NCBI GenBank assembly: GCA_947383145.1
Contig: CANDCH010000009.1
Location: 1 to 64,000 of the forward strand
Direction of reading: 5' to 3'
Origin: an uncultured bacterium
GTDB lineage: Bacteria > Bacillota > Clostridia > Oscillospirales > Oscillospiraceae
Length of the DNA stretch: 64,000 bases
Positions 1 to 64,000 of this stretch are shown here, piece by piece (the stretch's first letter is position 1; each line of letters starts with the position of its first letter). The notes under the pieces are model-generated. The model saw only the letters and a program-made list of their open reading frames with translations, searched no databases and had not been told where the DNA came from. The position numbers and the translations under genes were made by a program.

Positions 1-1374
1 GGCGGCTCGGAGCGGCTGACCGCCACCGTTGCCCCCAGCGACGCCACCGACAAGACCGTGACCTGGGCATCCAGCAATACCGCCGTTGCCACGGTTGACG
101 CCAGCGGAAATATAACCGCCGTCAGCGTGGGCACCGCAACAATCACCGTCACCACAGCGGACGGGGGCAAGACCGCCGCCTGTACTGTCACCGTCAGGAG
201 CAACAGCGGGGGCGGCTATGTTCCCACCGGCCCCAGCACACCCGGCAGCTCTACTCTCCCCGTGACCACCACCGGGCAGGGCAGCTCCACCGTGACCACC
301 ACGACCACCGCCGCTCCCGCCGCCAGCACCCAGGGCGGCAGGGCGACCGCCACCGTGGACACGGCCATGGGCCAGGAGATCGTGAAGCAGGCCGTTGCCA
401 ACAGGAGCGAAACCGTTGTGATCGCCCCCAAGGTTACCGGGAGCGTGACGAAAACTGAGGTTTCCATCCCGGCCTCCACCGTGGGGCAGATCGGCAGCCA
501 GACTAACGCCAGCCTCACCGTGTCCACCCCTGTGGCGGACGTGACCATCCCCAATGGGGGCCTGGGCAGCCTATCCAGCGCGGGCGGCACGATCATCGTC
601 ACCGCCGAGCAGACGGGGAACACCGTGGAGCTGTCCGTGACGGTGGGCGGCAGAACCGTCCAGAGTGTCCCAGGCGGCGTGACCCTCACGATCCCCATGG
701 GGAACACCACCCCCGGCACCGTGGCTGTGTTGGTTCACCCAAACGGTACACAGGAGGTCGTGCGGAAATCTGTGGCGGGCGGCGGCGCTGTGACCATCCC
801 CCTGGACGGTTCGGCCAAGCTGGTAATCGTGGACAACAGCGGCTACTTTGCCGATGTGCCCGCCACAAGCTGGGCGGCGGATGCGGTGGCCTTTGCCAGC
901 GCGCATGAGCTTTTCAACGGCACCGCCCCCGGCCGGTTCAGCCCCAACCAGCCCATGAGCCGGGGTATGCTGGCGGTGGTACTCCACAACCTGGAAAACA
1001 ACCCCGCCCAGGCCCTCACAGGTGCGTTCGCGGACGTAGACAACAGCCAGTGGTACGCTGAGGGCGTGTCCTGGGCGGCGGCCCGGGGCATCATCGGGGG
1101 CTATGGCAACGGCACATTTGGCCCCAACGACAACATTACCCGTGAACAGTTGGCCGTCATGCTGTGGCGCTACGCAGGAAGCCCCGCCGCCACGGAGCGG
1201 GAGCTGCACTTTGCGGACGCATACAAGGCCAGCGATTGGGCGCAGGAAGCCCTGCGCTGGGCCGTAGAGAAGGGAGTTTTGAACGGAAAAGGCGGCGGCA
1301 TCCTGGACCCCGGAGGGGAGGCCACCCGCGCGGAAACGGCGCAAATGCTCAAAAACTTTATGGAAAAGCAGTAA
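1..1374 (+). CDS. SLH-domain surface protein with Ig-like (Big_2) domain, 5' partial
   Basis: The reading frame is open from base 1, so the start lies outside the window; the visible part is 457 codons. The first residues (motifs TVTWASSN and VSVGTATITVTT) match the end of a bacterial Ig-like Big_2 domain. A Ser/Thr/Pro/Gly-rich linker follows, then a beta-rich region of unknown type. The last ~180 residues hold three S-layer homology repeats, each with an FADV/FADA-type start and a TRE/SRG-like end, finishing at ...NFMEKQ. SLH repeats bind secondary cell-wall polymers, so this is probably an exported, wall-anchored protein. Neither the signal peptide nor the N-terminal function can be seen. 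A strong terminator follows 6 bp after the stop. Confidence 0.9.
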   Translation, partial: GGSERLTATVAPSDATDKTVTWASSNTAVATVDASGNITAVSVGTATITVTTADGGKTAACTVTVRSNSGGGYVPTGPSTPGSSTLPVTTTGQGSSTVTTTTTAAPAASTQGGRATATVDTAMGQEIVKQAVANRSETVVIAPKVTGSVTKTEVSIPASTVGQIGSQTNASLTVSTPVADVTIPNGGLGSLSSAGGTIIVTAEQTGNTVELSVTVGGRTVQSVPGGVTLTIPMGNTTPGTVAVLVHPNGTQEVVRKSVAGGGAVTIPLDGSAKLVIVDNSGYFADVPATSWAADAVAFASAHELFNGTAPGRFSPNQPMSRGMLAVVLHNLENNPAQALTGAFADVDNSQWYAEGVSWAAARGIIGGYGNGTFGPNDNITREQLAVMLWRYAGSPAATERELHFADAYKASDWAQEALRWAVEKGVLNGKGGGILDPGGEATRAETAQMLKNFMEKQ

Positions 1375-1380
1375 GCTCAT

Positions 1381-1410
1381 GAAAGCGGGGCAATTCGCCC
1401 CGCTTTCTTT
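1381..1410 (+). terminator. Rho-independent terminator of the SLH gene
   Basis: An 11-bp perfect GC-rich stem (1381-1391 with 1397-1407, loop AATTC) is followed by a T-rich tract. It lies directly after the SLH protein stop codon. Confidence 0.9.
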
Positions 1411-1494
1411 ATAACCAAATGCGCGAGGTTTGTAAAAATTTTCCGAATATGTGCGCCTTTGTTGGGGCAGCTCCGTAATAGAAAGGCGGCGTTT

Positions 1495-2229
1495 ATGCGG
1501 TATCAAATCCTAATGCTGGATGTTCCCCATAACTTTTACCATGCCCTCAAGTATCGACTTCAAGGGATGGACATCAATTTCATTGTGGCGCTCACCCCTC
1601 AAGATGCGGTGGCTCTTTGCAAAAGTCAGCAGATCCATCTTGCAATACTCAAATTCCCTGAGCCTGCCATGTGCAGCAAATTCATTATTGACCTACGGCG
1701 AACCTGCTCCGCACCGATAATCGTGATATTTGAACAGCATAATGTCGAAATTGCCCGTTCAGCCCTGCAAGCTGGTGCCGATTTATGCGCTGAAATGCAA
1801 TGTTCTGTGGATTTGACCGTTGACCATATCATGGCGCAGTTTCGCCGCTACACAGGTTACGACCAATGCGACGCCCAAGAAAGGCGGGATTTTCAGATCG
1901 GTGACATTTATATTGACCCCTCACGATATGTAGTACGGGTGAAAGAGCGGAGCGTCAGGCTGCGTCCAAGAGAATTTTCACTCCTGCATTATTTTATGAA
2001 GCATCCAGATGAAGTCCTTTCTGCGGAGCGGATATGCGAAAACGCCTGGAATATGGAGGCTGGCTATGACCGCGGCATTTCTCAGCCCATCTACTTACTA
2101 CGTCAAGCGATAGAGCCAGACCCGGAAAAACCCCGCTATATACGCACGGTGCATCGCAGGGGCTACCGTTTCACCCCGAATTATGTCGAAACTTGCGATG
2201 AGTGTGATAGTATTGTGAGAGAATTGTGA
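1495..2229 (+). CDS. OmpR/PhoB-type winged-helix regulator with degenerate receiver domain
   Basis: This 244-residue protein has a receiver-like N-terminal half (about 1-120) and a C-terminal trans_reg_C winged helix (about 145-235, motifs RLRPREFSLLHYF and IRTVHRRGYRF). The ATG at 1495 (MRYQILMLD) is preferred over an upstream TTG at 1459 because it has a purine-rich AAAGGCGG site just upstream. The receiver looks inactive for classical phosphorylation: the acidic pocket is reduced to one Asp (MLDV) and the phospho-acceptor position appears to be Lys53 (LAILKFPEP where active members have LVxLDLxLP). It may be a phosphorylation-independent DNA-binding regulator. No histidine kinase gene is adjacent. 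Family assignment is firm; the target is unknown. Confidence 0.85.
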   Translation: MRYQILMLDVPHNFYHALKYRLQGMDINFIVALTPQDAVALCKSQQIHLAILKFPEPAMCSKFIIDLRRTCSAPIIVIFEQHNVEIARSALQAGADLCAEMQCSVDLTVDHIMAQFRRYTGYDQCDAQERRDFQIGDIYIDPSRYVVRVKERSVRLRPREFSLLHYFMKHPDEVLSAERICENAWNMEAGYDRGISQPIYLLRQAIEPDPEKPRYIRTVHRRGYRFTPNYVETCDECDSIVREL

Positions 2230-2690
2230 GGACTTTGTGAGATTTGGGTGGTAGAATGTAAATACCGGTAAAAATTGGATGAAAAAGCGGCCTGCCAGAC
2301 GGCATATAAAAAAACCGTCGTTTGGGCAGGTGTATATTGACGTACCCAAAAACGAAAAACAACTGGGCGGCGGTTTTGAAGTGACATTTCAAGACCGCCG
2401 CTTTTATGCTGCGGCGGTCACGGGGAGGGCCAGATTGTGCATGCGCCGCTAATTTTATGGGGTAATTTTTCAAAAAAATCACCGCTATTTTTAGCCACAC
2501 CCTGACCAGCAATGTCGAAACCTGTCAAATCCTATACATATGCGCCGGACGCTTATTGGGAGCATCCGGCGCATTGCTTTGCCCTGAAATATCGGTAGGC
2601 ACTCAATCCTGTTTCCCCCGCTGCCGGGGGCCTCCGGCTTCTGAAATCAAACATTCGTCCCAGATTTCAGAAGAACAGGAGGTCTGCCCT
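2230..2690. other. Intergenic region with hairpins, no gene seen
   Basis: I see no supported coding sequence here. Two hairpins are visible: 2291-2330 (CCTGCC/GGGCAGG outer arms with an ACGG/CCGT inner arm) and 2367-2401 (GCGGCGGT/ACCGCCGC arms, then TTTT), the second of which can act as a terminator for the upstream regulator. The last part carries the AGGAGG ribosome-binding site of the next gene. Confidence 0.6.
2367..2406 (+). terminator. Probable terminator after the winged-helix regulator
   Basis: Arms 2367-2380 and 2388-2401 pair over about 14 bases with one or two mismatches, and TTTT follows at 2402. It lies 137 bp after the regulator stop. Confidence 0.6.
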
Positions 2691-3110
2691 ATGGCAGAGA
2701 AAAATGAATATTACATCCGGGTGCGCGGCACCCTCGTCTTGGTAACCCCCGAAGTATATAAGGCTTGCCACCAAACCAAGCGCAAAGTGAAAACTTTGTA
2801 TGAGAAGGACGAGCGCAATGGGCTGGTGTCCTACGACAGTATGGATACCGAGGATATGCTGGGCGAGGAAACCATTCCTGACAGCGATGCGGCCAGTGTT
2901 GAGGATATCGTTGAGGACAAGCTGCTCCGGGATAGGCTCCACAGCTGTCTGCTCCAGCTCACAGCCGAAGAACAATCATTGATTTTCGAACTTTTTTTCG
3001 CGCAGAAAACCGAGCGGGAATATGCTGAAACCCTTGGCATTTCTCAGAAAGCAGTGAATAAGCGCCGCCATAAAGTGCTTATCAAGCTGCGCCGGTTGAT
3101 GACTGCTTAA
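2691..3110 (+). CDS. Sigma-70 region 4-like helix-turn-helix protein
   Basis: A 139-residue protein starts at the ATG at 2691, 9 bp after a strong AGGAGG site. The N-terminal part (MAEKNEYYIRVRGTLVLV) and an acidic middle are typical of short sigma-like proteins of Firmicutes conjugative or mobilisable elements. The C-terminal ~55 residues (LTAEEQSLIFELFF ... YAETLGISQKAVNKRRHKVL) form a region-4-like HTH. In such elements the family activates or modulates element genes; that role is inferred here. It stands upstream of the recombinase cluster on the same strand. Confidence 0.8.
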   Translation: MAEKNEYYIRVRGTLVLVTPEVYKACHQTKRKVKTLYEKDERNGLVSYDSMDTEDMLGEETIPDSDAASVEDIVEDKLLRDRLHSCLLQLTAEEQSLIFELFFAQKTEREYAETLGISQKAVNKRRHKVLIKLRRLMTA

Positions 3111-3124
3111 AAATTTTTGGTTCT

Positions 3125-3164
3125 CAACCCCCTCACGAACTCGGCTTAAGTAGTGAGGGGGTTG
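3125..3164 (+). terminator. Hairpin after the sigma-like gene
   Basis: A 12-bp perfect stem (CAACCCCCTCAC at 3125-3136 with its complement at 3153-3164) follows the stop codon by 14 bp. The downstream T tract is weak (TCCTAT), so termination efficiency is uncertain. Confidence 0.6.
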
Positions 3165-3165
3165 T

Positions 3166-3590
3166 CCTATACCCCCGGTGAACCTTGAAAAACACCGGGC
3201 CGTGTCCGGTCATATCCGATCCTGAATACGTTCCCGGCAGGACCCAGCGCCGAGGGAGGATGCGCCGAGACCACCTGTGGGCAGCGCCCATGCCCATCAA
3301 AGACGGCCAAACAAGGTGCCCAGCGGTTCCCATCCGTCCCGAAATCAGCCTATGGCGGGCTGAAGCGCATTGATCCCTGCCGGGGGATACGTCCGTCCAG
3401 TCCCAGCCCCCAACATGGGGATCACGCAAGGAGGGCGGCGCGAGAGATCCTCGCGGGGTGGAACTCCCATGTGCGGCCCAGCCAGCCGCTGTTCAGGCAA
3501 TCGCCCATGCCCGGGGAAGTAGTGTCGAATGCGGGCAGACAAAGGACAGGAATACAACGTCCTTTCACTTTCTTGATTTCAGATGCCACG
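3166..3590. other. 425-bp GC-rich non-coding stretch before the recombinase cluster
   Basis: No frame here has both a ribosome-binding site and protein-like composition. The stretch is rich in short self-complementary GC segments and lies between two hairpins, just upstream of a mobile-element operon. It could be a structured leader or RNA, but I cannot assign it to a known family. Confidence 0.4.
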
Positions 3591-3632
3591 GGGGCCGTCT
3601 GTCCCCAAGCAATCAGACGGCCCCTGTTTTTC
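3591..3632 (+). terminator. Strong Rho-independent terminator
   Basis: An 11-bp perfect stem (GGGGCCGTCTG at 3591-3601 with 3614-3624) is followed by TGTTTTTCT. It would end any transcript crossing the GC-rich leader before the 54-aa gene. Confidence 0.85.
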
Positions 3633-3672
3633 TGCAATCAAGCGGAGAATCAATTTGGAAGAAGGATCAGAT

Positions 3673-3837
3673 ATGAATACAGAAGAAAATACCCCAAGGA
3701 CCAACGCCAACATCGACCGCTGCGGCATCCGGAACCTGCTCCGCCTTATGGCGGGCCAGGGCTTTACCGAGCAGGAGCTGAAAAAGATCGCCGCCCGAAT
3801 CGTCAAAACCACGGGCGCTGACATCGTTTTTTGTTGA
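3673..3837 (+). CDS. Small conserved-looking protein upstream of recombinase
   Basis: A 54-residue protein begins with ATG at 3673 after a GAAGGA site. The sequence is compact and charged (CGIRNLLRLMAGQGF, TEQELKKIAARIVK) and is predicted helical. It sits 77 bp upstream of the first large serine recombinase and may be a small regulator or accessory of it, but I do not recognise the family. The upstream in-frame start at 3583 lies inside the terminator and is rejected. Confidence 0.6.
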   Translation: MNTEENTPRTNANIDRCGIRNLLRLMAGQGFTEQELKKIAARIVKTTGADIVFC

Positions 3838-3914
3838 GTATTACCGCTCGAATTTCATAGCTATTCAAACCCGGTTGTGGTATTGTGTGTTGCTGACGGG
3901 AGGAGGTGCGAATC

Positions 3915-5516
3915 ATGAGCAAACAGGCTAAGACCAGCGGCAATCTCGCGCTGGAGCAGAACAACGTCATTGTGATCGAGGCCGCCCCGCGGCAGGAGGC
4001 GGAAAAGCTCCGGGTGGCCGCCTACTGCCGGGTCAGCTCGGACTCCACCGACCAGCTCAACTCCTTCATGGCCCAGCTCAACTACTACACCGCCCTGATC
4101 GCCTCTAAGGAGAACTGGACGCTGGTTGACCTCTACGCAGACGAGGGGATCACAGGCACCTCTGCGGAGAAGCGACCGGACTTCCAGCGGCTCCTGGCCG
4201 ACTGCCGCCGCGGGCGGGTGGACAAGGTGCTGGTCAAGTCCGTCTCCCGGTTCGCCCGCAACGCCAGGGACTGCCTGACCGCCATCCGGGAGCTGAAGTC
4301 CATCGGCGTGGGGGTGTGCTTCGAGGAGCAGCACATCGATACCTCCAATATGAGCGGCGAACTGCTCACAGCTGTATTCGCCGCCATGTCCCAGAAGGAG
4401 AGCCAGAACATCTCCAGCCATATGCGCTGGAGCTACCAGGCGCGCATGAAAAGCGGCACCTTCCTCCCAGCCGCCGTCCCCTTCGGCTATGTCCTCCGGG
4501 ACAGGAAAATCGAGGTTGACGAGGGGCGCGCGGGAATCGTCCGCCGCATCTTCTGGGACTACCTGGCCGGTCAGAGTATGGAGGAAATTGCGTCCCGGCT
4601 CAACCGGGATGGCGTCCCCGTGCGGATCGGCAAAACTGACCGCCAGTGGGCCCACACCGCCATCTCCTACATCCTGTCCAACGAGCATTACATCGGGGAT
4701 TCCCTGTGGCAGAAAACCTACGCCACCGACACCCTCCCCACCCAGCAGGTGAAAAATCGCGGGGAGCGGGAGCAGTATTACGCCGAGGCCACCCACCCGC
4801 CCATCATTGACCGGGATACCTTTCAGGCCGTCCAGGAACTGAAACGCAGGAGAGCCGAACAGCACTGCGATAGGCATCGCCGGAGTTCGTCCCTAAAAGG
4901 CATTATATTCTGCGGCGAGTGCGGCGCGCTATACCGGGAAAAGGTCTGGAACCACAAGACATTCTGGGTCTGCTACAGCCACGACCGCGGCAAAGACGCC
5001 TGCCCCTCCGGGCGGATCCCCGAGGAGGAAATCCACGCCGCCTTCCTCCGGGTGTACCACAAGCTCCGGCTCCATGGGGAGCCAATCCTCAAGCAGTTGA
5101 TTTCAGACCTCCAGTCCGTCCGGGAGCGGCGGATGCTCTGGAGCCGGGACATCGTTTCGCTGAACCAAAAAATCGCAGACCTTTCCGATCAGGATCGAAT
5201 GCTGGCCGACATGAACAAGTGCGGCCTGGTCGATCCTGATATTTTTATATCCCAGAGCAATGAACTGGCCCGCCAGCTCCGGGCCGCCAAACAGGAAAAG
5301 GAGCGGCTTCTGGCGGACGGGGACGACGACGCCATCCCCAGGACACGGGAGCTGCTGGAAACGCTGGAAGCCCTGCCCGAATTCCTCCCCGTCTTCGATG
5401 GCGAGATCTTCACCGACCTGGTGGAGCGAATCACGGCGGAGGGGGACGGCACCCTGCGGTTCCGGCTGAAGAACGGGCTGGAGCTGACCGAAACCACCGA
5501 GAGGAGTGTACGCTGA
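3915..5516 (+). CDS. Large serine recombinase (full length)
   Basis: A 533-residue site-specific recombinase. The resolvase catalytic domain covers about residues 33-185; the active serine is Ser41 in YCRVSSDS and the conserved arginine cluster is in VKSVSRFARN. The recombinase DNA-binding domain follows (about 190-310, FGYVLRDRKIEV to YIGDSLWQ), then a zinc ribbon (FCGECGALYR ... CYSHDRGKDAC) and a C-terminal coiled-coil-like segment. ATG 3915 has AGGAGG 8 bp upstream and is preferred over GTG 3906. Enzymes of this type cut and rejoin att sites through a Ser-DNA intermediate. The stop overlaps the next start (TGATG), so the two are probably translationally coupled. Confidence 0.93.
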   Translation: MSKQAKTSGNLALEQNNVIVIEAAPRQEAEKLRVAAYCRVSSDSTDQLNSFMAQLNYYTALIASKENWTLVDLYADEGITGTSAEKRPDFQRLLADCRRGRVDKVLVKSVSRFARNARDCLTAIRELKSIGVGVCFEEQHIDTSNMSGELLTAVFAAMSQKESQNISSHMRWSYQARMKSGTFLPAAVPFGYVLRDRKIEVDEGRAGIVRRIFWDYLAGQSMEEIASRLNRDGVPVRIGKTDRQWAHTAISYILSNEHYIGDSLWQKTYATDTLPTQQVKNRGEREQYYAEATHPPIIDRDTFQAVQELKRRRAEQHCDRHRRSSSLKGIIFCGECGALYREKVWNHKTFWVCYSHDRGKDACPSGRIPEEEIHAAFLRVYHKLRLHGEPILKQLISDLQSVRERRMLWSRDIVSLNQKIADLSDQDRMLADMNKCGLVDPDIFISQSNELARQLRAAKQEKERLLADGDDDAIPRTRELLETLEALPEFLPVFDGEIFTDLVERITAEGDGTLRFRLKNGLELTETTERSVR

Positions 5517-6340
5517 TGACAAACCGAAAGCTGCCCTTCGGCTACTGCCTGCGGGACGGGCAGGTGCGGGAGGAGGAACAGGAGGCCGGGCTGGTGCGGC
5601 ATATCTTCCGCCGCTATACGGAGGGGGCCTCTTATGGAAAGCTGGCGGACGAGCTCAACGCCACCAGCTGCCCCTACGCCCCCGGCAGGCCGTGGAACAA
5701 GAACATGGTAGCGCGGGTTTTACAGGACAGCCGTTACATAGGCGGGGGCGCGTATCCGCAGATCATCCCGCCCGAGTCCGTCCAACGGGCCGTGGCGGCA
5801 AAACCCGACGTGTCCGGCAAGTTGAACCGTGCGGAAATCAAGGACATCCGCGTCCTGGCCCGGTGCGCCCGGTGCCACGGCCCCATGCGGCGGACACGCC
5901 AAAATTACTGGTTGTGTCCCCACTGCATGACGATTCCCGCAAAAATCAGGGATGAAAACCTGATCCTGTGCGTGGGGCGGCTGCTCCGCAGCCTCCGGGA
6001 ACACCCCGAGGCCATCACCTCCGCCCCCGCCGCCGATGGTGAAAGTGAAGCCGTCCAAGCGGCCCAGGAGCGTCTTGCCCAAGAGCTGGAGCGGGCCGAG
6101 TTCGACGAAGCCGCCGCGAAAGCCCAGGCCATAGCCCTGGCTTCCACTCGGTTCGATGTCCTGGGCTCCGGGGACTATGAGGCCATGCGGCTGATCCACC
6201 TGCTGGGCAGCGCAGAACCGGGCAAGGGCTTGGACACGGCCCTGCTCCGGCAGGTCGCCGCCGCCGTCCTGATCCACCCCTCCGGGGCGGTCAGCCTGAA
6301 GCTGAAGAACGGGCAGATGCTGGCGAGCCCAGCGGGGTAA
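5516..6340 (+). CDS. Serine recombinase paralogue lacking the catalytic domain
   Basis: This 274-residue protein starts directly with the DNA-binding recombinase domain (MTNRKLPFGYCLRDG, equivalent to about residue 180 of the upstream enzyme), followed by a CxxC/CxxC zinc ribbon (CARCHGPMRR ... WLCPHC) and a coiled-coil C-terminus. There is no resolvase domain and no catalytic serine. The ATG overlaps the previous stop by one base, so this is a built-in gene rather than a random truncation. It could modulate site choice or form a mixed complex with a catalytic partner; that is inference. Confidence 0.85.
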   Translation: MTNRKLPFGYCLRDGQVREEEQEAGLVRHIFRRYTEGASYGKLADELNATSCPYAPGRPWNKNMVARVLQDSRYIGGGAYPQIIPPESVQRAVAAKPDVSGKLNRAEIKDIRVLARCARCHGPMRRTRQNYWLCPHCMTIPAKIRDENLILCVGRLLRSLREHPEAITSAPAADGESEAVQAAQERLAQELERAEFDEAAAKAQAIALASTRFDVLGSGDYEAMRLIHLLGSAEPGKGLDTALLRQVAAAVLIHPSGAVSLKLKNGQMLASPAG

Positions 6341-6472
6341 GATAGTTGTGTACTGTTGGTATTGCTTGCTTTCCGCGCCCTATCTTTGGTGGATATCGTG
6401 ATAGCTTAGCGGCCCTGAAGCTGGTATTGTTGTGGCAGGATCAACGATACCATATTTGGAGGGATTAACGCA

Positions 6473-6691
6473 ATGGCGAAGCCAAACTACTCCCACACCT
6501 ACAGTACCTGCGCCTACAGCATAAAACGGACTGCGGCTCCGTGGCGGGTAACCAGCGGATGCGGCGGAAGGGTTCGAATCTTCAACGGCAGGCATTATGA
6601 ACTACCCAACAGCACCATTTGCCTTACCTGCCCATATTATTGCAGGGACAACACATTGCAAACAGCCAATGAAAGGAGGAATTCCAAATGA
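6473..6691 (+). CDS. Possible small Cys-rich protein coupled to the second recombinase
   Basis: A 72-codon frame starts at ATG 6473 with a GGAGG site about 11 bp upstream and ends in an ATGA overlap with the next recombinase start, the arrangement seen for coupled genes in this cluster. Composition is unusual (STCAYS, SGCGG, CLTCPYYCRD), with four cysteines that could bind metal. I do not recognise it. It may also be a chance frame whose sequence really serves as the leader of the recombinase. Confidence 0.4.
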   Translation: MAKPNYSHTYSTCAYSIKRTAAPWRVTSGCGGRVRIFNGRHYELPNSTICLTCPYYCRDNTLQTANERRNSK

Positions 6692-8328
6692 CAGCCACCA
6701 ACCCCAGGGTGATCGTCATCCCCGCCAACCCCGAACTGGCCAAGGCCAGGGCCGTCCGGCGTCAGCTCCGGGTTGCCGCCTACTGCCGGGTGTCCACCGA
6801 CAGCGAGGAGCAGCTCACCAGCTATGAGGCCCAGAAGAAATACTATACCGACAAAATCATGACGAACCCCGCCTGGACCATGGCCGGGATCTTCGCGGAC
6901 GAGGGCATCTCCGGCACCCAGGCTGCCAGGCGGCCCCAATTCCTTCGGATGATCCGCCAGTGCAGGCAGAAGAAGATCGACATGGTGCTGGTCAAGTCCA
7001 TCTCCCGGTTCGCCCGGAACACCGTGGACTGCCTCCACTATGTGCGCGCCCTGCGGGAGCTGGGCATCGCCATCCTCTTCGAGGAGCAGAACATCAACAC
7101 CCTGGAAAGCGATGGGGAGCTGCTGATCACCCTGCTGGGGGCCGTGGCCCAGGGGGAGAGCGAGGCCATCAGCGAGAACGTGAAGTGGGGCAAGCGCCAG
7201 GCCATGCGGGAGGGCAAGGCAGCCATCCAGTACAAGCGGCTGTACGCCTTCGAAAAGGGGCCAGACGGCAAGCCCAGGATCATCCCGGAGCAGGCGGAGG
7301 TGGTGCGGCAGATTTACGACAGCTTCCTGGGCGGACATAGCCTGCGGATGATTAAGGACACCTTGGAGCGGAAAGCCGTGCCCACCGTCAGCGGTGGCTC
7401 GGACTGGTCCATCGCCGTTATCCGGGGAATCCTTCAAAATGAAAAATACTGCGGCGACGTCCTCCAGCAAAAGAGCTTCGTGGCCGACTGCATCAGCCAC
7501 AAGCACGTGCGGAACGTGGGCCAGCTCCCCATGTACCTGACCCAGGATCACCATCAGGGCATCGTCAGCCGGGACACCTTCCACGCGGCAAAGGCGGAGT
7601 TTGCCCGCCGCAATGCCGGACACGCCCCCAGCCAAAAGCAGGCCCCCACCGGGCGCTCCTGCTATAGCGCCAAGTACGCCCTCACCGGGCGGCTGGTGTG
7701 CGGCGAGTGCGGCACCTTGTACCGCAGGTGCGTGTGGAGCAAGCGGGGGCAGAAAAAGGCCGTGTGGCGGTGCGCCAGCCGCATTGACTACGGCTCCACC
7801 TACTGCCACGACTCCCCCACGCTCCATGAGGGGCCGCTGCAGACCGCCGTCCTCGCGGCCATCAACTCGGTGATGAGCCGGAGGGATGTGCTGGTGGGCC
7901 AGATTGAGGACGCCATGCGGACGGAACTGGCCCCCATCCCCGGCGAGACCATGAGCCTGTCCGACATCGACCGAAAACTGGCCAGCCTGGATCGGGAGTT
8001 TAAGGAGCTGTTCCAGGCGTCCAAGGACGACGGCGGGTATCTGGGCCACGCCGATGCCTTCAAGCGGATTACAGAGGAGATGGGGGCGCTGAAGGACAAG
8101 AAAGCCTTCCTCCTGGCCCAGATGGAGAACGGTTCCGCCGCCAACCGGCGCATTCGGGACGCGGCAGCCATCCTGAACGTGGGTGACCCCCGGATCACCG
8201 AATGGGACGAGAGTATCATCCGCCAGCTGGTGGACACGGTGGAGGTGCTGTCGGCGGACAGGCTCCGGGTCTGCCTGCGGGGCGGGATGGAGATTGAACA
8301 AACAATACAAGGAGGTCAGGAAACATGA
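6688..8328 (+). CDS. Large serine recombinase (full length, second copy)
   Basis: A 546-residue recombinase with catalytic Ser36 in AYCRVSTDSEEQ, the VKSISRFARN motif, a recombinase domain (about 190-300), a zinc ribbon (LVCGECGTLYRR ... WRCASRIDYGSTYC) and a long C-terminal coiled-coil-like region. AAAGGAGG lies just upstream of ATG 6688. It is clearly a different subfamily member from the copy at 3915 rather than a recent duplicate. Its stop overlaps the start of the metallophosphoesterase gene (ATGA), placing that gene in the same operon. Confidence 0.93.
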   Translation: MTATNPRVIVIPANPELAKARAVRRQLRVAAYCRVSTDSEEQLTSYEAQKKYYTDKIMTNPAWTMAGIFADEGISGTQAARRPQFLRMIRQCRQKKIDMVLVKSISRFARNTVDCLHYVRALRELGIAILFEEQNINTLESDGELLITLLGAVAQGESEAISENVKWGKRQAMREGKAAIQYKRLYAFEKGPDGKPRIIPEQAEVVRQIYDSFLGGHSLRMIKDTLERKAVPTVSGGSDWSIAVIRGILQNEKYCGDVLQQKSFVADCISHKHVRNVGQLPMYLTQDHHQGIVSRDTFHAAKAEFARRNAGHAPSQKQAPTGRSCYSAKYALTGRLVCGECGTLYRRCVWSKRGQKKAVWRCASRIDYGSTYCHDSPTLHEGPLQTAVLAAINSVMSRRDVLVGQIEDAMRTELAPIPGETMSLSDIDRKLASLDREFKELFQASKDDGGYLGHADAFKRITEEMGALKDKKAFLLAQMENGSAANRRIRDAAAILNVGDPRITEWDESIIRQLVDTVEVLSADRLRVCLRGGMEIEQTIQGGQET

Positions 8329-9071
8329 TTTTTGCCACAGGCGATACCCACGGCGGCTTCCAGCGGTTCTCGCGGGAGCACTTCCCTCAGCAGCGGCAGA
8401 TGGGCCGGGATGACTATATGATCATTCTGGGTGACTTTGGCGGGGTATGGAACGGTTCCTCAGAGGAGCGGAAGCGGCTGGACTGGCTGGATGAAAAGCC
8501 CTTCACCACCCTGTTCGTCAGCGGGAACCACGAAAACTACTGGATGCTCCGGGAACTCCCCGTGGAGGACTGGCACGGAGGCAAGGTGCAGCGCGTCCGG
8601 CCCAACATTCTGCACCTTATGCGGGGCCAGCTCTATGACATTGGGGGGCGCACCTTCTTCTCCATGGGCGGGGCCACCTCCCACGATGTGGAGGACGGCA
8701 TCCTCGATCAGAATGCCCAGGACTTCCGAACACAGTACCTCCACCTGCTCCTTGAGGGGCGGCGCAGGTTCCGGATCATCGGAAAGTCCTGGTGGCCGGA
8801 GGAGCTGCCCTCCGATGAGGAGTACGCCGCCGCGCTGGACGCTTTGGAACGGGCGGACTGGAAGTCGGACTATGTGCTGACACACTGCGCCCCTACCAGC
8901 ATCGCCCGGCAGATGAACCGGCACTACCAGCCCGACGCGCTCACGGACTTTCTGGAAATCGTGGAACAACGGCTGGAGTTCGGCTGCTGGCTGTTTGGGC
9001 ACTACCATGCCAACCGGGCAATCGACAAGAAGCACATTCTGTTGTATGAGGACATCGTACAGTTAACCTAA
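8325..9071 (+). CDS. Calcineurin-like metallophosphoesterase
   Basis: A 248-residue protein with the full set of metallophosphoesterase motifs: GDTHGG (residues 6-11), ILGDFGGVWNG, VSGNHENY, THCAP and FGHYHANR. The family uses two metal ions to cleave phosphoesters of proteins, nucleotides or nucleic acids; the substrate is unknown. It overlaps the recombinase stop by 4 bp, so it moves and is expressed with the recombinase. There is no signal peptide, so it is predicted cytoplasmic. Confidence 0.88.
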   Translation: MIFATGDTHGGFQRFSREHFPQQRQMGRDDYMIILGDFGGVWNGSSEERKRLDWLDEKPFTTLFVSGNHENYWMLRELPVEDWHGGKVQRVRPNILHLMRGQLYDIGGRTFFSMGGATSHDVEDGILDQNAQDFRTQYLHLLLEGRRRFRIIGKSWWPEELPSDEEYAAALDALERADWKSDYVLTHCAPTSIARQMNRHYQPDALTDFLEIVEQRLEFGCWLFGHYHANRAIDKKHILLYEDIVQLT

Positions 9072-9163
9072 CAGGCCGGCAGGGAGAAGCGCGGGAGCAG
9101 GTTCCCGTGTTTCTCTCTGCCGGTCTCAAAAATCAGGCGCGTGGCGCCGGAAAGGAGAAGCCC

Positions 9164-10087
9164 ATGAACGTCAGGAAACCCACCGACTACAGCGCCCTGT
9201 TCGCGGCGCTGGACACGCTGTTGTCGGCAAATCTGCCCCAGATGGAACTGTACTGTGAAATTGGTCGGTTGGTCAGCGGCAGGTCGGAAAAGGGCGCGGC
9301 GGTGGCTGCCGCGGAATACCTGCACAGCGCCTATCCTGACAGCCCCGGCTTCTCCCCCCGGAACCTGCGGCGGATGCGGGATTTTTACCGCGCCTATGCC
9401 GAGGCCCCGAACGTGCTGGCCGAGGCCATGACCATCGGCTGGACGCGAAACGTGGTCATCCTGGAAGCGGAGCTGGCACTCTGGGAGCGGGCGTGGTACA
9501 TCCAGGCGGCGCACCAATTTGGATGGACGAAACTGGAGCTGGCAGACCGCATCACATCCTCCACCCACACAAAAGTGGCCCTCGACTTAGAAACGGAAGT
9601 GTGCTATACTGGGGGAAACAATACTGCGGGGCGTGTAAGTGATGACGAGGATCCTCTTTGTGTGCCACGGGAATATCTGTCGGAGTCCGATGGCCGAGTT
9701 CGTGATGAAAGACCTGGTGAAGAAGGCTGGGTTGGAGAGCCAGTTCCACATCGAGTCCGCCGCCACCAGCACGGAGGAGATCGGCAACCCGGTCTATCCC
9801 CCGGCGCGGCGCAAGCTGGCCGAGCACGGCATCAGCTTCGAGGGCAAAACCGCCCGGCAGCTCAAAAACGCCGACTACGACCAGTACGACCTCTTGATTG
9901 GGATGGACCGGGCCAACCTGCGGAATATGCACCGCATCTGCGGCGGCGATTTTGCCGGGAAGATCCACCTGCTGATGGACTACACGGATCACCCCAGAGA
10001 TGTAGCAGATCCGTGGTATACGGACGATTTCGAGGCCACCTGGCGGGATGTGCTGGCCGGGTGTCAGGGGTTGCTGGAACAGCTTAA
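9164..10087 (+). CDS. DUF1016 N-terminal domain protein whose frame runs through the next gene
   Basis: From ATG 9164 (AAAGGAGAAG upstream) the first ~150 residues match the DUF1016/YhcG N-terminal domain: NLPQMELYCEIGRLVS, GFSPRNLRRMRDFYRAY, MTIGWTRNVVILE and WTKLELADRI. YhcG-type proteins normally continue into a PD-(D/E)XK nuclease domain, which is absent. After about codon 160 the composition becomes Arg/Gly/Pro-rich and the frame simply overlaps the phosphatase gene at 9642-10097 in another frame. Either this is a truncated domain-only protein with a meaningless tail or a true overlapping pair. The N-terminal assignment is fairly firm; the real 3' end is uncertain. Confidence 0.7.
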   Translation: MNVRKPTDYSALFAALDTLLSANLPQMELYCEIGRLVSGRSEKGAAVAAAEYLHSAYPDSPGFSPRNLRRMRDFYRAYAEAPNVLAEAMTIGWTRNVVILEAELALWERAWYIQAAHQFGWTKLELADRITSSTHTKVALDLETEVCYTGGNNTAGRVSDDEDPLCVPREYLSESDGRVRDERPGEEGWVGEPVPHRVRRHQHGGDRQPGLSPGAAQAGRARHQLRGQNRPAAQKRRLRPVRPLDWDGPGQPAEYAPHLRRRFCREDPPADGLHGSPQRCSRSVVYGRFRGHLAGCAGRVSGVAGTA

Positions 10088-10097
10088 AAGAGCTTGA
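9642..10097 (+). CDS. Low-molecular-weight protein-tyrosine phosphatase
   Basis: A 151-residue LMW-PTP with the P-loop CHGNICRS (Cys8, Arg14) at the N-terminus and the C-terminal general-acid motif DPWY. These enzymes remove phosphate from tyrosine or arginine residues through a cysteinyl-phosphate intermediate. The start ATG 9642 is chosen; a GTG lies directly before it. The whole gene is embedded in the 3' part of the DUF1016 frame. Length is normal for the family, so this frame is the one under coding constraint. Confidence 0.88.
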   Translation: MTRILFVCHGNICRSPMAEFVMKDLVKKAGLESQFHIESAATSTEEIGNPVYPPARRKLAEHGISFEGKTARQLKNADYDQYDLLIGMDRANLRNMHRICGGDFAGKIHLLMDYTDHPRDVADPWYTDDFEATWRDVLAGCQGLLEQLKRA

Positions 10098-10121
10098 TCC
10101 TATGAGGGCAGGGTGTTTCTG

Positions 10122-10343
10122 ATGTTTGGCAAACGGAAAAAGCCGCAGGTAATCCCCTATGACAAAAGCGGGAAAATCCCCGTCATCCGCTCCAGCATCT
10201 GCACCGGCGAACAGGTGGCGGGATTCAAGGACACCGTCAGCGGGAAGTTTGAGGAGTTGATGTTGATCCGGAACGGGAAAGACCTCTCCGAGTTTCTCAG
10301 CCGGTATCAGGTGGAGGAAAGTGAGATCAAACGGGAGTGGTGA
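10122..10343 (+). CDS. Small conserved Firmicutes protein of unknown function
   Basis: A 73-residue protein starts at ATG 10122 (GAGGGCAGGG upstream); a GTG at 10113 is an alternative. The pattern K-rich N-terminus, then PVIRSSICTGEQVAGF and FEELMLIRNGKDLSEF, is typical of short Firmicutes proteins that are often labelled aspartate dehydrogenase in databases. The protein is far too short to be that enzyme and the label should not be used. It lies 24 bp after the phosphatase gene and 6 bp before the GDSL hydrolase, so it is probably in one transcript. Confidence 0.7.
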   Translation: MFGKRKKPQVIPYDKSGKIPVIRSSICTGEQVAGFKDTVSGKFEELMLIRNGKDLSEFLSRYQVEESEIKREW

Positions 10344-10349
10344 GATTTT

Positions 10350-10943
10350 ATGTGCCGCCGTCTGCTATGCTATGGCGACTCCAACACCTATGGGTATGAT
10401 CCCCGCTCCTTCCTGAGTGGGCGCTACCCGGAGCCCATTCGCTGGACGTCCCTGCTGGGGAAAAACGGCTGGCAGGTCTGCAACAGAGGAGAAAATGGCC
10501 GCTCCATTCCACGCAGCGGCAGAGAAATTGATATGGCGATTCAGTCCCTGTGCCATGAGGACGCGGATATCCTGACCGTTATGCTGGGGAGCAACGATCT
10601 GCTCCAAATGCCCTCCCCTTCCGCTCAGAAATGCGCGGATCGCATGGAGCGGTTCTTGACCGCCCTGCTCCATGCAGACGACTGGGAAAAATCCCGCAGA
10701 ATCCTCCTGATTGCCCCACCGCCTATGGCATTGGGCGCCTGGGTACAGGGCGAGCAAACCATAGACGCTTCCCGCCGTCTGGCGGAATGCTATGGGAATA
10801 CTGCGCGGCGGCTGGCTATCGGTTTTGCCGACGCAGGGAGTTGGGGGATTGGCCTCACCTTTGACGGGGTGCATTTTTCCGAAGCGGGGCACCTGGCTTT
10901 TGCGGAAGGGATCCACCAAGCACTGTCGGAATTCTTTCCGTAA
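10350..10943 (+). CDS. SGNH/GDSL-type hydrolase
   Basis: A 197-residue protein with block I YGDSNTYGYDP (nucleophile Ser), block III GSNDLLQ and block V DGVHFSEAGH (Asp/His of the triad). The family covers esterases, acyl-protein and arylesterase enzymes; the substrate cannot be inferred. There is no signal peptide, so it is predicted cytoplasmic. Start ATG 10350 is 6 bp after the previous stop, with GGGAGTGG as ribosome-binding site. Confidence 0.88.
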   Translation: MCRRLLCYGDSNTYGYDPRSFLSGRYPEPIRWTSLLGKNGWQVCNRGENGRSIPRSGREIDMAIQSLCHEDADILTVMLGSNDLLQMPSPSAQKCADRMERFLTALLHADDWEKSRRILLIAPPPMALGAWVQGEQTIDASRRLAECYGNTARRLAIGFADAGSWGIGLTFDGVHFSEAGHLAFAEGIHQALSEFFP

Positions 10944-11315
10944 TGTCGACCACGGTCAGAAGTCGGAATAAAATAGTTTTGCGGAATGGGCCGTCTGGAC
11001 TGTCGGATGCTTTTTGTGGCGGGGGTTCTAAAGTGTTCGCCCCTGCCACTGGGACGGAAAATCGTTTGTTTTTGGCGGTTTTCCGTCCGTTTTTGTTCTC
11101 GGCTTTTGCTATGTTTGACCCATAATGCCCTCTGGATTTGTGGGCAAAAAATAACCGGCTGCGAGTTGCCCTTGCCGCCGGGGCAGGCTGTACCCACTAT
11201 CTGACCCACTACCCGATAGGGCCGTATACCAGGCGGTGGACATGGCGGCCTTGCGGTTTCGCTTCAGAGATGATAAAATCAAGACCATGTTACCCACTTG
11301 GAAGGAGCTTCTACC
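10944..11315. other. Intergenic region, no gene seen
   Basis: This 372-bp stretch has only short frames without ribosome-binding sites. It must contain the promoter of the nitrilase-family gene, but no clear -35/-10 pair is visible. Confidence 0.5.
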
Positions 11316-12197
11316 ATGAACACACTAAAAATCGCCCTGCTGCAAATCGCGCCCTGCGGTACGCTGGAGGGAAACCTCGAAAAGGGAATCGCGGCCTGCC
11401 GGAAAGCGAAGGACATGGGCGCCGATATCGCGCTGTTCCCCGAGATGTGGAGCAACGGCTACAATATTTACAAACGCCCCGTAGAGCAGTGGACGGCGGA
11501 GGCGATCCACGCTGACAGCGAATTTGTGAACGCGTTCGGCGCTCTCGCCAAAGAGCTTGATATGGCCATCGCTATCACCTTCCTGGAGCAATACGAGGAC
11601 GGCCCTCGGAATTCCATGGTGTTGTTTGACCGGTTCGGGACGCGGAAGATCGCCTATGCCAAGGTCCACACCTGCGATTTTGATGTGGAGCGGAACCTGA
11701 CGCCGGGGGAGGAATTCTATGTTACCACGCTGGACACCCGCTGCGGCAAGGTGAAGGTGGGTGCCATGATCTGCTACGACCGGGAGTTCCCAGAGAGCGC
11801 CCGAATCTTGATGCTCAAGGGGGCGGAGCTGATCCTGGTGCCCAACGCATGCCCCATGGAGATCAACCGTCTCTCCCAACTGCGCTCCAGGGCCTATGAG
11901 AATATGCTGGCCATCGCCACCTGCAACTACCCCGATACGGTGCCCGACTGCAACGGCGGCTCCAGCGCCTTTGACGGCGTGGCGTACCTGCCGGAGCTGG
12001 ACGGTTCCCGGGATATGTGCGTTTTACAGGCGGACGGCGCGGAGGGAATCTACCTCGCGGAGCTGCATCTGGAACAGCTTCGGCGCTACCAGGCAACCGA
12101 AGTGCATGGCAACGCATTCCGGCGGCCGCGGAAGTATGAGCTTCTGCTTGATACGAAAGTTGAACCGCCGTTTGTCAGGTGTAATCGTCGAACATAA
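11316..12197 (+). CDS. Carbon-nitrogen hydrolase (nitrilase superfamily)
   Basis: A 293-residue amidohydrolase with the family triad Glu43 (FPEMWSNGYN), Lys116 (YAKVHTCDF) and Cys153 (MICYDREFPES). Enzymes of this fold hydrolyse amides, N-carbamoyl compounds or omega-amides; the exact substrate is not clear. ATG 11316 is preceded by GGAAGGAG at 8 bp, better than the in-frame TTG at 11298. It appears monocistronic, with no obvious terminator. Confidence 0.9.
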   Translation: MNTLKIALLQIAPCGTLEGNLEKGIAACRKAKDMGADIALFPEMWSNGYNIYKRPVEQWTAEAIHADSEFVNAFGALAKELDMAIAITFLEQYEDGPRNSMVLFDRFGTRKIAYAKVHTCDFDVERNLTPGEEFYVTTLDTRCGKVKVGAMICYDREFPESARILMLKGAELILVPNACPMEINRLSQLRSRAYENMLAIATCNYPDTVPDCNGGSSAFDGVAYLPELDGSRDMCVLQADGAEGIYLAELHLEQLRRYQATEVHGNAFRRPRKYELLLDTKVEPPFVRCNRRT

Positions 12198-12287
12198 TCA
12201 CAGTCCTATTGAGGGTTCAGCCAGGGTTGCTCCGGCAAAGTTCAAGGGCCGCTCCACCGGGGAGCGACCCTTGATGTGCTATGCTGT

Positions 12288-12534
12288 TCATCCCACACGC
12301 TCAAACGGGATGACCTTGCCCTTCGGCGGCTCAGGTTCCGGCGCACTCTCACCCGGCAGGGCATTCTCCAGGAAGCCGCCCATTTTGTCCGCCGCGGCCT
12401 GCTGCATCTGAGCGGTCACATGGGTGTAGGTGTCCAGCGTAAAACCTGCGCTGTAGTGTCCCAGCATACTGGACACCGTTTTCACATCCACGCCGTTGAG
12501 CAGGGCGGTTGTGGCGAACGTATGCCCTTATGTC
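12288..12534 (-). pseudogene. C-terminal stub of a tyrosine integrase
   Basis: On the minus strand the frame reads HTFATTALLNG, VKTVSSMLGHYS and LDTYTHVT, i.e. box II of a phage/ICE tyrosine integrase including the catalytic Tyr, followed by a short tail. The N-terminal two-thirds is missing: upstream of about 12534 the frame stops matching. It is the remains of an integrase cut off at a palindromic sequence. A short start at 12491 gives only 67 residues and is unlikely to be functional. Confidence 0.8.
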
Positions 12535-12543
12535 ATAATAAGG
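12526..12543. repeat. 18-bp palindrome at the integrase truncation point
   Basis: CCTTAT (12526-12531) and ATAAGG (12538-12543) flank a 6-bp centre. It coincides with the point where homology to the integrase ends, so it may be a recombination core or breakpoint. Confidence 0.5.
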
Positions 12544-13014
12544 ACTTATACGGGACATGCCCGCCGCTGTCCGCTGATTCCCTTTCGTGTCCGCTCCCCA
12601 TTGCGGCACAACGGGTTTCGTCCGTTCTCACTGGACTGCACCCGATAGGGTCGGGGAGGTTAAAGGGAAAAAATAAGGGAAAAAGAGAACGCCCACAAGC
12701 CCCCCATTCGAGCCGCCTGTGGCAAGACAGACGGCTATGTATGGGCATAGAAAAAGCCGCCTTTTCCATGCAGAAAAGACGGCCTATCCAGTCGGGCGAT
12801 ATGTGATTTTAGAGGGTAGTTCAAAGGGCGGCGCAAAACCGTATGTCCGCATTTCCCGGTGTTTCGTCGTATCAAAGCTCATCCCTTGGTAGTAAATTCG
12901 TAGTAATTGGGGTGGTCTGTTGTCAGGAAATGCGGCGTAATGCGCTGTTTCACAAGGTTTTGCCGGTTCTTACAAAATATTTTCACAAAACTGTACGCTA
13001 CATTTTGATCTTAA
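12544..13014. other. Non-coding junction region between GC-rich and AT-rich DNA
   Basis: No supported gene is seen. It contains a hairpin (12755-12783, GCCGCCTTTT/AAAAGACGGC) and the first copy of a 15-bp sequence that recurs at 15140. Base composition drops sharply towards AT-rich at about 12.85 kb, marking the edge of foreign DNA. Confidence 0.5.
12727..12741 (+). repeat. 15-bp direct repeat, copy 1 (left edge of AT-rich islet)
   Basis: ACAGACGGCTATGTA is identical to 15140-15154, with partial similarity continuing for another ~15 bases. Both copies are followed by a hairpin. Confidence 0.6.
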
Positions 13015-13043
13015 TTGATTTTATCAACCGAAAGTGCTATAAT
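13015..13043 (+). promoter_or_regulatory. Promoter for the six-TM protein gene
   Basis: TTGATT (13015-13020) and TATAAT (13038-13043) are 17 bp apart, 25 bp before the start codon. This fits a sigma-A promoter well. Confidence 0.65.
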
Positions 13044-13067
13044 AAGAAAAAATGAAAGAATGATTTG

Positions 13068-13928
13068 ATGAAAATTTTACTGCCAGAGCTAAAACGAATT
13101 TTTCAAAAGGCACCTATAGGAATCGTAGTTGTTTTGGCGATGGATATTGCAGAAATTGTTCTCTTATCGTTAATCCCTTTTGTCGTTGGATCATGTATTG
13201 ACGGTCTTTTTGCCCGAAACTACTTCTGGTTCTATGTGCTGATTATTTTGCAATTTCTGCTTATCATTTTTCGCGTTTCCAATAGGGTTATCGACACCAG
13301 AGTATATGAGCGAATTATTGAGAGTGAACGCAACTCTTATTACGAAAATGCTGTACAAACCAATTCCGACGATTCCCAAATAAGTTCTCGACTGAACTTA
13401 GTTGATGAAATTCCTAACTTTTTTGAGGTTGAACTAATTCACATGATAGATATGTTTGGGGGAATTATTTCTTCGCTTGTGTACATACTCATCACCTCTG
13501 GTTTGCTACTATTTCTTGTTGCTGTTGTAGTTTCTGCTCTGGTCTATATTTTTACAATGAAGTTTCATAAAGAGATTGCAGCCAATAACATTAAACTCCA
13601 AGATTATGATGAGACAAAAGAAAGAATTATTTTGAGCCGAAATGAGCAATGTTTCAAACACTTTGCAAGAGCTATTCTAAATTTAAGGATATTAAATTCC
13701 GATTTAGAAGCGAAATCATATTTGATAACTGATATTTTGCAAGCAGGACTTTTGATTTTCGCTATAGGATTTACAATCTATATGGGTAACCATACAAGCG
13801 GACAACTATTCTCTGTTATTACCTACATTATGATGTTAAATGAACGTGTTTGTGAAATAAACGAGGTTAGGGTTAGGATATATGATTTAGTGGATAGCGT
13901 ATCCCGCTTAGGAAAGAATGAAAAATGA
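13068..13928 (+). CDS. Orphan ABC-type six-transmembrane protein
   Basis: A 286-residue AT-rich gene. The protein has hydrophobic segments near residues 16-40, 50-70, 130-165 and 225-265 arranged like the transmembrane domain of an ABC exporter, with the linker pattern EIPNFFEVELIHMIDM seen in the ABC_membrane_3 family (transmembrane domain without its own ATPase). No ATP-binding cassette is encoded nearby. ATG 13068 is used; TTG directly precedes it. The base composition is unlike the GC-rich host, so it was acquired. The function is unknown; transport or membrane-linked immunity are both possible. Confidence 0.75.
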   Translation: MKILLPELKRIFQKAPIGIVVVLAMDIAEIVLLSLIPFVVGSCIDGLFARNYFWFYVLIILQFLLIIFRVSNRVIDTRVYERIIESERNSYYENAVQTNSDDSQISSRLNLVDEIPNFFEVELIHMIDMFGGIISSLVYILITSGLLLFLVAVVVSALVYIFTMKFHKEIAANNIKLQDYDETKERIILSRNEQCFKHFARAILNLRILNSDLEAKSYLITDILQAGLLIFAIGFTIYMGNHTSGQLFSVITYIMMLNERVCEINEVRVRIYDLVDSVSRLGKNEK

Positions 13929-14078
13929 GTAATAGAGATGGGGGTGAAAAGATAATTAAGCATATTAGAATCAGCCCTAACGCACCCTAAGAGAAGATTG
14001 ATTATCTGTTTTTCCCTCTGATACAGTTCGTTGGAAGAATACCTCAAATCACGAAGAAACTTTATAAGGAGTATTTGT

Positions 14079-14873
14079 ATGCCTGAAGAAACTGTCCGTC
14101 AAGTAGTGATGACACCTTATGAAATCGTAGCAACTATCCTTGCAGTAATAGCTCTGATTCAACCGTGGATTATCGCTGCATGGAAAAAGTTTTTTAAGCC
14201 GCTGAAGGTTACTTTTATCCCATCAGCAAAGATAAAGCTCTATTACAATCGTAGCGGGGCTTACATATACCTTGGCGGCGTGATCGAGGCAAAAAATCGA
14301 CCCACTGTCGTTAAAAATATTGCGGCTAAAGCTATTCGCCAAAGTGATAAAGCGGAGTTAGCAATGGATTGGTCATCTTTCATGGTGCCTGTGTTTCAGT
14401 CTGTTGGCGGCAACTCCGTCACAACAAGCGAAATAGCCCGTCCATTTATGATTAGTGCAAATGGCCTGAACCCAGTTTTTATAGAGTTTGCCAATTCGGA
14501 TACCCAAGTGGTTGATCGTTTAAGCAAAATCTATGAAAAACTGATATTAGAATCAAAGCGGATTTCCAATATAAACACGCCATTTGAGCAAGCAAAGGCT
14601 CAATTGCAGGCAATACCAGAATACCAGACATTTCGAGAGGAACTTTTGGAGAATTTTTATTGGAAAGCCTCAGACTATCAAATTAAGTTGTCAATTAGCC
14701 ATAGCGACAATAAAATTGAGATATACAAGTATCAGTTTTCGTTGGATCAAGACGAAATCACCGAGTTCAGAAAAAACATTGATGAAGCCATGTTATGCGA
14801 ATTAAAGACGCTATATTATCGGCCTGTCAATTTAAAAACTTTTCAAAAAGATTTTGTCGCTACAGAGAGATAA
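14079..14873 (+). CDS. Unknown protein with N-terminal membrane anchor
   Basis: A 264-residue protein starts at ATG 14079 after AAGGAG. One hydrophobic segment (about residues 14-35, IVATILAVIALIQPWIIAAW) would anchor it, with a ~225-residue soluble, beta-rich-looking domain behind. I do not recognise the family. It is AT-rich like its neighbours and 150 bp downstream of the orphan ABC membrane protein, with a methyltransferase remnant 2 bp after its stop. This suggests a foreign accessory module whose right side has been lost. Confidence 0.7.
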   Translation: MPEETVRQVVMTPYEIVATILAVIALIQPWIIAAWKKFFKPLKVTFIPSAKIKLYYNRSGAYIYLGGVIEAKNRPTVVKNIAAKAIRQSDKAELAMDWSSFMVPVFQSVGGNSVTTSEIARPFMISANGLNPVFIEFANSDTQVVDRLSKIYEKLILESKRISNINTPFEQAKAQLQAIPEYQTFREELLENFYWKASDYQIKLSISHSDNKIEIYKYQFSLDQDEITEFRKNIDEAMLCELKTLYYRPVNLKTFQKDFVATER

Positions 14874-14874
14874 T

Positions 14875-15035
14875 ATGCCAACATTTCTTCAAATTGGAAA
14901 AGCTCAAGTTATTAACCAGTACCAAGAAGTTCCTTTCTGAGTGCTGGAAAAGCAAAGGGATTTGACAGTAAGAATACGATCATCCACGGCGATAATATGG
15001 AAGTGCTGAAGTCTGTGCCACCCCGGCAAGCATAA
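14875..15035 (+). pseudogene. 5' remnant of a site-specific DNA methyltransferase
   Basis: The frame starts MPTFLQIGKAQVINQYQEVPF then hits TGA; in the next frame it goes on as AGKAKGFDSKNTIIHGDNMEVLKSV and then stops. This is the characteristic N-terminus of type III/Mod-like DNA methyltransferases (a lead-in ending in IHGDNLEALKSL just before the DPPY motif). The catalytic part is gone and there is a frameshift near 14935. It marks a former restriction-modification locus at this position. Confidence 0.7.
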
Positions 15036-15139
15036 TCAACTATCTATACACAATTAACAAACTTTCGAACTTGACACACCAATCGCTTTCGGCATTGATA
15101 GAGTTTTCCTCTTTCATAGATTTAGCAGCTTGCGGCGAA

Positions 15140-15154
15140 ACAGACGGCTATGTA
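15140..15154 (+). repeat. 15-bp direct repeat, copy 2 (right edge of AT-rich islet)
   Basis: Identical to 12727-12741. It is followed by a hairpin-forming stretch (GCGCCGG...CCAGCGC) near 15170-15192. Confidence 0.6.
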
Positions 15155-15296
15155 CGAGCACGAAAAAAGCGCCGGTTTTTGCACCAGCGCCCTTATCATA
15201 ATATGAAAATTAGTGAAATGTGTTTGCCTGTTACCCAAAAACCTTGATTTCATGCGGGTTTGCGGGAGTGTCGTTATGAACACTCGTACCAAGTTG
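15155..15296. other. Short non-coding stretch
   Basis: No gene is visible. It carries the hairpin after repeat copy 2 and leads into the terminator at 15297. Confidence 0.4.
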
Positions 15297-15342
15297 AAAG
15301 CTACATTTTAGCCTTATTTCAGGCTGAAATGTAGCTTTTCTA
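15297..15342 (+). terminator. Long hairpin terminator upstream of the third recombinase
   Basis: A 12-bp perfect stem (AAAGCTACATTT at 15297-15308 with 15327-15338), an extra inner AGCC/GGCT pairing and a T-rich end are visible. It isolates the recombinase from upstream transcription. Confidence 0.75.
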
Positions 15343-15350
15343 TTACAAAC

Positions 15351-15388
15351 CCTCCATGATATACTGAAGTCCAGTATTATCATGGAGG
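15351..15388 (+). promoter_or_regulatory. Inverted repeat that covers the recombinase ribosome-binding site
   Basis: CCTCCATGATATACTG (15351-15366) and its complement with one extra T (15372-15388) flank a 5-bp centre. The right arm contains the GGAGG site 7 bp before ATG 15396, so an RNA hairpin would hide it; as DNA it could be an operator or recombinase binding site. Confidence 0.6.
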
Positions 15389-15395
15389 ATTTGCT

Positions 15396-16355
15396 ATGTC
15401 CAGAAAAGTGACTGAGATCCCGCGAACAAAGCGAGATGTCCCCGTCGAAGTCCAGCGGTTTCGGGTAGCGGCCTACTGTCGGGTTAGTACCTCTCATGAG
15501 GAACAGTACCACAGTCTGGAAGCGCAGATGACCTACTACACAGATTTTATCAAACGCAATCCAAACTGGGAGTTCGTCACAGTGTATTCGGACATTGCAT
15601 CCGGCCTTCATACGACCAACCGCCCTGGTTACCAGCAGCTCATGAGAGACTGCACTAAAAGAAAGGTAGACTTGATTTTGGTAAAATCTCTCAGTCGCTT
15701 TGGCCGGGATGCGCTGGAGACGATCTGTCAGGTCAGGAAACTTAAAAGAATGGGTATCGGCATTTATATTGAAACAGGGGGGCTAAACACTATGAACATT
15801 AGCAACAGTATGATCGACCAGCTCGCGGCGCTGGATCAGGCCGAAAGCCATTTCCGCAGCGAGAACATCAAGTTCGGCACCCGCCACCGAATGAGGAGCG
15901 GAAAAACTGTGCTGAACCATACGCAATTTCTTAGCTACACCAAAGGACCGGATGGCGTTCTTCAAGTTGTGCCGGAGGAGGCCGAGATCGTTCGCAAAAT
16001 CTTCGAGCTCTACATCCAGGGCAATGGGGTGCGCAGGATCAAGCGCTACTTGGAGGAATGTGGCATCAAAACGGTAACGGGTAAATCGGAGTGGAGCACC
16101 TCCACCATAGACCGAATGTTGAGTAATGAAAAATACATCGGGGAGGTGCGGATGCAGAAAACATTCACGTCCGATTTTTTGACCGGCAGGCGGGAGAAAA
16201 ACATAGGTCAGCTTGCCTCGTACTTGGTAGAAAATGCCCATGAGCCGATCATTGAGCGAGAAACATTTGAGCTGGTACAGAGGATGAAGGGGGATATCAA
16301 AAGGCGCCAAGAGGTTCGACAAAACACAGAATCAACCAGCAAAATCATGCTTTAA
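15396..16355 (+). CDS. Serine recombinase, C-terminally short
   Basis: A 319-residue recombinase with catalytic Ser31 in AYCRVSTSHEEQ, VKSLSRFGRD and a recombinase domain (about 180-300, YTKGPDGVLQVV to YIGEVRMQ). It ends after FELVQRMKGDIKRR with a short tail, where full-length relatives continue into a zinc ribbon and coiled coil. So it may be a naturally short form or a truncated gene. The end lies only 16 bp from a MITE. Its composition is intermediate between the host and the AT-rich islet. Confidence 0.85.
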   Translation: MSRKVTEIPRTKRDVPVEVQRFRVAAYCRVSTSHEEQYHSLEAQMTYYTDFIKRNPNWEFVTVYSDIASGLHTTNRPGYQQLMRDCTKRKVDLILVKSLSRFGRDALETICQVRKLKRMGIGIYIETGGLNTMNISNSMIDQLAALDQAESHFRSENIKFGTRHRMRSGKTVLNHTQFLSYTKGPDGVLQVVPEEAEIVRKIFELYIQGNGVRRIKRYLEECGIKTVTGKSEWSTSTIDRMLSNEKYIGEVRMQKTFTSDFLTGRREKNIGQLASYLVENAHEPIIERETFELVQRMKGDIKRRQEVRQNTESTSKIML

Positions 16356-16371
16356 CAGACACTATTATTTA

Positions 16372-16468
16372 GGAGCCACTGATTTAATCAACATTTTCCA
16401 AGAAAAGCACAATATATTGCGCTTTTCTTATTCTGCAAAATCTATATAGCGAATTAATCAGTGATTCC
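16372..16468. mobile_element. 97-bp MITE related to the IS5-like element
   Basis: Terminal inverted repeats are GGAGCCACTGATTTAAT (left) and GGAATCACTGATTAAT (read inward from the right). It is flanked by TTTA on both sides (16368-16371 and 16469-16472), a 4-bp target duplication. The interior is an imperfect palindrome with an AAGAAAAGC/GCTTTTCTT stem. The ends match those of the decayed IS at 34876-36055. Confidence 0.75.
16400..16431 (+). terminator. Hairpin inside the MITE, possible terminator
   Basis: AAGAAAAGC (16400-16408) pairs with 16421-16429. It could end transcription of the upstream recombinase. Confidence 0.45.
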
Positions 16469-16631
16469 TTTATTTTCGCAAAGAACTATTCTTAAAATCA
16501 CACTCATCATTTAAATTTGAGATTGCTATATTTCCAATTGTCTGATAAAATATTATATTATGTACTATGTATACTATCTTTTATCGCCCATTGAGTTTAA
16601 CGGATATTAAATCTGAAAAGAGCGCTTTGTC

Positions 16632-18620
16632 ATGAAACTTCTATATATCTGGATTGAAGAATTCCGTAATATCCATAACCAGGGTATTGTTGTTGATAAT
16701 GAATTTTCAATTAGTGTAGCTGATCCTCAAAATTCATCTTTTGATTACTACACAGATGACGGAAGTCGTATTATATCCACTACAGGCGCACCAAAATATG
16801 GTCGGAAGATATTTATTCGTAAAATTGGCTGGTTGAAAAACAATGATTATCCTACGTATAAAACAGAGTCTGCCATAGATAGCATCTCTGCATTGGTTAG
16901 GAAAAATGCAGTAGGTAAATCCAGTATATTGGAATGTCTCAGTTCTCAGGAACATGAATATCTCGGAATTAACACTCGCTACTACTTTTTAGCATTTCTC
17001 AATCGCTCTGAACATTGCATTGAGATACGCTCCAAAGGGATTCGCATCATATCGGAAGATGTAATCTCACGGAATTCCTACAAAACTACTGGTTACGAAA
17101 CTTATATCTTACCCCTTGAAAATTTTTCACCAACATATCCGTATAAACCTGATAAACAAACTATCTTTCATTTTCTTATTTCTCAAGAGAAGGCAAATTC
17201 ATATGTTGGCTATAATGTTCTTGGAATACCAACAATTGTTGGTGATTTAGACGCGTTTAATAATTATAATGCGTTTGAAGGTGCCTTTGATTTCCTTTGT
17301 AGTTTTCCATCATTAGTCAGTTCAGGTAATAAACTTGCTGTTTTCTTGGACTCGACAGGCAGAAACCAACTTAGTGATTATTTTGAAAAGGAAAATTTAA
17401 CTTGTGCAGAGTATAAAAATTTTTATATTCAACGATTGGCACAAATTCTGTTTTCTAATTTGCGTACATACCTGTACCATCCCAAACCAGTATTTATGAT
17501 GAGCGGCAGGAGGGCGAAACTTCCAAATGAAGATATCCTTATGGAGGAAGATAAACACTGCGCCAAATTGCTTGCAATTTTTAATGGCCAATATCCAAAC
17601 GAAGGGTCAGCTGATCTGATTTCCACTAAAACTAACCGTATATCTCAAGACAAAATCCGTGATGTCCTGGATTTTTTTAGTAACAGCACGTTCTCATATA
17701 ATGGAAAATTTGCTTATGACAAATATTTAAAAAATATCGGCCAGCTATTTGAAGCATTGTTTGTTGCTGATGATAAATTATTTCCGGCAATATTCAAGCT
17801 GGAACTTCCTTTTCAGAGGCAATATAAACCATTAGTTTCAGCATTGCAGAAATGTGTAAATACGAGCGACATTTTGAACGAGAATTGGGCTAACGGATTA
17901 AATATCCGATTTGAATGGTTTTCTTCTGGTGAGTTCCATCTGGTAATGCTGTTTTCTGCGATATATCAACGAATGAAAGAAACAGATGGATATATGAGTA
18001 ACAGAGATGTTATCTGGGCTATTGATGAACCCGAAATGCATATGCATCCAGAACTCGGTCGAAGTTTTACTGGTGAATTAAATCAAGCAATGTATCAATT
18101 TAAAGATGCTGGCCTTTTTAAAACTTGTCAAATTATTTTTGCTACACATTCACCATTTTTAATTCAAAGTTTTGGACAATACAGAAGCATACTTACATTA
18201 GTTGATAAAAATGAGAACGAAATTTTCACAAGGGCCTTTGACAATATACCTCAGCTTAGATTCCCCCATCGTACAGAACTATCATTTAACCTGATAATGT
18301 ATAAGATATTTGGAGTTCCGACAGTTGAACTGCATAATGAATTATACGGCGTTTTGCAAGAATATTCACAATGTGAAAAAGAAATAGAGTTTGAGAAATG
18401 GTTAGCAAGCAAGGGGGTGCCAAAAAACAAGCAGTGGATAAGAGTATACAAGGGCCAACCCAGAGCTCCGTATCTTGTCACATTGGAAACTTATATCCGC
18501 AATTCTATACACCATCCAGAGAATCGTTACAATTCCTATCAATATTCCACTGCTGATTTAAAATGGTCTATTGAAGAAATGCTTTCTATTTTGTGGAACG
18601 AAAATGCAAGTAGGACCTAA
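16632..18620 (+). CDS. OLD-like AAA ATPase with HEPN-like C-terminal motif
   Basis: A 662-residue AT-rich gene. The ATPase core is split as in OLD/SMC-type AAA proteins: Walker A at about 90-98 (RKNAVGKSS, lacking the usual first Gly), a signature-like WFSSGEFHL before Walker B IWAIDEPEMHMHP (Asp465, Glu466), and the switch His in ATHSPF (His506). The C-terminal ~100 residues carry ELYGVLQE and IRNSIHHPEN; RNSIHH at 623-628 fits the HEPN RNase signature R-N-x3-H. Many phage-defence ATPases have this plan, so a role in abortive infection is plausible but inferred. No TOPRIM or HNH partner is next to it. Confidence 0.8.
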   Translation: MKLLYIWIEEFRNIHNQGIVVDNEFSISVADPQNSSFDYYTDDGSRIISTTGAPKYGRKIFIRKIGWLKNNDYPTYKTESAIDSISALVRKNAVGKSSILECLSSQEHEYLGINTRYYFLAFLNRSEHCIEIRSKGIRIISEDVISRNSYKTTGYETYILPLENFSPTYPYKPDKQTIFHFLISQEKANSYVGYNVLGIPTIVGDLDAFNNYNAFEGAFDFLCSFPSLVSSGNKLAVFLDSTGRNQLSDYFEKENLTCAEYKNFYIQRLAQILFSNLRTYLYHPKPVFMMSGRRAKLPNEDILMEEDKHCAKLLAIFNGQYPNEGSADLISTKTNRISQDKIRDVLDFFSNSTFSYNGKFAYDKYLKNIGQLFEALFVADDKLFPAIFKLELPFQRQYKPLVSALQKCVNTSDILNENWANGLNIRFEWFSSGEFHLVMLFSAIYQRMKETDGYMSNRDVIWAIDEPEMHMHPELGRSFTGELNQAMYQFKDAGLFKTCQIIFATHSPFLIQSFGQYRSILTLVDKNENEIFTRAFDNIPQLRFPHRTELSFNLIMYKIFGVPTVELHNELYGVLQEYSQCEKEIEFEKWLASKGVPKNKQWIRVYKGQPRAPYLVTLETYIRNSIHHPENRYNSYQYSTADLKWSIEEMLSILWNENASRT

Positions 18621-18644
18621 GACTTTGAAGATTATTGCATTACA

Positions 18645-19043
18645 ATACAGTTCTATCACTTCAAGGTTGGAGTGGTGGTTTTTGCTGAGATCAGCGAATT
18701 ACCCAAATCAAAAAAATCCTTGTCAGAGCCGGATCTTTGGATTTCATATCCACAAAGAAACTGACCATGGCGACAACATGGACGGTCCGTTCGCGGACGC
18801 ATGTCTCACTACAATCCGAACGGTTGTGAACACCCGCACTACGCCGGGGATCTGCCGCCGCCGTTCAGAAACAACGGACTTTCGCTGTGCACATTTCTGA
18901 CGAATCGCTTTTCGGTCAACGAGGTAAATGAAAGAACAGTTATCATCCATAACCATCCCGATGACTTTACAACCCAGCCGTCTGGCAGTTCCGGCACGAA
19001 AATTGTCTGTGGCGTGCTCCAGCGCACAACTTCCTGTTTCTAA
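18645..19043 (+). pseudogene. Cu/Zn superoxide dismutase-like pseudogene with two frameshifts
   Basis: Three reading frames in succession give one superoxide dismutase: VGVVVFAEISELPK, then FGFHIHKETDHGDN ... GPFADA, then HYNPNGCEHPHYAGDLPP, LTNRFSVNEV and TVIIHNHPDDFTTQPSG. The HIH, HYNP and HAGD-like ligand regions and the DDFTTQPSGxxG end are typical of the family. Frame changes fall near 18735 and 18800, and no start with a ribosome-binding site is seen. In the last part the expected YHAGDLPPL is altered to HYAGDLPPP. The gene is not functional as read. Confidence 0.75.
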
Positions 19044-19229
19044 AATGTTCGCCGGAAATTAGATGCTACGTGTTTCGAATCCGTTGCACTGCAACGAGTT
19101 TCGGAAATAGTAGTTTTGCCACATTGCGCCAAAATCTCCTCAATCCCTTGAAAATCAAGGAGATTTCCTTCCTGCAAGCAATTTCCAGAGCGGTTTTTTA
19201 CAGCTCTCCAGAAGTTTTTCACGAAACGA
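19044..19229. other. Intergenic region, no gene seen
   Basis: It contains small inverted repeats (TTGAAAATCAA; GTTGCACTGCAAC) and no frame worth calling. Confidence 0.4.
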
Positions 19230-19258
19230 TTGACAAAGCAATCTAGACCGTGTATAAC
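19230..19258 (+). promoter_or_regulatory. Promoter of the 143-aa unknown gene
   Basis: TTGACA (19230-19235) and TATAAC (19253-19258) are 17 bp apart. The -10 region is partly duplicated (CCGTGTATA twice), with TATAAT at 19265-19270 as an alternative. Confidence 0.7.
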
Positions 19259-19367
19259 ACCGTGTATAATATTTTTATAATTATTGATGGGTATAGAATG
19301 GCTACGGCCATGCTATACCCTTTTCTCGTTTTCCGCGAGAGGGGCGACTCTTGAAAGGGGGACTACC

Positions 19368-19799
19368 ATGGCATCCAAACAGAACGTGAGAGAGTATCCC
19401 ATCCACACCATCCGCGAGAACCTGCGACAATCCTCCCTCCGGCAGGCGGCATTGCGGTCCCGGTCCGTCGGCCGCCTGACCTCCTGCGACGCCCAGCCCT
19501 GTCTGGAGCACCGCGCCGAGATCGGGGTGGAGTACGCCGTCATCAACCAGCTGCTCTACGTCCAGCAATGCAGGGGCGCGTTGGAGCGGTGCATTGCCGC
19601 CGGGGCCGTCCGCCTCCGTTACAAATGGCAGGACGGGCACGTGACCGACACTTACAAGGAGCGCCATTTGATAGAAGCCCCTTTCTCAAGCTCAGGAAAA
19701 ACCGCCCTGAAGCCGCGGCTCAATGTCAAAACAAAAGAAAGAGAAAACATATCTCTGGGCAGGCAGGCATTTCGACAGGCTGAGGGCTCCCGCCGGTAA
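19368..19799 (+). CDS. Unknown protein, 143 residues
   Basis: ATG 19368 has GAAAGGGGG 7 bp upstream and a good promoter ~110 bp upstream, so the gene is probably real. The product is basic with four Cys/His-containing stretches (TSCDAQPCLEH, QQCRGALERC) and a C-terminal half that looks poorly conserved. I do not recognise any domain. It ends inside the left arm of a strong bidirectional terminator and converges with the collagen-like genes. Confidence 0.6.
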   Translation: MASKQNVREYPIHTIRENLRQSSLRQAALRSRSVGRLTSCDAQPCLEHRAEIGVEYAVINQLLYVQQCRGALERCIAAGAVRLRYKWQDGHVTDTYKERHLIEAPFSSSGKTALKPRLNVKTKERENISLGRQAFRQAEGSRR

Positions 19800-19820
19800 A
19801 ACCGGCGGGAGCCCTTTCTC
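19784..19820. terminator. Bidirectional terminator between convergent genes
   Basis: A 14-bp perfect stem (GGGCTCCCGCCGGT at 19784-19797 with 19801-19814, 3-nt loop) is followed by TTTCTC on the plus strand. It serves the unknown gene on the plus strand and the collagen-like pair on the minus strand. Confidence 0.85.
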
Positions 19821-19845
19821 TATCTGTTCGGATGGTTGGCCGCGC

Positions 19846-20751
19846 TCAGTCGCCCAGCCGGACGACCAGCATGGAAGCGCCCGAGCCGCTGGCCAGCTGG
19901 ACATTGCCCACGCCGGGGAGACCGCCCACGCCGGGGATGCTGGGGGTCGTGGTGTATGCCTGAAGCTCGATCGTGGCGCGCTCCGGCACGGCCAGCGTGA
20001 TCGTGCATTCAAACTGCCGGGCGCCCACCGTGGGGGCGATGACGCCCTCATAGTCGTCGGCGCTGGAGATCAACAGCCGGGTCCCCACCGGCTGGACGGA
20101 GGGGGCGCTGAGGGTCACACGGTAGGAGATCTGATAGGTGCCCACCTCATTCAGGAAGAACACCGACTTTCCCCCGAGCATCGAGCTTGAGTCGCCCAAG
20201 GGGAGCTCCGGGCAGACGACCGCCTCATCCGGAAAGCCGATGAAATCATCGTCGCCAAGGCCGACGCTGCTGCCCTGGGTGTTGGCGCCGTAGGCGGCGA
20301 TGGCCGTGGGGTTGGGCCCCGGCGCCCCGGTGGGGCCGGTGGGGCCGGCGGGCCCTTCGGCTCCGTCGGGGCCGTCGGGGCCGTCGGGGCCGGCCTCGCC
20401 CTCGGCGGGGCCTTCCGGACCTTCGGGACCTTCGGGGCCCATGGGGCCCTCGGGGCCGGGGAGGGTGGGGGCCTTCAGCACCGCGCCCAGCTTGGAGGTC
20501 AGCGCCATCTGCTGCTCCATAATGCCGGACAGGGTGTCCTTCACGCTTTTGTTGACCTGCATCACCTCGTCCAGGGAGGCCGCCTCGTCCAGACCGGGCA
20601 TGGTGCCCAGGACGTACTGCAGCTTCTCGCCCTCCACGTTGAGGAGGTGGCTCAGGCTCAGTTCCTCGGCGGCGATGGAGGAGATGATCTCATTGAGGCT
20701 GCCCTCTCGGGTCAGCGGGGGATCATTCTTGGGGAATGTGGGCATTGACAT
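19846..20751 (-). CDS. Collagen-like (BclA-type) surface protein, copy 2
   Basis: A 301-residue protein. Residues 1-95 form a helical N-terminal domain (LNEIISSIAAEELSLSHLL), about 97-150 is a Gly-X-Y collagen-like tract (GPEGPEGPEGPAEG ... GPTGPTGAPGPN), and about 155-301 is a beta-rich domain resembling the C1q/TNF-like trimer head of exosporium glycoproteins. The N-terminal motif is shared with the next gene upstream, so the two are tandem paralogues. Such proteins are found on spores or cell surfaces of Firmicutes. ATG 20751 follows AAGGAGGGG. There is no signal peptide, as usual for exosporium-type members. Confidence 0.85.
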   Translation of the reverse strand: MSMPTFPKNDPPLTREGSLNEIISSIAAEELSLSHLLNVEGEKLQYVLGTMPGLDEAASLDEVMQVNKSVKDTLSGIMEQQMALTSKLGAVLKAPTLPGPEGPMGPEGPEGPEGPAEGEAGPDGPDGPDGAEGPAGPTGPTGAPGPNPTAIAAYGANTQGSSVGLGDDDFIGFPDEAVVCPELPLGDSSSMLGGKSVFFLNEVGTYQISYRVTLSAPSVQPVGTRLLISSADDYEGVIAPTVGARQFECTITLAVPERATIELQAYTTTPSIPGVGGLPGVGNVQLASGSGASMLVVRLGD

Positions 20752-20764
20752 AAAATACCCCTCC

Positions 20765-21622
20765 TTAGCTCAAGCGTACCATGGACAGGGAAGCACCGAC
20801 GGAGCCGGGCAGCAGCGTCGCCCCGCCCAATAAGCCATACAGCTGCAAGGTGACCTCGTCCCCCGCCTTCAGGTCCACCAGGATATCGTTGGCGAAGCGG
20901 CTCAGGGGGTTCAGCGGTGCAGGCTTAATATCGGAGGCCTTGTTGGTCTTGCCGCTGATCATCAGCCGGGAGCCGACGCCCAGGGCCAGGGTGGTGTTGA
21001 TATTATAGGAAATCCGATAGCGCCCGGCAGTGTTCACAGTGAACGTGTCGTTTTTCCCGTTGACGGTGATGTCAGGGGACAGAACCTGGTTGTTGGGCAG
21101 AGGCACCGAAACGCCGTCCACAATAACCGGGATGACGTCGCCCTGGGTGTTGGCAGCAAAGGCGTTGGTGGCGGTGACATTGGGGCCGGTGGGGCCGGTG
21201 GGGCCGGTGGGCCCAGTGGGGCCGGTGGCTCCCGCGGCTCCGGGGGCTCCGGCGGGGCCGGCGGGGCCGCCCGCGGGGCCGGCAGGGCCCTGGGGGCCGG
21301 TGGGACCGGTGGGGCCGGTGGGACCCTGCATGGGAGAGGCGTCCAGCGCGCCCTGCATCTTCCCTTTCAGGAAGATCTGGTTCTGGACGGCGGTCTCCAG
21401 CAGGCCGCGGACGCTCTCGTTGGCGTTGAGCACGTCCTCCACAGTGGCCGCGGGGCCGCTGAGGCCAGGCAGGGTTCCGAGGATATATTGCATCTTCTCG
21501 CCCTCAGCGTTGAGGATATGGCTCAGGCCAAGCTCCTCCATGGCGATGGAGGAAAGAATTTGATTAACCGCGTCTTCCCGCCGGATGGGCGGGTCAACGT
21601 TGGGAAAACTGGGTAGAGACAT
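20765..21622 (-). CDS. Collagen-like (BclA-type) surface protein, copy 1
   Basis: A 285-residue protein with the same plan: helical N-terminal domain (VNQILSSIAMEELGLSHIL), a Gly-X-Y tract rich in GPTGPT and GPAGPA triplets, and a beta-rich head (YRISYNINTTLALGVGSRL). Copy 2 starts 13 bp downstream of its stop, so they form one operon. The collagen tracts differ in triplet use (PTG/PAG here, PEG/PDG in copy 2), which suggests different surface charge. The ribosome-binding site AAAGGAGC precedes ATG 21622. Confidence 0.85.
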   Translation of the reverse strand: MSLPSFPNVDPPIRREDAVNQILSSIAMEELGLSHILNAEGEKMQYILGTLPGLSGPAATVEDVLNANESVRGLLETAVQNQIFLKGKMQGALDASPMQGPTGPTGPTGPQGPAGPAGGPAGPAGAPGAAGATGPTGPTGPTGPTGPNVTATNAFAANTQGDVIPVIVDGVSVPLPNNQVLSPDITVNGKNDTFTVNTAGRYRISYNINTTLALGVGSRLMISGKTNKASDIKPAPLNPLSRFANDILVDLKAGDEVTLQLYGLLGGATLLPGSVGASLSMVRLS

Positions 21623-21855
21623 AATTGAGAAGCTCCTTTCACATTGAGTGTTGCGCCGCGAAAGCGCACGGACACGCCGGCGGGAGAGGAAGGCTCTCCT
21701 GCGCCGTGCCCGAGATACTCTATGTGCCTCCCCGCCAACGGGTTCCAGCTAGAACCGAATTGCCGTTTTCGTCATAGGGTGGAACGGCGGCAATGGATAA
21801 CATGCCGTACATTCGGTCCCGGCAGAACCTTGGACACACCGGCAGAGCAATTTTG
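21623..21855. other. Upstream region of the collagen-like operon
   Basis: It should hold the promoter for the minus-strand collagen-like genes. No gene and no unambiguous promoter are seen. Confidence 0.4.
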
Positions 21856-22016
21856 GGAAGGACTGATTTAAATCGGCAAGAGCGGTTTGCGAGAGATTTT
21901 CCGCCACGGTAAGGCGTGATTTCGCAGGAATAATTGTGTTTATTTCAAGAAATCACAACGAAGCCGCGGCGGGAAAGATCCGCAAAGCGCCGCAGACGCA
22001 TTTATTCAGCGCTTCC
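21856..22016. mobile_element. 161-bp MITE related to the IS5-like element
   Basis: Ends are GGAAGGACTGATTTAAAT (left) and GGAAGCGCTGAATAAA (read inward from the right). The element is flanked by the 4-bp direct repeat TTTG (21852-21855 and 22017-22020). The interior can fold almost end to end (GTTTGCGAGAGATTTTCCGCC against GGCGGGAAAGATCCGCAAAG). It has no coding capacity. Its ends match the decayed IS at 34876-36055 and the MITE at 16372. Confidence 0.75.
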
Positions 22017-22074
22017 TTTGGTATAGCGTTTACCGGGAGACGGCATCCAACTGCCCTAGGGAGGAGGGATAAGC

Positions 22075-22359
22075 ATGGAAATGACCATTGGTACGGATAC
22101 GTTCGTGATGCTGGCGGAGTTCCTGTCTGCATTGGGCGTGATAGGCGGCGTGGTCCTTTGGTTCTTCAAGTTTGTCCAGCGGAGCAGAAGACAGGCGGAG
22201 GAATTGAAATCAATCCGCAAAGAGCAGACCCTGATCTGCTATGGACTTCTGGCCTGTCTGAAAGGCTTAAAGGAGCAGGGCTGCAACGGACCGGTCACGG
22301 AAGCCATGAACAGGATAGAGGAGCACCTCAATCAGGCCGCGCATGACGAAGAGAATTGA
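22075..22359 (+). CDS. Small holin-like membrane protein
   Basis: A 94-residue protein with one N-terminal membrane segment (about 10-32, VMLAEFLSALGVIGGVVLWFF), a basic stretch and an amphipathic C-terminus (EEQTLI-type helix, then CLKGLKEQGCNGPVTEAMNRIEEHL). This plan matches short phage-type proteins of Firmicutes often labelled as transporter permeases, which is not supported by size. A holin or spanin-like role is possible. AGGGAGGAGGG lies upstream of ATG 22075. It is isolated from any phage genes here. Confidence 0.65.
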   Translation: MEMTIGTDTFVMLAEFLSALGVIGGVVLWFFKFVQRSRRQAEELKSIRKEQTLICYGLLACLKGLKEQGCNGPVTEAMNRIEEHLNQAAHDEEN

Positions 22360-22597
22360 GCGGGGAGGGGAATTTTATCCCCTATGGCGATTGCATCATA
22401 AATGTCCCCGCGCTGCCGGCCGGATAAAGCGAACATGGCCGGCGCATTTGAACTGTCTGCCGGTCTTATGGCTGAGAACAGGATACATTATGGACCAAAT
22501 CAGTCGGAAACGAAAGCCGGGCTCCCGCAGGCTGCGGGCGGCGCTGTGTGGGTGCCGTCTCCGGTCTGGCTGCGCTCAGACTGAAACCGTGAGCGGC
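22360..22597. other. Intergenic region, no gene seen
   Basis: Only short frames without ribosome-binding sites are present. GC content is host-like. Confidence 0.4.
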
Positions 22598-23878
22598 TCA
22601 CCCCTCTGCCTCCCGCAGCCGCTCCACAATGGTGCGGCGGTCAACGGAACGGTACGCCAACAGAGGGACCAGAATCCCCAGAACCAGAAACAGCGGTATG
22701 ACCGCTAAAACCGGCAGGACGGTAAACCGATAGGTGAAAAACCAAAAGACAGCGCACAGCGATCCCATCAGCGGCCCCAGCGCGGCGCTCAGCACCAGGG
22801 AGAGTGCGGCGGACAGCATCGTGTAGTACAGCCCCTCGTACACCAGCATGGTATTCATCTGCTTTCCCGTCATGCCCACGGATTGGAGCATTGCCAGCTC
22901 CCGCTTCCGGGCAAGGATGCCTGTCAGCACGGCGTTGATGAAGTTGAGCACGCCCACCAGGCCGACGATCCCCGCCAGTGTGCCGCCCATGGTCAGGAAC
23001 ATATTCCGAAAGCCCTCGAACTCGGCTGTCTTGCTCTGCTTGCTCTCATAGCCGCAGGCGGGCTGGACGGACTGCGTGTATTCCTCCAGGAAGTCCTCCA
23101 TAGCGGCATTGGACTCCCCGGCGGTATTAAAAGCGTAGACCATGACGGAGCTCGTGCCGGTGTCCCGCTTGAACCGCTCCGCTCCCATCGCCAGCTCGCT
23201 GGCCCCAAGGGTGGAATACCGGTAGGTGAGGGCGCCGGGGATCTCAATCAGGGCGCAGACGGCGTACTCCTTTTCCTCATAGACCTTGGCCCGAGGAACA
23301 TAGTTCGCTTCACCCCGCGCCCAGCGGGCTTCCATCTCCTCTTCGGAGAGTTCCTCCCCGGTGTCCGCATCAACATACACCCACTCCTCCACATAACGCA
23401 GGGTCACGGCGTCCCCTATTTGGAAGCAGTTGTCATTCTCATCTATCACCCCATACTCATCGGCGGAATAGACGGCGGCAATGGCGTTCCGGCTGGGGTC
23501 GGACAAAGGCGCGATATCTCCCTCCAGCACATTTATTTCGCCGAGAATAAAGTCCTCCAGGCCATAGAGCTGGGCGCTGCCCACAACGGCGCCCCCGCTC
23601 CCATGCTCCTGGGAGGCCACGACGCTGTCCAGCGTCTCCTCGGGATAAAGCTTGCTGTAGTCCTGTCGGAAGTACTCCTCCGGCAGAAGTGCCTGGATGG
23701 ATTTCTCCTGACCGTAGACCCGGCCTCCCTCTGTGATACCGCCCTGGGCGTTAACCTGGGCGATGACCTCCTCCGGCAGCGTCTGGTCCGCCGAGCGGAA
23801 GCCGCTGCTGACCTGGAAATAGTCGGCGTGGCCCAGGACAAAGTCGGTGGCTATTTGACCGGAGAGATATTTCTCCAT
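22598..23878 (-). CDS. FtsX-like ABC transporter permease, N-terminally truncated
   Basis: A 426-residue product. About residues 1-290 are an extracellular MacB/FtsX periplasmic-core-like domain and 295-426 hold three membrane segments with the FtsX signature (LNFINAVLTGILARKRELAMLQSVGMTGKQM). The usual first membrane helix and N-terminal half of this family (~800 residues, two FtsX domains) are missing: the frame opens right after the TetR stop at MEKYLSGQIATDF, a mid-protein sequence in relatives. No ribosome-binding site and no ATPase gene are present. It is probably a remnant, though translation coupled to the TetR gene is possible. Confidence 0.75.
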   Translation of the reverse strand: MEKYLSGQIATDFVLGHADYFQVSSGFRSADQTLPEEVIAQVNAQGGITEGGRVYGQEKSIQALLPEEYFRQDYSKLYPEETLDSVVASQEHGSGGAVVGSAQLYGLEDFILGEINVLEGDIAPLSDPSRNAIAAVYSADEYGVIDENDNCFQIGDAVTLRYVEEWVYVDADTGEELSEEEMEARWARGEANYVPRAKVYEEKEYAVCALIEIPGALTYRYSTLGASELAMGAERFKRDTGTSSVMVYAFNTAGESNAAMEDFLEEYTQSVQPACGYESKQSKTAEFEGFRNMFLTMGGTLAGIVGLVGVLNFINAVLTGILARKRELAMLQSVGMTGKQMNTMLVYEGLYYTMLSAALSLVLSAALGPLMGSLCAVFWFFTYRFTVLPVLAVIPLFLVLGILVPLLAYRSVDRRTIVERLREAEG

Positions 23879-23887
23879 ATTCCGCTT

Positions 23888-24478
23888 TCACGAACTCACC
23901 GCCCGCCCGATGAGCGTGTCAATCAACCCCGCCACCTGCTCCGGTGGCAGGCCGCAGCCATTTTGCACCCAGCGGTGGATGATCCCGGTGCCCCCCATGT
24001 AGAGATACTGGAGGAAATACTCCCGCTCCTCCGGGGCGCAGGGCAGGGCCAGCTCCGGGGCGATGTCAAAATACCCCTCGATGATCTGCCGCTGCACCGG
24101 CTGGTTGGCGTTGAGGTACTCGTCCCGGTAGACCAGCAGCCGGAACAGCTCCCGGTTGTCCCGGATGTAGGCCAGCATGGGCGCGGTGTCCACTCCACTC
24201 CCCTGATTGATGGCCCGGATGTGGTCCAGCAGGGCCTGGGCCAGCTCGCCCCCCATCTCCTGGTACAAGGCGGGCACATCGTTGTAGTAGGCGTAGAAGG
24301 TGGAGCGGTTCAGCTCCGCCAGCTCGCACAGCTCCTTCACCGTGATGTGCTCTACCGGCTTCTCCTCCAGCAGCTCCAGCAAACTCTCCCGCAGCAGACG
24401 CTTGGTGAGCCGGGTGCGCTGGTTCTCCTGCTTTTGTGCATTTTGTGGAATCTCAGAAAAATGGCGCAAATCCAACAC
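23888..24478 (-). CDS. TetR/AcrR family transcriptional regulator
   Basis: A protein of about 196 residues starting at GTG 24478, chosen because AGAAGGAGAGG lies just upstream; the frame is open further 5' but that part is not protein-like. The N-terminal HTH (LTKRLLRESLLELLEEKP, ITVKELCELAELNRSTFYAYY) is typical; the C-terminal ligand domain resembles TetR_C_8 (DhaS/YfiR-like). It is divergent from the GH3 gene at 24613 and directly upstream of the truncated permease. It may control either; divergent placement favours the GH3 gene. Confidence 0.85.
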   Translation of the reverse strand: MLDLRHFSEIPQNAQKQENQRTRLTKRLLRESLLELLEEKPVEHITVKELCELAELNRSTFYAYYNDVPALYQEMGGELAQALLDHIRAINQGSGVDTAPMLAYIRDNRELFRLLVYRDEYLNANQPVQRQIIEGYFDIAPELALPCAPEEREYFLQYLYMGGTGIIHRWVQNGCGLPPEQVAGLIDTLIGRAVSS

Positions 24479-24612
24479 TTCCTCTCCTTCTGTTGGTTTT
24501 ATATCGTTTATCCCGCATATTGATGGTTGAAAACCAACACTGTGTTTATTACAATACCCCATGCGAGGTAACAATGTCAAGCAAAAAATTCCAACATAAG
24601 GAGAGGATCAGA

Positions 24613-27600
24613 ATGGGGAACGGGAAATCCGCAAAGGGCGGCAATCGGCTGCCCATCGTAATCGTCAGCGTCCTGCTGGTGGTCGCGCTCATCGTCAACG
24701 TGGTGTGCATCCAGATGTTCGCCGCCATCAACGCCTTCATGGCGGCAAACCTCAACAGCCGCCTGCCGGGGGCCCACGGCTCCGCCACGGCGGAGCAGCT
24801 CACCCCGGAACAGGCTAAGGAGGCCGCTTTGGCCATGGCCCAGGAGCTGGCCGCTGAGGGCATCGTCCTGCTGGAGAACCGGGACAACGCCCTGCCCCTG
24901 GAGGGCGGCGCCAAAGTGAACCTGTTCGGCTTTGCCTCCATCTCCCCCCTGTACGGCGGCACGGGCAGCGGCGCCAGCGACACCTCCTCCAACGTGGACC
25001 TGGTGCAGGGCCTCACCAACGCCGGGCTGGAGGTCAACCAGGAGCTGGTGGACTTCTACAAAAACTCCGGCGTGAAACGGGGGGATCAGGCCGGGTTTAC
25101 CGGCTCCAACTTCACCCCCGCCGAGGTGCCCGCGGACAAGTACAGCGATAACCTTCTGGCAAACGCCAAAGCCTTCTCCGACACGGCGGTGGTGATGTTC
25201 TCCCGCATCGGCGGCGAGGGCGGCGACCTGCCCATGGACATGGAGGCGGCGGGCTACCCCCAGGCCGGGGGGAACCGCAGCTACCTGGAGCTCACCCAGG
25301 ACGAGGAGGACCTGCTGGAACTGGTAAAGGCCCAGGGCTTCGGCAAGGTCATCGTGCTCATCAACTCCTCCCACGCCATGGAGCTGGGCTTCCTGGAGGA
25401 CGGCATCGACGCCGCCCTTTGGATCGGCGGCCCCGGCAGCCGGGGCATGGACGCGGTGGGCCAGGTGCTGGCGGGGGCGGTGAACCCCTCCGGGCGGCTC
25501 CCCGACACCTACGCTTACGACCACACCACCGCCCCCGCCTACTGGAACGCGGGCGACTTTACTTACGGCAACCTGGACAAGCGGAACTACGTGGAGTACG
25601 TGGAGGGCATCTACGTGGGCTACCGCTTCTATGAGACCCGCTTCATCGACAACGCCACGGGGGCGTGCGACGAGGCGGCCTACGAAAAGACCGTCCAGTA
25701 CCCCTTCGGCTACGGCCTGAGCTATACCAGCTTTGAACAGGCCATTGAGGACTTCTCCGTGGACAAGGACACCGTCACCATGAAGGTGAAGGTCACCAAT
25801 ACCGGGGACGCGGCGGGCAAGGACGTGGCCCAGGTGTACTTCACCGCCCCCTACACCGTGGGCGGCATTGAGAAGGCCCACGTGGTGCTGGCCGCCTTTG
25901 GCAAGACCGGGCTGCTCCAGCCGGGGGACAGCGAGACGCTGACCCTCACCTTTGCTGTGGACGATATGGCCTCCTACGACGAGAACGGCGCGGGGTGCTA
26001 TGTGCTGGAGGCCGGAACCTATCAAATCAAGCTGATGGCCAACGCCCATGAGGTCATCGACAGCCGGGAGTACACCGTGGAGCAGACCGTCACCTACGGC
26101 GAGGGGAACCCCCGTGGCACCGACCTCACCGCCGCCGTCAATCGCTTTGAGGACGTGTCCAACGGCCAGATCTCCCAATACGTCTCCCGCGCCGACTGGG
26201 AGGGCACCACCCCCAAGGCCCGGCAGGACGGCAAGGCGGCCTCCGACGCCACCGTGTCCGCCCTCACCGCCGGCGCGGTCTATGACAGCGACCCCAGCGC
26301 CCCGGCCATCACCTTCGCCAGCAATGGCCTCACTCTGGAGGACATGGCGGGGCTTCCCTACGACGACCCCAAGTGGGAAAAGCTGCTGGAACAGCTCAGC
26401 GTGGAGGACATGACCAACATGATCTCCAACGGCGGCTGGTCCACCCCCGAGGTCGCCAGCGTGGGCAAGCCCGCCACCAACGACCTGGACGGCCCCGCGG
26501 GCATCAACAGCCTGGTCAGCGACCTGAAGGGCGTGGCCTACCCCAGCGAGGCGCTGATCGGCGCGTCCTGGAACCAGGAGCTTTTGGAAAACTTCGGCCA
26601 CACCTTCGGCGCGGAGGCCACCGCCAACCACGTGGTAGGCCTGTACGCCCCCGCCGTGAACATCCACCGCACCCCCTACTCCGGGCGGAACTTTGAGTAC
26701 TACTCCGAGGACGCCCTTCTGTCCGGCAAGCTGGGCGCGGCCATGGTCCGGGGCTACGCCAGCCAGGGCGTGTACGCCTACGTGAAGCACTTCGCCCTCA
26801 ACGACCAGGAGAGCAACCGCCTGTCCATCTCCGTGTGGTCCAACGAACAGGCCATGCGGGAGCTGTACCTGAAAGCCTTCGAGGTGGTGGTGAAGGAGGG
26901 CAGGACCACTGCCATGATGAGCAGCTACAGCTACCTGGGCAATACCTGGGCGGGGGCCAGCCGGGCCCTGCTCACTGACGTGCTCCGGGACGAGTGGGGC
27001 TTCCAGGGCACGGTGGTCACCGACTCCGCCATGGGCAATACCAGCTGGATGGACATCAATCTGGCCCTGCGGGCCGGGGGCGACATGATGCTGTGCCTCA
27101 TGGGCGTGAACCTGGACAGCGGCACCAACACCGCCCAGCAGGAGATGCGCCGGGCCTGCCACAACATCCTCTACACCCAGGCCAACAGCGCCGCCGTGGC
27201 CGCCGCGGCGGACACCTCCCCCTACTGGCTGGTGCTGCTGGTGGTGCTGGACACCGCTGTGATCGCCGCCGCCCTGTTCGTGTTCCTGGGCCGGACCAAG
27301 CTCAAGGAAAAGCTGAATATCGGCGTGAAGATCGGCATCGTCGCGGCGCTGGCCGCCGTGCTGGCGCTCATCTTCTGGGCCTGCTTCTTCCGCTCTGCCG
27401 GGGTGGCCGCCGCCGACCCCAACGCCTCCCAGGATGTGCCCGCCCAGTCTGAGGAGCCTGTCCAGACCGACGCGCCCGCCCCCTCCGAGCCGCCCGCCCA
27501 GGCCGGGGACGTGTTCCTCCAGATGGACGGCGCGGGGATCGACGGCAACGACTGGCTGAAATGCCACGCCACCCTCCTCAGCGACGGCACCTTTACGATT

Positions 27601-28398
27601 ACTGTGGACTACAATGCGGAGAACGCCGGGATCGAGACGGACAGCGGCGCCTGGACGGAGAACGGGGACGGCTCCCTGGCCCTCACCGGGACACGGGACT
27701 TCACCGCCACCCTGGCGGATGGGGCGTACACCATGGAGGTGCTGAATACCGAGACCAGCATCACCTGTCTGCTCACCGGGACTGCTGGCGGTGGGGTCCA
27801 GCCCAACGGCGACGTGTTCGCCCAGCTGGACGGCGCCGGCGTGGGCGAGGAAAATGTCTGGCTGAAATGCCACGTCACCCTGCGCAACGACGGCACCTTC
27901 ACTGTGACGGTAGACTACAATGCCGAGAATGCTGGGATTGAGACAGACAGCGGCACTTGGACGGAAAATGAGGACGGCTCCCTGGCCCTCACCGGCACGC
28001 GGGATTTCACTGTCACCCTGGCCGATGGGGTGTATGCCATGGAGTTTGTCAACGCCGAGACCAGCATCCCCTGCGCCGTCACCGGGACGGCCAATGTGGG
28101 TCCGGCCAAGCCTGACGGCGTGTTCGCCCAGCTGGACGGCGCGGGGATCGACGGCAACGATTGGCTGAAATGCCACGCCACCCTGCTGACCGACGGCACC
28201 TTTACGATCACGGTGGACTATAATGCGGAAAACTCCGGCATCGAGACGGACAGCGGCGCCTGGACGGAAAATGAGGACGGCTCCCTGGCCCTCACCGGCA
28301 CCCGGGACTTCACCGTCACCCTGGCCGACGGGGTGTATACCTTGGAGGTCACCAACGCCGAAACCGGGATCGTGTGCCAGTTGAGCGGAAACGCCTGA
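24613..28398 (+). CDS. Membrane-anchored GH3 glycosidase with permuted domains and three C-terminal repeats
   Basis: A 1261-residue protein. Residues 13-36 are a membrane anchor. The GH3 C-terminal alpha/beta domain comes first (about 70-370, EGIVLLENRDNALPLEGG), then a fibronectin-III-like domain (about 380-470), then the GH3 TIM barrel (about 590-850, YVKHFALNDQES; likely nucleophile Asp804 in TVVTDSAM). This swapped order is known for Ruminococcus albus-type beta-glucosidases. Two membrane helices (about 870-926) follow, then three ~100-residue repeats from about 966, 1067 and 1169. ATG 24613 has AAGGAGAGG upstream. It is predicted to hydrolyse beta-linked glycosides or glycan ends at the cell surface. 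Confidence 0.88.
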   Translation: MGNGKSAKGGNRLPIVIVSVLLVVALIVNVVCIQMFAAINAFMAANLNSRLPGAHGSATAEQLTPEQAKEAALAMAQELAAEGIVLLENRDNALPLEGGAKVNLFGFASISPLYGGTGSGASDTSSNVDLVQGLTNAGLEVNQELVDFYKNSGVKRGDQAGFTGSNFTPAEVPADKYSDNLLANAKAFSDTAVVMFSRIGGEGGDLPMDMEAAGYPQAGGNRSYLELTQDEEDLLELVKAQGFGKVIVLINSSHAMELGFLEDGIDAALWIGGPGSRGMDAVGQVLAGAVNPSGRLPDTYAYDHTTAPAYWNAGDFTYGNLDKRNYVEYVEGIYVGYRFYETRFIDNATGACDEAAYEKTVQYPFGYGLSYTSFEQAIEDFSVDKDTVTMKVKVTNTGDAAGKDVAQVYFTAPYTVGGIEKAHVVLAAFGKTGLLQPGDSETLTLTFAVDDMASYDENGAGCYVLEAGTYQIKLMANAHEVIDSREYTVEQTVTYGEGNPRGTDLTAAVNRFEDVSNGQISQYVSRADWEGTTPKARQDGKAASDATVSALTAGAVYDSDPSAPAITFASNGLTLEDMAGLPYDDPKWEKLLEQLSVEDMTNMISNGGWSTPEVASVGKPATNDLDGPAGINSLVSDLKGVAYPSEALIGASWNQELLENFGHTFGAEATANHVVGLYAPAVNIHRTPYSGRNFEYYSEDALLSGKLGAAMVRGYASQGVYAYVKHFALNDQESNRLSISVWSNEQAMRELYLKAFEVVVKEGRTTAMMSSYSYLGNTWAGASRALLTDVLRDEWGFQGTVVTDSAMGNTSWMDINLALRAGGDMMLCLMGVNLDSGTNTAQQEMRRACHNILYTQANSAAVAAAADTSPYWLVLLVVLDTAVIAAALFVFLGRTKLKEKLNIGVKIGIVAALAAVLALIFWACFFRSAGVAAADPNASQDVPAQSEEPVQTDAPAPSEPPAQAGDVFLQMDGAGIDGNDWLKCHATLLSDGTFTITVDYNAENAGIETDSGAWTENGDGSLALTGTRDFTATLADGAYTMEVLNTETSITCLLTGTAGGGVQPNGDVFAQLDGAGVGEENVWLKCHVTLRNDGTFTVTVDYNAENAGIETDSGTWTENEDGSLALTGTRDFTVTLADGVYAMEFVNAETSIPCAVTGTANVGPAKPDGVFAQLDGAGIDGNDWLKCHATLLTDGTFTITVDYNAENSGIETDSGAWTENEDGSLALTGTRDFTVTLADGVYTLEVTNAETGIVCQLSGNA
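27508..28395 (+). repeat. Three in-frame tandem repeats of about 300 bp
   Basis: Units begin at 27508, 27811 and 28117. Each encodes DGAG...WLKCHxTL, DGTFTxTVDYNAEN, IETDSGxWTEN and GSLALTGTRDF. Nucleotide identity between units is high, so they are recent duplications. The domain looks like a small beta-sandwich of unknown type, possibly glycan-binding. Confidence 0.85.
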
Positions 28399-28464
28399 CG
28401 GTTGGCAAGCTGCTTCCTACGACAGAACGGCCGATGCTTCGCGGCCTGTTCTCCCCATTCACAG

Positions 28465-28500
28465 TCAGCCCCCTCCCCGTATACGCTGGGAGGGGGCTGA
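28465..28500 (+). terminator. Hairpin after the first GH3 gene
   Basis: A 13-bp perfect GC-rich stem (28465-28477 with 28488-28500) follows 67 bp after the stop. It has no T tract, so it may be a transcript-stabilising hairpin rather than a terminator. Confidence 0.5.
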
Positions 28501-28799
28501 CGCATTTGACAGCTTCAAAACCCATCTGTATATCCGTATTCGACACGCAGGCCGCACAGAGCAAAAGATTCTCCCAGGCGATTTGGCCAGATATGATAAA
28601 GCGTGCAATGGCCGTGTCATTGTGGCGATGAAAGATCGGCCCCGAGTGGGCCGCCTTCACGGACTGCCACACAATCCCCAAAGCATATTGGTTGGGCACG
28701 GTTCCCCCGCCGGCAGCCGGGAAATAACCATACCAGCCGCACCCGCCTTTCACAAAAATACAGGGCGGCCAGCCTTCCGGCTGACCGCCCACTGAGGAG
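28501..28799. other. Intergenic region between convergent GH3 genes
   Basis: No convincing gene is present. A minus-strand open stretch (about 28520-28780, WPPCIFVKGGCGWYG, RHNDTAIARF) has somewhat protein-like composition and could be decayed coding sequence, but I cannot identify it. Confidence 0.35.
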
Positions 28800-28830
28800 A
28801 ACTGGCTGGCTTGCAAACAGCCAGTTTTAT
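28800..28830 (+). terminator. Rho-independent terminator between convergent genes
   Basis: AACTGGCTG (28800-28808) pairs with CAGCCAGTT (28818-28826) and is followed by TTTATT. Confidence 0.7.
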
Positions 28831-28908
28831 TATCTTCCGATGCCCGGTAGTTCAAAGACATCAGAGATGCGGCAAAAGAGAGAGGCGCAACGCCGGCACT
28901 TTATCGGT

Positions 28909-31900
28909 TTATTTGGAGATTTTCTTTTTCCGCTGCATCTCATATACCACGGCCCAGGCCACGCTGGCCAGCAGCAGCGCGCCGGACGCAATTTCCACAG
29001 TCACCAGAGCCCGGTGCCACCAGGGCATGACGGGGACCATTTTGGTGCCCGGGGCAATGCCGTTCATGGCGTTGGAGTTGGCCACGGAATAGCAGATGCG
29101 CTTGGCGGCCAGGCGCATGGCCTGGGCCATCGCGGCATAATCCCCGTTCCCCGAGCCATCGGGGCGGTAGGCGTCAAACTGGGCCTCCTCACCGGAGCCA
29201 TCGGGAATATCGCAGCCGCCGGTGTAAACGCCATAGGCCAGCTCAAAATAGGGAGAGTTGTCCTGCTTGCCGTTCATGTCGGTGTACATATCGGTAACGA
29301 TGATGCCCTTCATGCCGCACTCGCCCCGGAGGAAGGACTGGCCCAGCACCCCGTCGGAGGGACCGGCAATCGTACCGATGCGGGCGAAGGAGGCCATGGT
29401 GTTGGAGGCCCCTCCGATGGTGATGGGCAGCTCGAAGGCCCGCAGGTAGATCTCCCGGAGGGCCTGCTCGGTCACCCACACGCCCACGCCGTGGCGGGCG
29501 GACTCCTGGTCGTTGACCACGCAGTGCTTGTTGTAGACGTGGACGCCCTTCTCCTCGATTCCGGCGCACTCAGCGGCAGCCATCAGGCCGGTGAGCATAC
29601 CGTCCTCGCTGTAATACTCCGCCGTGCGGCCCAGGTAGGGACTGCGGTGGATGTTGGCCCCGATGCCGTACAGGCCGGCGCAGCCGCACCAGATGCCGTC
29701 CTCCCCGATGATCCTGCCGGCGCGGTAGGCCACATCCCGGTTGAAGCTGGCGGCGACGATGCCGTTGGCGGGGAAAGCGGTGGTCTTCAATTTGCCGTTG
29801 GGGTCGCCCTGCTCAGTGACGTTGCCTTCAGCGTCCACATGGCCCGCCTTGACCTCGTCCCGGTAGACGCGGCCCTCCTTCTGCTGGTTGTAGCGGAGGT
29901 TGAACCCATTGGGGCCGTTCTCATCATTGGTCTCCGGCTTGCCGATGGACTCCACCAGGGCGGTGTTGTGGTAGCCGGTGCTCACCAGGGTGGCCAGCTC
30001 GTCCCAGGTCAGCTGGTCGATGAAGGTATCCCACAGGGGGTCGTCCAGGTCGATGGGATTGCCCTCGCTGTCGGCGCGCATATCCACCAGGCTGATGCCC
30101 GCGGACTTGCCCATGGTGGGATAGGCCGTTTTTTCGCCGTCCTTGGGCAGCGGGATGCCGTACTCCACCGGGCACTGCTTGAGGATGTCGTTGGCCATCT
30201 CCTGGGTGGCGTGGAGCTTGGGCACGCCGTTCACCCGGTCCAGGGACACGGTGCCCGCCCAGTCGGCCCGGTCATAGTAGCGCACGCCGTTGTCGCCCCG
30301 GCCGCTGTAGCGGTTGATATCGCCGTAGTCAAACAGGTTGACGATGGGGTTTCCGGTGGCGTCGGAGAAGGCGTATTTCTCGGTGTTCAAATCCAGATTG
30401 AACTTGGCGGTCAAAGCCTGGTCCCCGGCGCCCACCAGCCTGACCGCGTCCGCGCCCTTGGCCAGCAGGACGTTGTTCACCGCCTGGTGCGCGTCAGCGG
30501 CGGCGGTGAGGTAGTAGTCGCCGGGCATGAGCACATAGGTGCCCGCGCCGTACACGTCATAGGAGGCGAAATACTTCTCGTCCACCGTCACCTTGACGGT
30601 CTCGGTCTCGCCGGGGGCCAGAATCTTCGTCTTGCCGAACTCCACCAGCTCCACGGCGGGCACCTGAATCTGGTTCTGCTTGGCGTAGTCGCCGTAGGGC
30701 TTGGAGACATAGAACTGGACCGTCTCCTTACCGGAATACTGGCTGCCGGTATTGGTCACGTCCACGGAGAGCGTGTAACCGCGGTCGCCCGTTTTCTCGG
30801 CTTTGAAGTTGCCGTAGGAGAACTCCGTATAGCTTCTGCCGTGGCCAAAGGGGAAGGCCACCACCTGGCTGTAATCGAAGTCGCCCACGTTGGCGGATCC
30901 CATCACCGCGTCCTCGTATCGGGTCTCGGTGTAGCGGTAGCCCAGGTACATCCCCTCCTGGTAGACGGTATAGGCGTGAAGGGTGGGCTCGGGCACGAAC
31001 ATATTGCCCTGCTTGCTGAGGATGCCGTACTTGTCCGCGTCGGCATACTCCCAGTAGCCGTAGTTGACGTTGACGGGATTCATCTCGTGGCTCGTCCAGA
31101 AGGTGTCGGTGAGCTTGCCGGAGGGAACGTACTCGCCGGTGAGCAGCTTGCCCACGGCGGAGCCGCCGTTCTGGCCCAGAGTGCCCACCCACAGGGCGGC
31201 GTCGATGCCGTACTGGGGATCGTTGATGAAGCCGGCGGACACCATGCTGGCGCCGTTGTAAATGAAGACGAGCTTCTGGAATACGCCCTGCTCTTTAAGG
31301 GCTTTCAGCCCTTTGAGGGTGTCCATCTCCTTTTGGGTCAGGTGGAGGAAGTCGCCGTTGTAGCCGTCGGTGGCGCTGTCCTTGCTCAGGTCGGAACCCT
31401 CGCCGCCCACGCGGCCGATGATGTAGACGGCGGCGTCGCCGTAGGCGGCAAAGCTGCCGCCCGCCTCCTGCTCCACCATGTCCCAGGGCACGCCGCCGAT
31501 GTAGATGCCCTCGCTGCCCGCCCAGCCGGCGCTGTAGCGGCGGAAATGTATGGCGTCATCGTAGGGTTCGCCGGCAATCCCCTGCCAGAAGTTTCCCGGG
31601 TCCGGGGCGGCGTACCAGGCGTTGGCGTCCAGATATCTCTCCTTCAGCGTGGGATTGAGCTCCAGCCCGGCGGCCTCAAAACCGCTGTAGAAGCTCACCG
31701 CCTTGGAGGCGTCCACCGCGCCAGAGCCCGTGCCGCCGTAGATGGGGTCGGCGGAGGTGACGCCGAACACGCTGACTTTGTTCCCAGCGGCCAGGGGCAG
31801 GGCGTCGTTGTCGTTCTTCAGCAGGACGGCGCCCTCCGCCATGACCTCCTCGGTCATGGCCGCGCCCGCCTCAATGAGAGAGGCCAGGTCGCTGTAATCG

Positions 31901-32097
31901 GATTTGTAGTATTCCGTGTCCATATTGGCGGCGTCCGGGTTGGTCACCAGCTCAAAGGAGGCGGTACCCAGGGCGCTGTTGATGGCGTCCGCGTTTTCCA
32001 GGGCGATGACGGTGCCGGTGCAGGAGACGCCGAACACCAGGGTCAGCGCCACGATGGCAATGCGCTGGAGCAGCTTCACGATCTTGTTGGTTTTCAT
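28909..32097 (-). CDS. Membrane-anchored GH3 glycosidase with permuted domains, second gene
   Basis: A 1062-residue protein. An N-terminal membrane segment or signal (about 10-33) is followed by the GH3 C-terminal domain (about 80-420, EGAVLLKNDNDALPL), a fibronectin-III-like domain, then the TIM barrel (YNKHCVVNDQES; likely nucleophile in GIIVTDMYTD). A single C-terminal membrane helix and a basic tail (YEMQRKKKISK) close it. It has the same permuted order as the gene at 24613 but lacks the C-terminal repeats. ATG 32097 lies 4 bp downstream of the small membrane protein stop, so they are co-transcribed. Surface glycan degradation is inferred. Confidence 0.88.
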   Translation of the reverse strand: MKTNKIVKLLQRIAIVALTLVFGVSCTGTVIALENADAINSALGTASFELVTNPDAANMDTEYYKSDYSDLASLIEAGAAMTEEVMAEGAVLLKNDNDALPLAAGNKVSVFGVTSADPIYGGTGSGAVDASKAVSFYSGFEAAGLELNPTLKERYLDANAWYAAPDPGNFWQGIAGEPYDDAIHFRRYSAGWAGSEGIYIGGVPWDMVEQEAGGSFAAYGDAAVYIIGRVGGEGSDLSKDSATDGYNGDFLHLTQKEMDTLKGLKALKEQGVFQKLVFIYNGASMVSAGFINDPQYGIDAALWVGTLGQNGGSAVGKLLTGEYVPSGKLTDTFWTSHEMNPVNVNYGYWEYADADKYGILSKQGNMFVPEPTLHAYTVYQEGMYLGYRYTETRYEDAVMGSANVGDFDYSQVVAFPFGHGRSYTEFSYGNFKAEKTGDRGYTLSVDVTNTGSQYSGKETVQFYVSKPYGDYAKQNQIQVPAVELVEFGKTKILAPGETETVKVTVDEKYFASYDVYGAGTYVLMPGDYYLTAAADAHQAVNNVLLAKGADAVRLVGAGDQALTAKFNLDLNTEKYAFSDATGNPIVNLFDYGDINRYSGRGDNGVRYYDRADWAGTVSLDRVNGVPKLHATQEMANDILKQCPVEYGIPLPKDGEKTAYPTMGKSAGISLVDMRADSEGNPIDLDDPLWDTFIDQLTWDELATLVSTGYHNTALVESIGKPETNDENGPNGFNLRYNQQKEGRVYRDEVKAGHVDAEGNVTEQGDPNGKLKTTAFPANGIVAASFNRDVAYRAGRIIGEDGIWCGCAGLYGIGANIHRSPYLGRTAEYYSEDGMLTGLMAAAECAGIEEKGVHVYNKHCVVNDQESARHGVGVWVTEQALREIYLRAFELPITIGGASNTMASFARIGTIAGPSDGVLGQSFLRGECGMKGIIVTDMYTDMNGKQDNSPYFELAYGVYTGGCDIPDGSGEEAQFDAYRPDGSGNGDYAAMAQAMRLAAKRICYSVANSNAMNGIAPGTKMVPVMPWWHRALVTVEIASGALLLASVAWAVVYEMQRKKKISK

Positions 32098-32101
32098 GGC
32101 G

Positions 32102-32509
32102 TCAGTCCTCCTCCTTGGTCTGCTTTAGGAACACATTGATGATATTTGCGGCCAGCAGCCCCACAAACATCACGGTGCACAGCAGGAACTGCCAGTTGAA
32201 CGTGGAGGCCTGTATGCCCACCATGACGATGGACACGTAGAAGTAGATGCCGTAGACGTAGAACAGCAGCCCGATGAAGTCGGCCAGGGCCAGCACCGCA
32301 TAGGACCACTTGGCCAGTCCGGTGAAGGCCAGGATCAGGGCGGCGGCCGCGCCGCCCAGCATAATGCCCGCCGCGGGCCAGGACATATACCGGGAGCCGT
32401 TGTACAGCGCCGTGTAGATCAGCGCCGCCGCCACGCTCAACGCGGTCAGCGCCAGCGTGACATAAAAGCCATAGCTTTTATCCTTGAGAAGTCCTTTGAT
32501 CTTTCCCAT
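32102..32509 (-). CDS. Small four-helix membrane protein
   Basis: A 135-residue hydrophobic protein with four predicted membrane helices (about 13-33, 43-63, 68-92, 98-124) and a charged C-terminus (KQTKEED). ATG 32509 has AAAAGGGGG upstream; the open frame further upstream is not protein-like. It directly precedes the second GH3 gene and may help locate or export it. I do not recognise the family. Confidence 0.75.
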   Translation of the reverse strand: MGKIKGLLKDKSYGFYVTLALTALSVAAALIYTALYNGSRYMSWPAAGIMLGGAAAALILAFTGLAKWSYAVLALADFIGLLFYVYGIYFYVSIVMVGIQASTFNWQFLLCTVMFVGLLAANIINVFLKQTKEED

Positions 32510-32618
32510 GTTTGTTCCCCCTTTTCTGGATCGCGCGGCGGCTGGCCCCGGACGCGCCAAAGCTCCCCCCCCTTCTCTGCCTGATTGGCCCTTGCCGCGC
32601 TCTGTTGTCTGGACCGTA

Positions 32619-32653
32619 ACAAAAAATGCGGTTCCCATCAACGGGAACCGCAT
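32619..32653 (-). terminator. Terminator of the LytTR/kinase operon
   Basis: An 11-bp perfect stem (32626-32636 with 32643-32653) is followed on the minus strand by TTTTTT. It lies 18 bp after the kinase stop. Confidence 0.9.
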
Positions 32654-32670
32654 AATCAGTCGATTTTACA

Positions 32671-33969
32671 TCATGATCGGTATGCCGGTTTGGCCGGCGC
32701 GAACAGCAGGATATCCAGCGCAAACACCTGATCCCGGCACTTCACTGCCAGCGATCCGCCGTACTTTTCCGCCAGACGGGCCATGCTCTTCATGCCGAAG
32801 CCGTGATATTGGGGGTCTCGCCTGCTTTTCGGCAGGCCGTCCTCCAGCTCCAGCTCTCCTGCGTAGGGATTTTCCACGTGGACGGCGGCCATATTCCCGT
32901 CCCGGGCCACGGTCAGGGTGACAAACCGCTCCCCCTCGGGCAGGCCGGACGCCGCCTCCATGGCGTTGGTCAGGGCGTTGCTCAGCAGGCAGTACAGGTC
33001 CAGCTCCTCCACAAAGTCCAGCGCCTCTCCGTTGACGTAACAGGTGAGCAGGATACCCCGCTGGGCGCACAGAGACCGCCTTTCGCTGAGGATCACGTCC
33101 AGCACATCGCTGCCGGTGTGCACAAAGGTGTCGTAGCTGCCCACGTGCCGCTCCAGCTGGTCCAGCTGCTCCACCGGCACCCGGCCCCGGAGATCGGCCA
33201 GGAGCCGCTTCAGGTCGTGGTACTTTTCGTTGACCAGCTGGGCGCTCTCCCGGCTGGCCTCATACTGCGCGTGCTGCTGGTGGACCAGCTCCCGCATGGC
33301 CTCCACGTCCCGGGCCAGCCGGGTGCGCTCCATCAGGCCGTATTGCAGCAGCAGAATGAAGCAGCCGCACAGGATCTGATAGATTCGGTCGGCCAGCGCG
33401 GCCCAGCTGGAATAATCTCCGCCCACCCGGACAAGGCGGGTCATGCCCGCGCAGATCAGCAGCACCACGATGGAGAACACAGTCTTGACCTTGTTCCCGA
33501 ACTTCTGCGCTCCCTGCCGGGTATAGGGCCGGAACAGGAAATAGGCCGCCAGATATATGCCGCCGTAGCACACCAGGTCCACAAGGAGCACTCCCGGTGT
33601 GGACCCGGTCAGCAGATTGACCCAGTCCAGCCGCCGCAGGATCGCCTTCAAGGAGCTGGCGATGTTCTGCACCATGTAGCCGGAGGACACCACGAACATG
33701 GCCGTCCACACCAGCACCTCGTTGCACAAGCACACAATCCCGATGAGCATCAGGTAGAGCAGGGAGATGGCTGCTATTTCCGCCCAAAAGCCCCTGGGGT
33801 AGAGGGCGGCGGCCAGCAGCTCCATGCCCGCCATCCCCGCCGCCGTGGACAGCCCCAGCCTGAGCCAGAACAGGGGCCTGCGTTTCATGGCGTAGGCGAA
33901 CACATAGGTCCCGCACAGCGCCTGGAGCAGAAGGAGCGCCTGCCAATGGTTCTGATACCATTCCACCAT
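32671..33969 (-). CDS. GHKL-type sensor histidine kinase (AgrC-like)
   Basis: A 432-residue protein with six predicted N-terminal membrane helices (about 1-215), a coiled dimerisation region (LVHQQHAQYEASRESAQLVNE then YHDLKRLL, where the His is the likely phosphorylation site) and a C-terminal GHKL ATPase domain (LLSNALTNAMEA N-box, HGFGMKSM G-box). This is the plan of peptide-sensing AgrC/FsrC kinases. It follows the LytTR regulator with a TGATG overlap. The ligand is unknown and no AgrD/AgrB-like gene is seen nearby. It probably governs the adjacent GH3 operon. Confidence 0.88.
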   Translation of the reverse strand: MVEWYQNHWQALLLLQALCGTYVFAYAMKRRPLFWLRLGLSTAAGMAGMELLAAALYPRGFWAEIAAISLLYLMLIGIVCLCNEVLVWTAMFVVSSGYMVQNIASSLKAILRRLDWVNLLTGSTPGVLLVDLVCYGGIYLAAYFLFRPYTRQGAQKFGNKVKTVFSIVVLLICAGMTRLVRVGGDYSSWAALADRIYQILCGCFILLLQYGLMERTRLARDVEAMRELVHQQHAQYEASRESAQLVNEKYHDLKRLLADLRGRVPVEQLDQLERHVGSYDTFVHTGSDVLDVILSERRSLCAQRGILLTCYVNGEALDFVEELDLYCLLSNALTNAMEAASGLPEGERFVTLTVARDGNMAAVHVENPYAGELELEDGLPKSRRDPQYHGFGMKSMARLAEKYGGSLAVKCRDQVFALDILLFAPAKPAYRS

Positions 33970-34685
33970 CACAATGTTCCCCCTTTGTACTGGGCCAGCG
34001 CTCCCAGAAATTCCCTGCGCCGGGCGCGGGAAATGGGCAGGCTGTCTCCTCCCGCCACCAGCACCTGATCCCGGCATATTTCCTTCACATATTTCAGATT
34101 CACCAAAAAGCTGGAGCCGCACCGGGCAAAATGGGCATTCTTCAATAGCTCCTCATACTTGGACAGCGTCCCCCATTGCTTGATCCGCTCGGACATGGTG
34201 TGGATGTAGACATCGTGGGCGGATACCTCAATATAGGTGACGGCATCCGCCGCCAGCCGCCGTCCGCCCTCCTTGGTTTTCAGTTCCAATGTCAGGCTGC
34301 TGGAGCGGTAGGACAGCATCCGGAGGGCCCGCTGAAGCTTCCGGCTGAAGGAAAAATAGTTCAGCGGCTTGAGAATGTAATCGAAGGCGTTTACCGAGTA
34401 CCCGTCGATGGCATACTGGGTCAGATTGGTCAGAAAAATAATCATCACGTTTTGGTCCACCTCCCGGATGCGGCGGGCGGCGTCGATCCCCAGCATATCG
34501 GGTACTTGGATGTCCAAAAAAATCAGGTCGGCATCCCTGCGGTACGCATCCAGAAGCTGATAGGCCCGGTCATAGCTCTCCAGCACATATTGAAATCCCT
34601 GCTGCTCTGCCTGGAAGCGCGTCAAATAATTTTCCAGCCGCTCAATTTCGGACCGCTCGTCCTCCAAATAGCAGATTTTCAACAA
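33969..34685 (-). CDS. LytTR-family response regulator (AgrA-like)
   Basis: Receiver domain at the N-terminus (CYLEDERSE acidic pocket; phospho-acceptor Asp in LIFLDIQVPDM; conserved Lys in DYILKPL) and a C-terminal LytTR DNA-binding domain (VTYIEVSAHDVYIHT, FARCGSSFLVNLKYV). TTG 34685 with GAGGGGG upstream is preferred; an in-frame ATG at 34739 would add 18 residues but lacks a ribosome-binding site. LytTR proteins bind direct repeats upstream of surface or secretion genes. It is coupled to the kinase gene. Confidence 0.87.
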   Translation of the reverse strand: MLKICYLEDERSEIERLENYLTRFQAEQQGFQYVLESYDRAYQLLDAYRRDADLIFLDIQVPDMLGIDAARRIREVDQNVMIIFLTNLTQYAIDGYSVNAFDYILKPLNYFSFSRKLQRALRMLSYRSSSLTLELKTKEGGRRLAADAVTYIEVSAHDVYIHTMSERIKQWGTLSKYEELLKNAHFARCGSSFLVNLKYVKEICRDQVLVAGGDSLPISRARRREFLGALAQYKGGTL

Positions 34686-34875
34686 ACGCGCCCCCTCAAT
34701 AACAGCTTTTTCCTGTCTTGTCCTATATGCTTCATTCAAGCAACCAGAATTTACAGGCTCAGTTTATCATATCCCCTCGAAAAAAGAAATGCCTTTATAT
34801 GTTTCTGTATGCTAATTATGGGAAATTATTAGATTGCCAAGCTCACTCCGTAATTTCAGGCTGGCGGTTCTCTTA

Positions 34876-36055
34876 GGAAGCGCTGATTAAAGCCGGCCTA
34901 ATGGCAGAAAGTAGTTAAACGTGAAGCCAAACGTCAAATCAAGGAGCATATTTGAGGGAGGTATTCTCGTTTCCCATACACATCCCGCCCAAAGGGCGCA
35001 AAAACCCCAAGCGGGGGATAGAGAGCCGCCCGCCCTGGCAAGCATATACAGATTTGCGCTGGCGAAGAGTACGTGTAAGCGGTTCAGGTTCTTTCTCAGC
35101 CACCTTTAAACGGCCTTTCGGAACCCGAAGATGTTCTTCACGATCCGGTAGGGGTGCTCCACTTTGCGGCGCACAGATGATTTTTGGTTTTCAATATAGC
35201 GCTCCCAGTCGATGGCGCTGTCTGAAACCTTGGGCAGCCGGCCCGGCCGGCGGTTGATACGGTATGTGATGGCAGAAAGCTGAGGGCTGTTTCTGATCCC
35301 CTTCCGCTTCTCTATCCCGAGATAGGCGCTGTCCCCGTAAACCACCGCGTCATCTTCCCGCAGAAGTTTTGCCGCCACAGTGACATCATGGACATTGGCG
35401 GCGGTGGCCTCTACCGTGTGAACAAAGCCGCTCCCGGCATCCACACCTGTGTGGCACTTCATGCCAAAATGCCACTGGTTCCCCTTCTTCACCGAGTGCG
35501 TCTCCGGGTCCCGTTTTTTCTCCGCGTTTTTTGTGGAGCTGGGCGCGCTGATCAGCGTGGCGTCCACAATGGCGCCGCCGCGCATGATCCGTCCGGCCCG
35601 CTCCAGGCAGCGGTTGATCGCGTCAAAAAACAGCCTGCCGATGCCCTTGTCCTCCAGCGGTGCCGGAAGTGCGGCAGGGTTGCGGCGTCCGGGACGTCCT
35701 GCTCCAAAAAGTTGATCCCCATAAATTTGCGCATGGCATAACTGTCGTATATGGCGTCCTTTACCCCTTCATCGGACAGGGTGAACCAGCATTGCAGCAG
35801 ATACATTCGAAGCATCGTTTCAATCTCAATGGGCGGGCGGCCGCGCCTCCCACTGGGATAGTGGGGTACGATGAGCGATACCAATTCGTCCCATGGGATG
35901 ATCTCGTCCATGATTTCCAGAAATTCTTCCCGCTTTGTCTTCTTTTTCCGGCAGCCGTATTCCATGTCGCTGAAACTTTCCTGTTTCATTTCGTGCCCCC
36001 CTTTTTCCCTATTTTATCACATCCCTTTTCCGCCGTCGATTAAATCAGCGATTCC
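34876..36055. mobile_element. Decayed IS5-family insertion sequence
   Basis: Terminal inverted repeats are GGAAGCGCTGATTAAA (34876-34891) and, read inward from the right, GGAATCGCTGATTTAA (36040-36055). A TTA direct repeat borders both ends. Inside is a minus-strand transposase broken by at least two frameshifts. The same type of ends is found on the MITEs at 16372 and 21856, so this element or a functional relative could have mobilised them. Confidence 0.85.
34939..35989 (-). pseudogene. IS5-family DDE transposase, frameshifted
   Basis: From ATG 35989 the protein reads as an IS5 transposase N-terminus (EIIPWDELVSLIVPHYP, GRPPIEIETMLRMYLLQ, DAATLPHFRH) and shifts frame near 35665. It continues as LEDKGIGRLFFDAINR ... 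GGAIVDATLISAPSSTKN (first catalytic Asp), VYGDSAYLGIEKR (second Asp) and VEHPYRIVKNIFGF. Another shift near 35110 is needed to reach the tail RKNLNRLHVLFASANLYML. Frameshifts lie outside slippery runs, so they look like decay rather than programmed shifting. Confidence 0.88.
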
Positions 36056-36091
36056 TTAAGAAATCAATTCAGAGCTCCCCCCGAAAGGGCC

Positions 36092-36595
36092 TTATGGATT
36101 AGAAAAGCATTTGCATAGAGGATTCTCTCCCCGGGCACTTGGTGCGCCGCATCTTTTCTTCTTGGGCAGCTTTGAATGATTCGTCAGAAATGATGGCTTC
36201 GTGGGAATCGGAGTAAAGGTACGATCCATAAGGCCATCATTTCTGATTTGAGTGGTTTCGGTGCTGACGGTTTTTTGGAGCAGCACACGCCCTGTGTATT
36301 TTTCGTTGGACAGCAGCTTGTTGAGAGCCTCCCGGTTCCATTTGGTTTTGCCTGTGGGGGAGAGGATACTTTTCACTTCCAGTGCAGAAGCGATTTTTCC
36401 CAAGCTGTCACCATGGAGGTAACGCTCGAAAATCCAGCGGACGACAGCGGCCTCATCAAAATTTATTGTCAGTTGACCGTTCAGCCCGATGTCGTAGCCA
36501 TAGCACCTGCGCTGGGCCATCTTGGAAGTGCCATCCTGGAACCCCCTCCGCAGACCATCTTTAATTACTTGACTTTTTTGTACTGAATCCATCAT
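36092..36595 (-). pseudogene. Serine recombinase fragment without catalytic domain
   Basis: The 167-codon frame begins at ATG 36595 after a GGAGG site and encodes only the recombinase DNA-binding domain (RRCYGYDIGLNGQL, AAVVRWIFERYLHGDSLGKIA, LLSNEKYTGRVLLQK). Near 36205 the frame shifts: the alternative frame reads SDSHEAIISDESFKAAQEEK, the normal continuation. There is no zinc ribbon. Like the gene at 5516 it lacks the resolvase domain but has its own ribosome-binding site; unlike that gene it is also broken at the 3' end. Confidence 0.78.
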
Positions 36596-36825
36596 GATTT
36601 ACCTCCAAAAACAAGAAATGCCGCAGTGAAATCACTGCGGCGCGAGAGTTTAAATAATTTATGCAAAAAGAAAGTTGACAAATTTCTTTCCGAAATTTGT
36701 CAACTTATCTTGGCAGGGGCGAACACTCTAGATGCACCCGGTACCCAAGCTATGCCCAAACCAAATCGAAGCCCAGCGAAGCGGGTTCGATTTGGAAAGG
36801 AGGAGCAGCGGAATGAGCGCACTCC
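36596..36825. repeat. Non-coding stretch with three perfect hairpins
   Basis: Hairpins are at 36621-36640 (CCGCAGTGA arms), 36672-36706 (15-bp perfect stem AAGTTGACAAATTTC) and 36761-36795 (CCAAATCGAA arms). No gene is seen. The cluster lies between a decayed recombinase and the tRNA 3' end and may include an old attachment region. Confidence 0.55.
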
Positions 36826-36869
36826 GGCGTTAAAAAACGCCGGAGCAAGCTCCATATCGCTTGCTCCGA
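36826..36869 (-). terminator. Terminator after tRNA-Leu
   Basis: On the minus strand GGAGCAAGC pairs with GCTTGCTCC and is followed by GGCGTTTTTT. A second overlapping stem (CTCCGGCGTT/AACGCCGGAG) is also possible. Confidence 0.8.
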
Positions 36870-36871
36870 CG

Positions 36872-36956
36872 TGGTACGGGCAGTGGGGGTCGAACCCACA
36901 CGGATCGCTCCACAGGAACCTAAATCCTGCGCGTCTGCCAATTCCGCCATGCCCGC
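36872..36956 (-). tRNA. tRNA-Leu (anticodon UAG)
   Basis: An 85-nt type II tRNA with CCA encoded. The acceptor arm GCGGGCA pairs with TGCCCGT; the D arm is GCG/CGC; the anticodon stem CAGGA/TCCTG holds loop TTTAGGT, giving anticodon UAG for CUA codons. It has a long variable arm (GGAGCGATCC) and a T arm GTGGG/CCCAC with loop TTCGACC. Confidence 0.95.
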
Positions 36957-36990
36957 GTATGGGCGGCGGGACCTGCCCGCCGCCGCGCCG

Positions 36991-38247
36991 TCACCACACC
37001 AGGGTGGCAAAATAATCGTCCGGCGTCTCGGCCCGCCGCATCAGCTCCACCGCGCCGTCCGCTTTCAGCAGCAGTTCAGCCGAGCGCAGCTTGCCATTGT
37101 AATTGTAGCCCATGGAAAAGCCGTGGGCCCCGGTGTCGTGGAGCACCAGAAGGTCGCCCATCTCAATCTCCGGCAGCGCCCGGTCAATGGCAAACTTATC
37201 GCTGTTCTCACACAGGGAGCCCACCACGTCGTACACCCGGCCGCAGGGCGCGTCCTCCTTGCCCAGCACCGTGATGTGGTGGTACGCCCCATAGACGGCC
37301 GGCCGCATCAGGTTGGCGGCGCAGGCGTCCACCCCGATATACTCCTTATAAATGTGCTTTTCGTGGACGGCGGTGGTGACCAGATGGCCGAAGGGAGCCA
37401 GCATAAACCGTCCCAGCTCCGTGAAAACGGCCACATCGCCCATCCCCGCGGGCACTAAAATCTCCTCATAGGCGCGGCGCACCTCCTCGCCGATCACCGC
37501 GATGTCGTTGGCGGGCTGCTCCGGCCGGTAAGGCACTCCCACCCCCCCGGACAGGTTGATGAACGCCACGGCGCACCCCGTCTCTGCGGCCACGTCGGCG
37601 GCGGTCTGGAACAGCAGCCGGGCCAGGGCGGGATAATACTCGTTGGAAATGGTGTTGGACGCCAAAAAAGCGTGAATTCCAAAGCGTTTGGTCCCCAGCT
37701 CTTTCAAACGGAGGAACGCCTGGGCCAGCTGAGGCCGGGTCATGCCGTACTTGGCCTGCCCCGGGTTATCCATCACCTGGAAGCCCTCCTTGCTCTCCCC
37801 CAGCGCGAATACTCCGCCGGGGTTGAAGCGGCAGCACACCGTCTCCGGCGCCCGCCCCAGAGTCTTGTACAAAAACTCCACGTGGGTCAGGTCGTCCAGA
37901 TTGATATGGGCGCCCAGCCGCGCGGCCAGCTCAAATTCCTCCGCCGGGGTCTCGTTGGAGGAAAACATGATCTCCCCGCCCGAGAAGCCGCACCGTTCCG
38001 CCAGCATCAGCTCGGTGAGGGAGGAGCAGTCCACGCCGCATCCCTCCTCCCGCAGCAGCTTGAGTATGCCGGGGGTGGGGGTGGCCTTGACGGCGAAATA
38101 CTCCTTAAACCCCGGGTTCCAGGCGAAAGCGGCCTTCAGCCTCCGGGCGTTCTCCCGAATGCCCGCCTCGTCGTAGATGTGGAAGGGGGTGGGGTAGGTC
38201 TTTATGATCTCCCGGGCCTGGGCCAGGGTGAGAAAGGGCTTCTTCAT
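36991..38247 (-). CDS. lysA: Diaminopimelate decarboxylase-family PLP enzyme
   Basis: A 418-residue fold-type III decarboxylase. The PLP-binding Lys is Lys54 (YFAVKATPTP); GVDCSSLTEL, the Gly-rich loop SGGVGVPY, the active-site Cys in SLCENSDKF and the final GFSMGYNYNG/AELLL region are conserved for DAP decarboxylases. The reaction would be meso-diaminopimelate to lysine. The sequence diverges from classical LysA in places, so a related amino-acid decarboxylase is possible. ATG 38247 has GGGAGACAGAGAG upstream. The gene stands just upstream of tRNA-Leu on the same strand. Confidence 0.85.
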   Translation of the reverse strand: MKKPFLTLAQAREIIKTYPTPFHIYDEAGIRENARRLKAAFAWNPGFKEYFAVKATPTPGILKLLREEGCGVDCSSLTELMLAERCGFSGGEIMFSSNETPAEEFELAARLGAHINLDDLTHVEFLYKTLGRAPETVCCRFNPGGVFALGESKEGFQVMDNPGQAKYGMTRPQLAQAFLRLKELGTKRFGIHAFLASNTISNEYYPALARLLFQTAADVAAETGCAVAFINLSGGVGVPYRPEQPANDIAVIGEEVRRAYEEILVPAGMGDVAVFTELGRFMLAPFGHLVTTAVHEKHIYKEYIGVDACAANLMRPAVYGAYHHITVLGKEDAPCGRVYDVVGSLCENSDKFAIDRALPEIEMGDLLVLHDTGAHGFSMGYNYNGKLRSAELLLKADGAVELMRRAETPDDYFATLVW

Positions 38248-38305
38248 CTCTCTGTCTCCCTTGGATGGATTTGCCCCGTTATCATATCCGATTTTGAGCC
38301 GGTTG

Positions 38306-38815
38306 TCAACCGTCAACGGGCGGTTTTGGGTCCCCGTATACCTTGCCCTCCACGTAGGCCATCATGCGGTTGTTCAGATAACAGTACGCCACCAGCCACA
38401 AAACACCCAGCAGCGCCAGCCACCCGTTCAACCACAGATAAAGAGACAGCGCGCCGCACAGCGCTGAGTACAGGACAATGAACCAGAAGTGTTCCTTATG
38501 CCACTTTTTCTTAAAGAACTCCGTGCGCTCCTTGACGGTGAAGGCGCTCTCCCGCACCGCCTCCACCAGGTTTTCATCTGCCTGCTTCCGAAACGCGGCA
38601 TCGTCCAGCCGCTCCCCGGCCAGCAGCTCGTTGACGCTGACCCCCAGGGCCTCCCCCAGGGGGACCAGCAGTTCGATGTCGGGCATGTAGTTGCCGTTTT
38701 CCCAGCGGGAGACGGTTTTGTTGGTGACGCCCAGCCGGCGCCCCAGGGCCTCCTGGGTGAGCCCGCGCTCCTTTCGCAGCGCCGCGATAAACCTTCCTAT
38801 CTTGATCTGATCCAC
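38306..38815 (-). CDS. XRE-family HTH regulator with C-terminal membrane helices
   Basis: A 169-residue protein. Residues 5-60 form a Cro/C1-type HTH (FIAALRKERGLTQEALGRRLGVTNKTVSRWENG) and about 115-150 hold two adjacent membrane helices. GTG 38815 is chosen for its GGAGGGAG site. Regulators of this HTH-plus-membrane type in Firmicutes often respond to envelope or transport state; the target is unknown. It lies 58 bp upstream of the lysA-like gene on the same strand. Confidence 0.85.
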   Translation of the reverse strand: MDQIKIGRFIAALRKERGLTQEALGRRLGVTNKTVSRWENGNYMPDIELLVPLGEALGVSVNELLAGERLDDAAFRKQADENLVEAVRESAFTVKERTEFFKKKWHKEHFWFIVLYSALCGALSLYLWLNGWLALLGVLWLVAYCYLNNRMMAYVEGKVYGDPKPPVDG

Positions 38816-38930
38816 AAAACTCCCTCCTTCCGAACGGCAGTATATCATGTCCGGCTCTGGGAATCACTCCCCACAGACCGCGAATATCCGTTCAGAAGGG
38901 AGATTTTCCGCCGAAACCTGCCCGGACAGT

Positions 38931-38965
38931 CAAAAACGGGCGGCGCTCATCCCAGCGCCGCCCGT
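38931..38965 (-). terminator. Terminator of the CD1247-type gene
   Basis: A 12-bp GC-rich perfect stem (38936-38947 with 38954-38965) is followed by TTTTTG on the minus strand. Confidence 0.88.
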
Positions 38966-38988
38966 CGTTTTACCGTTGTCCCGCCGGG

Positions 38989-39417
38989 TTACTCGTCAGA
39001 GTCAGCTCCGTCCTCCCCGTCCTCAAAGGAGAGGGCAAACTTGCCGCCGCACACGGGGCAGTCCACCACCCCGGCGGCCAGAGCCTCGTCGTCCACCAGC
39101 AGGTCCTCGCCGCAGGTGGGGCAGGGAATTTCAAAGAAATCCTCGCCGTCCTCACCGCCGAAGCCGCAGGACTCCTCGTCCTCCTCATCCTCGTCGTCAA
39201 ACACGGCGTCCTCCAGCTCGGACACCGTGTCCTCCAGGGTATCCAGTTCCTCGTCGAACTGGTCCATGGCGGCGTCCATGCCCTCCAGCTGCTGGCCCAC
39301 CTCCCGCAGCACGTCCAGCACCTCGGAGAGAATGCGGGCCTCGCCGGACTTCTTCTCGTCCAGTCCCAGCCCGTCGTACAGCCCCTGGATATAGGCCACC
39401 TTTTCGGAAATAGTCAT
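38989..39417 (-). CDS. CD1247 N-terminal domain-type zinc-ribbon protein
   Basis: A 142-residue acidic protein. The N-terminal helix (TISEKVAYIQGLYDGLGLD) and a long helical segment match the Clostridia-specific CD1247 N-terminal domain; the C-terminus is a zinc ribbon (PCPTCGEDLLVDDEAL ... VDCPVCGGKF). ATG 39417 has AAAAGGAGCG upstream. The function is unknown. It is downstream of efp, separated by a repeat-rich gap. Confidence 0.85.
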   Translation of the reverse strand: MTISEKVAYIQGLYDGLGLDEKKSGEARILSEVLDVLREVGQQLEGMDAAMDQFDEELDTLEDTVSELEDAVFDDEDEEDEESCGFGGEDGEDFFEIPCPTCGEDLLVDDEALAAGVVDCPVCGGKFALSFEDGEDGADSDE

Positions 39418-39420
39418 ATA

Positions 39421-39661
39421 ACGCTCCTTTTCCACGCTGTGCCGCGCCGCTTCGCGGCGGCTGGGCTTTTTGTCCCCGCGCCGGTCCAGGCGTCCTGCTC
39501 CCGGCCTCTCCGCGCTTCTACATCTGTCACGCTGCGAAGCCTCCGCGACGGCCGCCTTCCCTCCGTCTCGGGGCGCAAACATCCGGGGCTTGGCCCCTCC
39601 TTGGTTTGCGCCCCTCGCGCCGGTCCAGGCGTCCTGCTCCCGGCTTCTCCGCGCTTTTAAA
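39421..39661 (-). repeat. Modular GC-rich intergenic repeat between efp and the CD1247-type gene
   Basis: Read on the minus strand it contains GAAGCGCGGAGA-type units twice (39507-39518 and 39646-39657), TTCGCAGCGTGACA (39525-39538), CGGAGGGAAGGCGG and GCGGCGCGGCACAGCG (39435-39450). The last three recur in the rplI-dnaB gap in the same order. It also has a 27-bp internal duplication (about 39479-39505 and 39618-39644). Confidence 0.75.
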
Positions 39662-40231
39662 TTACCCCTTGCACCGCTCCAGGTACTCGCCGGTGCGGGT
39701 GTCGATGCGGATCTTGTCGCCGGGATTGACAAACAGGGGCACCTTGATCTCCGCGCCGGTCTCCAGGATGGCGGGCTTGGTCACGTTGGTGGCGGTGTCG
39801 CCCTTCACGCCGGGGTCGGACTCGGTGACCACCAGCTCCACGAAGTTGGGGGGCTCCACGCCGAACACGCTGCCCTTGTAGGACATGATCTTGCAGGTCA
39901 TGTTCTCCTTGACGAACTTGAAGCTGTCCCCCAGCACGTCCTTGTTGATGGGGGTCATGTCGTAGGTCTCCATGTCCATGAAGTAGTACAGGTCGCCGTC
40001 GTTATAGCTGTACTCCATGTCCTTGCGGTCCACGAAGGCCTGCTCGAACTTGGCGGTGGGGTTGAAGGAGGTCTCGGTGACGGCGCCGGTGATGACGTTC
40101 TTCATCTTGGTGCGCACAAAGGCCGCGCCCTTGCCGGGCTTGACGTGCTGGAACTCCACCACCTGCATTACCTTGCCCTCCATCTCGAAGGTCACGCCGT
40201 TGCGGAAGTCGCCTGCTGTAATCATTGCCAT
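39662..40231 (-). CDS. efp: Elongation factor P
   Basis: A 189-residue protein with the EF-P KOW-like N-terminal domain ([33 protein letters not shown]) and two OB domains. Lys34 in the PGKGAAF loop is the position that is modified in many bacteria. EF-P rescues ribosomes stalled at polyproline. ATG 40231 has GGAGG 9 bp upstream. A consensus promoter lies 60 bp upstream. Confidence 0.97.
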
Positions 40232-40287
40232 TGGTATCTTCCTCCAATATCGAAAAATTTGCAGCTTCATCAGAATTAGTCAATATA

Positions 40288-40316
40288 TTATACCCCATGC
40301 GCCGCCGGATTGCAAG
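40288..40316 (-). promoter_or_regulatory. efp promoter
   Basis: On the minus strand TTGCAA (40316-40311) and TATAAT (40293-40288) are 17 bp apart, about 57 bp upstream of the efp start. Confidence 0.8.
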
Positions 40317-40471
40317 AGGTTTTGCGGATTCTCCCCAACAGGTGAAATATGGAGGAAAAATGCCGGCAGCGCCAGAATTGATGAATTCAGCCGGAGGGAG
40401 TTTTGCGGGGTGCCATTAACCCCGTTATTATTGTGATAGCGTTTAGCGGGCTATTGTTAACACAACTGGAA

Positions 40472-40571
40472 AAAAGAGGTACTGCCTAGGATTATCCCAA
40501 GCAGTACCATCTTTCACTTTTTAGGCCTATCGTAGAAGCGGTACTCTTACGGTACGGCTCCCCTTTAAACC
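40472..40571. repeat. Left attachment repeat of the integrative element (100 bp)
   Basis: Identical over 100 bp to 47950-48049. It contains the ntpD stop codon region and the operon terminator hairpin (GGTACTGC/GCAGTACC). Confidence 0.92.
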
Positions 40572-40673
40572 CCTGCCGGAGCTTCGCCCGAATCCCCGAA
40601 AGCTCTTACGGCTCTAGCGTCTGCCGCCTGCCGCTCCTCAATGGCTTCCTTGAGTATCATGTCCTTCACCTTT
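40565..40673 (-). pseudogene. Fragment of a second, diverged ntpD 3' end
   Basis: The minus strand encodes the last ~35 residues of V-ATPase subunit D (KVKDMILKEAIEERQAADA then RAVRAFGDSGEAPAGV, stop). The intact gene ends RQAQDARAVKAFGDSGEAPTEV. Amino-acid and silent changes show it is not a simple duplication but a homologous gene end carried on the element side of the core repeat, probably captured from an earlier host. Confidence 0.82.
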
Positions 40674-40804
40674 ATCGGGTTACGCTATTAGGTAGTGCTA
40701 ACATATCACATTTAGTCCCATCTGTCAACGCTTTTTCGCTCCTACTCTCCCAAGTAGTCCCAGCCTTTCCCCTCTAGTCCCAACCTAGAACGGGTAAAAA
40801 GACG
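40674..40804. other. Short gap between attachment region and integrase terminator
   Basis: No gene is seen. It has repeated TAGTCCCA motifs (about 40710, 40754 and 40776) that could be arm-type integrase sites. Confidence 0.35.
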
Positions 40805-40843
40805 GTAAACCCGGTAGCCCTATCCCAAAGCTACCGGGTTTAC
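40805..40843 (-). terminator. Terminator of the integrase gene
   Basis: A 14-bp perfect stem (GTAAACCCGGTAGC at 40805-40818 with 40830-40843) is followed on the minus strand by GTCTTTTTAC. Confidence 0.8.
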
Positions 40844-40851
40844 CTATCCCA

Positions 40852-41345
40852 TCATACTGCCTTGCCAGTGCTGGGAAATGGAATAATGATAGTCGGATGA
40901 TTTTCTTTCTCGTCTGTTTCAATAAACTTATCAATCTCCCCCAGCTTATCAATCTGCTTTTCTTTCGTATCCTCCAACAGGTGAATGTAGATATTGTACG
41001 TCGTTTTGACATTGGCGTGTCCCAACTGCTCACTGATTGCCTTAATATCCACTTCAGCCTCAAAGCACCGAGTAGCGTATGCATGGCGTAACGTGTGCAT
41101 AGTCGCTCCCTCAATGCCAGCTTTCTCATAGATTCTGTTCAAGACCTCTTTAATGTTTCCATACTGTACAATGTGATTGCGGCTATTGAGGAATACAAGC
41201 CCATCCTCCTGCCATTCTTCCCCAAGAGCCTCGAACCTCTCTTTCATGGATTCCTTATGTTCCCTCAATATCTCCACCAGTCCAGCAGTAATAACCACTT
41301 TACGCTTGCTGGATTTAGTCTTGCAGAAGTTTTGAACCTCCTGCT
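40852..41345 (-). pseudogene. Tyrosine integrase lacking its N-terminal half
   Basis: The frame carries the C-terminal catalytic domain: VQNFCKTKSSKRKV, HTLRHAYATRCF (box II His-x-x-Arg), ISEQLGHANVKTTYNIYIH (His and catalytic Tyr) and a tail. The arm-binding and core-binding domains and the first catalytic Arg region are missing. Upstream the sequence runs directly into the excisionase gene in another frame, which shows an internal deletion. It probably served the attachment site at 40472 before it was damaged. Confidence 0.85.
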
Positions 41346-41495
41346 TTGTGGTACACGAAAAGCTGGGAAATCTTTACTATGTACCAGCTCATATGTCCTA
41401 TTCCTCGACAGCCCTAGTACATTCCCTATATCAGAAGGTGTGAGAACCATTGGTAACATTTCTGGATTCGTCACAAGCCTATAATTTTTATTCAT
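41265..41495 (-). CDS. Excisionase-like HTH protein with aberrant C-terminus
   Basis: ATG 41495 follows GGAGG. The first ~48 residues (PMVLTPSDIGNVLGLSRNRTYELVHSKDFPAFRV) form a MerR-like excisionase HTH. Normal members end with a short FxxWL helix; here the frame passes into integrase DNA in the wrong frame (PQSRRFKTSARLNPAS) after about 41352. The HTH may still fold, but the protein is a deletion product. Confidence 0.75.
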   Translation of the reverse strand: MNKNYRLVTNPEMLPMVLTPSDIGNVLGLSRNRTYELVHSKDFPAFRVPQSRRFKTSARLNPASVKWLLLLDWWRY

Positions 41496-41507
41496 AATTA
41501 CCTCCAT

Positions 41508-41867
41508 TTTTAATGTTGATAATTTGACTTTATATTACTTTTTTAATATGTACATATCACCCCCATTTCTATGTAGTACGAGAAAGACAATACGATTGTA
41601 TTGGCAGTAATGTAAAGAGGCGTACTACTCCTGTAAATTTACCAGTTTCCTAATTTTAGGCACAATATAAACTTATCAAGGTACACGTCTTTCTTTTGGG
41701 CTGGCTCCCTGTCCTCTTTACAGTTGTTAGTATGCCATACATCGTTTCCCTTTTATATCTCCCTATATATTTTCTACTATGTAAACTGAAATTACTGTAA
41801 TGTAATGTTATAGAGATAATGATGTAATGCTTTTCCAGGCTGTGCTATTCGTATCAATGAAAAATAA
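41508..41867. other. AT-rich gap upstream of the excisionase gene
   Basis: No gene is seen. Short direct repeats (GTAATGTAA-like near 41606, 41796; TAGTACG/CGTACTA) may be regulatory or recombinase-binding sites. Confidence 0.4.
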
Positions 41868-41905
41868 GAAAATAGTGTTTGATAATTCCATCAAACACTA
41901 TTTTC
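41868..41905 (-). terminator. Terminator of the 213-aa unknown gene
   Basis: A 15-bp perfect stem (41868-41882 with 41891-41905) begins at the stop codon, with T-rich sequence on both sides. Confidence 0.85.
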
Positions 41906-42547
41906 TCATTTTTCCTGCTGTTTTAACTCCACGTATCGCAACAGTGTACTAGCTATATCCAGTTGTTTTTCCAACCCTCGCACATATTTCTGTAATACCT
42001 CTGGTCTGCACCTCTCAAGTCGGGTTAGGCTGATATTGTCCAGCCAGTTTATTCTCCCTAAAATTTCTTCTTCTATATTTACATCCGTTACTGCTTTACC
42101 ACTTTTCAAGTAAACTGCAAAATAGTATAAGTCTGCATTTTTGAGTAAGTCAACATCGCTTTCCACCATCTGATCATAAAGATTCTTTTCAAATGTCTTT
42201 GCCCCTTCAATATTCACTTCTCGCAGCTCAAATAATCTCTGCCAATCTCTACGTGAAATTGCTTCAAAGTGAAAACAGTCTTTCCCCTCAAAAATTTCAC
42301 TGCGTACACCTGTCTCAACTACAAGTCGCTTTAACTCCTCTTTTGAAAAACGTACAGGCTCCCCGCGAATAACTCTTGTGTAGCGTTCACGGCTCATATG
42401 AAAGGCTGCATAGATTGTCTGCCCTTCTGAACCTTTCTTCGCACGTCCACGTAGTCTCTGCCACATTTTACGCATGACAAGAAAATTGATTTGCCTGTTA
42501 AGCCTCTGCCGCTCTTGTTCCTCCCTGTTGCTCCTTTGCCCTGACAT
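41906..42547 (-). CDS. Unknown element protein, 213 residues
   Basis: ATG 42547 has GGAGGTGGCAGGG upstream. The product is charged and predicted largely helical, with a region resembling a small HTH (AAFHMSRERYTRVIRGEPVRFSKEELKRL), then a domain of unknown type. I cannot assign a family. Its HTH-like part and place behind the integrase module suggest an element regulator. Confidence 0.65.
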   Translation of the reverse strand: MSGQRSNREEQERQRLNRQINFLVMRKMWQRLRGRAKKGSEGQTIYAAFHMSRERYTRVIRGEPVRFSKEELKRLVVETGVRSEIFEGKDCFHFEAISRRDWQRLFELREVNIEGAKTFEKNLYDQMVESDVDLLKNADLYYFAVYLKSGKAVTDVNIEEEILGRINWLDNISLTRLERCRPEVLQKYVRGLEKQLDIASTLLRYVELKQQEK

Positions 42548-42693
42548 CCCTGCCACCTCCACCTATACATTAAATTATAGTATAGCTGATTTGGGGCAGT
42601 TTGGCAACCTGTTTAAACACTCCTGCCATTTGAAACATTTGAAACATCCAAATCAAAAAACCTCAATTTTTGGTAATGTGGTAATTTCAAAAA

Positions 42694-42727
42694 AGATACC
42701 CAGCCTAATTTTTTAGACTGGGTATCT
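42694..42727 (-). terminator. Terminator after the small membrane protein gene
   Basis: A 10-bp perfect stem (AGATACCCAG at 42694-42703 with 42718-42727) is flanked by TTTTTT on the minus strand. Confidence 0.85.
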
Positions 42728-42730
42728 CTT

Positions 42731-42874
42731 TCACTCGTTCCGCAGTTCCTCTAAACTCTCTCGCAGTATCAACACAAATTCCCTTAACAACTCTATTAAC
42801 TCATACAGTAGGTATAGCAGAACCACAAGCCCACAACACATGAAGCCTACTATAAAATCAGAGGAAGCGGTCAT
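42731..42874 (-). CDS. 47-residue single-pass membrane protein
   Basis: Read on the minus strand from ATG 42874, immediately after the stop of the 167-aa gene (TAAATG). The product starts MTASSDFIVGFMCCGLVVLL, giving one membrane helix (about residues 7-26), then an acidic amphipathic tail (ELIELLREF, LRESLEELRNE). It ends 4 bp before a perfect terminator. Coupling with the upstream gene and the terminator position support it as real. Function unknown; toxin-like or phage-replisome organiser-like small proteins have similar layouts. Confidence 0.6.
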   Translation of the reverse strand: MTASSDFIVGFMCCGLVVLLYLLYELIELLREFVLILRESLEELRNE

Positions 42875-43378
42875 TTAGACCGCCCCCTCTTTATCGCTCC
42901 TGGGGTCTCCTGTGGCCTCGCTCGTCTCCACCCCCTCATGGATTACCACCTTTCCCTTTTCGTCTACTCTGGCCCCTCCTACGCTTATCAGGGATAGCAA
43001 TGCTTTCAGCCTATCAACGTCTACGACCTCCAGTTTAAACCGATTGCTCACCAGCTCATAACGATCTCCAGCCTTGCCGCCTTTGATAACACGGGTCACA
43101 GCGAAATACTTGCTAACGCCACTGTCCTCGTCTTCCTTAATCGGAGTAAACGTAGCAAGCCTCGTTTTCGACAGCAGTCCAGTTGTGAAGTTTTCGTCCA
43201 TCACGACCTCGCCAGCCTCGTTGACGCATACGCCATTGATACGCTCTCCGTTGGCAATCTTGGCTTTGATTTGCTTGTCACTGTACCAGGTGAAGTCCCT
43301 GCTCTGATTCAGATAAACGGCCCAGCCCTCACGACGTTTACTCAGCTTTTCCTCAAAGATAACAGTAGCTTTGCACAT
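42875..43378 (-). CDS. Unknown element protein, 167 residues
   Basis: An alpha/beta protein with motifs WAVYLNQSRDFTWYSDKQIK and ERINGVCVNEAGEVVMDENF. Codon use is less AT-rich than its surroundings. There is no membrane segment or known catalytic motif. ATG 43378 has AAAGGAG upstream. It heads a two-gene unit with the 47-residue membrane protein. The family is not recognised. Confidence 0.7.
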   Translation of the reverse strand: MCKATVIFEEKLSKRREGWAVYLNQSRDFTWYSDKQIKAKIANGERINGVCVNEAGEVVMDENFTTGLLSKTRLATFTPIKEDEDSGVSKYFAVTRVIKGGKAGDRYELVSNRFKLEVVDVDRLKALLSLISVGGARVDEKGKVVIHEGVETSEATGDPRSDKEGAV

Positions 43379-43922
43379 TTTTCATTTCTCCTTTAATTTT
43401 ATTGTTTGAAAAGTTTTCTTTTCCCTTTCAACAAAACCATCTTAACGCTGGGGTCATTGATGGGCAAGACGTGATAGTTTACGGAAAAGAAAGCTTGAAT
43501 TTAGAGGGGTTGCCGGATTCATTTTATCTAATAAACCCATAGCTGTTTTTTGTTTGACAAATGGCATTTCTTACATTGCTTTCTATATTGTCATTTTAGG
43601 CATTTTTCCATTCTGAATGTTTTGTGTATGTAGTCTTTTTTCTTTTCATAACTATCATTCTTATTGCTACACTTCACAAAATCCACATACCTATACATTT
43701 TTTCTACAACCCTATTTTTTCCCTTTCAATCTCCCATTTTTCAAAAAATAACCTACTTGTAAATTTCAGTTCTAAAATTAACTTTTTTAGAAGGTATTTC
43801 ACTTTCTTGTAATTTAATGGTTGTCAAAATAAACATAAAAATTAAATGTTTCAAATCACATAACTAGCCTATTTGGAGATTAAAAACACAATGCTTTCTG
43901 TCTTTTCAAAATGAGTATAAAA
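43379..43922. other. AT-rich non-coding region, 540 bp
   Basis: No convincing gene is present. A plus-strand open stretch at about 43441-43543 (GVIDGQDVIVYGKESLNL, then stop) looks like the end of a decayed gene but has no start. The rest is T-rich low-complexity sequence. Confidence 0.4.
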
Positions 43923-43952
43923 ACAGGCCAGACGTTTTTACATCTGGCCTGT
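43923..43952 (-). terminator. Terminator of the 79-aa gene
   Basis: A 10-bp perfect stem (ACAGGCCAGA at 43923-43932 with 43943-43952) is followed by TTTTTATAC on the minus strand. Confidence 0.85.
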
Positions 43953-43958
43953 CTGCGC

Positions 43959-44198
43959 TTAATGCTTATTAGGTGTTTTTTTCTTTTTAGGTGGATTCAA
44001 ATTCCATATGTCAGCAAGTATGTCTATCTGTTCAATGACATATTTTTTTGCTCGCTCTTTCCCACAAATTGGTATAACACTTCTCTGTACCGGCTGACGA
44101 TTGATCCCACATCGTATTTGAAAATAGCAAGCATATACTCTGCCGGGATTATCATATTCCACTTGAATACAAACCTCTATGCCCTTCCTCTTTATCAT
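43959..44198 (-). CDS. Unknown element protein, 79 residues
   Basis: ATG 44198 has GAAAGGAG 9 bp upstream and the gene is followed at once by a strong terminator, so it is likely real. The product has a basic C-terminus (PPKKKKTPNKH) and three cysteines. No family is recognised. Confidence 0.6.
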   Translation of the reverse strand: MIKRKGIEVCIQVEYDNPGRVYACYFQIRCGINRQPVQRSVIPICGKERAKKYVIEQIDILADIWNLNPPKKKKTPNKH

Positions 44199-44270
44199 GT
44201 TAAACAGCTCCTTTCAAAAAATATACCCTAATTTGAAAAGAGTGCTATTTTTAACAGAACTATATAAACT

Positions 44271-44305
44271 AAAAAAGTGCTATAGCCTAAACTACAGCAC
44301 TTTTA
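44271..44305 (-). terminator. Terminator of the lipoprotein gene
   Basis: AAAAGTGCTATAG pairs with CTACAGCACTTTT with one mismatch, with T-rich flanks on the minus strand. Confidence 0.8.
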
Positions 44306-44345
44306 TAAAATGACAATGCTAAATGTATAAAATTATTCGATATGT

Positions 44346-45005
44346 TTAACTAATGCTTTCCCAGTCTTCTACTATTTCATCCCAAGTATATTCACCCTGT
44401 ATTTCCTGTGAATTGGGATTACTACGAACGGGGTCAACCGGGTCTTCATAATCATCCGGGATCCATAACCCATCTACTACTTGACCGCCACCTCCATTAA
44501 GCTGGGAACCTACACTTTCGATAAATTCAACTGTTACTTGGCCGGTTCCAACTACTTCTCCATTGGCGATGGCTTCTTGTTGCTGTTTAAGAGCTGCGTC
44601 TATTTGAGACTGTATTTCTTCATCGGTGACTTGACCACCATTAGACTGTGAAGGTGTCTCTGTCTGCCCTCCGCTGGGCTTGCTCTCCTGCGGTTTATTG
44701 GCTGTCGGTGTGTTTTCAACCGCTGGAGTTGAAATGCTCTGTTGCGTTTCCTGTTCCTCTGGAACTGTTAAACTCTCCTGCGGCTGTGTTTCTTCTGTGG
44801 GTTTCTCTGTCTCAACAGGTGCAGTTGTTTCTATTGGCTTGACTTCTTCCGATTCAACAGGTGTCTCTGGCTCTGTGCTCGCTGGCTCCGTCTGTTGTGT
44901 TTCTTGCTTTGGTTCCTCTGGCTCCTGTGCCTGTTGGCCTCCACAGGCCACCAGCGAAAGAACCAAGGCCACACTTAACACAAGTGCCAAGTATTTACTT
45001 TTCAT
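44346..45005 (-). CDS. Exported lipoprotein with Glu/Thr/Pro-rich stalk
   Basis: A 219-residue protein. Signal peptide and lipobox are clear (YLALVLSVALVLSLVACGG, cleavage before Cys21). Residues 25-130 are a low-complexity Glu/Thr/Pro/Gln stalk; about 125-219 is a small folded-looking domain (VTDEEIQSQIDAALK, VEFIESVGSQL, YTWDEIVEDWESI). It is a typical surface-tethered element lipoprotein. Its function could be surface or entry exclusion, or cell contact. AGGAAAGGAAGC lies before ATG 45005. Confidence 0.8.
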   Translation of the reverse strand: MKSKYLALVLSVALVLSLVACGGQQAQEPEEPKQETQQTEPASTEPETPVESEEVKPIETTAPVETEKPTEETQPQESLTVPEEQETQQSISTPAVENTPTANKPQESKPSGGQTETPSQSNGGQVTDEEIQSQIDAALKQQQEAIANGEVVGTGQVTVEFIESVGSQLNGGGGQVVDGLWIPDDYEDPVDPVRSNPNSQEIQGEYTWDEIVEDWESIS

Positions 45006-46219
45006 GCTTCCTTTCCTCCAAAATTATTCTTAACAGGTTCCGCATGAACTGCCCTGACTGGTTTGCCAGGGACAGTTCATGCTTTCCCTGCCAAGAATAA
45101 CAAGAGCAGTGCGACGAGTTGTGTAAAACCCATCACACTGCCTGACATTTCTATCAAAGCAAACACAGCTATTTTTCCTGCCCTATTGCTAAATCTGATT
45201 CAGACAGGTATAATAATACTGGGTGCAGAGATTTCTCTGCTGTGCTGGGTAGCCGAGATACCCGTACAGCCTTGGAGAGGGTTGCCGCCCTCTCCAAGGT
45301 GCCTGCAATCGTTATCCTTGTACTATCTATTTTACCGCCTGCGCTCCTATCCGTCAATAGCCTATCTCAAAATCTCCCTATAGGCAAGGTCACTTTATCC
45401 CCTTTTTCTTTCGTTGAGTGGTAGGGTATATACCCTATGCTCTGTTTTAAGGTTCCATCTATCAATAAGAATTGCATAGCAGTACAAAAAGACAGGTACA
45501 GTAAATAAATTGCTGTACCTGTTTCTTCTGCTTATGCTGATTTTTACGAAACTGTCTATTTTTCTTTCTGATAAACTCCCGACACTTTTTCATATGTTGT
45601 TTTCTCTGCTTAATGTTATTATTGAGAAATTCCAAATTGTCTCACTTTTCTGCCTTTGTATCATCTATCTATTGCGCATTGTTTATATTTTCTTTCTTAT
45701 TTGCTACAAACACCAGATAAAAGTTTTAAATCCTAATCTACAAGTTTATTGTATCAAATTGTAAATGTAAATCGTGTGTCATTACATTGATTCAAGGATT
45801 TAATTGTATTAGTATATATTTTCACTACTATGTACAACAATCCAGCTTATAACCCTAAATAATATAAAGTTTGCAATCTGAATTTCCTTAGATATGTATA
45901 ATTTCCTCTATGTTTGCTTTGTCATAAAACAGGTTTTTTACCGCACTCTTTAGATATTGTTTTCTATCAGAAATGTTGCGGCCAATGTTTCAGATAATTG
46001 TCTATCTTTCATGACAAATCTATGATAGAGGTATCTTTATTAAAAGTTCTCAATTTATACCATGTACCCACTACCTCAACTTTTTTACACTTCTGGATTT
46101 TAAGCCTTTTTCACCCCACTGTATCACCGAAAAATCTATAATGTATTGCAAATAAAATCCCCCTCTGTATCCTGATTTTTTCAAAAGCCGATACCATTTT
46201 TTATTTTTAACCAAATATT
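45006..46219. other. 1.2-kb AT-rich non-coding region with clustered hairpins
   Basis: I find no gene with a ribosome-binding site. Hairpins are at 45042-45082 (GCATGAACTG arms), three in series at 45225-45299, and 45492-45522 (ACAGGTACAG arms). The remaining part to 46.2 kb is featureless AT-rich DNA. It could hold an origin or RNA for the element. Confidence 0.5.
45225..45299. ncRNA. Candidate structured RNA: three consecutive hairpins
   Basis: Stems: GCAGAG/CTCTGC (45225-45240), GGGTA/TACCC (45247-45263) and the 12-bp perfect stem CCTTGGAGAGGG (45270-45281 with 45288-45299). They are packed within 75 bp and are GC-rich in an AT-rich setting. The orientation is unclear. Confidence 0.35.
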
Positions 46220-46257
46220 CACAGCCAGCACCTAAAACCTTTTAAGTGCTGGCTGTG
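46220..46257 (-). terminator. Terminator of the resolvase gene
   Basis: A 12-bp perfect stem (CACAGCCAGCAC at 46220-46231 with 46246-46257) lies 31 bp after the resolvase stop. Confidence 0.85.
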
Positions 46258-46287
46258 TAATGTACTCTATTTTTTTATATCTGATTA

Positions 46288-46863
46288 TCAAATATCTATA
46301 ACCATGTTATCCTCCTCAAACTCACGCACTTTCCGATACCACGTTGAGCGTGAAATCCCTAACTGCTTCGCTCCTTTACTCGCTGATAACTTCCCCTCTT
46401 TCACAGCGAGATAAACATCCTCGAAAGTATCAACTGCTTTCTTTGGCCTGCCGTTCATCCTCCCCTCTGCCTTGGCGATCGCTATCCCCTCGGCCTGACG
46501 GTCAAGTATTGTGTCTCTCTCAAACTCCACCAATCCCGCAAAGACTGTCAGCATAAACTTTCCTGCATTCGTATCTGTATCAATCTTTTCTTTCTGACTT
46601 ACAAAACGTACCCCTTTCTCTTTTAATGCTGCTGTCAAATTGAGTAAATCTTGTGTGTTCCTAGCAAAGCGGGAAAAGGATTCAACGACTAAAGTATCAC
46701 CCTCCCGCACAAAATCCATCATCTTGTGAAGTTCGGGCCTCTCTGCATCCTTTCCGCTCATTTTGTCAGTATAAACCTTTTCAACATCTAACTGTCTCAT
46801 AAGTTCATCCTGACGGGCTGTGTTTTGCTCTTTGGTGCTAATGCGTACATAACCGACTTTCAT
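46288..46863 (-). CDS. Small serine resolvase/invertase
   Basis: A 191-residue protein of the Tn3-resolvase/Hin type: catalytic Ser in GYVRISTKEQ, ESFSRFARNTQDLL, ERDTILDRQAEGIAIAKAEGR helix E and a C-terminal HTH (SASKGAKQLGISRSTWYRKVREF). ATG 46863 (TAGGAGCG upstream) is preferred to an upstream frame start. Such proteins resolve multimers or invert segments at sites next to their own gene. It is intact, unlike the element integrase. Confidence 0.92.
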   Translation of the reverse strand: MKVGYVRISTKEQNTARQDELMRQLDVEKVYTDKMSGKDAERPELHKMMDFVREGDTLVVESFSRFARNTQDLLNLTAALKEKGVRFVSQKEKIDTDTNAGKFMLTVFAGLVEFERDTILDRQAEGIAIAKAEGRMNGRPKKAVDTFEDVYLAVKEGKLSASKGAKQLGISRSTWYRKVREFEEDNMVIDI

Positions 46864-46914
46864 TGTAATCGCTCCTATCAACTAGTTTTTCAAATGAAAC
46901 TGAACACCGAAAGC

Positions 46915-47023
46915 GTCCCGAAAGTGTTGCGCCCGGAAAGCTATACCATTCAAAGCGTTTCAGACTCCATCCTTTTTTACCCTCTGGAAGTGTCCCGAAA
47001 GCTCCGCTTCCGTTTTCAAAGCG
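46915..47023. promoter_or_regulatory. Candidate res site: paired direct repeats upstream of the resolvase
   Basis: GTCCCGAAAG occurs at 46915-46924 and 46992-47001, with the related CCCGGAAAGCT at 46932. TTCAAAGCG occurs at 46949-46957 and 47015-47023. The array lies 50-160 bp upstream of the resolvase start, where resolvase subsites are expected. Confidence 0.45.
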
Positions 47024-47190
47024 CCTTTTTGGTGCGTCTCATTTGATACCTAAACTTCATTTTAGAGCAATCATACATGACCCAATAAAAGTTGAAACAT
47101 TTGAAACATACGCACAAAAAAGAAGCACTGCCCAGAAGAAGCCCCAAACAGTACTCCTTTACATCTTGAACAGAGCTATTAAAATTTTTA

Positions 47191-47219
47191 TAGACATTGA
47201 AAATAAAAAGTAGTATAAT
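47191..47219 (+). promoter_or_regulatory. Promoter of the NYN-domain gene
   Basis: TAGACA (47191-47196) and TATAAT (47214-47219) are 17 bp apart, 22 bp before the start codon. The transcript would have a very short leader. Confidence 0.75.
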
Positions 47220-47241
47220 GTCTAAAGAAAGGAGTTTTGAT

Positions 47242-47793
47242 ATGGACAAAGTTGCTATTTTTATTGATGGTGCCTATCTTTCTAAAGTACTAAAGGAGAG
47301 CTTTTCTTCTACACAGATTGATTTCTCAAAACTGAGTACTTTTCTTGCAAATGGCGATCCCATTCTACGTACATATTATTATAATTGTATGCCATATAAA
47401 TCTCCTGCTCCGAGCAGTGGTGAAATTGCTAGATATAATAATATGCAAAGATTTGTTACTTCACTTGAAAAACTTGACCGCTATGCAGTTCGACTTGGCA
47501 AATTAGAAAATAGAGGACGCAAAGCAGATGGTACGCCAATTTTCCAGCAAAAAAGGGTGGATATTTTATTAGGTTGCGATTTGGTCCTTTTAGCTGCTAA
47601 GCAACGTATTGGGAAAGCTATACTGATTACTGGAGATAGTGACTTTATTCCTGCTATTGAGGTTGCAAAAAATGAAGGCGTTGAAATTGAATTAGTATAT
47701 GATTCTGCGCATCATCCTCATAGTAGCTTAACTTTAATTGCTGATGTGAGAAAAGAGTTATCTCAAGCTGATATTGATTCTGTCAAAAAGTAA
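47242..47793 (+). CDS. NYN-domain (PIN-like) putative RNase
   Basis: A 183-residue protein of the NYN/LabA/DUF88 group. The acidic catalytic positions are in AIFIDGAYL, KRVDILLGCDLVLL and LITGDSDFIPAIE. Family members are metal-dependent ribonucleases or RNA-binding regulators. ATG 47242 follows AAAGGAG. It is the only plus-strand gene of the element, has its own promoter and terminator, and sits at the right end next to the attachment repeat, the usual place for cargo such as defence genes. Confidence 0.87.
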   Translation: MDKVAIFIDGAYLSKVLKESFSSTQIDFSKLSTFLANGDPILRTYYYNCMPYKSPAPSSGEIARYNNMQRFVTSLEKLDRYAVRLGKLENRGRKADGTPIFQQKRVDILLGCDLVLLAAKQRIGKAILITGDSDFIPAIEVAKNEGVEIELVYDSAHHPHSSLTLIADVRKELSQADIDSVKK

Positions 47794-47898
47794 CAAGAGA
47801 AAATTTGAATTTACAGTTGACTTTTTCTCCTTTTTTGCATATAATAAGTTATGTAAATAGTTGCTACATTCATATCGAATGATAGCGTAAATGAAGAT

Positions 47899-47930
47899 GG
47901 CCCCCTCTAATGAGGGGGCCCTTTTGTTTT
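47899..47930 (+). terminator. Terminator of the NYN gene
   Basis: A 9-bp perfect stem (GGCCCCCTC at 47899-47907 with 47912-47920) is followed by CTTTTGTTTTG. Confidence 0.9.
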
Positions 47931-47949
47931 GTTGATATAATTAGCACAG

Positions 47950-48049
47950 AAAAGAGGTACTGCCTAGGATTATCCCAAGCAGTACCATCTTTCACTTTTT
48001 AGGCCTATCGTAGAAGCGGTACTCTTACGGTACGGCTCCCCTTTAAACC
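47950..48049. repeat. Right attachment repeat; also carries the V-ATPase operon terminator
   Basis: Identical to 40472-40571. GGTACTGC (47956-47963) pairs with GCAGTACC (47979-47986) and gives a minus-strand terminator ending TCTTTT. The repeat reaches into the last codons of ntpD. Confidence 0.92.
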
Positions 48050-48756
48050 TCCGTCGGAGCTTCGCCCGAATCCCCGAAAGCCTTTACGGCTCTAGCGTCC
48101 TGCGCCTGCCGTTCCTCGATGGCTTCCTTCAAAATCATGTCTTTGACTTTCATCAGCCGGGTGGTGGTGGAGCGGTCGTTCTCATCCAGCTTCATGGTGA
48201 TATAGCGGATGCTGTCCTGGGTGTCGGGGATGACCACGTACTCCAGCGCGTTGACGCGCCGCCGGGTCTTTTCAATCTCTTCCGCCATGAGCTGGGCCGC
48301 CTTCTCGGTCTGGGCCAGCTTCAGCATGTCCTGGAACACCTTGCCCAGGGCGGCCACCGCTCCGTCCAGCTCGCCGCTGGTGGCGGCAAAGCCGTAGGGG
48401 AAGATATCGCCGGTGTCGTCGGTGCGGGTTTGATAGTGATATACCGGCACGTTGACGCTCATGATGTTCTGGAAGGTCATGGTGAGCTCCACCGACTGCT
48501 TGGGATACATCAGCGCCTGCTCCATGGCCTGGGCGCTCATCAGCGCGGAGGCCACGGTGAAGGAGCTGTGCACCCGCATCAGCTCCTCCTCCACCTGGGC
48601 GCGGAGGGAGCGCAGCTCCCGCACGGTGTCCAGGAACTGCTTCATCAGCTCGTCCCGCTTGTCCTTGAGCAGCTTGTGGCCCCGCTGGGCGGTTTTCAGC
48701 TTGCCCTTCAGCCGGGTGAGCTCCATTCGGGTGGGGTTGACCACGGTGTTTGCCAT
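48043..48756 (-). CDS. ntpD: V-type ATPase subunit D
   Basis: A 237-residue central-stalk subunit D: N-terminal NPTRMELTRLKGKLKTAQRG and a C-terminal long helix (RRVNALEYVVIP, then LKEAIEERQAQDARA). It links rotation of the membrane ring to the A/B catalytic head. It is the last gene of the operon, 13 bp after ntpB. Its final codons lie in the attachment repeat of the integrative element, which restores a complete reading frame. Confidence 0.95.
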   Translation of the reverse strand: MANTVVNPTRMELTRLKGKLKTAQRGHKLLKDKRDELMKQFLDTVRELRSLRAQVEEELMRVHSSFTVASALMSAQAMEQALMYPKQSVELTMTFQNIMSVNVPVYHYQTRTDDTGDIFPYGFAATSGELDGAVAALGKVFQDMLKLAQTEKAAQLMAEEIEKTRRRVNALEYVVIPDTQDSIRYITMKLDENDRSTTTRLMKVKDMILKEAIEERQAQDARAVKAFGDSGEAPTEV

Positions 48757-48769
48757 GTCTTACCCCTCC

Positions 48770-50152
48770 TTACTGGTCTTTCTTCGGCAGATACTTTTCG
48801 ATGAACTCCGGCTTGATGCGCTTCAGCTCCGCCTTGGGCAGGATGGACAGCAGCTCCCAGCCCAGGGCCAGGGTGTCCTCGATGGAGCGGTTCTCCTCAT
48901 AGCCCTGGTTGACGTAGCGCCGCTCGAACTCGTCGGCGAACTTGGCGTACAGCAGGTCGGTGGGGGTCAGCGCCGCCTCGCCCAGAATGGACATCAGCTC
49001 CTTGTTGTCCTTGCCGGTGGAGTAGGCCGCGAAGAGCTGGTTGAGCACGTTGGCGTGGTCCTCCCGGGTCTTGCCCGCGCCGATGCCCTTGTCCTTCAGA
49101 CGGGACAGGGAGGGCAGCACGTCCACCGGGGGATTGATGCCCTGCCGGTACAGGGACCGGGACAGGATGATCTGGCCCTCGGTGATATAGCCGGTGAGGT
49201 CGGGGATGGGGTGGGTCTTGTCGTCCTCGGGCATGGTGAGGATGGGGATCATGGTGATGGAGCCGGGCTTGCCCAGCTGGCGGCCGGCCCGCTCATACAT
49301 GGTGGCCAGGTCGGTGTACAGGTAGCCGGGGAAGCCGCGGCGGCCCGGGACCTCCTTCTTGGCGGCGGACACCTCCCGCAGGGCCTCGGCGTAGTTGGTG
49401 ATGTCGGTGAGGATGACAAGCACGTGCATATCCTTCTCAAAGGCCAGATACTCGGCCGCGGTCAGCGCCATGCGGGGGGTGGAGATGCGCTCCACGGCGG
49501 GGTCGTTGGCCAGGTTGGTGAAGAGCACGGTGCGGTCGATGGCGCCGGTGCGCTTGAACTCCTGGACAAAGAACTCAGACTCCTCAAAGGTGATGCCGAT
49601 GGCGGCGAACACCACGGCGAAATTGCCGGCGGCGTCCCCCAGCACCTTGGCCTGACGGGCGATCTGGGCGGCCAGGTTGGCGTGGGGCAGGCCGGAGCCG
49701 GAGAAGATGGGCAGCTTCTGCCCGCGGACCAGGGTATTCAGCCCGTCGATGGTGGAAACGCCGGTCTGGATGAACTCGTCGGGGTAGTCCCGGGCGGCGG
49801 GGTTCATGGGCAGGCCGTTGATGTCCCGGTACTCCTCGGCCAGGATGGCGGGGCCGCCGTCGATGGGCACGCCCATGCCGTTGAACACCCGGCCCAGCAT
49901 GTCGCCGGACACGCCCAGCTGGAGGGGATGGCCCAGGAAGCGGACCTTGGACTGGGCCAGGTTGATGCCCGCGGCGGACTCGAAGAGCTGGACCACGGCG
50001 GTGTCGCCGTTGACCTCAAGCACCTTGCCCCGGCGGATGCCGCCGTCGGGCAGCTCCACCTCCACCAGCTCGTCATAGGTGACGTTTTCCACCATTTTGA
50101 CCATCATCAGCGGGGAGGCGATTTCCTGGATGGTTTTATACTCTCGAATCAC
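48770..50152 (-). CDS. ntpB: V-type ATPase subunit B
   Basis: A 460-residue non-catalytic nucleotide-binding subunit: [14 protein letters not shown] start, [15 protein letters not shown] where subunit A has its P-loop, [15 protein letters not shown] and [15 protein letters not shown]. The GTG start overlaps the ntpA stop (GTGA), so the two are coupled. It alternates with subunit A in the V1 hexamer. Confidence 0.97.
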
Positions 50153-51927
50153 AGCTCCTCACCTGCCTTTCTAACGACCTCGTCGATCTCCTTCTCCATG
50201 GAGGCGGAGATGTCGGCGTACACCCGCGCGTACTCGTCGGCGGGCACGCTCTTGGCGCGGCCGATGCGCTCACGGGCGGGGATCACAAACAGGTCGGCCA
50301 CAGGGGCGCCCTTGGCCACGGCGGCGCGGCACAGCTTGTCGTAGTCCAGAATCATGGCCAGCAGCTTCTCCTGCCGGTCATAGGTGGAGAAGGAGTCGAT
50401 GTCCACGAAGGAGTTTTGCTGGAGGAAGTCCTCGCGGACCATACGGGCGGTCTCCAGGGTGAGCTGGTCGGCGGGGGACAGGGAGTCCTTGCCCACCAGC
50501 TGCACGATCTCGTTCAGGCTGGCCTCCTGCTGGAGGACGGTCATGGCCTGCTCCCGGTTCTGGAGGAACTCCCGGCCCAGATTCTCGTCAAACCAGGGCT
50601 TCAGGGAGTCCAGGTACAGGGAGTGGGAGGTGAGCCAGTTGATGGCGGGGAAGTGGCGCTTGTAGGCCAGCTGGGCGTCCAGGGCCCAGAACACCTTCAC
50701 GATGCGCATGGTGCCCTGAGACACGGGCTCGGCCAGGTCGCCGCCCGGGGGGGACACCGCGCCCACGGCGGTGAGGGAGCCCCGGCGGTCCTCCTCGGAC
50801 CCCAGGCAGGACACGGAGCCGGCCCGCTCGTAGAACTGGGCCAGACGGGACGCCAGGTAGGCGGGGTAGCCCTCCTCGCCGGGCATTTCCTCCAGACGGC
50901 CGGACATCTCGCGCAGGGCCTCGGCCCAGCGGGAGGTGGAGTCGGCGATGACGGCCACGTCGTAGCCCATGTCCCGGAAGTACTCGGCGATGGTGATGCC
51001 CGTGTAGATGGACGCCTCCCGGGCGGCCACCGGCATGTCGGAGGTGTTGGCGATGAGCACCGTGCGCTTCATCAGCGTCTCGCCGGTGCGGGGGTCCACC
51101 AGCTCGGGGAACTCCCGCAGCACGTCGGTCATCTCGTTGCCGCGCTCGCCGCAGCCGATATACACCACGATGTCCACGTCGGACCACTTGGCCAGGGCGT
51201 GCTGCATCACGGTCTTGCCCGAGCCGAAGGGGCCGGGGATGGCGGCGGTGCCGCCCTTGGCCACGGGGAAGAAGGTGTCCACAATGCGCTGGCCGGAGGA
51301 CAGGGGCTTGATGGGGGGATATTTATGCTTGTAGGGGCGGCCCACACGGACGGGCCAGCGCTGGCTCATGGCGATGCTCACTTCGGAGCCGTCCTCCTTG
51401 ACCAGCACCGCCACCGCCTGCTTCACGTTGTACTGGCCCGCGGGGACCACGCTCTTCAGGGTGCCCTTCAGGCTGGGGGGCACCATGATCTTGTGGAGCA
51501 CCACCGGGGTCTCGGGGACGGTGCCGATGATGTCGCCGCCCACCACCTTGTCCCCCGCCTTGGCCACGGGGGTGAAGTCCCACAGCTTCTCCTGGTCGAT
51601 GGCGGGAACCTCCACGCCCCGGGGCAGGTTGTTGCCGTGGACCTTCTCCATGATCTTCTCCAGCGGGCGCTGGATGCCGTCATAGATGTTCTCGATCATG
51701 CCGGGGCCCAGCTCCACGCTCATGGGGGAGCCGGTGGTCACCACCTCGGTGCCCGGGCCCAGGCCGGAGGTCTCCTCATAGACCTGGATGGAGGCGGAGT
51801 CGCCGTTCATGGTGAGGATCTCACCGATGAGGCGCTCGGGACCCACGCGGACCACGTCGGACATGTTGGCGTCCGCCATGCCGGTGGCCACCACCAGGGG
51901 GCCGGAGACCTTAACTACTTTTCCCAT
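50149..51927 (-). CDS. ntpA: V-type ATPase catalytic subunit A
   Basis: A 592-residue catalytic subunit with Walker [13 protein letters not shown], the family-specific non-homologous insert (about 115-205), [12 protein letters not shown] and [16 protein letters not shown] 51927 ([10 protein letters not shown]) is chosen with AAGAAGG upstream; the open frame further 5' lacks support. It hydrolyses or makes ATP in V1. Confidence 0.97.
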
Positions 51928-52006
51928 AGGCTTTTTATACCTTCTTTCTGGGTTGATTTCATTGTTACACGTAAGGGCGCACACTGTCCGCCCCTACACG
52001 CCGCGT

Positions 52007-52216
52007 TTACAAAACAAATGGCACGATTAAACCGCAGATGCCGGCCAGCACGCACATTACGCCGCCGAACCGCGTGGAAAAGAGCCACAGCCTGGACGGC
52101 TCGTCCGCGCCGCCGTCGTGCTTCCAGCTCTCGGTCAGCTCGAAGACGAGCCTGGGCTTCCAGAGCATCGCAATGCCCATGGCAATGAGCGCCAGCCCGA
52201 CGATGAAATACAGCAC
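52007..52216 (-). CDS. Small two-helix membrane protein inside the V-ATPase operon
   Basis: A 69-residue protein: helix about 2-18 (YFIVGLALIAMGIAML), a soluble loop with WKPRLVFELTESWKHDG, then helix about 48-68. GTG 52216 has GTAGGGAAG upstream. It resembles the DUF6199-type small membrane proteins. It lies between ntpG (subunit F) and ntpA in the same orientation, where classical ntp operons have nothing, so it may be a lineage-specific insertion or accessory factor. Confidence 0.7.
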   Translation of the reverse strand: MLYFIVGLALIAMGIAMLWKPRLVFELTESWKHDGGADEPSRLWLFSTRFGGVMCVLAGICGLIVPFVL

Positions 52217-52227
52217 GGCGCGCTTCC

Positions 52228-52545
52228 CTACAGGATATCGGCGCCCACGGCCCGCTCCACCGACTTCTTGATGTTTTCCATGCCCATGCCCAGGCTGCCC
52301 TCCTTGCCGGGGATGAGGATGATGGCGGGGGTGAGCTCGTCCTTGTACCGGGCCACGTCCGTCTCCATCTGGGCGGCCAGCTGCTCGGTGAGGTAGACCA
52401 CGGCGTAGTCCTCCCGGGCGATATGGTGCAGGGTGGAACGGGCCTGCTCCACGCTCTCCACGGGGAAGACCGTCAGCCCCAGGGCCTTGAAGCCCATGAC
52501 GCTGTCCTTGTCGCCCAGCACGGCGATCTGATAGCTGTTTGCCAT
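52228..52545 (-). CDS. ntpG: V-type ATPase subunit F
   Basis: A 105-residue Rossmann-like subunit: IAVLGDKDSVMGFKALG and DYAVVYLTEQLA and PAIILIPGKEGSLG are family hallmarks. It binds subunit D in the rotor shaft. GGGGGAG lies upstream of ATG 52545. The order C-F-A-B-D matches clostridial ntp operons. Confidence 0.95.
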   Translation of the reverse strand: MANSYQIAVLGDKDSVMGFKALGLTVFPVESVEQARSTLHHIAREDYAVVYLTEQLAAQMETDVARYKDELTPAIILIPGKEGSLGMGMENIKKSVERAVGADIL

Positions 52546-52558
52546 AAAGTCTCCCCCC

Positions 52559-53566
52559 TTAACAGTAGGCCCGGCGCAGGCGCTGGCGGATGGTGCCGCC
52601 GTCGATGCCCGCCATGCGGCCGGTGAGGATGATGCGGATGGCGGTGGCCTCCGCCTCCCGGGCGTAGAGATAGGCCGCCACGGGCTGCTCCCCGAAGGGG
52701 ATCATCCGGGCCTTTTTCAGGTAGTCCATCACCGCGTCGTCGCACATGCGCTCAAAGTCGGTGAGGGGCCCGCCGCCGGGGACGGCCACAGCGGCGCCCG
52801 CCTCCGCGGCGGCGGCGAAGGCCGTGTCCTTGTATACCCTGTTCAGCTCAGAGCCCTTTGCCCGGGCGATGTCCTCCGGGGAGACGGTTCCCCCGGACGC
52901 CAGCACGGAGCGCAGGAACTCCCCGGCCTTGTCCAGGCGGGCGGCCCGGACGGCGGCGCGCAGGTTGGCGGCGTCGATCAGGGCGGACACATAGCCCTCC
53001 AGGAACCTGCTGCCGGAGGCCTTGGCCAGGGCGGTGAGCTCGGCGAAATAGGCCCGGTCCAGGATGATATCCGCCTGCTGGGGGTCGCCGGAGGAGCCCA
53101 GCACCTCCCGGGCCTGGCCCACGGCCTCCCGGAAGGTCTCGGAACAGGAGCGCAGGTCCTCCCGGCGGTAGTCCTCCGCCAGCGCGGCCGGGGCGTACCG
53201 CCCGCCGCCAAGCAGCAGTCGGTCCCGGTCCAGCTTCAGCGCCTCCGCCTTCACCAGGGTCTTGGCGTTGTGGTAGTCGTACTTCACCCGGAACACATCC
53301 AGCAACGCCTGATTGCCCACCGCCTTGCCCATGTCCTCAAATAGGGCGGCCTGGGCCTGGGCCAGCATGGCCTCCAGGGCGGAGGGGGTGACCTCGGGCA
53401 GGTCGGGATAGCCGCACTCGCCCAGCACTTTGGCCGCGTCGGCGGCGTCCTTGGCGTCGATCATCCGCTCCATCCGCTCGGCGGTGAGCAGCCGGTTCTC
53501 CAGCACCCGGACGCGGGCGGAGATGGACAGAAAGTCGTTTTCCTTCAATTTCTTTACTTTTGACAA
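52559..53566 (-). CDS. ntpC: V-type ATPase subunit C
   Basis: A 335-residue subunit C (d-type) that joins the shaft to the membrane ring: SISARVRVLENRLLTAERM, YDYHNAKTLVKAEAL and FERMCDDAVMDYLKKAR are typical. TTG 53566 with GAAAGGGGG 8 bp upstream is preferred; an in-frame TTG at 53590 would add 8 residues. Length is normal. Confidence 0.93.
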   Translation of the reverse strand: MSKVKKLKENDFLSISARVRVLENRLLTAERMERMIDAKDAADAAKVLGECGYPDLPEVTPSALEAMLAQAQAALFEDMGKAVGNQALLDVFRVKYDYHNAKTLVKAEALKLDRDRLLLGGGRYAPAALAEDYRREDLRSCSETFREAVGQAREVLGSSGDPQQADIILDRAYFAELTALAKASGSRFLEGYVSALIDAANLRAAVRAARLDKAGEFLRSVLASGGTVSPEDIARAKGSELNRVYKDTAFAAAAEAGAAVAVPGGGPLTDFERMCDDAVMDYLKKARMIPFGEQPVAAYLYAREAEATAIRIILTGRMAGIDGGTIRQRLRRAYC

Positions 53567-53604
53567 GTTTTTTCCCCCTTTCGCGTTCAATTGAAAGGGT
53601 TCGA

Positions 53605-54288
53605 TCAGCCGAACAGCACTTTGGCCACCTCGCCGGCCAGCGCGCCGCGCTGGAGCCGGATCAGGGTGTCAAAGGTGCAGTTGACCTCCACCGCGCCGTC
53701 GGAGAGGATGAAGCCGCCGTCCATGGGCCGGGTCTCCTCGGCCAGGGTGAGCATGGCGGCGCCGCTGAGCACGGCGGACGCGCCGGTGATCACCTTGTTG
53801 AGCATGGCCTTGGTCTTGGACTCGGCGGGGTCGGGCAGCTTGGGGGCCGCGGCCGCGGCCAGCTTCTCATTGGCCGCCATCACCACCGCCTTGCCCACCT
53901 GGGCCCGATCAGGGGCGGAGAAGATCAGCTTTTCCCGCCCGGTGGCGGAGGCCTTCGCCGCCAGACCGGCCAGGAAGGCCACATACTCCTCCTGGGAGAG
54001 GTTCAGCAGCTTCTTGTGGGCCAGCTGGAAGGCCTCCTCGATCACGTCCTGCTTGGCGCACAGCACCGCCTTGCGGCACTCCATCTGGGCCGTGGAGTCC
54101 ACCCGGCGCTCCCGCTCCTGGGCGTCCGCCCGGCCCTGGGCCAGAATCTCCTCCGCCTGGGCCTTGGCCTCCGCCTGAGCCTTGGCGGTGATCTCCGCCG
54201 CCTGGGCGCGGGCCTGAGCCAGCAGGGTCTCGGCCTCCTGCCTGCCGTCCTCCTCGATGCGTGCGGTAATCTTTTCAATTCCGTTCAT
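53605..54288 (-). CDS. ntpE: V-type ATPase subunit E
   Basis: A 227-residue peripheral-stalk subunit: an Ala/Glu/Arg-rich coiled coil to about residue 85 (EAETLLAQARAQAAEITAKA) and a globular C-terminus (GGFILSDGAVEVNCTFDTLI). It pairs with the H/G subunit to form the stator. ATG 54288 has AGAAAGGCGG upstream. Confidence 0.94.
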   Translation of the reverse strand: MNGIEKITARIEEDGRQEAETLLAQARAQAAEITAKAQAEAKAQAEEILAQGRADAQERERRVDSTAQMECRKAVLCAKQDVIEEAFQLAHKKLLNLSQEEYVAFLAGLAAKASATGREKLIFSAPDRAQVGKAVVMAANEKLAAAAAPKLPDPAESKTKAMLNKVITGASAVLSGAAMLTLAEETRPMDGGFILSDGAVEVNCTFDTLIRLQRGALAGEVAKVLFG

Positions 54289-54327
54289 GTATTTGGCTTA
54301 CCGCCTTTCTCAAAATCAATGGTACGC

Positions 54328-54837
54328 TTACAGCGCGTTCATCAGCAGGAGGATGGTGCCCACCAGGGACAGAATGGCGTAGAACTCCACGATGCCGCAC
54401 ATGATGACGCCCTTCATGTAGTCGTCGGGCTTCTTGGCCACGATGTTGATGGAGGCGGCGGCCACGCGGCCCTGGGCGATGGCGGAGAGCAGGCCGCCCA
54501 GCATGATGGGCACGCAGGCGAACAGGATGGCCATGCCGCCGGACACGGTGAACTCAACCGCCGCGCCGGTGAAGGGGCTGACGCCGCCGGAGAAGAAGCC
54601 CATGGCGAACAGGCCGAAGAAGCCGGCGGCCAGGCCGTACAGACCCTGGGTGCCGGGGAGGGCCTGGAGAATCATGCACTTGGTGAAGTGCTCGGGGGTC
54701 TCGGACAGCACGCCGGTGGCAGCCTCGCCCACCATGCCGGTGCCCTTGGCGGAGCCGATGCAGCAAAGACCGATGGCCAGGGCGATGCCGATGAAGGCCA
54801 GAGCCTGACCGCCAACCAAATTAAAGAAATCAACCAT
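54328..54837 (-). CDS. ntpK: V-type ATPase membrane rotor subunit K
   Basis: A 169-residue proteolipid with four membrane helices in two hairpins (AFIGIALAIGLCCIGSAKG start). The residues that bind Na+ in Enterococcus hirae NtpK have counterparts: Leu60, Thr63 and Gln64 (LPGTQGLYG), Gln122 (AIAQGRVAAAS) and Glu151 (GIVEFYAIL). This supports Na+ rather than H+ coupling, which is inference from conservation. A ~13-residue extension is seen between helices 2 and 3 compared with E. hirae. AAAGGAGGAAAT precedes ATG 54837. Confidence 0.95.
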   Translation of the reverse strand: MVDFFNLVGGQALAFIGIALAIGLCCIGSAKGTGMVGEAATGVLSETPEHFTKCMILQALPGTQGLYGLAAGFFGLFAMGFFSGGVSPFTGAAVEFTVSGGMAILFACVPIMLGGLLSAIAQGRVAAASINIVAKKPDDYMKGVIMCGIVEFYAILSLVGTILLLMNAL

Positions 54838-54838
54838 T

Positions 54839-56848
54839 TTACATTTCCTCCTTTAAAATATCTACATAAGTGGTTTCCACCGCCAGAGGACGGAAGGCCT
54901 TGCCGCCGTCCTGATAAAAGCGCCCGAAGAACTCCAGGCACTGCAGGCGCATGGTGTGGACGTAACAGCCCAGCAGGTTGAGCACCAGGTTGAGCACGTT
55001 GCCGATCACGGCCACGATGATGAAGGGCACCAGCCCGAACACCGACCCCAGGGTGTTGAACACCGAGGCGATGATGGACCCGGCCATCATCAGGGCCATG
55101 AGGCGCAGGTAGGACAGGATGTCGCTGAAATAGCCGGACACGCCGTTGTAGATGTCCCCGCCGAAGCCGATGATGCCGCCAAGGCCCTTGGCCCGGATCA
55201 GGTTGCCCGCCAGCAGCAGTACGAACCCCAGAATGAGCAGGCCCATGCCCACGGCGCCCAGCGCGGCGGGAGCGCCCGGGATCATGGGGCCGCCGATGGC
55301 CAGGGCCGCGCCGATGAGGACGCAGTACCAGGCGATCTCCTGGGTGACGGCGTCCAGGGCGTTTCCGTGGCGGAATTTCTCCTCCACGCTGACGGCCATG
55401 CCGGTGAACACCTGGACCACGCCCATGGCCATGGCCCCCACCATCACCAGGATGATGTCGTTGATGGGGGTGAAGACGGGCTTCCAGAACCAGACGAAGG
55501 CGCCGGAGGCGTCGTGGTAGCCGGGGACGGAGGCGGCGGAGCCGGTCAGGTCAAAGAGCTTGGGCAGGAAGTCGCCGAAGAAGCCCCCGGTGAGGCAGCC
55601 CCAGAAAACGGAGGCGATGCCGCACATGAAGAACATGGACATCATGTCCCGCATGCCCCCCTTGGGCTTGGCCTTCATCAGGAAGAAGGCGGTGCCCAGC
55701 ACCATGAGCAGGCCGTAGCCGATGTCGTTCATCATGAAGCCGAAGAAGATGATGAAGAACGGGGCCATCAGGGGGTTGGGGTCCACGCTGTCGTAGGCCG
55801 GCATGGAGTACATCTCGGTGATCACGTTGAAGGGCCCGGTGACCGGGTTGTTCTTCAGCTTGATGGGGACCTGGGGGTATTCCTCCGGGGCGGGGTCGGC
55901 CGTCTCCCAGGCGCACTGGAAGCCGCCCAGCACCTTCTCCAGCTCCTCCGCGTTCCCGGCGGGAAGCCAGCCGTCCATGACGAAGGCGGCGTCGGTGTCG
56001 ATGAGCCGGGCCTTGTTCTCCTCCCGGCTGATCTCCTGAGCGGCGCGGTCCACGCTCTGGCGCAGGATGCCCCGCTTCTCCCCCAGCGCGGCCAGGTTGG
56101 CGCGGCACTGCGCCTCCTCCCGCTCCAGGGCGGCGATGCGGTTGTCCAGCAGGGCGGTGTTTTCCGCCGCCGTCCCCTTCCAGCCCCGCAGGGCGACCCG
56201 GGAGGCGCCGAAGGGCCGCATGGCCTCGTTGCACTGGCTGAGCACGGAGCGGTGGCAGATCAGAAGAAAGTATTGCAGCTCCCGGTCATGGCCCGCCCGG
56301 ATGAGCTGGGCGGGTTCCGCGGCCTGGGCCACCGCCGCCTCCAGGGCGGCAAAGTCGGTCTTGCCGGGGACGGAACAGAAGTGGACGGGCACGGCGGCCG
56401 AGCCCTCGGTCTCCAAAGACACGTCCAGGCAGGCCCAGGGCTCCAGGGAGGCCTTCTGGGTCAGAAGCTTGGCCCGCTCCGCCCCCTTGGCGGCCAGGGC
56501 CTGCTCCGCCTCCAGCACCTGGCGGGCGGCGTCCAGCCCCTGGGCGTAGGCCGCCTCGTCGAACAGCTGGTCCTCGGTGACCTCGGGCCGGGGCGCGAAC
56601 AGGCTGTCCTTGGCCGGGGCATACCGGCGCAGGGCGTCCAGCGCGGCGTTGAGAAGCAGGCTCTGCTCCCGGGCCTGTTCCAGCCCGGAGGGGTCCGGCT
56701 TCGCCATGCCCGCCCACTGGGGGTCGCTCAGGTCGATGGCGGGCTCCCGGAGCTCCACGCAGCCCAGGCTCTGGAGGGCGCGCAGCAGCCGCTCCCGGTC
56801 CGGGCGGAGGCCCAGCAGCCGCAGCCGCTTCATTTTGACAATGGCCAT
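54839..56848 (-). CDS. ntpI: V-type ATPase subunit I
   Basis: A 669-residue subunit a/I. The N-terminal ~330 residues form the cytoplasmic stator-binding domain (AIVKMKRLRLLGLRPDRE; coiled coils), followed by seven to eight membrane helices (FFIIFFGFMMNDIGYGLLM onward; GDIYNGVSGYFSDILSYLR; LNLVLNLLGCYVHTMRLQ). The essential Arg in the SYLRL segment is present. It forms the ion half-channels next to the K ring. Confidence 0.95.
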   Translation of the reverse strand: MAIVKMKRLRLLGLRPDRERLLRALQSLGCVELREPAIDLSDPQWAGMAKPDPSGLEQAREQSLLLNAALDALRRYAPAKDSLFAPRPEVTEDQLFDEAAYAQGLDAARQVLEAEQALAAKGAERAKLLTQKASLEPWACLDVSLETEGSAAVPVHFCSVPGKTDFAALEAAVAQAAEPAQLIRAGHDRELQYFLLICHRSVLSQCNEAMRPFGASRVALRGWKGTAAENTALLDNRIAALEREEAQCRANLAALGEKRGILRQSVDRAAQEISREENKARLIDTDAAFVMDGWLPAGNAEELEKVLGGFQCAWETADPAPEEYPQVPIKLKNNPVTGPFNVITEMYSMPAYDSVDPNPLMAPFFIIFFGFMMNDIGYGLLMVLGTAFFLMKAKPKGGMRDMMSMFFMCGIASVFWGCLTGGFFGDFLPKLFDLTGSAASVPGYHDASGAFVWFWKPVFTPINDIILVMVGAMAMGVVQVFTGMAVSVEEKFRHGNALDAVTQEIAWYCVLIGAALAIGGPMIPGAPAALGAVGMGLLILGFVLLLAGNLIRAKGLGGIIGFGGDIYNGVSGYFSDILSYLRLMALMMAGSIIASVFNTLGSVFGLVPFIIVAVIGNVLNLVLNLLGCYVHTMRLQCLEFFGRFYQDGGKAFRPLAVETTYVDILKEEM

Positions 56849-57162
56849 CAGCTGCTCCCTACCCTTCCGACGATGAGGCCGGCGGCCTTGTCAAGGCGTT
56901 TGCGGGCGTCCTGCTTCAGCGCCTCGCACTGGGCGGCGCTGTCCGCCAGGGTCCGCTCCGCCTTTTTCTGTGCCTGGGCCTCGGCGTCGGCCAGCATGGC
57001 CCGGCAGTCCTGCTCCGCTTTGGCGCGGGCGTCGGCGATAAGCTGCCTGCCCCCGCGCTCCGCGTCGGCTACGATGCGCTTGGCCTCCTCCGCCGCCTCG
57101 GCCCGCCGCTCCCTCGCGGCCTGTTCGGCCTCAGTGACCTTTTGGATGGCCTCTAAAGACAT
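56848..57162 (-). CDS. ntpF: V-type ATPase subunit H/G (peripheral stalk)
   Basis: A 104-residue coiled-coil protein (AIQKVTEAEQAARERRAEA, EEAKRIVADAERGGRQLIA) ending KAAGLIVGRVGSS, the expected plan for the AhaH/NtpF peripheral-stalk subunit. It is the first gene of the operon; its stop overlaps the ntpI start (TGATG). AGAGGTG precedes ATG 57162. Confidence 0.92.
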   Translation of the reverse strand: MSLEAIQKVTEAEQAARERRAEAAEEAKRIVADAERGGRQLIADARAKAEQDCRAMLADAEAQAQKKAERTLADSAAQCEALKQDARKRLDKAAGLIVGRVGSS

Positions 57163-57228
57163 AAGACTTCACCTCTCTTACTTAATCATGGGGGAGACGG
57201 ACGGGCCGTCTTCCCCATTTTCAAAAAG

Positions 57229-57257
57229 ATTCTACCATTCCTTTCGCAACTTATCAA
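57229..57257 (-). promoter_or_regulatory. V-ATPase operon promoter
   Basis: On the minus strand TTGATA (57257-57252) and TAGAAT (57234-57229) are 17 bp apart, 67 bp upstream of ntpF. A GGGGA/TCCCC hairpin in the leader (57190-57217) could affect stability or regulation. Confidence 0.75.
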
Positions 57258-57306
57258 CCCTTGAATCAAAAATAAAATAACAACCCCACAGATTTGCGCC
57301 GCGGTC

Positions 57307-57335
57307 TTGTTTTTACCGTTTTGTTTTGGTATAAT
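57307..57335 (+). promoter_or_regulatory. gdpP promoter, divergent from the V-ATPase promoter
   Basis: TTGTTT (57307-57312) and TATAAT (57330-57335) are 17 bp apart, about 59 bp upstream of the gdpP start. Confidence 0.7.
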
Positions 57336-57393
57336 CTATTATCTATCGAAATGCGCGCCCCGTCCCGGCGGCAGCGGAAAGAGGTGGCCTGAG

Positions 57394-59403
57394 GTGTATC
57401 AAAAGCTGACCCGTATGCTGATTCCCCGCATTGGGCTCTACTTTGCCGTGATGCTGGCGTTTGCCGGGATCACCGCCCTGCTGGGCCACCGGGAGGCGGC
57501 CGCGGCGGAGCTGGCGGCGGTGGCGGCGTTGCTGGCGGGCTATGGGGCCTCCGCCTTCCGGCGCAGGCGGGAGGCCGACCGCTGCCTGAGAGAAATCCTG
57601 GACAACATGGATCAGGCCACCCGGAACAGCACCCTCAACTGCCCCCTGCCCCTGGTGATGTTCCGGCCGGACTCCGGCGAGGTGGTGTGGTCCAACGAGC
57701 GGTTTCTGCGGATCACCGGCGGCGAGGAGCGGATGTTCGACACCAAGCTGGCCGACCTGGCCCCCGCCTTTGACACCCGCTGGCTGCTGGAGGGCAAGGA
57801 CGAGTGCCCGGAGGAGGTGGAGCTGGGCGGGCGGCGCTATCAGGTGTTCGGCGACATGGCCCGCGCCGCCTCCGAGGGGGAGGAGAGCCTTCTGGCCACC
57901 ACCTATTGGCTGGACGTCACCGAGCTGGCGGACACCCGGGACATCTACAAGGCCACCCGGCCCGTGCTGGCCCTGCTGCTGCTTGACAACTATGAGGACG
58001 CCGTCAAGAGCCAGGACGAGAGCGTGCGCTCCGCCATGCTCAGCCAGGTGAGCCGCCGCCTGTCCCGGTGGGCGGAGCTTTCCCAGGGGCTGTTTCTGCG
58101 GCTGGACCGGGACCGCTTCCTCCTCCTGTTTGAGGAGCAGTACCTGAACCATTACAAAGAGGAGAAGTTCTCCCTGCTGGACAGCGTGCGGGAGGTGGTC
58201 AGCCCGGCGGGAATGCCCGTCACGGTGTCCATCGGCGTGGGGGTGGACGGCGACACCTTCGGGGAGCTGTACCGCTTCGCCAACCTGTCGGTGGAGATGG
58301 CCCTGTCCCGGGGGGGCGACCAGGCGGTGATCAAAAACCGCTTCACCTTCGAGTTCTTCGGCGGGCGCAGCAAGGAGACCGAGCGCCGGGGCAAGGTGAA
58401 GAGCCGGGTGATGGCCTCCGCCATGGGCGAGCTGGCGGCGGACGCCTCCTGCGTGATCGTTATGGGACACAAGGCCCCGGATTTCGACGCCGCCGGAGCG
58501 GCGGTGGGGGTGTGCGCCATCGCCCGGATGAAGGGGGTGCCCCACTATATCGTCCGGGACAATGTGCCCACCCCCGCCGACGAGCTGTACGAGCGGGTGG
58601 CCAAAATGCCCCAGTACCAGGAGGTGTTTGTGGACAGCCAGGAGGCCCTGGTCCGGGCGGACTCCCGCTCCCTGCTGGTGGTGGTGGACACCAACCGGCC
58701 CGAGCAGGTGCAGAGCCTGGAGCTTCTGGACTCCTGCAACAAGGTGGCGGTGGTGGACCACCACCGCCGGGCCGCCACCTATATTGAGGGCGCGGACCTG
58801 AATTTCCATGAGCCCTACGCCTCCTCCACCTGCGAGCTGGTCAGCGAGCTCATCAGCTATCTCATGGAGCCGGCAGACCTGCTGCCCGGGGAGGCGGAGG
58901 CCATGATGGCGGGGCTGATGCTGGACACCAAGAACTTCACCACCCGGACCGGGGGCCGCACCTTCGAGGCGGCGGCCATGCTCCGCAGGGCGGGGGGGGA
59001 CACCAGCGAGATCCGCAAGCTGTTCCAGACCGACCTGGACGACGCGGTGGCCAAATACGGCATCATCCAAAACGCCAAGATGTACCGCCAGGACGTGGCC
59101 ATCGCGGCCTCCGGCCGCCCGGTGGGCCGGGTCACCGCGGCGCAGGCGGCGGACGAGCTGCTGAACATCGCGGGCATCGGCGCGTCCTTTGTGCTCTACC
59201 CGGACGGGGACCGGGTGGTGGTGTCCGGCCGGAGCCTGGGGACGGCCAACGTGCAGGTCATTCTGGAGGCGCTGGGCGGGGGCGGCAACGCGGAGGCCGC
59301 CGGGGCCCAGATCCCGGGCAAAACGGTGGACCAGGTGCTGGAGGAGCTCCACGGGGCGCTGGACAATTATTTCGACGAGGAAGAAAGCGCGGAGCCGTCA
59401 TGA
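57394..59403 (+). CDS. gdpP: c-di-AMP phosphodiesterase GdpP (DHH family)
   Basis: A 669-residue membrane protein: two N-terminal helices (about 9-28, 34-50), a PAS-like domain, a degenerate GGDEF domain (about 170-320, LFLRLDRDRFLLLFEEQ), then the DHH/DHHA1 domain (GHKAPDFDAAG at about 358-368, VVDHHRR with Asp455-His456-His457). GdpP-type enzymes cleave c-di-AMP to pApA and control osmotic and wall homeostasis. GTG 57394 is chosen with AAGAGGTG upstream. It is upstream of rplI, the standard Firmicutes order. Confidence 0.95.
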   Translation: MYQKLTRMLIPRIGLYFAVMLAFAGITALLGHREAAAAELAAVAALLAGYGASAFRRRREADRCLREILDNMDQATRNSTLNCPLPLVMFRPDSGEVVWSNERFLRITGGEERMFDTKLADLAPAFDTRWLLEGKDECPEEVELGGRRYQVFGDMARAASEGEESLLATTYWLDVTELADTRDIYKATRPVLALLLLDNYEDAVKSQDESVRSAMLSQVSRRLSRWAELSQGLFLRLDRDRFLLLFEEQYLNHYKEEKFSLLDSVREVVSPAGMPVTVSIGVGVDGDTFGELYRFANLSVEMALSRGGDQAVIKNRFTFEFFGGRSKETERRGKVKSRVMASAMGELAADASCVIVMGHKAPDFDAAGAAVGVCAIARMKGVPHYIVRDNVPTPADELYERVAKMPQYQEVFVDSQEALVRADSRSLLVVVDTNRPEQVQSLELLDSCNKVAVVDHHRRAATYIEGADLNFHEPYASSTCELVSELISYLMEPADLLPGEAEAMMAGLMLDTKNFTTRTGGRTFEAAAMLRRAGGDTSEIRKLFQTDLDDAVAKYGIIQNAKMYRQDVAIAASGRPVGRVTAAQAADELLNIAGIGASFVLYPDGDRVVVSGRSLGTANVQVILEALGGGGNAEAAGAQIPGKTVDQVLEELHGALDNYFDEEESAEPS

Positions 59404-59470
59404 GAAGCGCGGAGAAGCGGGCGGCGAGGGCGCTTGGACCGGAGCGAGGGGCTCGGCCCCGGATGAGATT
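59404..59470 (+). repeat. Modular intergenic repeat, copy between gdpP and rplI
   Basis: It starts GAAGCGCGGAGAAGC right after the gdpP stop and continues with CTTGGACCGGAGCGAGGGGC, similar to CCTGGACCGGCGCGAGGGGC on the minus strand of the 39.6-kb repeat. Confidence 0.65.
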
Positions 59471-59486
59471 TTGGAGGTAATGAATT

Positions 59487-59936
59487 ATGAAAGTCATTTT
59501 ACAGCAGGATGTGAAGGGCCACGGCAAGAAGGGCCAGATGGTGGAGGTGTCCGACGGCTACGGCCGCAACTTCCTCCTGCCCCGGAAGCTGGCGGTGGAG
59601 GCCACGGCGGAGAACGTGAACACCATGAAAATGCAGGACAAGGCCAAGCAGGCCCGGCTGGCGGAGGAGAAGGCCGCGGCCCAGGCCCTGGCGGAGCGGC
59701 TCAAGGGCGTGCAGGTGAAGATCAAGGCCCGGGCGGGTCAGGGCGGCAAGCTGTTCGGCTCCATCACCAGCAAGGAGATCTCCGAGGAGCTGAAGAGGCA
59801 GTTTGATATGGACGTGGGCAAGAGCAAGATCGTGCTGGGCGAGCCCATCAAGTCCTTTGGGACCTTTGAGGTGAAGTGCAAGCTGGGCAGCGAGGTGTCC
59901 GGCGCCATCAACGTGTTGGTGATTGAGGAGAAATAA
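59487..59936 (+). CDS. rplI: 50S ribosomal protein L9
   Basis: A 149-residue L9 with the N-terminal rRNA-binding domain (MKVILQQDVKGHGKKGQMV, GYGRNFLLPRKLA), connecting helix and C-terminal domain (GGKLFGSITSKEISEEL). TTTTGGAGG precedes ATG 59487. Confidence 0.98.
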   Translation: MKVILQQDVKGHGKKGQMVEVSDGYGRNFLLPRKLAVEATAENVNTMKMQDKAKQARLAEEKAAAQALAERLKGVQVKIKARAGQGGKLFGSITSKEISEELKRQFDMDVGKSKIVLGEPIKSFGTFEVKCKLGSEVSGAINVLVIEEK

Positions 59937-60091
59937 GAAGCGCGGAGAGGCGGACAGCGAGGGCAAAATACAGATTTGCGGGGCAAATCTGTATTTTGCC
60001 CGAGTCGGAGGGAAAGCGGTCGAGCGCCCTGTCCGTTTCGCAGCGTGACAACGGAGAAGCGCTGTGCCGTCGCCAGCGGCGCGGCACAGCG
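59937..60091 (+). repeat. Modular intergenic repeat, copy between rplI and dnaB
   Basis: It holds GAAGCGCGGAGA (59937-59948), a 19-bp perfect hairpin (59961-59979 with 59983-60001), CGGAGGGAAAGCGG, TTCGCAGCGTGACA (60037-60050) and GCGGCGCGGCACAGCG (60076-60091). Except for the hairpin, these modules occur in the same order in the 39.4-39.7 kb gap. Confidence 0.75.
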
Positions 60092-60108
60092 GCGCCGAAA
60101 GGAGTGTG

Positions 60109-61476
60109 GTGTCATTGTCCGGCGAGGAACTGAGCGAATTTCAAATGCCCCATGACGTGCGGGCGGAGCAGGCGGTGCTGGGCGCTATCCTGATCAACGA
60201 CCAGTGCGTGCCCGACGTGATGGAGCGCCTGCGGCCCGACGACTTCTATATGCGCCAGAACCGGGATATATTCCAGGTGCTGTTTACCATGTTCGCCCGG
60301 TTCGACACCATCGACCCCGTCACCGTGGTGGACCGGATGAAGCAGGCGGGGGTGTACGACGAGAACGCCACCCTGCCCTATCTGGCCCAGCTCATGCAGA
60401 GCACGCCCAGCGTGGCCAACGTGAAGGAGTACGCGGACATTGTGGCGGACAAGGCCCTGCTGCGCCGGGTAGGAGAGGTGGCCGGAGAGCTGAGCGAGAT
60501 GGTCCGCGCCGAGGCGGGCACCGCCGCCCAGGTGCTGGAGGCCGCCGAGCAGCGCATCTACGCCGTCCGGCAGGGGCGGTCCGCCCGGGGGATGAGCCAC
60601 ATCTCCGCCGTCATGAACGAGGTGTGGGAGACGGTGAAGGAGCGGCAGGCCCAGGGGAGCGAGTTTCCCGGCATCTCCACCGGCCTGGTGGACCTGGACC
60701 GGCGCATCTCCGGCCTGAACAACTCCGATCTCATCATTCTGGCCGCCCGCCCCGGCGTGGGCAAGTCGTCCCTGGCCATGAACATCGGCGTGGAGGCCGC
60801 CAAGCACTCGGGAAAGAGCGTGGCGGTGTTCTCCCTGGAGATGAGCCGCGCCCAGCTGGGCATGCGGCTGGTGTCCACCGAATGCCTGATGGACAACAAG
60901 CGGCTTTCCACCGGGCGGATCACCGGGGAGGAGGAGTGGGGCAGGCTGGCCATGGCGGTGGCCAGCCTGAGTCAGGCCAAAATGTATATCGACGACGACG
61001 CCTCCCTGTCGGTGGCGGACATCAACGCCAAATGCCGCCGGGTGGAGGATCTGGGGCTGGTCATTGTGGACTACCTCCAGCTGATGACCTCCGCCGGGGG
61101 GCCACCCAAGGCCAGCGACAACCGCCAGCAGATCGTGTCCGACATGTCCCGGGCGCTGAAGCTGATGGCCAAGGAGCTGGACGTGCCGGTGATCTGCCTG
61201 TCCCAGCTGTCCCGGGCCAACGAGAGCCGGTCCACCGGACAGCGGCGGCCCATGCTGTCCGACCTGCGGGACTCCGGCGCCATCGAGCAGGACGCGGACA
61301 TTGTGCTGTTTCTCTACCGGGAGAGCTATTACGAGGACGACGCGGAAAACCCCAACGTGGCCGAGTGCATCGTGGCCAAAAACCGCCACGGCGAGACGGG
61401 CACCGTCATGCTGGAGTGGCGGCCGGAGTTCACCACCTTCCGCAATCTGTCCTACCAGTATGACGACGAGGAGTAG
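60109..61476 (+). CDS. dnaB: Replicative DNA helicase DnaB
   Basis: A protein of about 455 residues: N-terminal DnaB domain (MPHDVRAEQAVLGAILIND), linker, and RecA-like C-terminal domain with Walker A ARPGVGKSSLAMN, Walker B LVIVDYLQLM and LSQLSRANE. It unwinds DNA at the fork. Start is uncertain between GTG 60109 and TTG 60115; both follow AAAGGAG. An earlier in-frame GTG at 60064 lies inside the repeat and is rejected. Confidence 0.97.
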   Translation: MSLSGEELSEFQMPHDVRAEQAVLGAILINDQCVPDVMERLRPDDFYMRQNRDIFQVLFTMFARFDTIDPVTVVDRMKQAGVYDENATLPYLAQLMQSTPSVANVKEYADIVADKALLRRVGEVAGELSEMVRAEAGTAAQVLEAAEQRIYAVRQGRSARGMSHISAVMNEVWETVKERQAQGSEFPGISTGLVDLDRRISGLNNSDLIILAARPGVGKSSLAMNIGVEAAKHSGKSVAVFSLEMSRAQLGMRLVSTECLMDNKRLSTGRITGEEEWGRLAMAVASLSQAKMYIDDDASLSVADINAKCRRVEDLGLVIVDYLQLMTSAGGPPKASDNRQQIVSDMSRALKLMAKELDVPVICLSQLSRANESRSTGQRRPMLSDLRDSGAIEQDADIVLFLYRESYYEDDAENPNVAECIVAKNRHGETGTVMLEWRPEFTTFRNLSYQYDDEE

Positions 61477-61480
61477 CGGC

Positions 61481-62803
61481 ATGGGGGACGGCTTCCGCTT
61501 TGACCTCATCTCCCCCGGCAGCGGGGTGCTGTGCGCCCTGTCCGGCGGGGCGGACTCGATGTACCTGCTGTGCCGCCTGCTGGAGGGCCGGGAGCGGTAC
61601 GGCTGGACGGTGTCCGCCGCCCACCTGAACCACAACTTGCGCGCCAGCGCCTGGGCGGATGAGATCTTCGTCCGCCAGCAGTGCCGGGACCGGGGAGTGC
61701 CCCTTACCGTGGGCCATCTGGACGTGGCGGGCCACGCCGCCCGGGAGGGCCTGGGCGTGGAGGAGGCGGGCCGGACGCTCCGCTACGGCTTTCTGGAGGA
61801 GACCGCCCGCCGGGAGGGCCTGGAGCTCATCGCCACCGGCCACCACGCCATGGACAACGCCGAGACGGTGCTGATGAACCTGATCCGGGGCTGCGGGCTG
61901 AAGGGGCTGTGCGGCATCCCGGAGCGCCGGGGGGACATTGTCCGGCCCATGCTGGCGGTGGAGCGGGCGGAGATTGAGGCGTATCTCAAGGAGCACGGCG
62001 TCCCCCACGTGGAGGACGAAACCAACGCCGACCAGGCGTATACCCGGAATACAATCCGGCATCAACTGCTCCCCCTCCTGGAGGAGCTCAATCCCCGGGC
62101 CGCCGCCCACATCGCCGCCGCCGCCCGCCGCCTGCGGGAGGACGAGGAGGAGCTGTCCCGGCAGGCGGGCCAGATCGCGGGGCAGGGGCTGGATATCCCG
62201 GACGGCGCCGCCGTCAGCGTGGAGCTGCTGCGGGAGGCCCCCCGGCCCATCGCCCTGCGGGTCTGCGGCCAGCTGCTGGAGCGGGCGGGCCTGGGGGGGG
62301 AGGCGGTCCACCGGGAGGGAATGCTGGCCCTGGCCCTGGGGGAGGACCCCTCCGCCGCCCTGGACATGCCCGGCGGGCGGGTCTGGCGGCAGTACGGCCT
62401 GCTGGCCCTGTCCCGGTCGCGGGAGTCCGGTCCGCCAGAGCCCAGGGAGCTGGCGGAGGGGGAGATCCGCTGGGGGAAGTGGGTCATCGGCTGCGTCCCG
62501 GCGGTGTGCCCGGAAAAGGCGTATCTGACCCCCCACAATTTTTATCTGAAGCCGGACCGCTACGCCGTCCGTTCCCGCCGGGAGGGGGACGCCCTCGCCC
62601 TGGGGGACCGGCCGCGCAAGACGGTGAAAAAGCTGATGATCGAGGGCCGGGTGCCCGCCGGGGAGCGGGAGCTGGTCCCTGTGCTGGACCGGGCGGGGGC
62701 GGCGGCGGCCCTGGGCGGCTTCGGCCCGGACAAGGAGTTTCTGGCTGAGCCCGGGGGGCCGGCTGTGCATATCATTTTAAAGACAGAGGAGAATGCGCTA
62801 TGA
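61481..62803 (+). CDS. tilS: tRNA(Ile)-lysidine synthetase TilS
   Basis: A 440-residue enzyme: PP-loop SGGADSM (21-27), HLNHNLR, TGHHAMDNAETVLMNL and a C-terminal TilS domain (YAVRSRREGDALAL, KKLMIEGRVP). It converts C34 of tRNA-Ile(CAU) to lysidine. ATG 61481 lies 4 bp after the dnaB stop with GAGGAG overlapping it. The open frame upstream is only dnaB read in another frame. Confidence 0.96.
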   Translation: MGDGFRFDLISPGSGVLCALSGGADSMYLLCRLLEGRERYGWTVSAAHLNHNLRASAWADEIFVRQQCRDRGVPLTVGHLDVAGHAAREGLGVEEAGRTLRYGFLEETARREGLELIATGHHAMDNAETVLMNLIRGCGLKGLCGIPERRGDIVRPMLAVERAEIEAYLKEHGVPHVEDETNADQAYTRNTIRHQLLPLLEELNPRAAAHIAAAARRLREDEEELSRQAGQIAGQGLDIPDGAAVSVELLREAPRPIALRVCGQLLERAGLGGEAVHREGMLALALGEDPSAALDMPGGRVWRQYGLLALSRSRESGPPEPRELAEGEIRWGKWVIGCVPAVCPEKAYLTPHNFYLKPDRYAVRSRREGDALALGDRPRKTVKKLMIEGRVPAGERELVPVLDRAGAAAALGGFGPDKEFLAEPGGPAVHIILKTEENAL

Positions 62804-63342
62804 TCCATCCAGACGTGGAACAGGTTCTGTACACCGAAGAGGAGCTCCGGCGGCGGGTGAGGGAGCTGGGCGGGCAGATCACCGCCGACTACGCCGGACG
62901 CAGGCCGCTGCTGGCCTCCGTGCTGCGGGGGTCCTACATCTTCATGGCCGACCTCACCCGGGCCATCGGCCTGGACGTGACGGTGGACTTCATGGTGGTG
63001 TCCTCCTATGGCGCGGGCACCGTCAGCTCGGGACAGGTGGAGATCAAAAAGGACCTGTCCGACTCCATCGAGGGCCGGGACCTCATCATTGTGGAGGACA
63101 TATTGGACTCGGGCAACACCCTGTACTACCTGATGGATGTGCTCCGGGCCCGGAAGCCCGCCTCCATCCGCATCTGTACCCTGATGGACAAGCCGGAGCG
63201 GCGCACCAAGCCCATCATCGCCGACTACTGTGGCTTTACCATTCCGGATGCCTTCATCGTGGGCTACGGCCTGGATTACAACGAGAAGTACCGCAACCTG
63301 CCCTATGTGGGGGTGCTGCGGCCCTCTGTGTATGACAAATAA
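62800..63342 (+). CDS. hpt: Hypoxanthine-guanine phosphoribosyltransferase
   Basis: A 180-residue type I PRTase with the PRPP loop IVEDILDSGNTL, LRGSYIFMADL and DYCGFTIPDAFIVGYGLDYNEKYRNLP. It salvages hypoxanthine and guanine to IMP and GMP. The start overlaps the tilS stop (ATGA); AGAGGAG lies upstream. The tilS-hpt-ftsH order is standard in Firmicutes. Confidence 0.97.
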   Translation: MIHPDVEQVLYTEEELRRRVRELGGQITADYAGRRPLLASVLRGSYIFMADLTRAIGLDVTVDFMVVSSYGAGTVSSGQVEIKKDLSDSIEGRDLIIVEDILDSGNTLYYLMDVLRARKPASIRICTLMDKPERRTKPIIADYCGFTIPDAFIVGYGLDYNEKYRNLPYVGVLRPSVYDK

Positions 63343-63366
63343 ACCCGTCAAAGGAGAACAGCTATT

Positions 63367-64000
63367 TTGAGGCAGTCAAGGCAATACAGTATCAAAAACG
63401 TTTTTCTCTCCGCAGTGGTGGTGCTGGCGCTGCTGTGGGGATTTGTCCTGTTCACCGCGGGGGACCGGGACAACATTTCCTATTCCGCCGTCCTGACCTG
63501 CTTCCAGGGGGAGCTGGTCACCGAGTTCACGGTGGACGGCGGGGGCGTCCTGACCATGAAGATGAAGGACGGCTCCATCCTGCGCCACGCCCTGGCGGAC
63601 GTGGACGCCTTCCGGCGGGAGCTGGGCGAGCTCATTGAGGACCAGCACCGGCGGGCCGTCATCAAGAGCTACGACTTCCGGCAGCCCTATGAAATGCCCC
63701 TGTGGCTGGTTGTGCTGCTGCCCTGCGGGGCGTCGGTCCTGCTGGCGCTGGGGCTGTGGGCCATTCTGGGAGCCCGGCAACAGGCCGGCCAGGGCGGCGG
63801 GGGCGGAGGACCGGGGCCCGGCCGCTTCGGTCAGGCCCGCACCGTGGAGGGCGGCGGGGACGCCGTCACCTTTGCCGACGTGGCCGGGGCGGACGAGGAG
63901 AAGCAGGAGCTCCAGGAGCTGGTGGACTTTCTCCGGGAGCCCCGGAAGTTCATCAACCTGGGGGCGCGCATCCCCAAGGGGGTGCTGCTGGTGGGCCCGC
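63367..64000 (+). CDS. ftsH: ATP-dependent zinc metalloprotease FtsH, 3' partial
   Basis: The frame runs off the window end. TTG 63367 ([19 protein letters not shown]) has AAAGGAG upstream. Helix 1 is at about 12-30, an extracellular FtsH_ext domain at about 35-105, helix 2 at about 112-135 ([19 protein letters not shown]), a Gly-rich linker, then [16 protein letters not shown] and the start of Walker A (KGVLLVGP). FtsH degrades membrane and regulatory proteins. Confidence 0.95.

Follow-up and report, generated by a model that had tools for sequence, protein, structure and literature searches.

A probable defective mobile genomic island in the 3' end of the V-type ATPase gene ntpD of an uncultured bacterium

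Mobile genomic islands are defined, in the available part of PMC7563491, as elements that encode their own integrase but lack both prophage signature genes and any further conjugation signature proteins. ICEs and IMEs integrate at the 3' ends of rpmG, rpsI, fda and rplL (available parts of PMC7563491 and PMC5704250), and 14 of 68 thaumarchaeal integrated elements lie in 3'-distal regions of protein genes (available part of PMC6563490). The insert described here lies at 40472..48049 of the window, the whole 64,000-nt stretch of DNA that was analysed. It is very probably a defective member of a mobile-island family whose tyrosine integrase probably joins its attP core to the KVKDM codons of ntpD. 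The end of a V-ATPase gene is an unusual target, as a preliminary description of this DNA held, but it brings no new principle, because insertion at the 3' ends of protein genes is already known (available parts of PMC5704250 and PMC6563490). The accessible portions of the literature on V-ATPase, ATP synthase or ntpD together with integration contained no report of an ntpD integration site, and where a V-type ATPase comes up in the available part of PMC2828477, it does so only as a gene cluster; we claim no priority.

Organisation of the insert and its repeats

The features are listed from ntpD towards the distal end.

48043..48756, minus strand: ntpD, V-type ATPase subunit D, 237 aa, the target gene (Pfam ATP-synt_D, 3.8e-62; NCBIfam PRK00373.1-2, above cut-off)
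48136..48150, minus strand: proximal attachment core, KVKDM codons of ntpD (probable crossover, from the G118/G182 mapping and the same point in distal copies)
48043..48135, minus strand: NtpD C-terminal tail behind the core, probably element-supplied in the family (family comparison)
48004..48021, minus strand: P'-side arm-type motif TACCGCTTCTACGATAGG, 128 nt from the core (motif comparison)
47950..47992, minus strand: terminator hairpin (47956-47986) and U-run (hairpin z-score)
47197..47793, plus strand: NYN-domain (LabA-like nuclease) protein, cargo (Pfam NYN, 6.3e-16; PADLOC NYN, 1.1e-8)
46288..46881, minus strand: small serine recombinase of resolvase/invertase type, the usual partner near ntpD (Pfam Resolvase, 1.1e-40)
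44346..45005, minus strand: probable lipoprotein with a low-complexity linker, cargo (signal and lipobox by eye; weak library matches)
42875..43378, minus strand: element protein without Pfam match, homologues in two relatives (L054, L070)
41906..42562, minus strand: element protein without Pfam match, homologues in four relatives (G118, L068, L069, L070)
41265..41507, minus strand: excisionase-type HTH protein, xis (Pfam HTH_17, 1.5e-6)
40852..41298, minus strand: tyrosine integrase, C-terminal fragment; the open frame reaches 41352 (Pfam Phage_integrase, 1.1e-17)
40779..40796, minus strand: P-side arm-type motif TACCCGTTCTAGGTTGGG, 125 nt from the distal core (motif comparison)
40658..40672, minus strand: distal attachment core (core pattern)
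40565..40657, minus strand: second NtpD tail, 85% identical to the proximal tail (alignment)
40526..40543, minus strand: second P'-type arm motif, which a plain host end would not be expected to have (motif comparison)
40472..40511, minus strand: second terminator copy, hairpin 40478-40508 (hairpin z-score)

The proximal and distal cores (48136-48150 and 40658-40672) lie 7,478 bp apart. In the 10-kb region, the sole long direct-repeat pair was 40472-40676 and 47950-48154 (205 nt, 92% identity), and the next longest direct repeats were 39 nt at 72-74%. The alignment was identical over 100 nt between 40472-40571 and 47950-48049, with mismatches confined to the other 105 nt, within the ntpD coding region; the two NtpD tails were 85% identical, with 16 differences in 108 nt. 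A repeat of 100 nt is far beyond chance. Within the block, the stop codon of ntpD (48043-48045) is accompanied by a strong hairpin with a U-run behind it, and the hairpins of the two copies had z-scores of -5.25 and -5.14. The perfect 100-bp repeats bearing stop codon and terminator, and the AT-rich insert between them, were thus borne out as first described, the GC content falling from 0.60-0.67 in the flanks to 0.35-0.43 over 41-48 kb. A tRNA was the sole Rfam match in 36-50 kb.

The integrase fragment aligned to residues 241-405 of P0001 and lacks the first ~240 residues, so the window copy is probably unable to excise by itself. The window xis has its own C-terminus swapped for integrase-gene sequence read in another frame.

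Crossover site and related islands

Empty sites are present at the ntpD 3' ends of relatives. Insert-free genomes (e.g., G310 and G439) have a single complete ntpD with neither arm motif nor serine recombinase behind it, and one occupied/empty pair, G118/G182, was resolved. At E <= 1e-40, 36 of the 39 genomes with a match had one ntpD copy and 3 had two. No insert-free genome carried two repeat copies: in the comparison, which covered 25 congeners and the window's own genome part, the second tail match (residues 193-237) was limited to G000 and G313, both with the insert.

The flank past the displaced ntpD tail of G118 aligned with the sequence behind G182 ntpD (89.7% over 1,486 bp), and the proximal copy of G118 follows G182 as far as the AAGGA within the KVKDM codons, from which point its distal copy does so instead. 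Judged by this one pair, whose empty-site host is another species, the crossover lies in the KVKDM codons, ~100 nt upstream of the ntpD stop. The same core pattern opens the displaced tail in 8/8 distal copies (window, G313, G118, L068, L069, L070, L071, and G387). The displaced copies found by tblastn start at residue 202-204 in five cases, at 198 in L071 and at 178 in G387 (a weak match, 47%), and none was found in L070; the evidence for their common start comes in part from the core pattern, because the tblastn starts vary or, in L070, are absent.

These comparisons bear on the first interpretation of the repeats, in which the 100-bp block would be the core and one integration event would have duplicated it while restoring the host gene end and terminator. 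The perfect identity over 100 nt, stop codon and terminator included, agrees with this, but such an origin is very improbable. The integrative element proposed at the ntpD 3' end was confirmed as an integrase-bearing island, but the upstream crossover in G118/G182 and the core at the start of all eight displaced tails indicate that the perfect block is not its attachment core. The exact restoration of ntpD and its terminator by the right repeat was contradicted as well: the close native site, G439, has a terminator that differs from the element's, and therefore the right repeat replaces the host end, with tail, arm motif and terminator arriving with the element.

In the preferred explanation, recombination by the family tyrosine integrase would take place between the attP core and the KVKDM codons, which are conserved and lie near the ntpD 3' end. 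Since all DNA downstream of the crossover would then be the element's own, the island would provide the last ~32 NtpD codons with their stop codon, and also a terminator and an arm site for the integrase. The old host tail would end up on the island's far side, past the integrase gene. The integrase of intact members probably carries out the recombination, and Xis may drive excision.

Arm motifs support this arrangement of core and ends. The P motif lay 125 nt from the core at 7/8 distal ends, a set that includes the near-identical elements of G118 and L068, and 124 nt at the eighth. The P' motif (<=3 mismatches) was found at 13 of 51 ntpD loci, 48 of them distinct (L120, L121, and L123 repeat L024, L096, and L094; L043 and L015, without a core by the pattern, were left out of the 51). 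It lay 125-135 nt from the core at 12 of the 13 loci and 121 nt at one, with tails spanning 25-35 residues; its background was 3/2,040 windows at <=4 mismatches. In G309 and G441, the P' motif occurs at 4 mismatches without a nearby recombinase. These data indicate that the arm motifs stand at a near-fixed distance from the core, and they are putative integrase binding sites.

Other elements at the ntpD position are present in further genomes. Both ends were on one contig in five: the window (7.5 kb), G313 (3.7 kb), G118 (10.6 kb), G387 (1.9 kb), and G448, an uncultured Dysosmobacter MAG (11.9 kb). The fullest layout (G118 and G448) runs from ntpD through arm motif, serine recombinase, cargo, a conserved protein, xis, two genes, integrase, arm motif and core to the displaced ntpD tail. 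The serine recombinase (E <= 1e-70) was found in 6/400 sampled family genomes and lies 303-1162 nt past an ntpD stop in five of them, G000 included; G003, the weakest of the six, has no ntpD within 12 kb of it. No complete ntpD was found in the L068 genome. Full-length open integrase frames occur in G118, L068, L069, and L070 (382 residues with its own stop in L070), and only the C-terminal fragment in the window, G400, G387, and G313. Synonymous differences between the window fragment and its relatives were 0.72-0.86, near saturation.

The family spans several genera, including Flavonifractor and Dysosmobacter; Flavonifractor sp. AGMB03687 carries a member whose integrase is intact. The elements of G118 and G448 share 92.0% over 6,964 bp and 95.5% over 3,359 bp versus 78.2% over 582 bp for the ntpD bodies, which argues for horizontal transfer between genera. 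The L068 and G118 elements share 98.2% over 5,291 bp, with flanks that do not match. The family has the marks of a mobile island, namely its own integrase, a precise site with empty sites, and horizontal transfer, and these comparisons indicate that it is real.

The left end of the window copy

The left repeat is not a plain host end: an arm motif and a terminator of the element type persist in it. It forms a P-core-P' arrangement at 40526-40796 and abuts efp, which is on a different contig from ntpD in all 34 congeners having both; since these congener assemblies are drafts too, separate contigs do not prove distance. In G313, the two tails are identical over ~120 nt, the first half host-like and the second half element-like. 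One-step integration fails for both elements, because of the left P' arm and terminator in the window and the identical tails in G313.

The favoured origin of the attP-like left end, with about an even chance of being correct, is accretion of two elements followed by deletion. A newer element would have joined at the core of an older one in ntpD, and the older one would then have been mostly deleted with host DNA, leaving its tail, arm motif and terminator. The P-core-P' arrangement is consistent with this, as are the displaced tail of G313, in which element-like sequence breaks off inside the arm region, and the arm motifs of G353 and G189, which have no recombinase nearby. For other islands, the available parts of PMC5704250 and PMC7563491 describe accretion as well as microCIMEs that contain no genes. 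However, nothing element-like lies past the left terminator, because the flank 38301-40471 aligned only to the window's own loci among the loci compared, and the strict core pattern gave no outer core. Gene conversion, by which the proximal copy would have overwritten ~100 nt of the displaced host end, is possible, if rather doubtful: it would account for tails differing at 16 of 108 nt beside ~100 identical nt and for the wholly identical tails of G313, but it requires recombination over ~100 nt, and the sequence beyond the left copy differs from the ntpD flank of relatives. It is unlikely that reads from a circular form (P-core-P') or from the repeat misjoined the island's left end to efp during assembly. 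The source assembly is a draft of 58 contigs, 85% complete, in which RNase J, the gene behind ntpD in G439, was not found, and the contig placement of efp in congeners points the same way within the limit given above. However, the genes before efp vary across the genus and the regulator before efp in G439 sits here inside contig C24, beside another gene, which suggests a real rearrangement.

Class of the element and comparison with known systems

Pfam detected no relaxase, coupling protein or T4SS genes in the nine window-element proteins or in 10 of the 44 G118-region ORFs (>=60 aa), picked as likely genes. PHROGs detected no virion, packaging or satellite genes in nine window, seven G118 and one G313 proteins; the families matched were integrase, excisionase-type, invertase-type, methyltransferase and unknown-function, and one SH3-domain lipoprotein weakly matched a lysis amidase. 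An ICE or canonical IME was rejected for the absence of conjugation genes, and a prophage or phage satellite for the absence of signature genes, from the proteins scanned. In IMG/VR contigs, 16 pattern matches to the integrase included no relatives, and the serine recombinase matched 2 loci at 35-36% over residues 33-107. Matches occurred in 776 plasmid and 2,830 phage records, all at <60% identity, the best 5 and 8, respectively, at 28-32%. The window insert belongs to the mobile genomic islands; its site is unusual, but the kind of element is not new.

The ntpD end is a site of repeated invasion and decay, with defence-like cargo: an SduA/DUF4263-like protein in G313, the NYN protein in the window, and a D12-class methyltransferase in G118. 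It presents a clear case of a mobile element that would rewrite the end of a core energy-coupling protein, the rotor subunit of an ion-pumping ATPase. An integrase with a defined target in a conserved, mostly single-copy gene might also be a genetic tool for related gut bacteria. It is an improbable further idea that the attachment arm doubles as code for the NtpD tail, that integration and excision switch tails and have spread the tail type ARA..FG.SGEAP across genera, and that the island would tune the rotary ATPase if the tail affects the pump.

The integrase gave a distant sequence match (E 1e-11) to the Int protein 6emy, which we take to be a Tn1549-type integrase, and its relatives; the likeness is to the tyrosine integrase fold family, but the sequences are far apart. 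The Tn1549-type family is broad in its choice of targets. Thaumarchaeal elements likewise provide their target gene with a new end that includes a stop codon, as empty-site comparison shows, but they have archaeal hosts and other targets, a Zn-finger gene in one figure (available part of PMC6563490). Similar to ICEs and IMEs, the ntpD islands preserve the gene and share tandem accretion and decay to CIMEs, whereas relaxase and conjugation genes were not found among the proteins scanned. With mobile genomic islands they share a tyrosine integrase and an excisionase, cargo genes, and integration at a specific site in the 3' end of a gene that stays open; they differ in the target ntpD, the ~32 codons supplied and the small serine recombinase partner.

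Repeats and the point of exchange

A repeat search found a single long pair of direct repeats bounding the insert at the 3' end of ntpD (V-type ATPase subunit D), with 92% identity over 205 nt and a spacing of 7,478. In the alignment, all mismatches lay in the 105 nt within ntpD, and the other 100 nt, which include the stop codon of ntpD and a strong hairpin of a terminator, were identical. This mismatch-free block coincides exactly with the perfect 100-bp repeats of the preliminary description, whose placing of the stop codon and terminator within them, and of an AT-rich insert between them (base composition), was also confirmed.

Positions at the insertion site
40472..40676 and 47950..48154: 205-nt direct repeats
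40472..40571 and 47950..48049: identical 100-nt blocks
40658..40672: distal core (KVKDM codons)
48136..48150: proximal core (KVKDM codons)
48043..48756, minus strand: ntpD

The same description took the 100-bp repeat as the attachment site and the right repeat as restoring the host end of ntpD. Neither was borne out when the occupied locus of Flavonifractor sp. AGMB03687 (G118; genomes carry G numbers and fetched loci L numbers) was compared with an ntpD without insert (G182). In a three-way alignment, ntpD of G118 equalled that of G182 as far as AAGGTAAAGGA and diverged after it, and the displaced copy beyond the integrase gene equalled G182 from AAGGATATG onward. Because the proximal copy matches G182 up to AAGGA and the distal copy from there on, the exchange maps within AAGGA of the KVKDM codons. 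Past the displaced copy, host sequence of G118 also matched what lies behind ntpD in G182 (89.7% over 1,486 bp). Judging from these alignments, about 32 codons of the working gene, its stop codon, the arm motif and the terminator, all behind the crossover, are supplied by the element. The insert-free G439, with an ntpD body 95.5% identical to that of the window at the DNA level, has a different terminator, consistent with a terminator arriving with the element. The terminator stem of G310, also insert-free, resembles that of the window (GGTACTGC...GCAGTACC), so element tails and terminators may derive from a host of the window's genus.

The core pattern AGGTnAAGGA(T/C)ATG (variant AAGT in L068) stood at the start of the displaced tail in all eight distal copies examined (window, G313, G118, L068, L069, L070, L071, G387). 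Since these copies were located using the pattern itself, independent support was taken from tblastn, in which displaced copies started at residue 202-204 in five cases, 198 in L071 and, weakly, 178 in G387; no displaced tail was found by tblastn in L070. Aligned with the window NtpD, the Enterococcus hirae chain deposited as 3aon_A (217 residues) reaches residue 208 and stops three residues further on. This homologue therefore lacks the extension downstream of the crossover, which may explain why the site tolerates insertion; other solved D subunits are longer. The element-type tail (ARA..FG.SGEAP) is shared by G118, G400, G448, G250, G087 and the window, whose hosts belong to several genera; in Flavonifractor and Dysosmobacter, native or displaced tails differ from it.

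Each end of the G118 island has one copy of the arm motif TACCGCTTYTANGNTGGG (2 matches against 0.03 expected). With up to 3 mismatches the window has four matches against 0.78 expected; three lie at island ends and the fourth, at 2396, lies elsewhere. On the integrase side the motif lies 125 nt from the core in seven of eight ends and 124 nt in the eighth. On the ntpD side it was found (3 or fewer mismatches) at 13 of 51 loci (48 distinct), its distance to the core being 125-135 nt in 12 and 121 nt in one (G050). At 4 mismatches it also appeared in G313, and in G309 and G441, where no recombinase was seen nearby; the background at 4 or fewer mismatches was 3 of 2,040 windows. The distance is kept although tails are 25 to 35 residues long, so the position of the motif follows the core rather than the stop codon. 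These motifs were taken as putative arm-type integrase sites. In G189 (L012), G353 (L104) and G050 (L007) the motif follows ntpD, but the ~1.5 kb examined contain no gene for a serine recombinase; these are possible footprints of past islands.

Gene content and relatives of the island

All assigned genes of the window island but one have the orientation of ntpD.

Gene order outward from ntpD
NYN-domain protein (opposite strand)
small serine recombinase
probable lipoprotein
unknown proteins, two of which recur in relatives
excisionase-type HTH protein (xis)
tyrosine integrase fragment

The open frame of the fragment aligns with residues 241-405 of P0001, the integrase of G118 (405 residues). 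The missing part includes the TGMR segment (residues 203-206), which in this enzyme family holds the first catalytic arginine. Two additional genes separate xis and integrase in G118, and in the window the xis frame continues directly into integrase sequence. The simplest account is one deletion of the xis end, the two intervening genes and the first ~240 integrase residues.

The ntpD 3' end was searched in 300 genomes of the family; for NtpD the search covered 40 relatives and the 42 congeneric genomes. Among 400 family genomes, 3 matched the integrase at E <= 1e-60 and 6 matched the serine recombinase at E <= 1e-70; a GTDB contig scan gave 6 loci, comprising 5 close relatives and one 35% partial match. 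The search for further elements at this position, proposed earlier, found them at ntpD in eight other genomes (G313, G311, G317, G118, G400, G250, G387, G448). Named hosts are Flavonifractor sp. AGMB03687, Candidatus Flavonifractor intestinigallinarum and Flavonifractor sp. An306 (G400), and further hosts are MAGs labelled Dysosmobacter sp. (G448) and Anaerotruncus sp. The element of G445 is decayed, with a 41-residue recombinase fragment; in G446 and G087, ntpD is followed by the arm motif and, shortly after, by the end of the contig. The recombinase gene lies 303-1162 nt behind ntpD in 5 of the 6 recombinase genomes, and the weakest match, G003, had no ntpD within 12 kb. Cargo sometimes stands between the two genes (NYN in the window, an SduA-like gene in G313).

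Both island ends are on one contig in five cases, with core-to-core lengths of 7.5 kb (window), 3.7 kb (G313), 10.6 kb (G118), 1.9 kb (G387) and 11.9 kb (G448). In G387, the recombinase and a fragment of the integrase are all that remain of the parts sought. G313 holds the SduA-like gene, an integrase fragment, a xis-like piece and a recombinase gene interrupted by an internal stop. The product of its cargo gene (L053:4062-5276), 404 aa long, resembles Shedu (SduA, DUF4263; best PADLOC match 5.9e-10), has no match in NCBIfam and is a defence-like cargo.

C-terminal integrase fragments and approximate first residue in P0001
Window 40852-41298: 241
L071:2702-3319: 200
L115:4244-4690: 253
L053:7198-7389: 319

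These four fragment-only members reflect either decay that has happened repeatedly or non-autonomous elements mobilized in trans. Scans of 9 proteins from the window element and of 10 of 44 listed G118-region ORFs (60 aa or more) turned up no relaxase, conjugation or virion gene. The islands of G118 and the Dysosmobacter MAG share 92.0% over 6,964 bp and 95.5% over 3,359 bp, against 78.2% for the ntpD bodies, and L068 and G118 share 98.2% over 5,291 bp with host flanks without match. These similarities show recent transfer.

In the Anaerotruncus MAG (L070:5097-5440), some 340 bp separate the integrase stop from the integrase-side arm motif; in G118 the two are about 55 bp apart. Part of this spacer, 36 bases long, is found again behind ntpD in L038 (L038:1353-1388; 2 of 138 loci), which may point to a small transposable element. 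Elsewhere in the window, a second AT-rich stretch (13000-19000) is likely another island, perhaps with defence cargo. It carries a gene for a large serine recombinase (15396-16355), whose Ccr-like matches fall below cut-off, and one for an ATPase-like protein of 662 aa that weakly matches retron and PtuA effector ATPases. At 36092-36956, a tRNA-Leu gene (36872-36956) adjoins an ORF (36092-36595) that encodes part of a serine recombinase, with a weak Ccr-like match.

The left end of the window copy

A plain displaced host end, as seen in G118, would consist of core, native tail and native terminator. The left end of the window island instead has core, tail, arm motif and terminator, and is thus attP-like. 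In G313, the two tails are the same over about 120 nt, of which the first half is host-like (cf. G434) and the second element-like. Accretion of two elements at one site, followed by deletion, fits both cases and is known from other islands (PMC5704250, PMC7563491). Gene conversion is the main alternative.

Rearrangement in the left flank is plausible because the genes preceding efp vary within the genus (8 loci inspected for ORFs), and a misjoin in the assembly is possible. In all 34 congeners with both genes found, efp and ntpD are on different contigs, these congeners being drafts. RNase J lies behind ntpD in G439 and was not found in the window's assembly (G000), and a regulator gene (lrp-type by eye) precedes efp in G439. 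This regulator sits on contig C24 of G000 beside a different gene, and efp is on C9. The flank genes add to the doubt about the window left end.

Relation to known insertion sites

No report of V-ATPase subunit D as an integration site was found among the papers listed in the literature searches, a set that excludes the main survey of protein-gene sites. The 3' ends of housekeeping genes are established insertion sites at which the gene is left intact (PMC5704250), and some archaeal elements have been described as giving a protein gene a new stop codon (PMC6563490). The ntpD island is a further example of this known kind, insertion at the 3' ends of protein genes.
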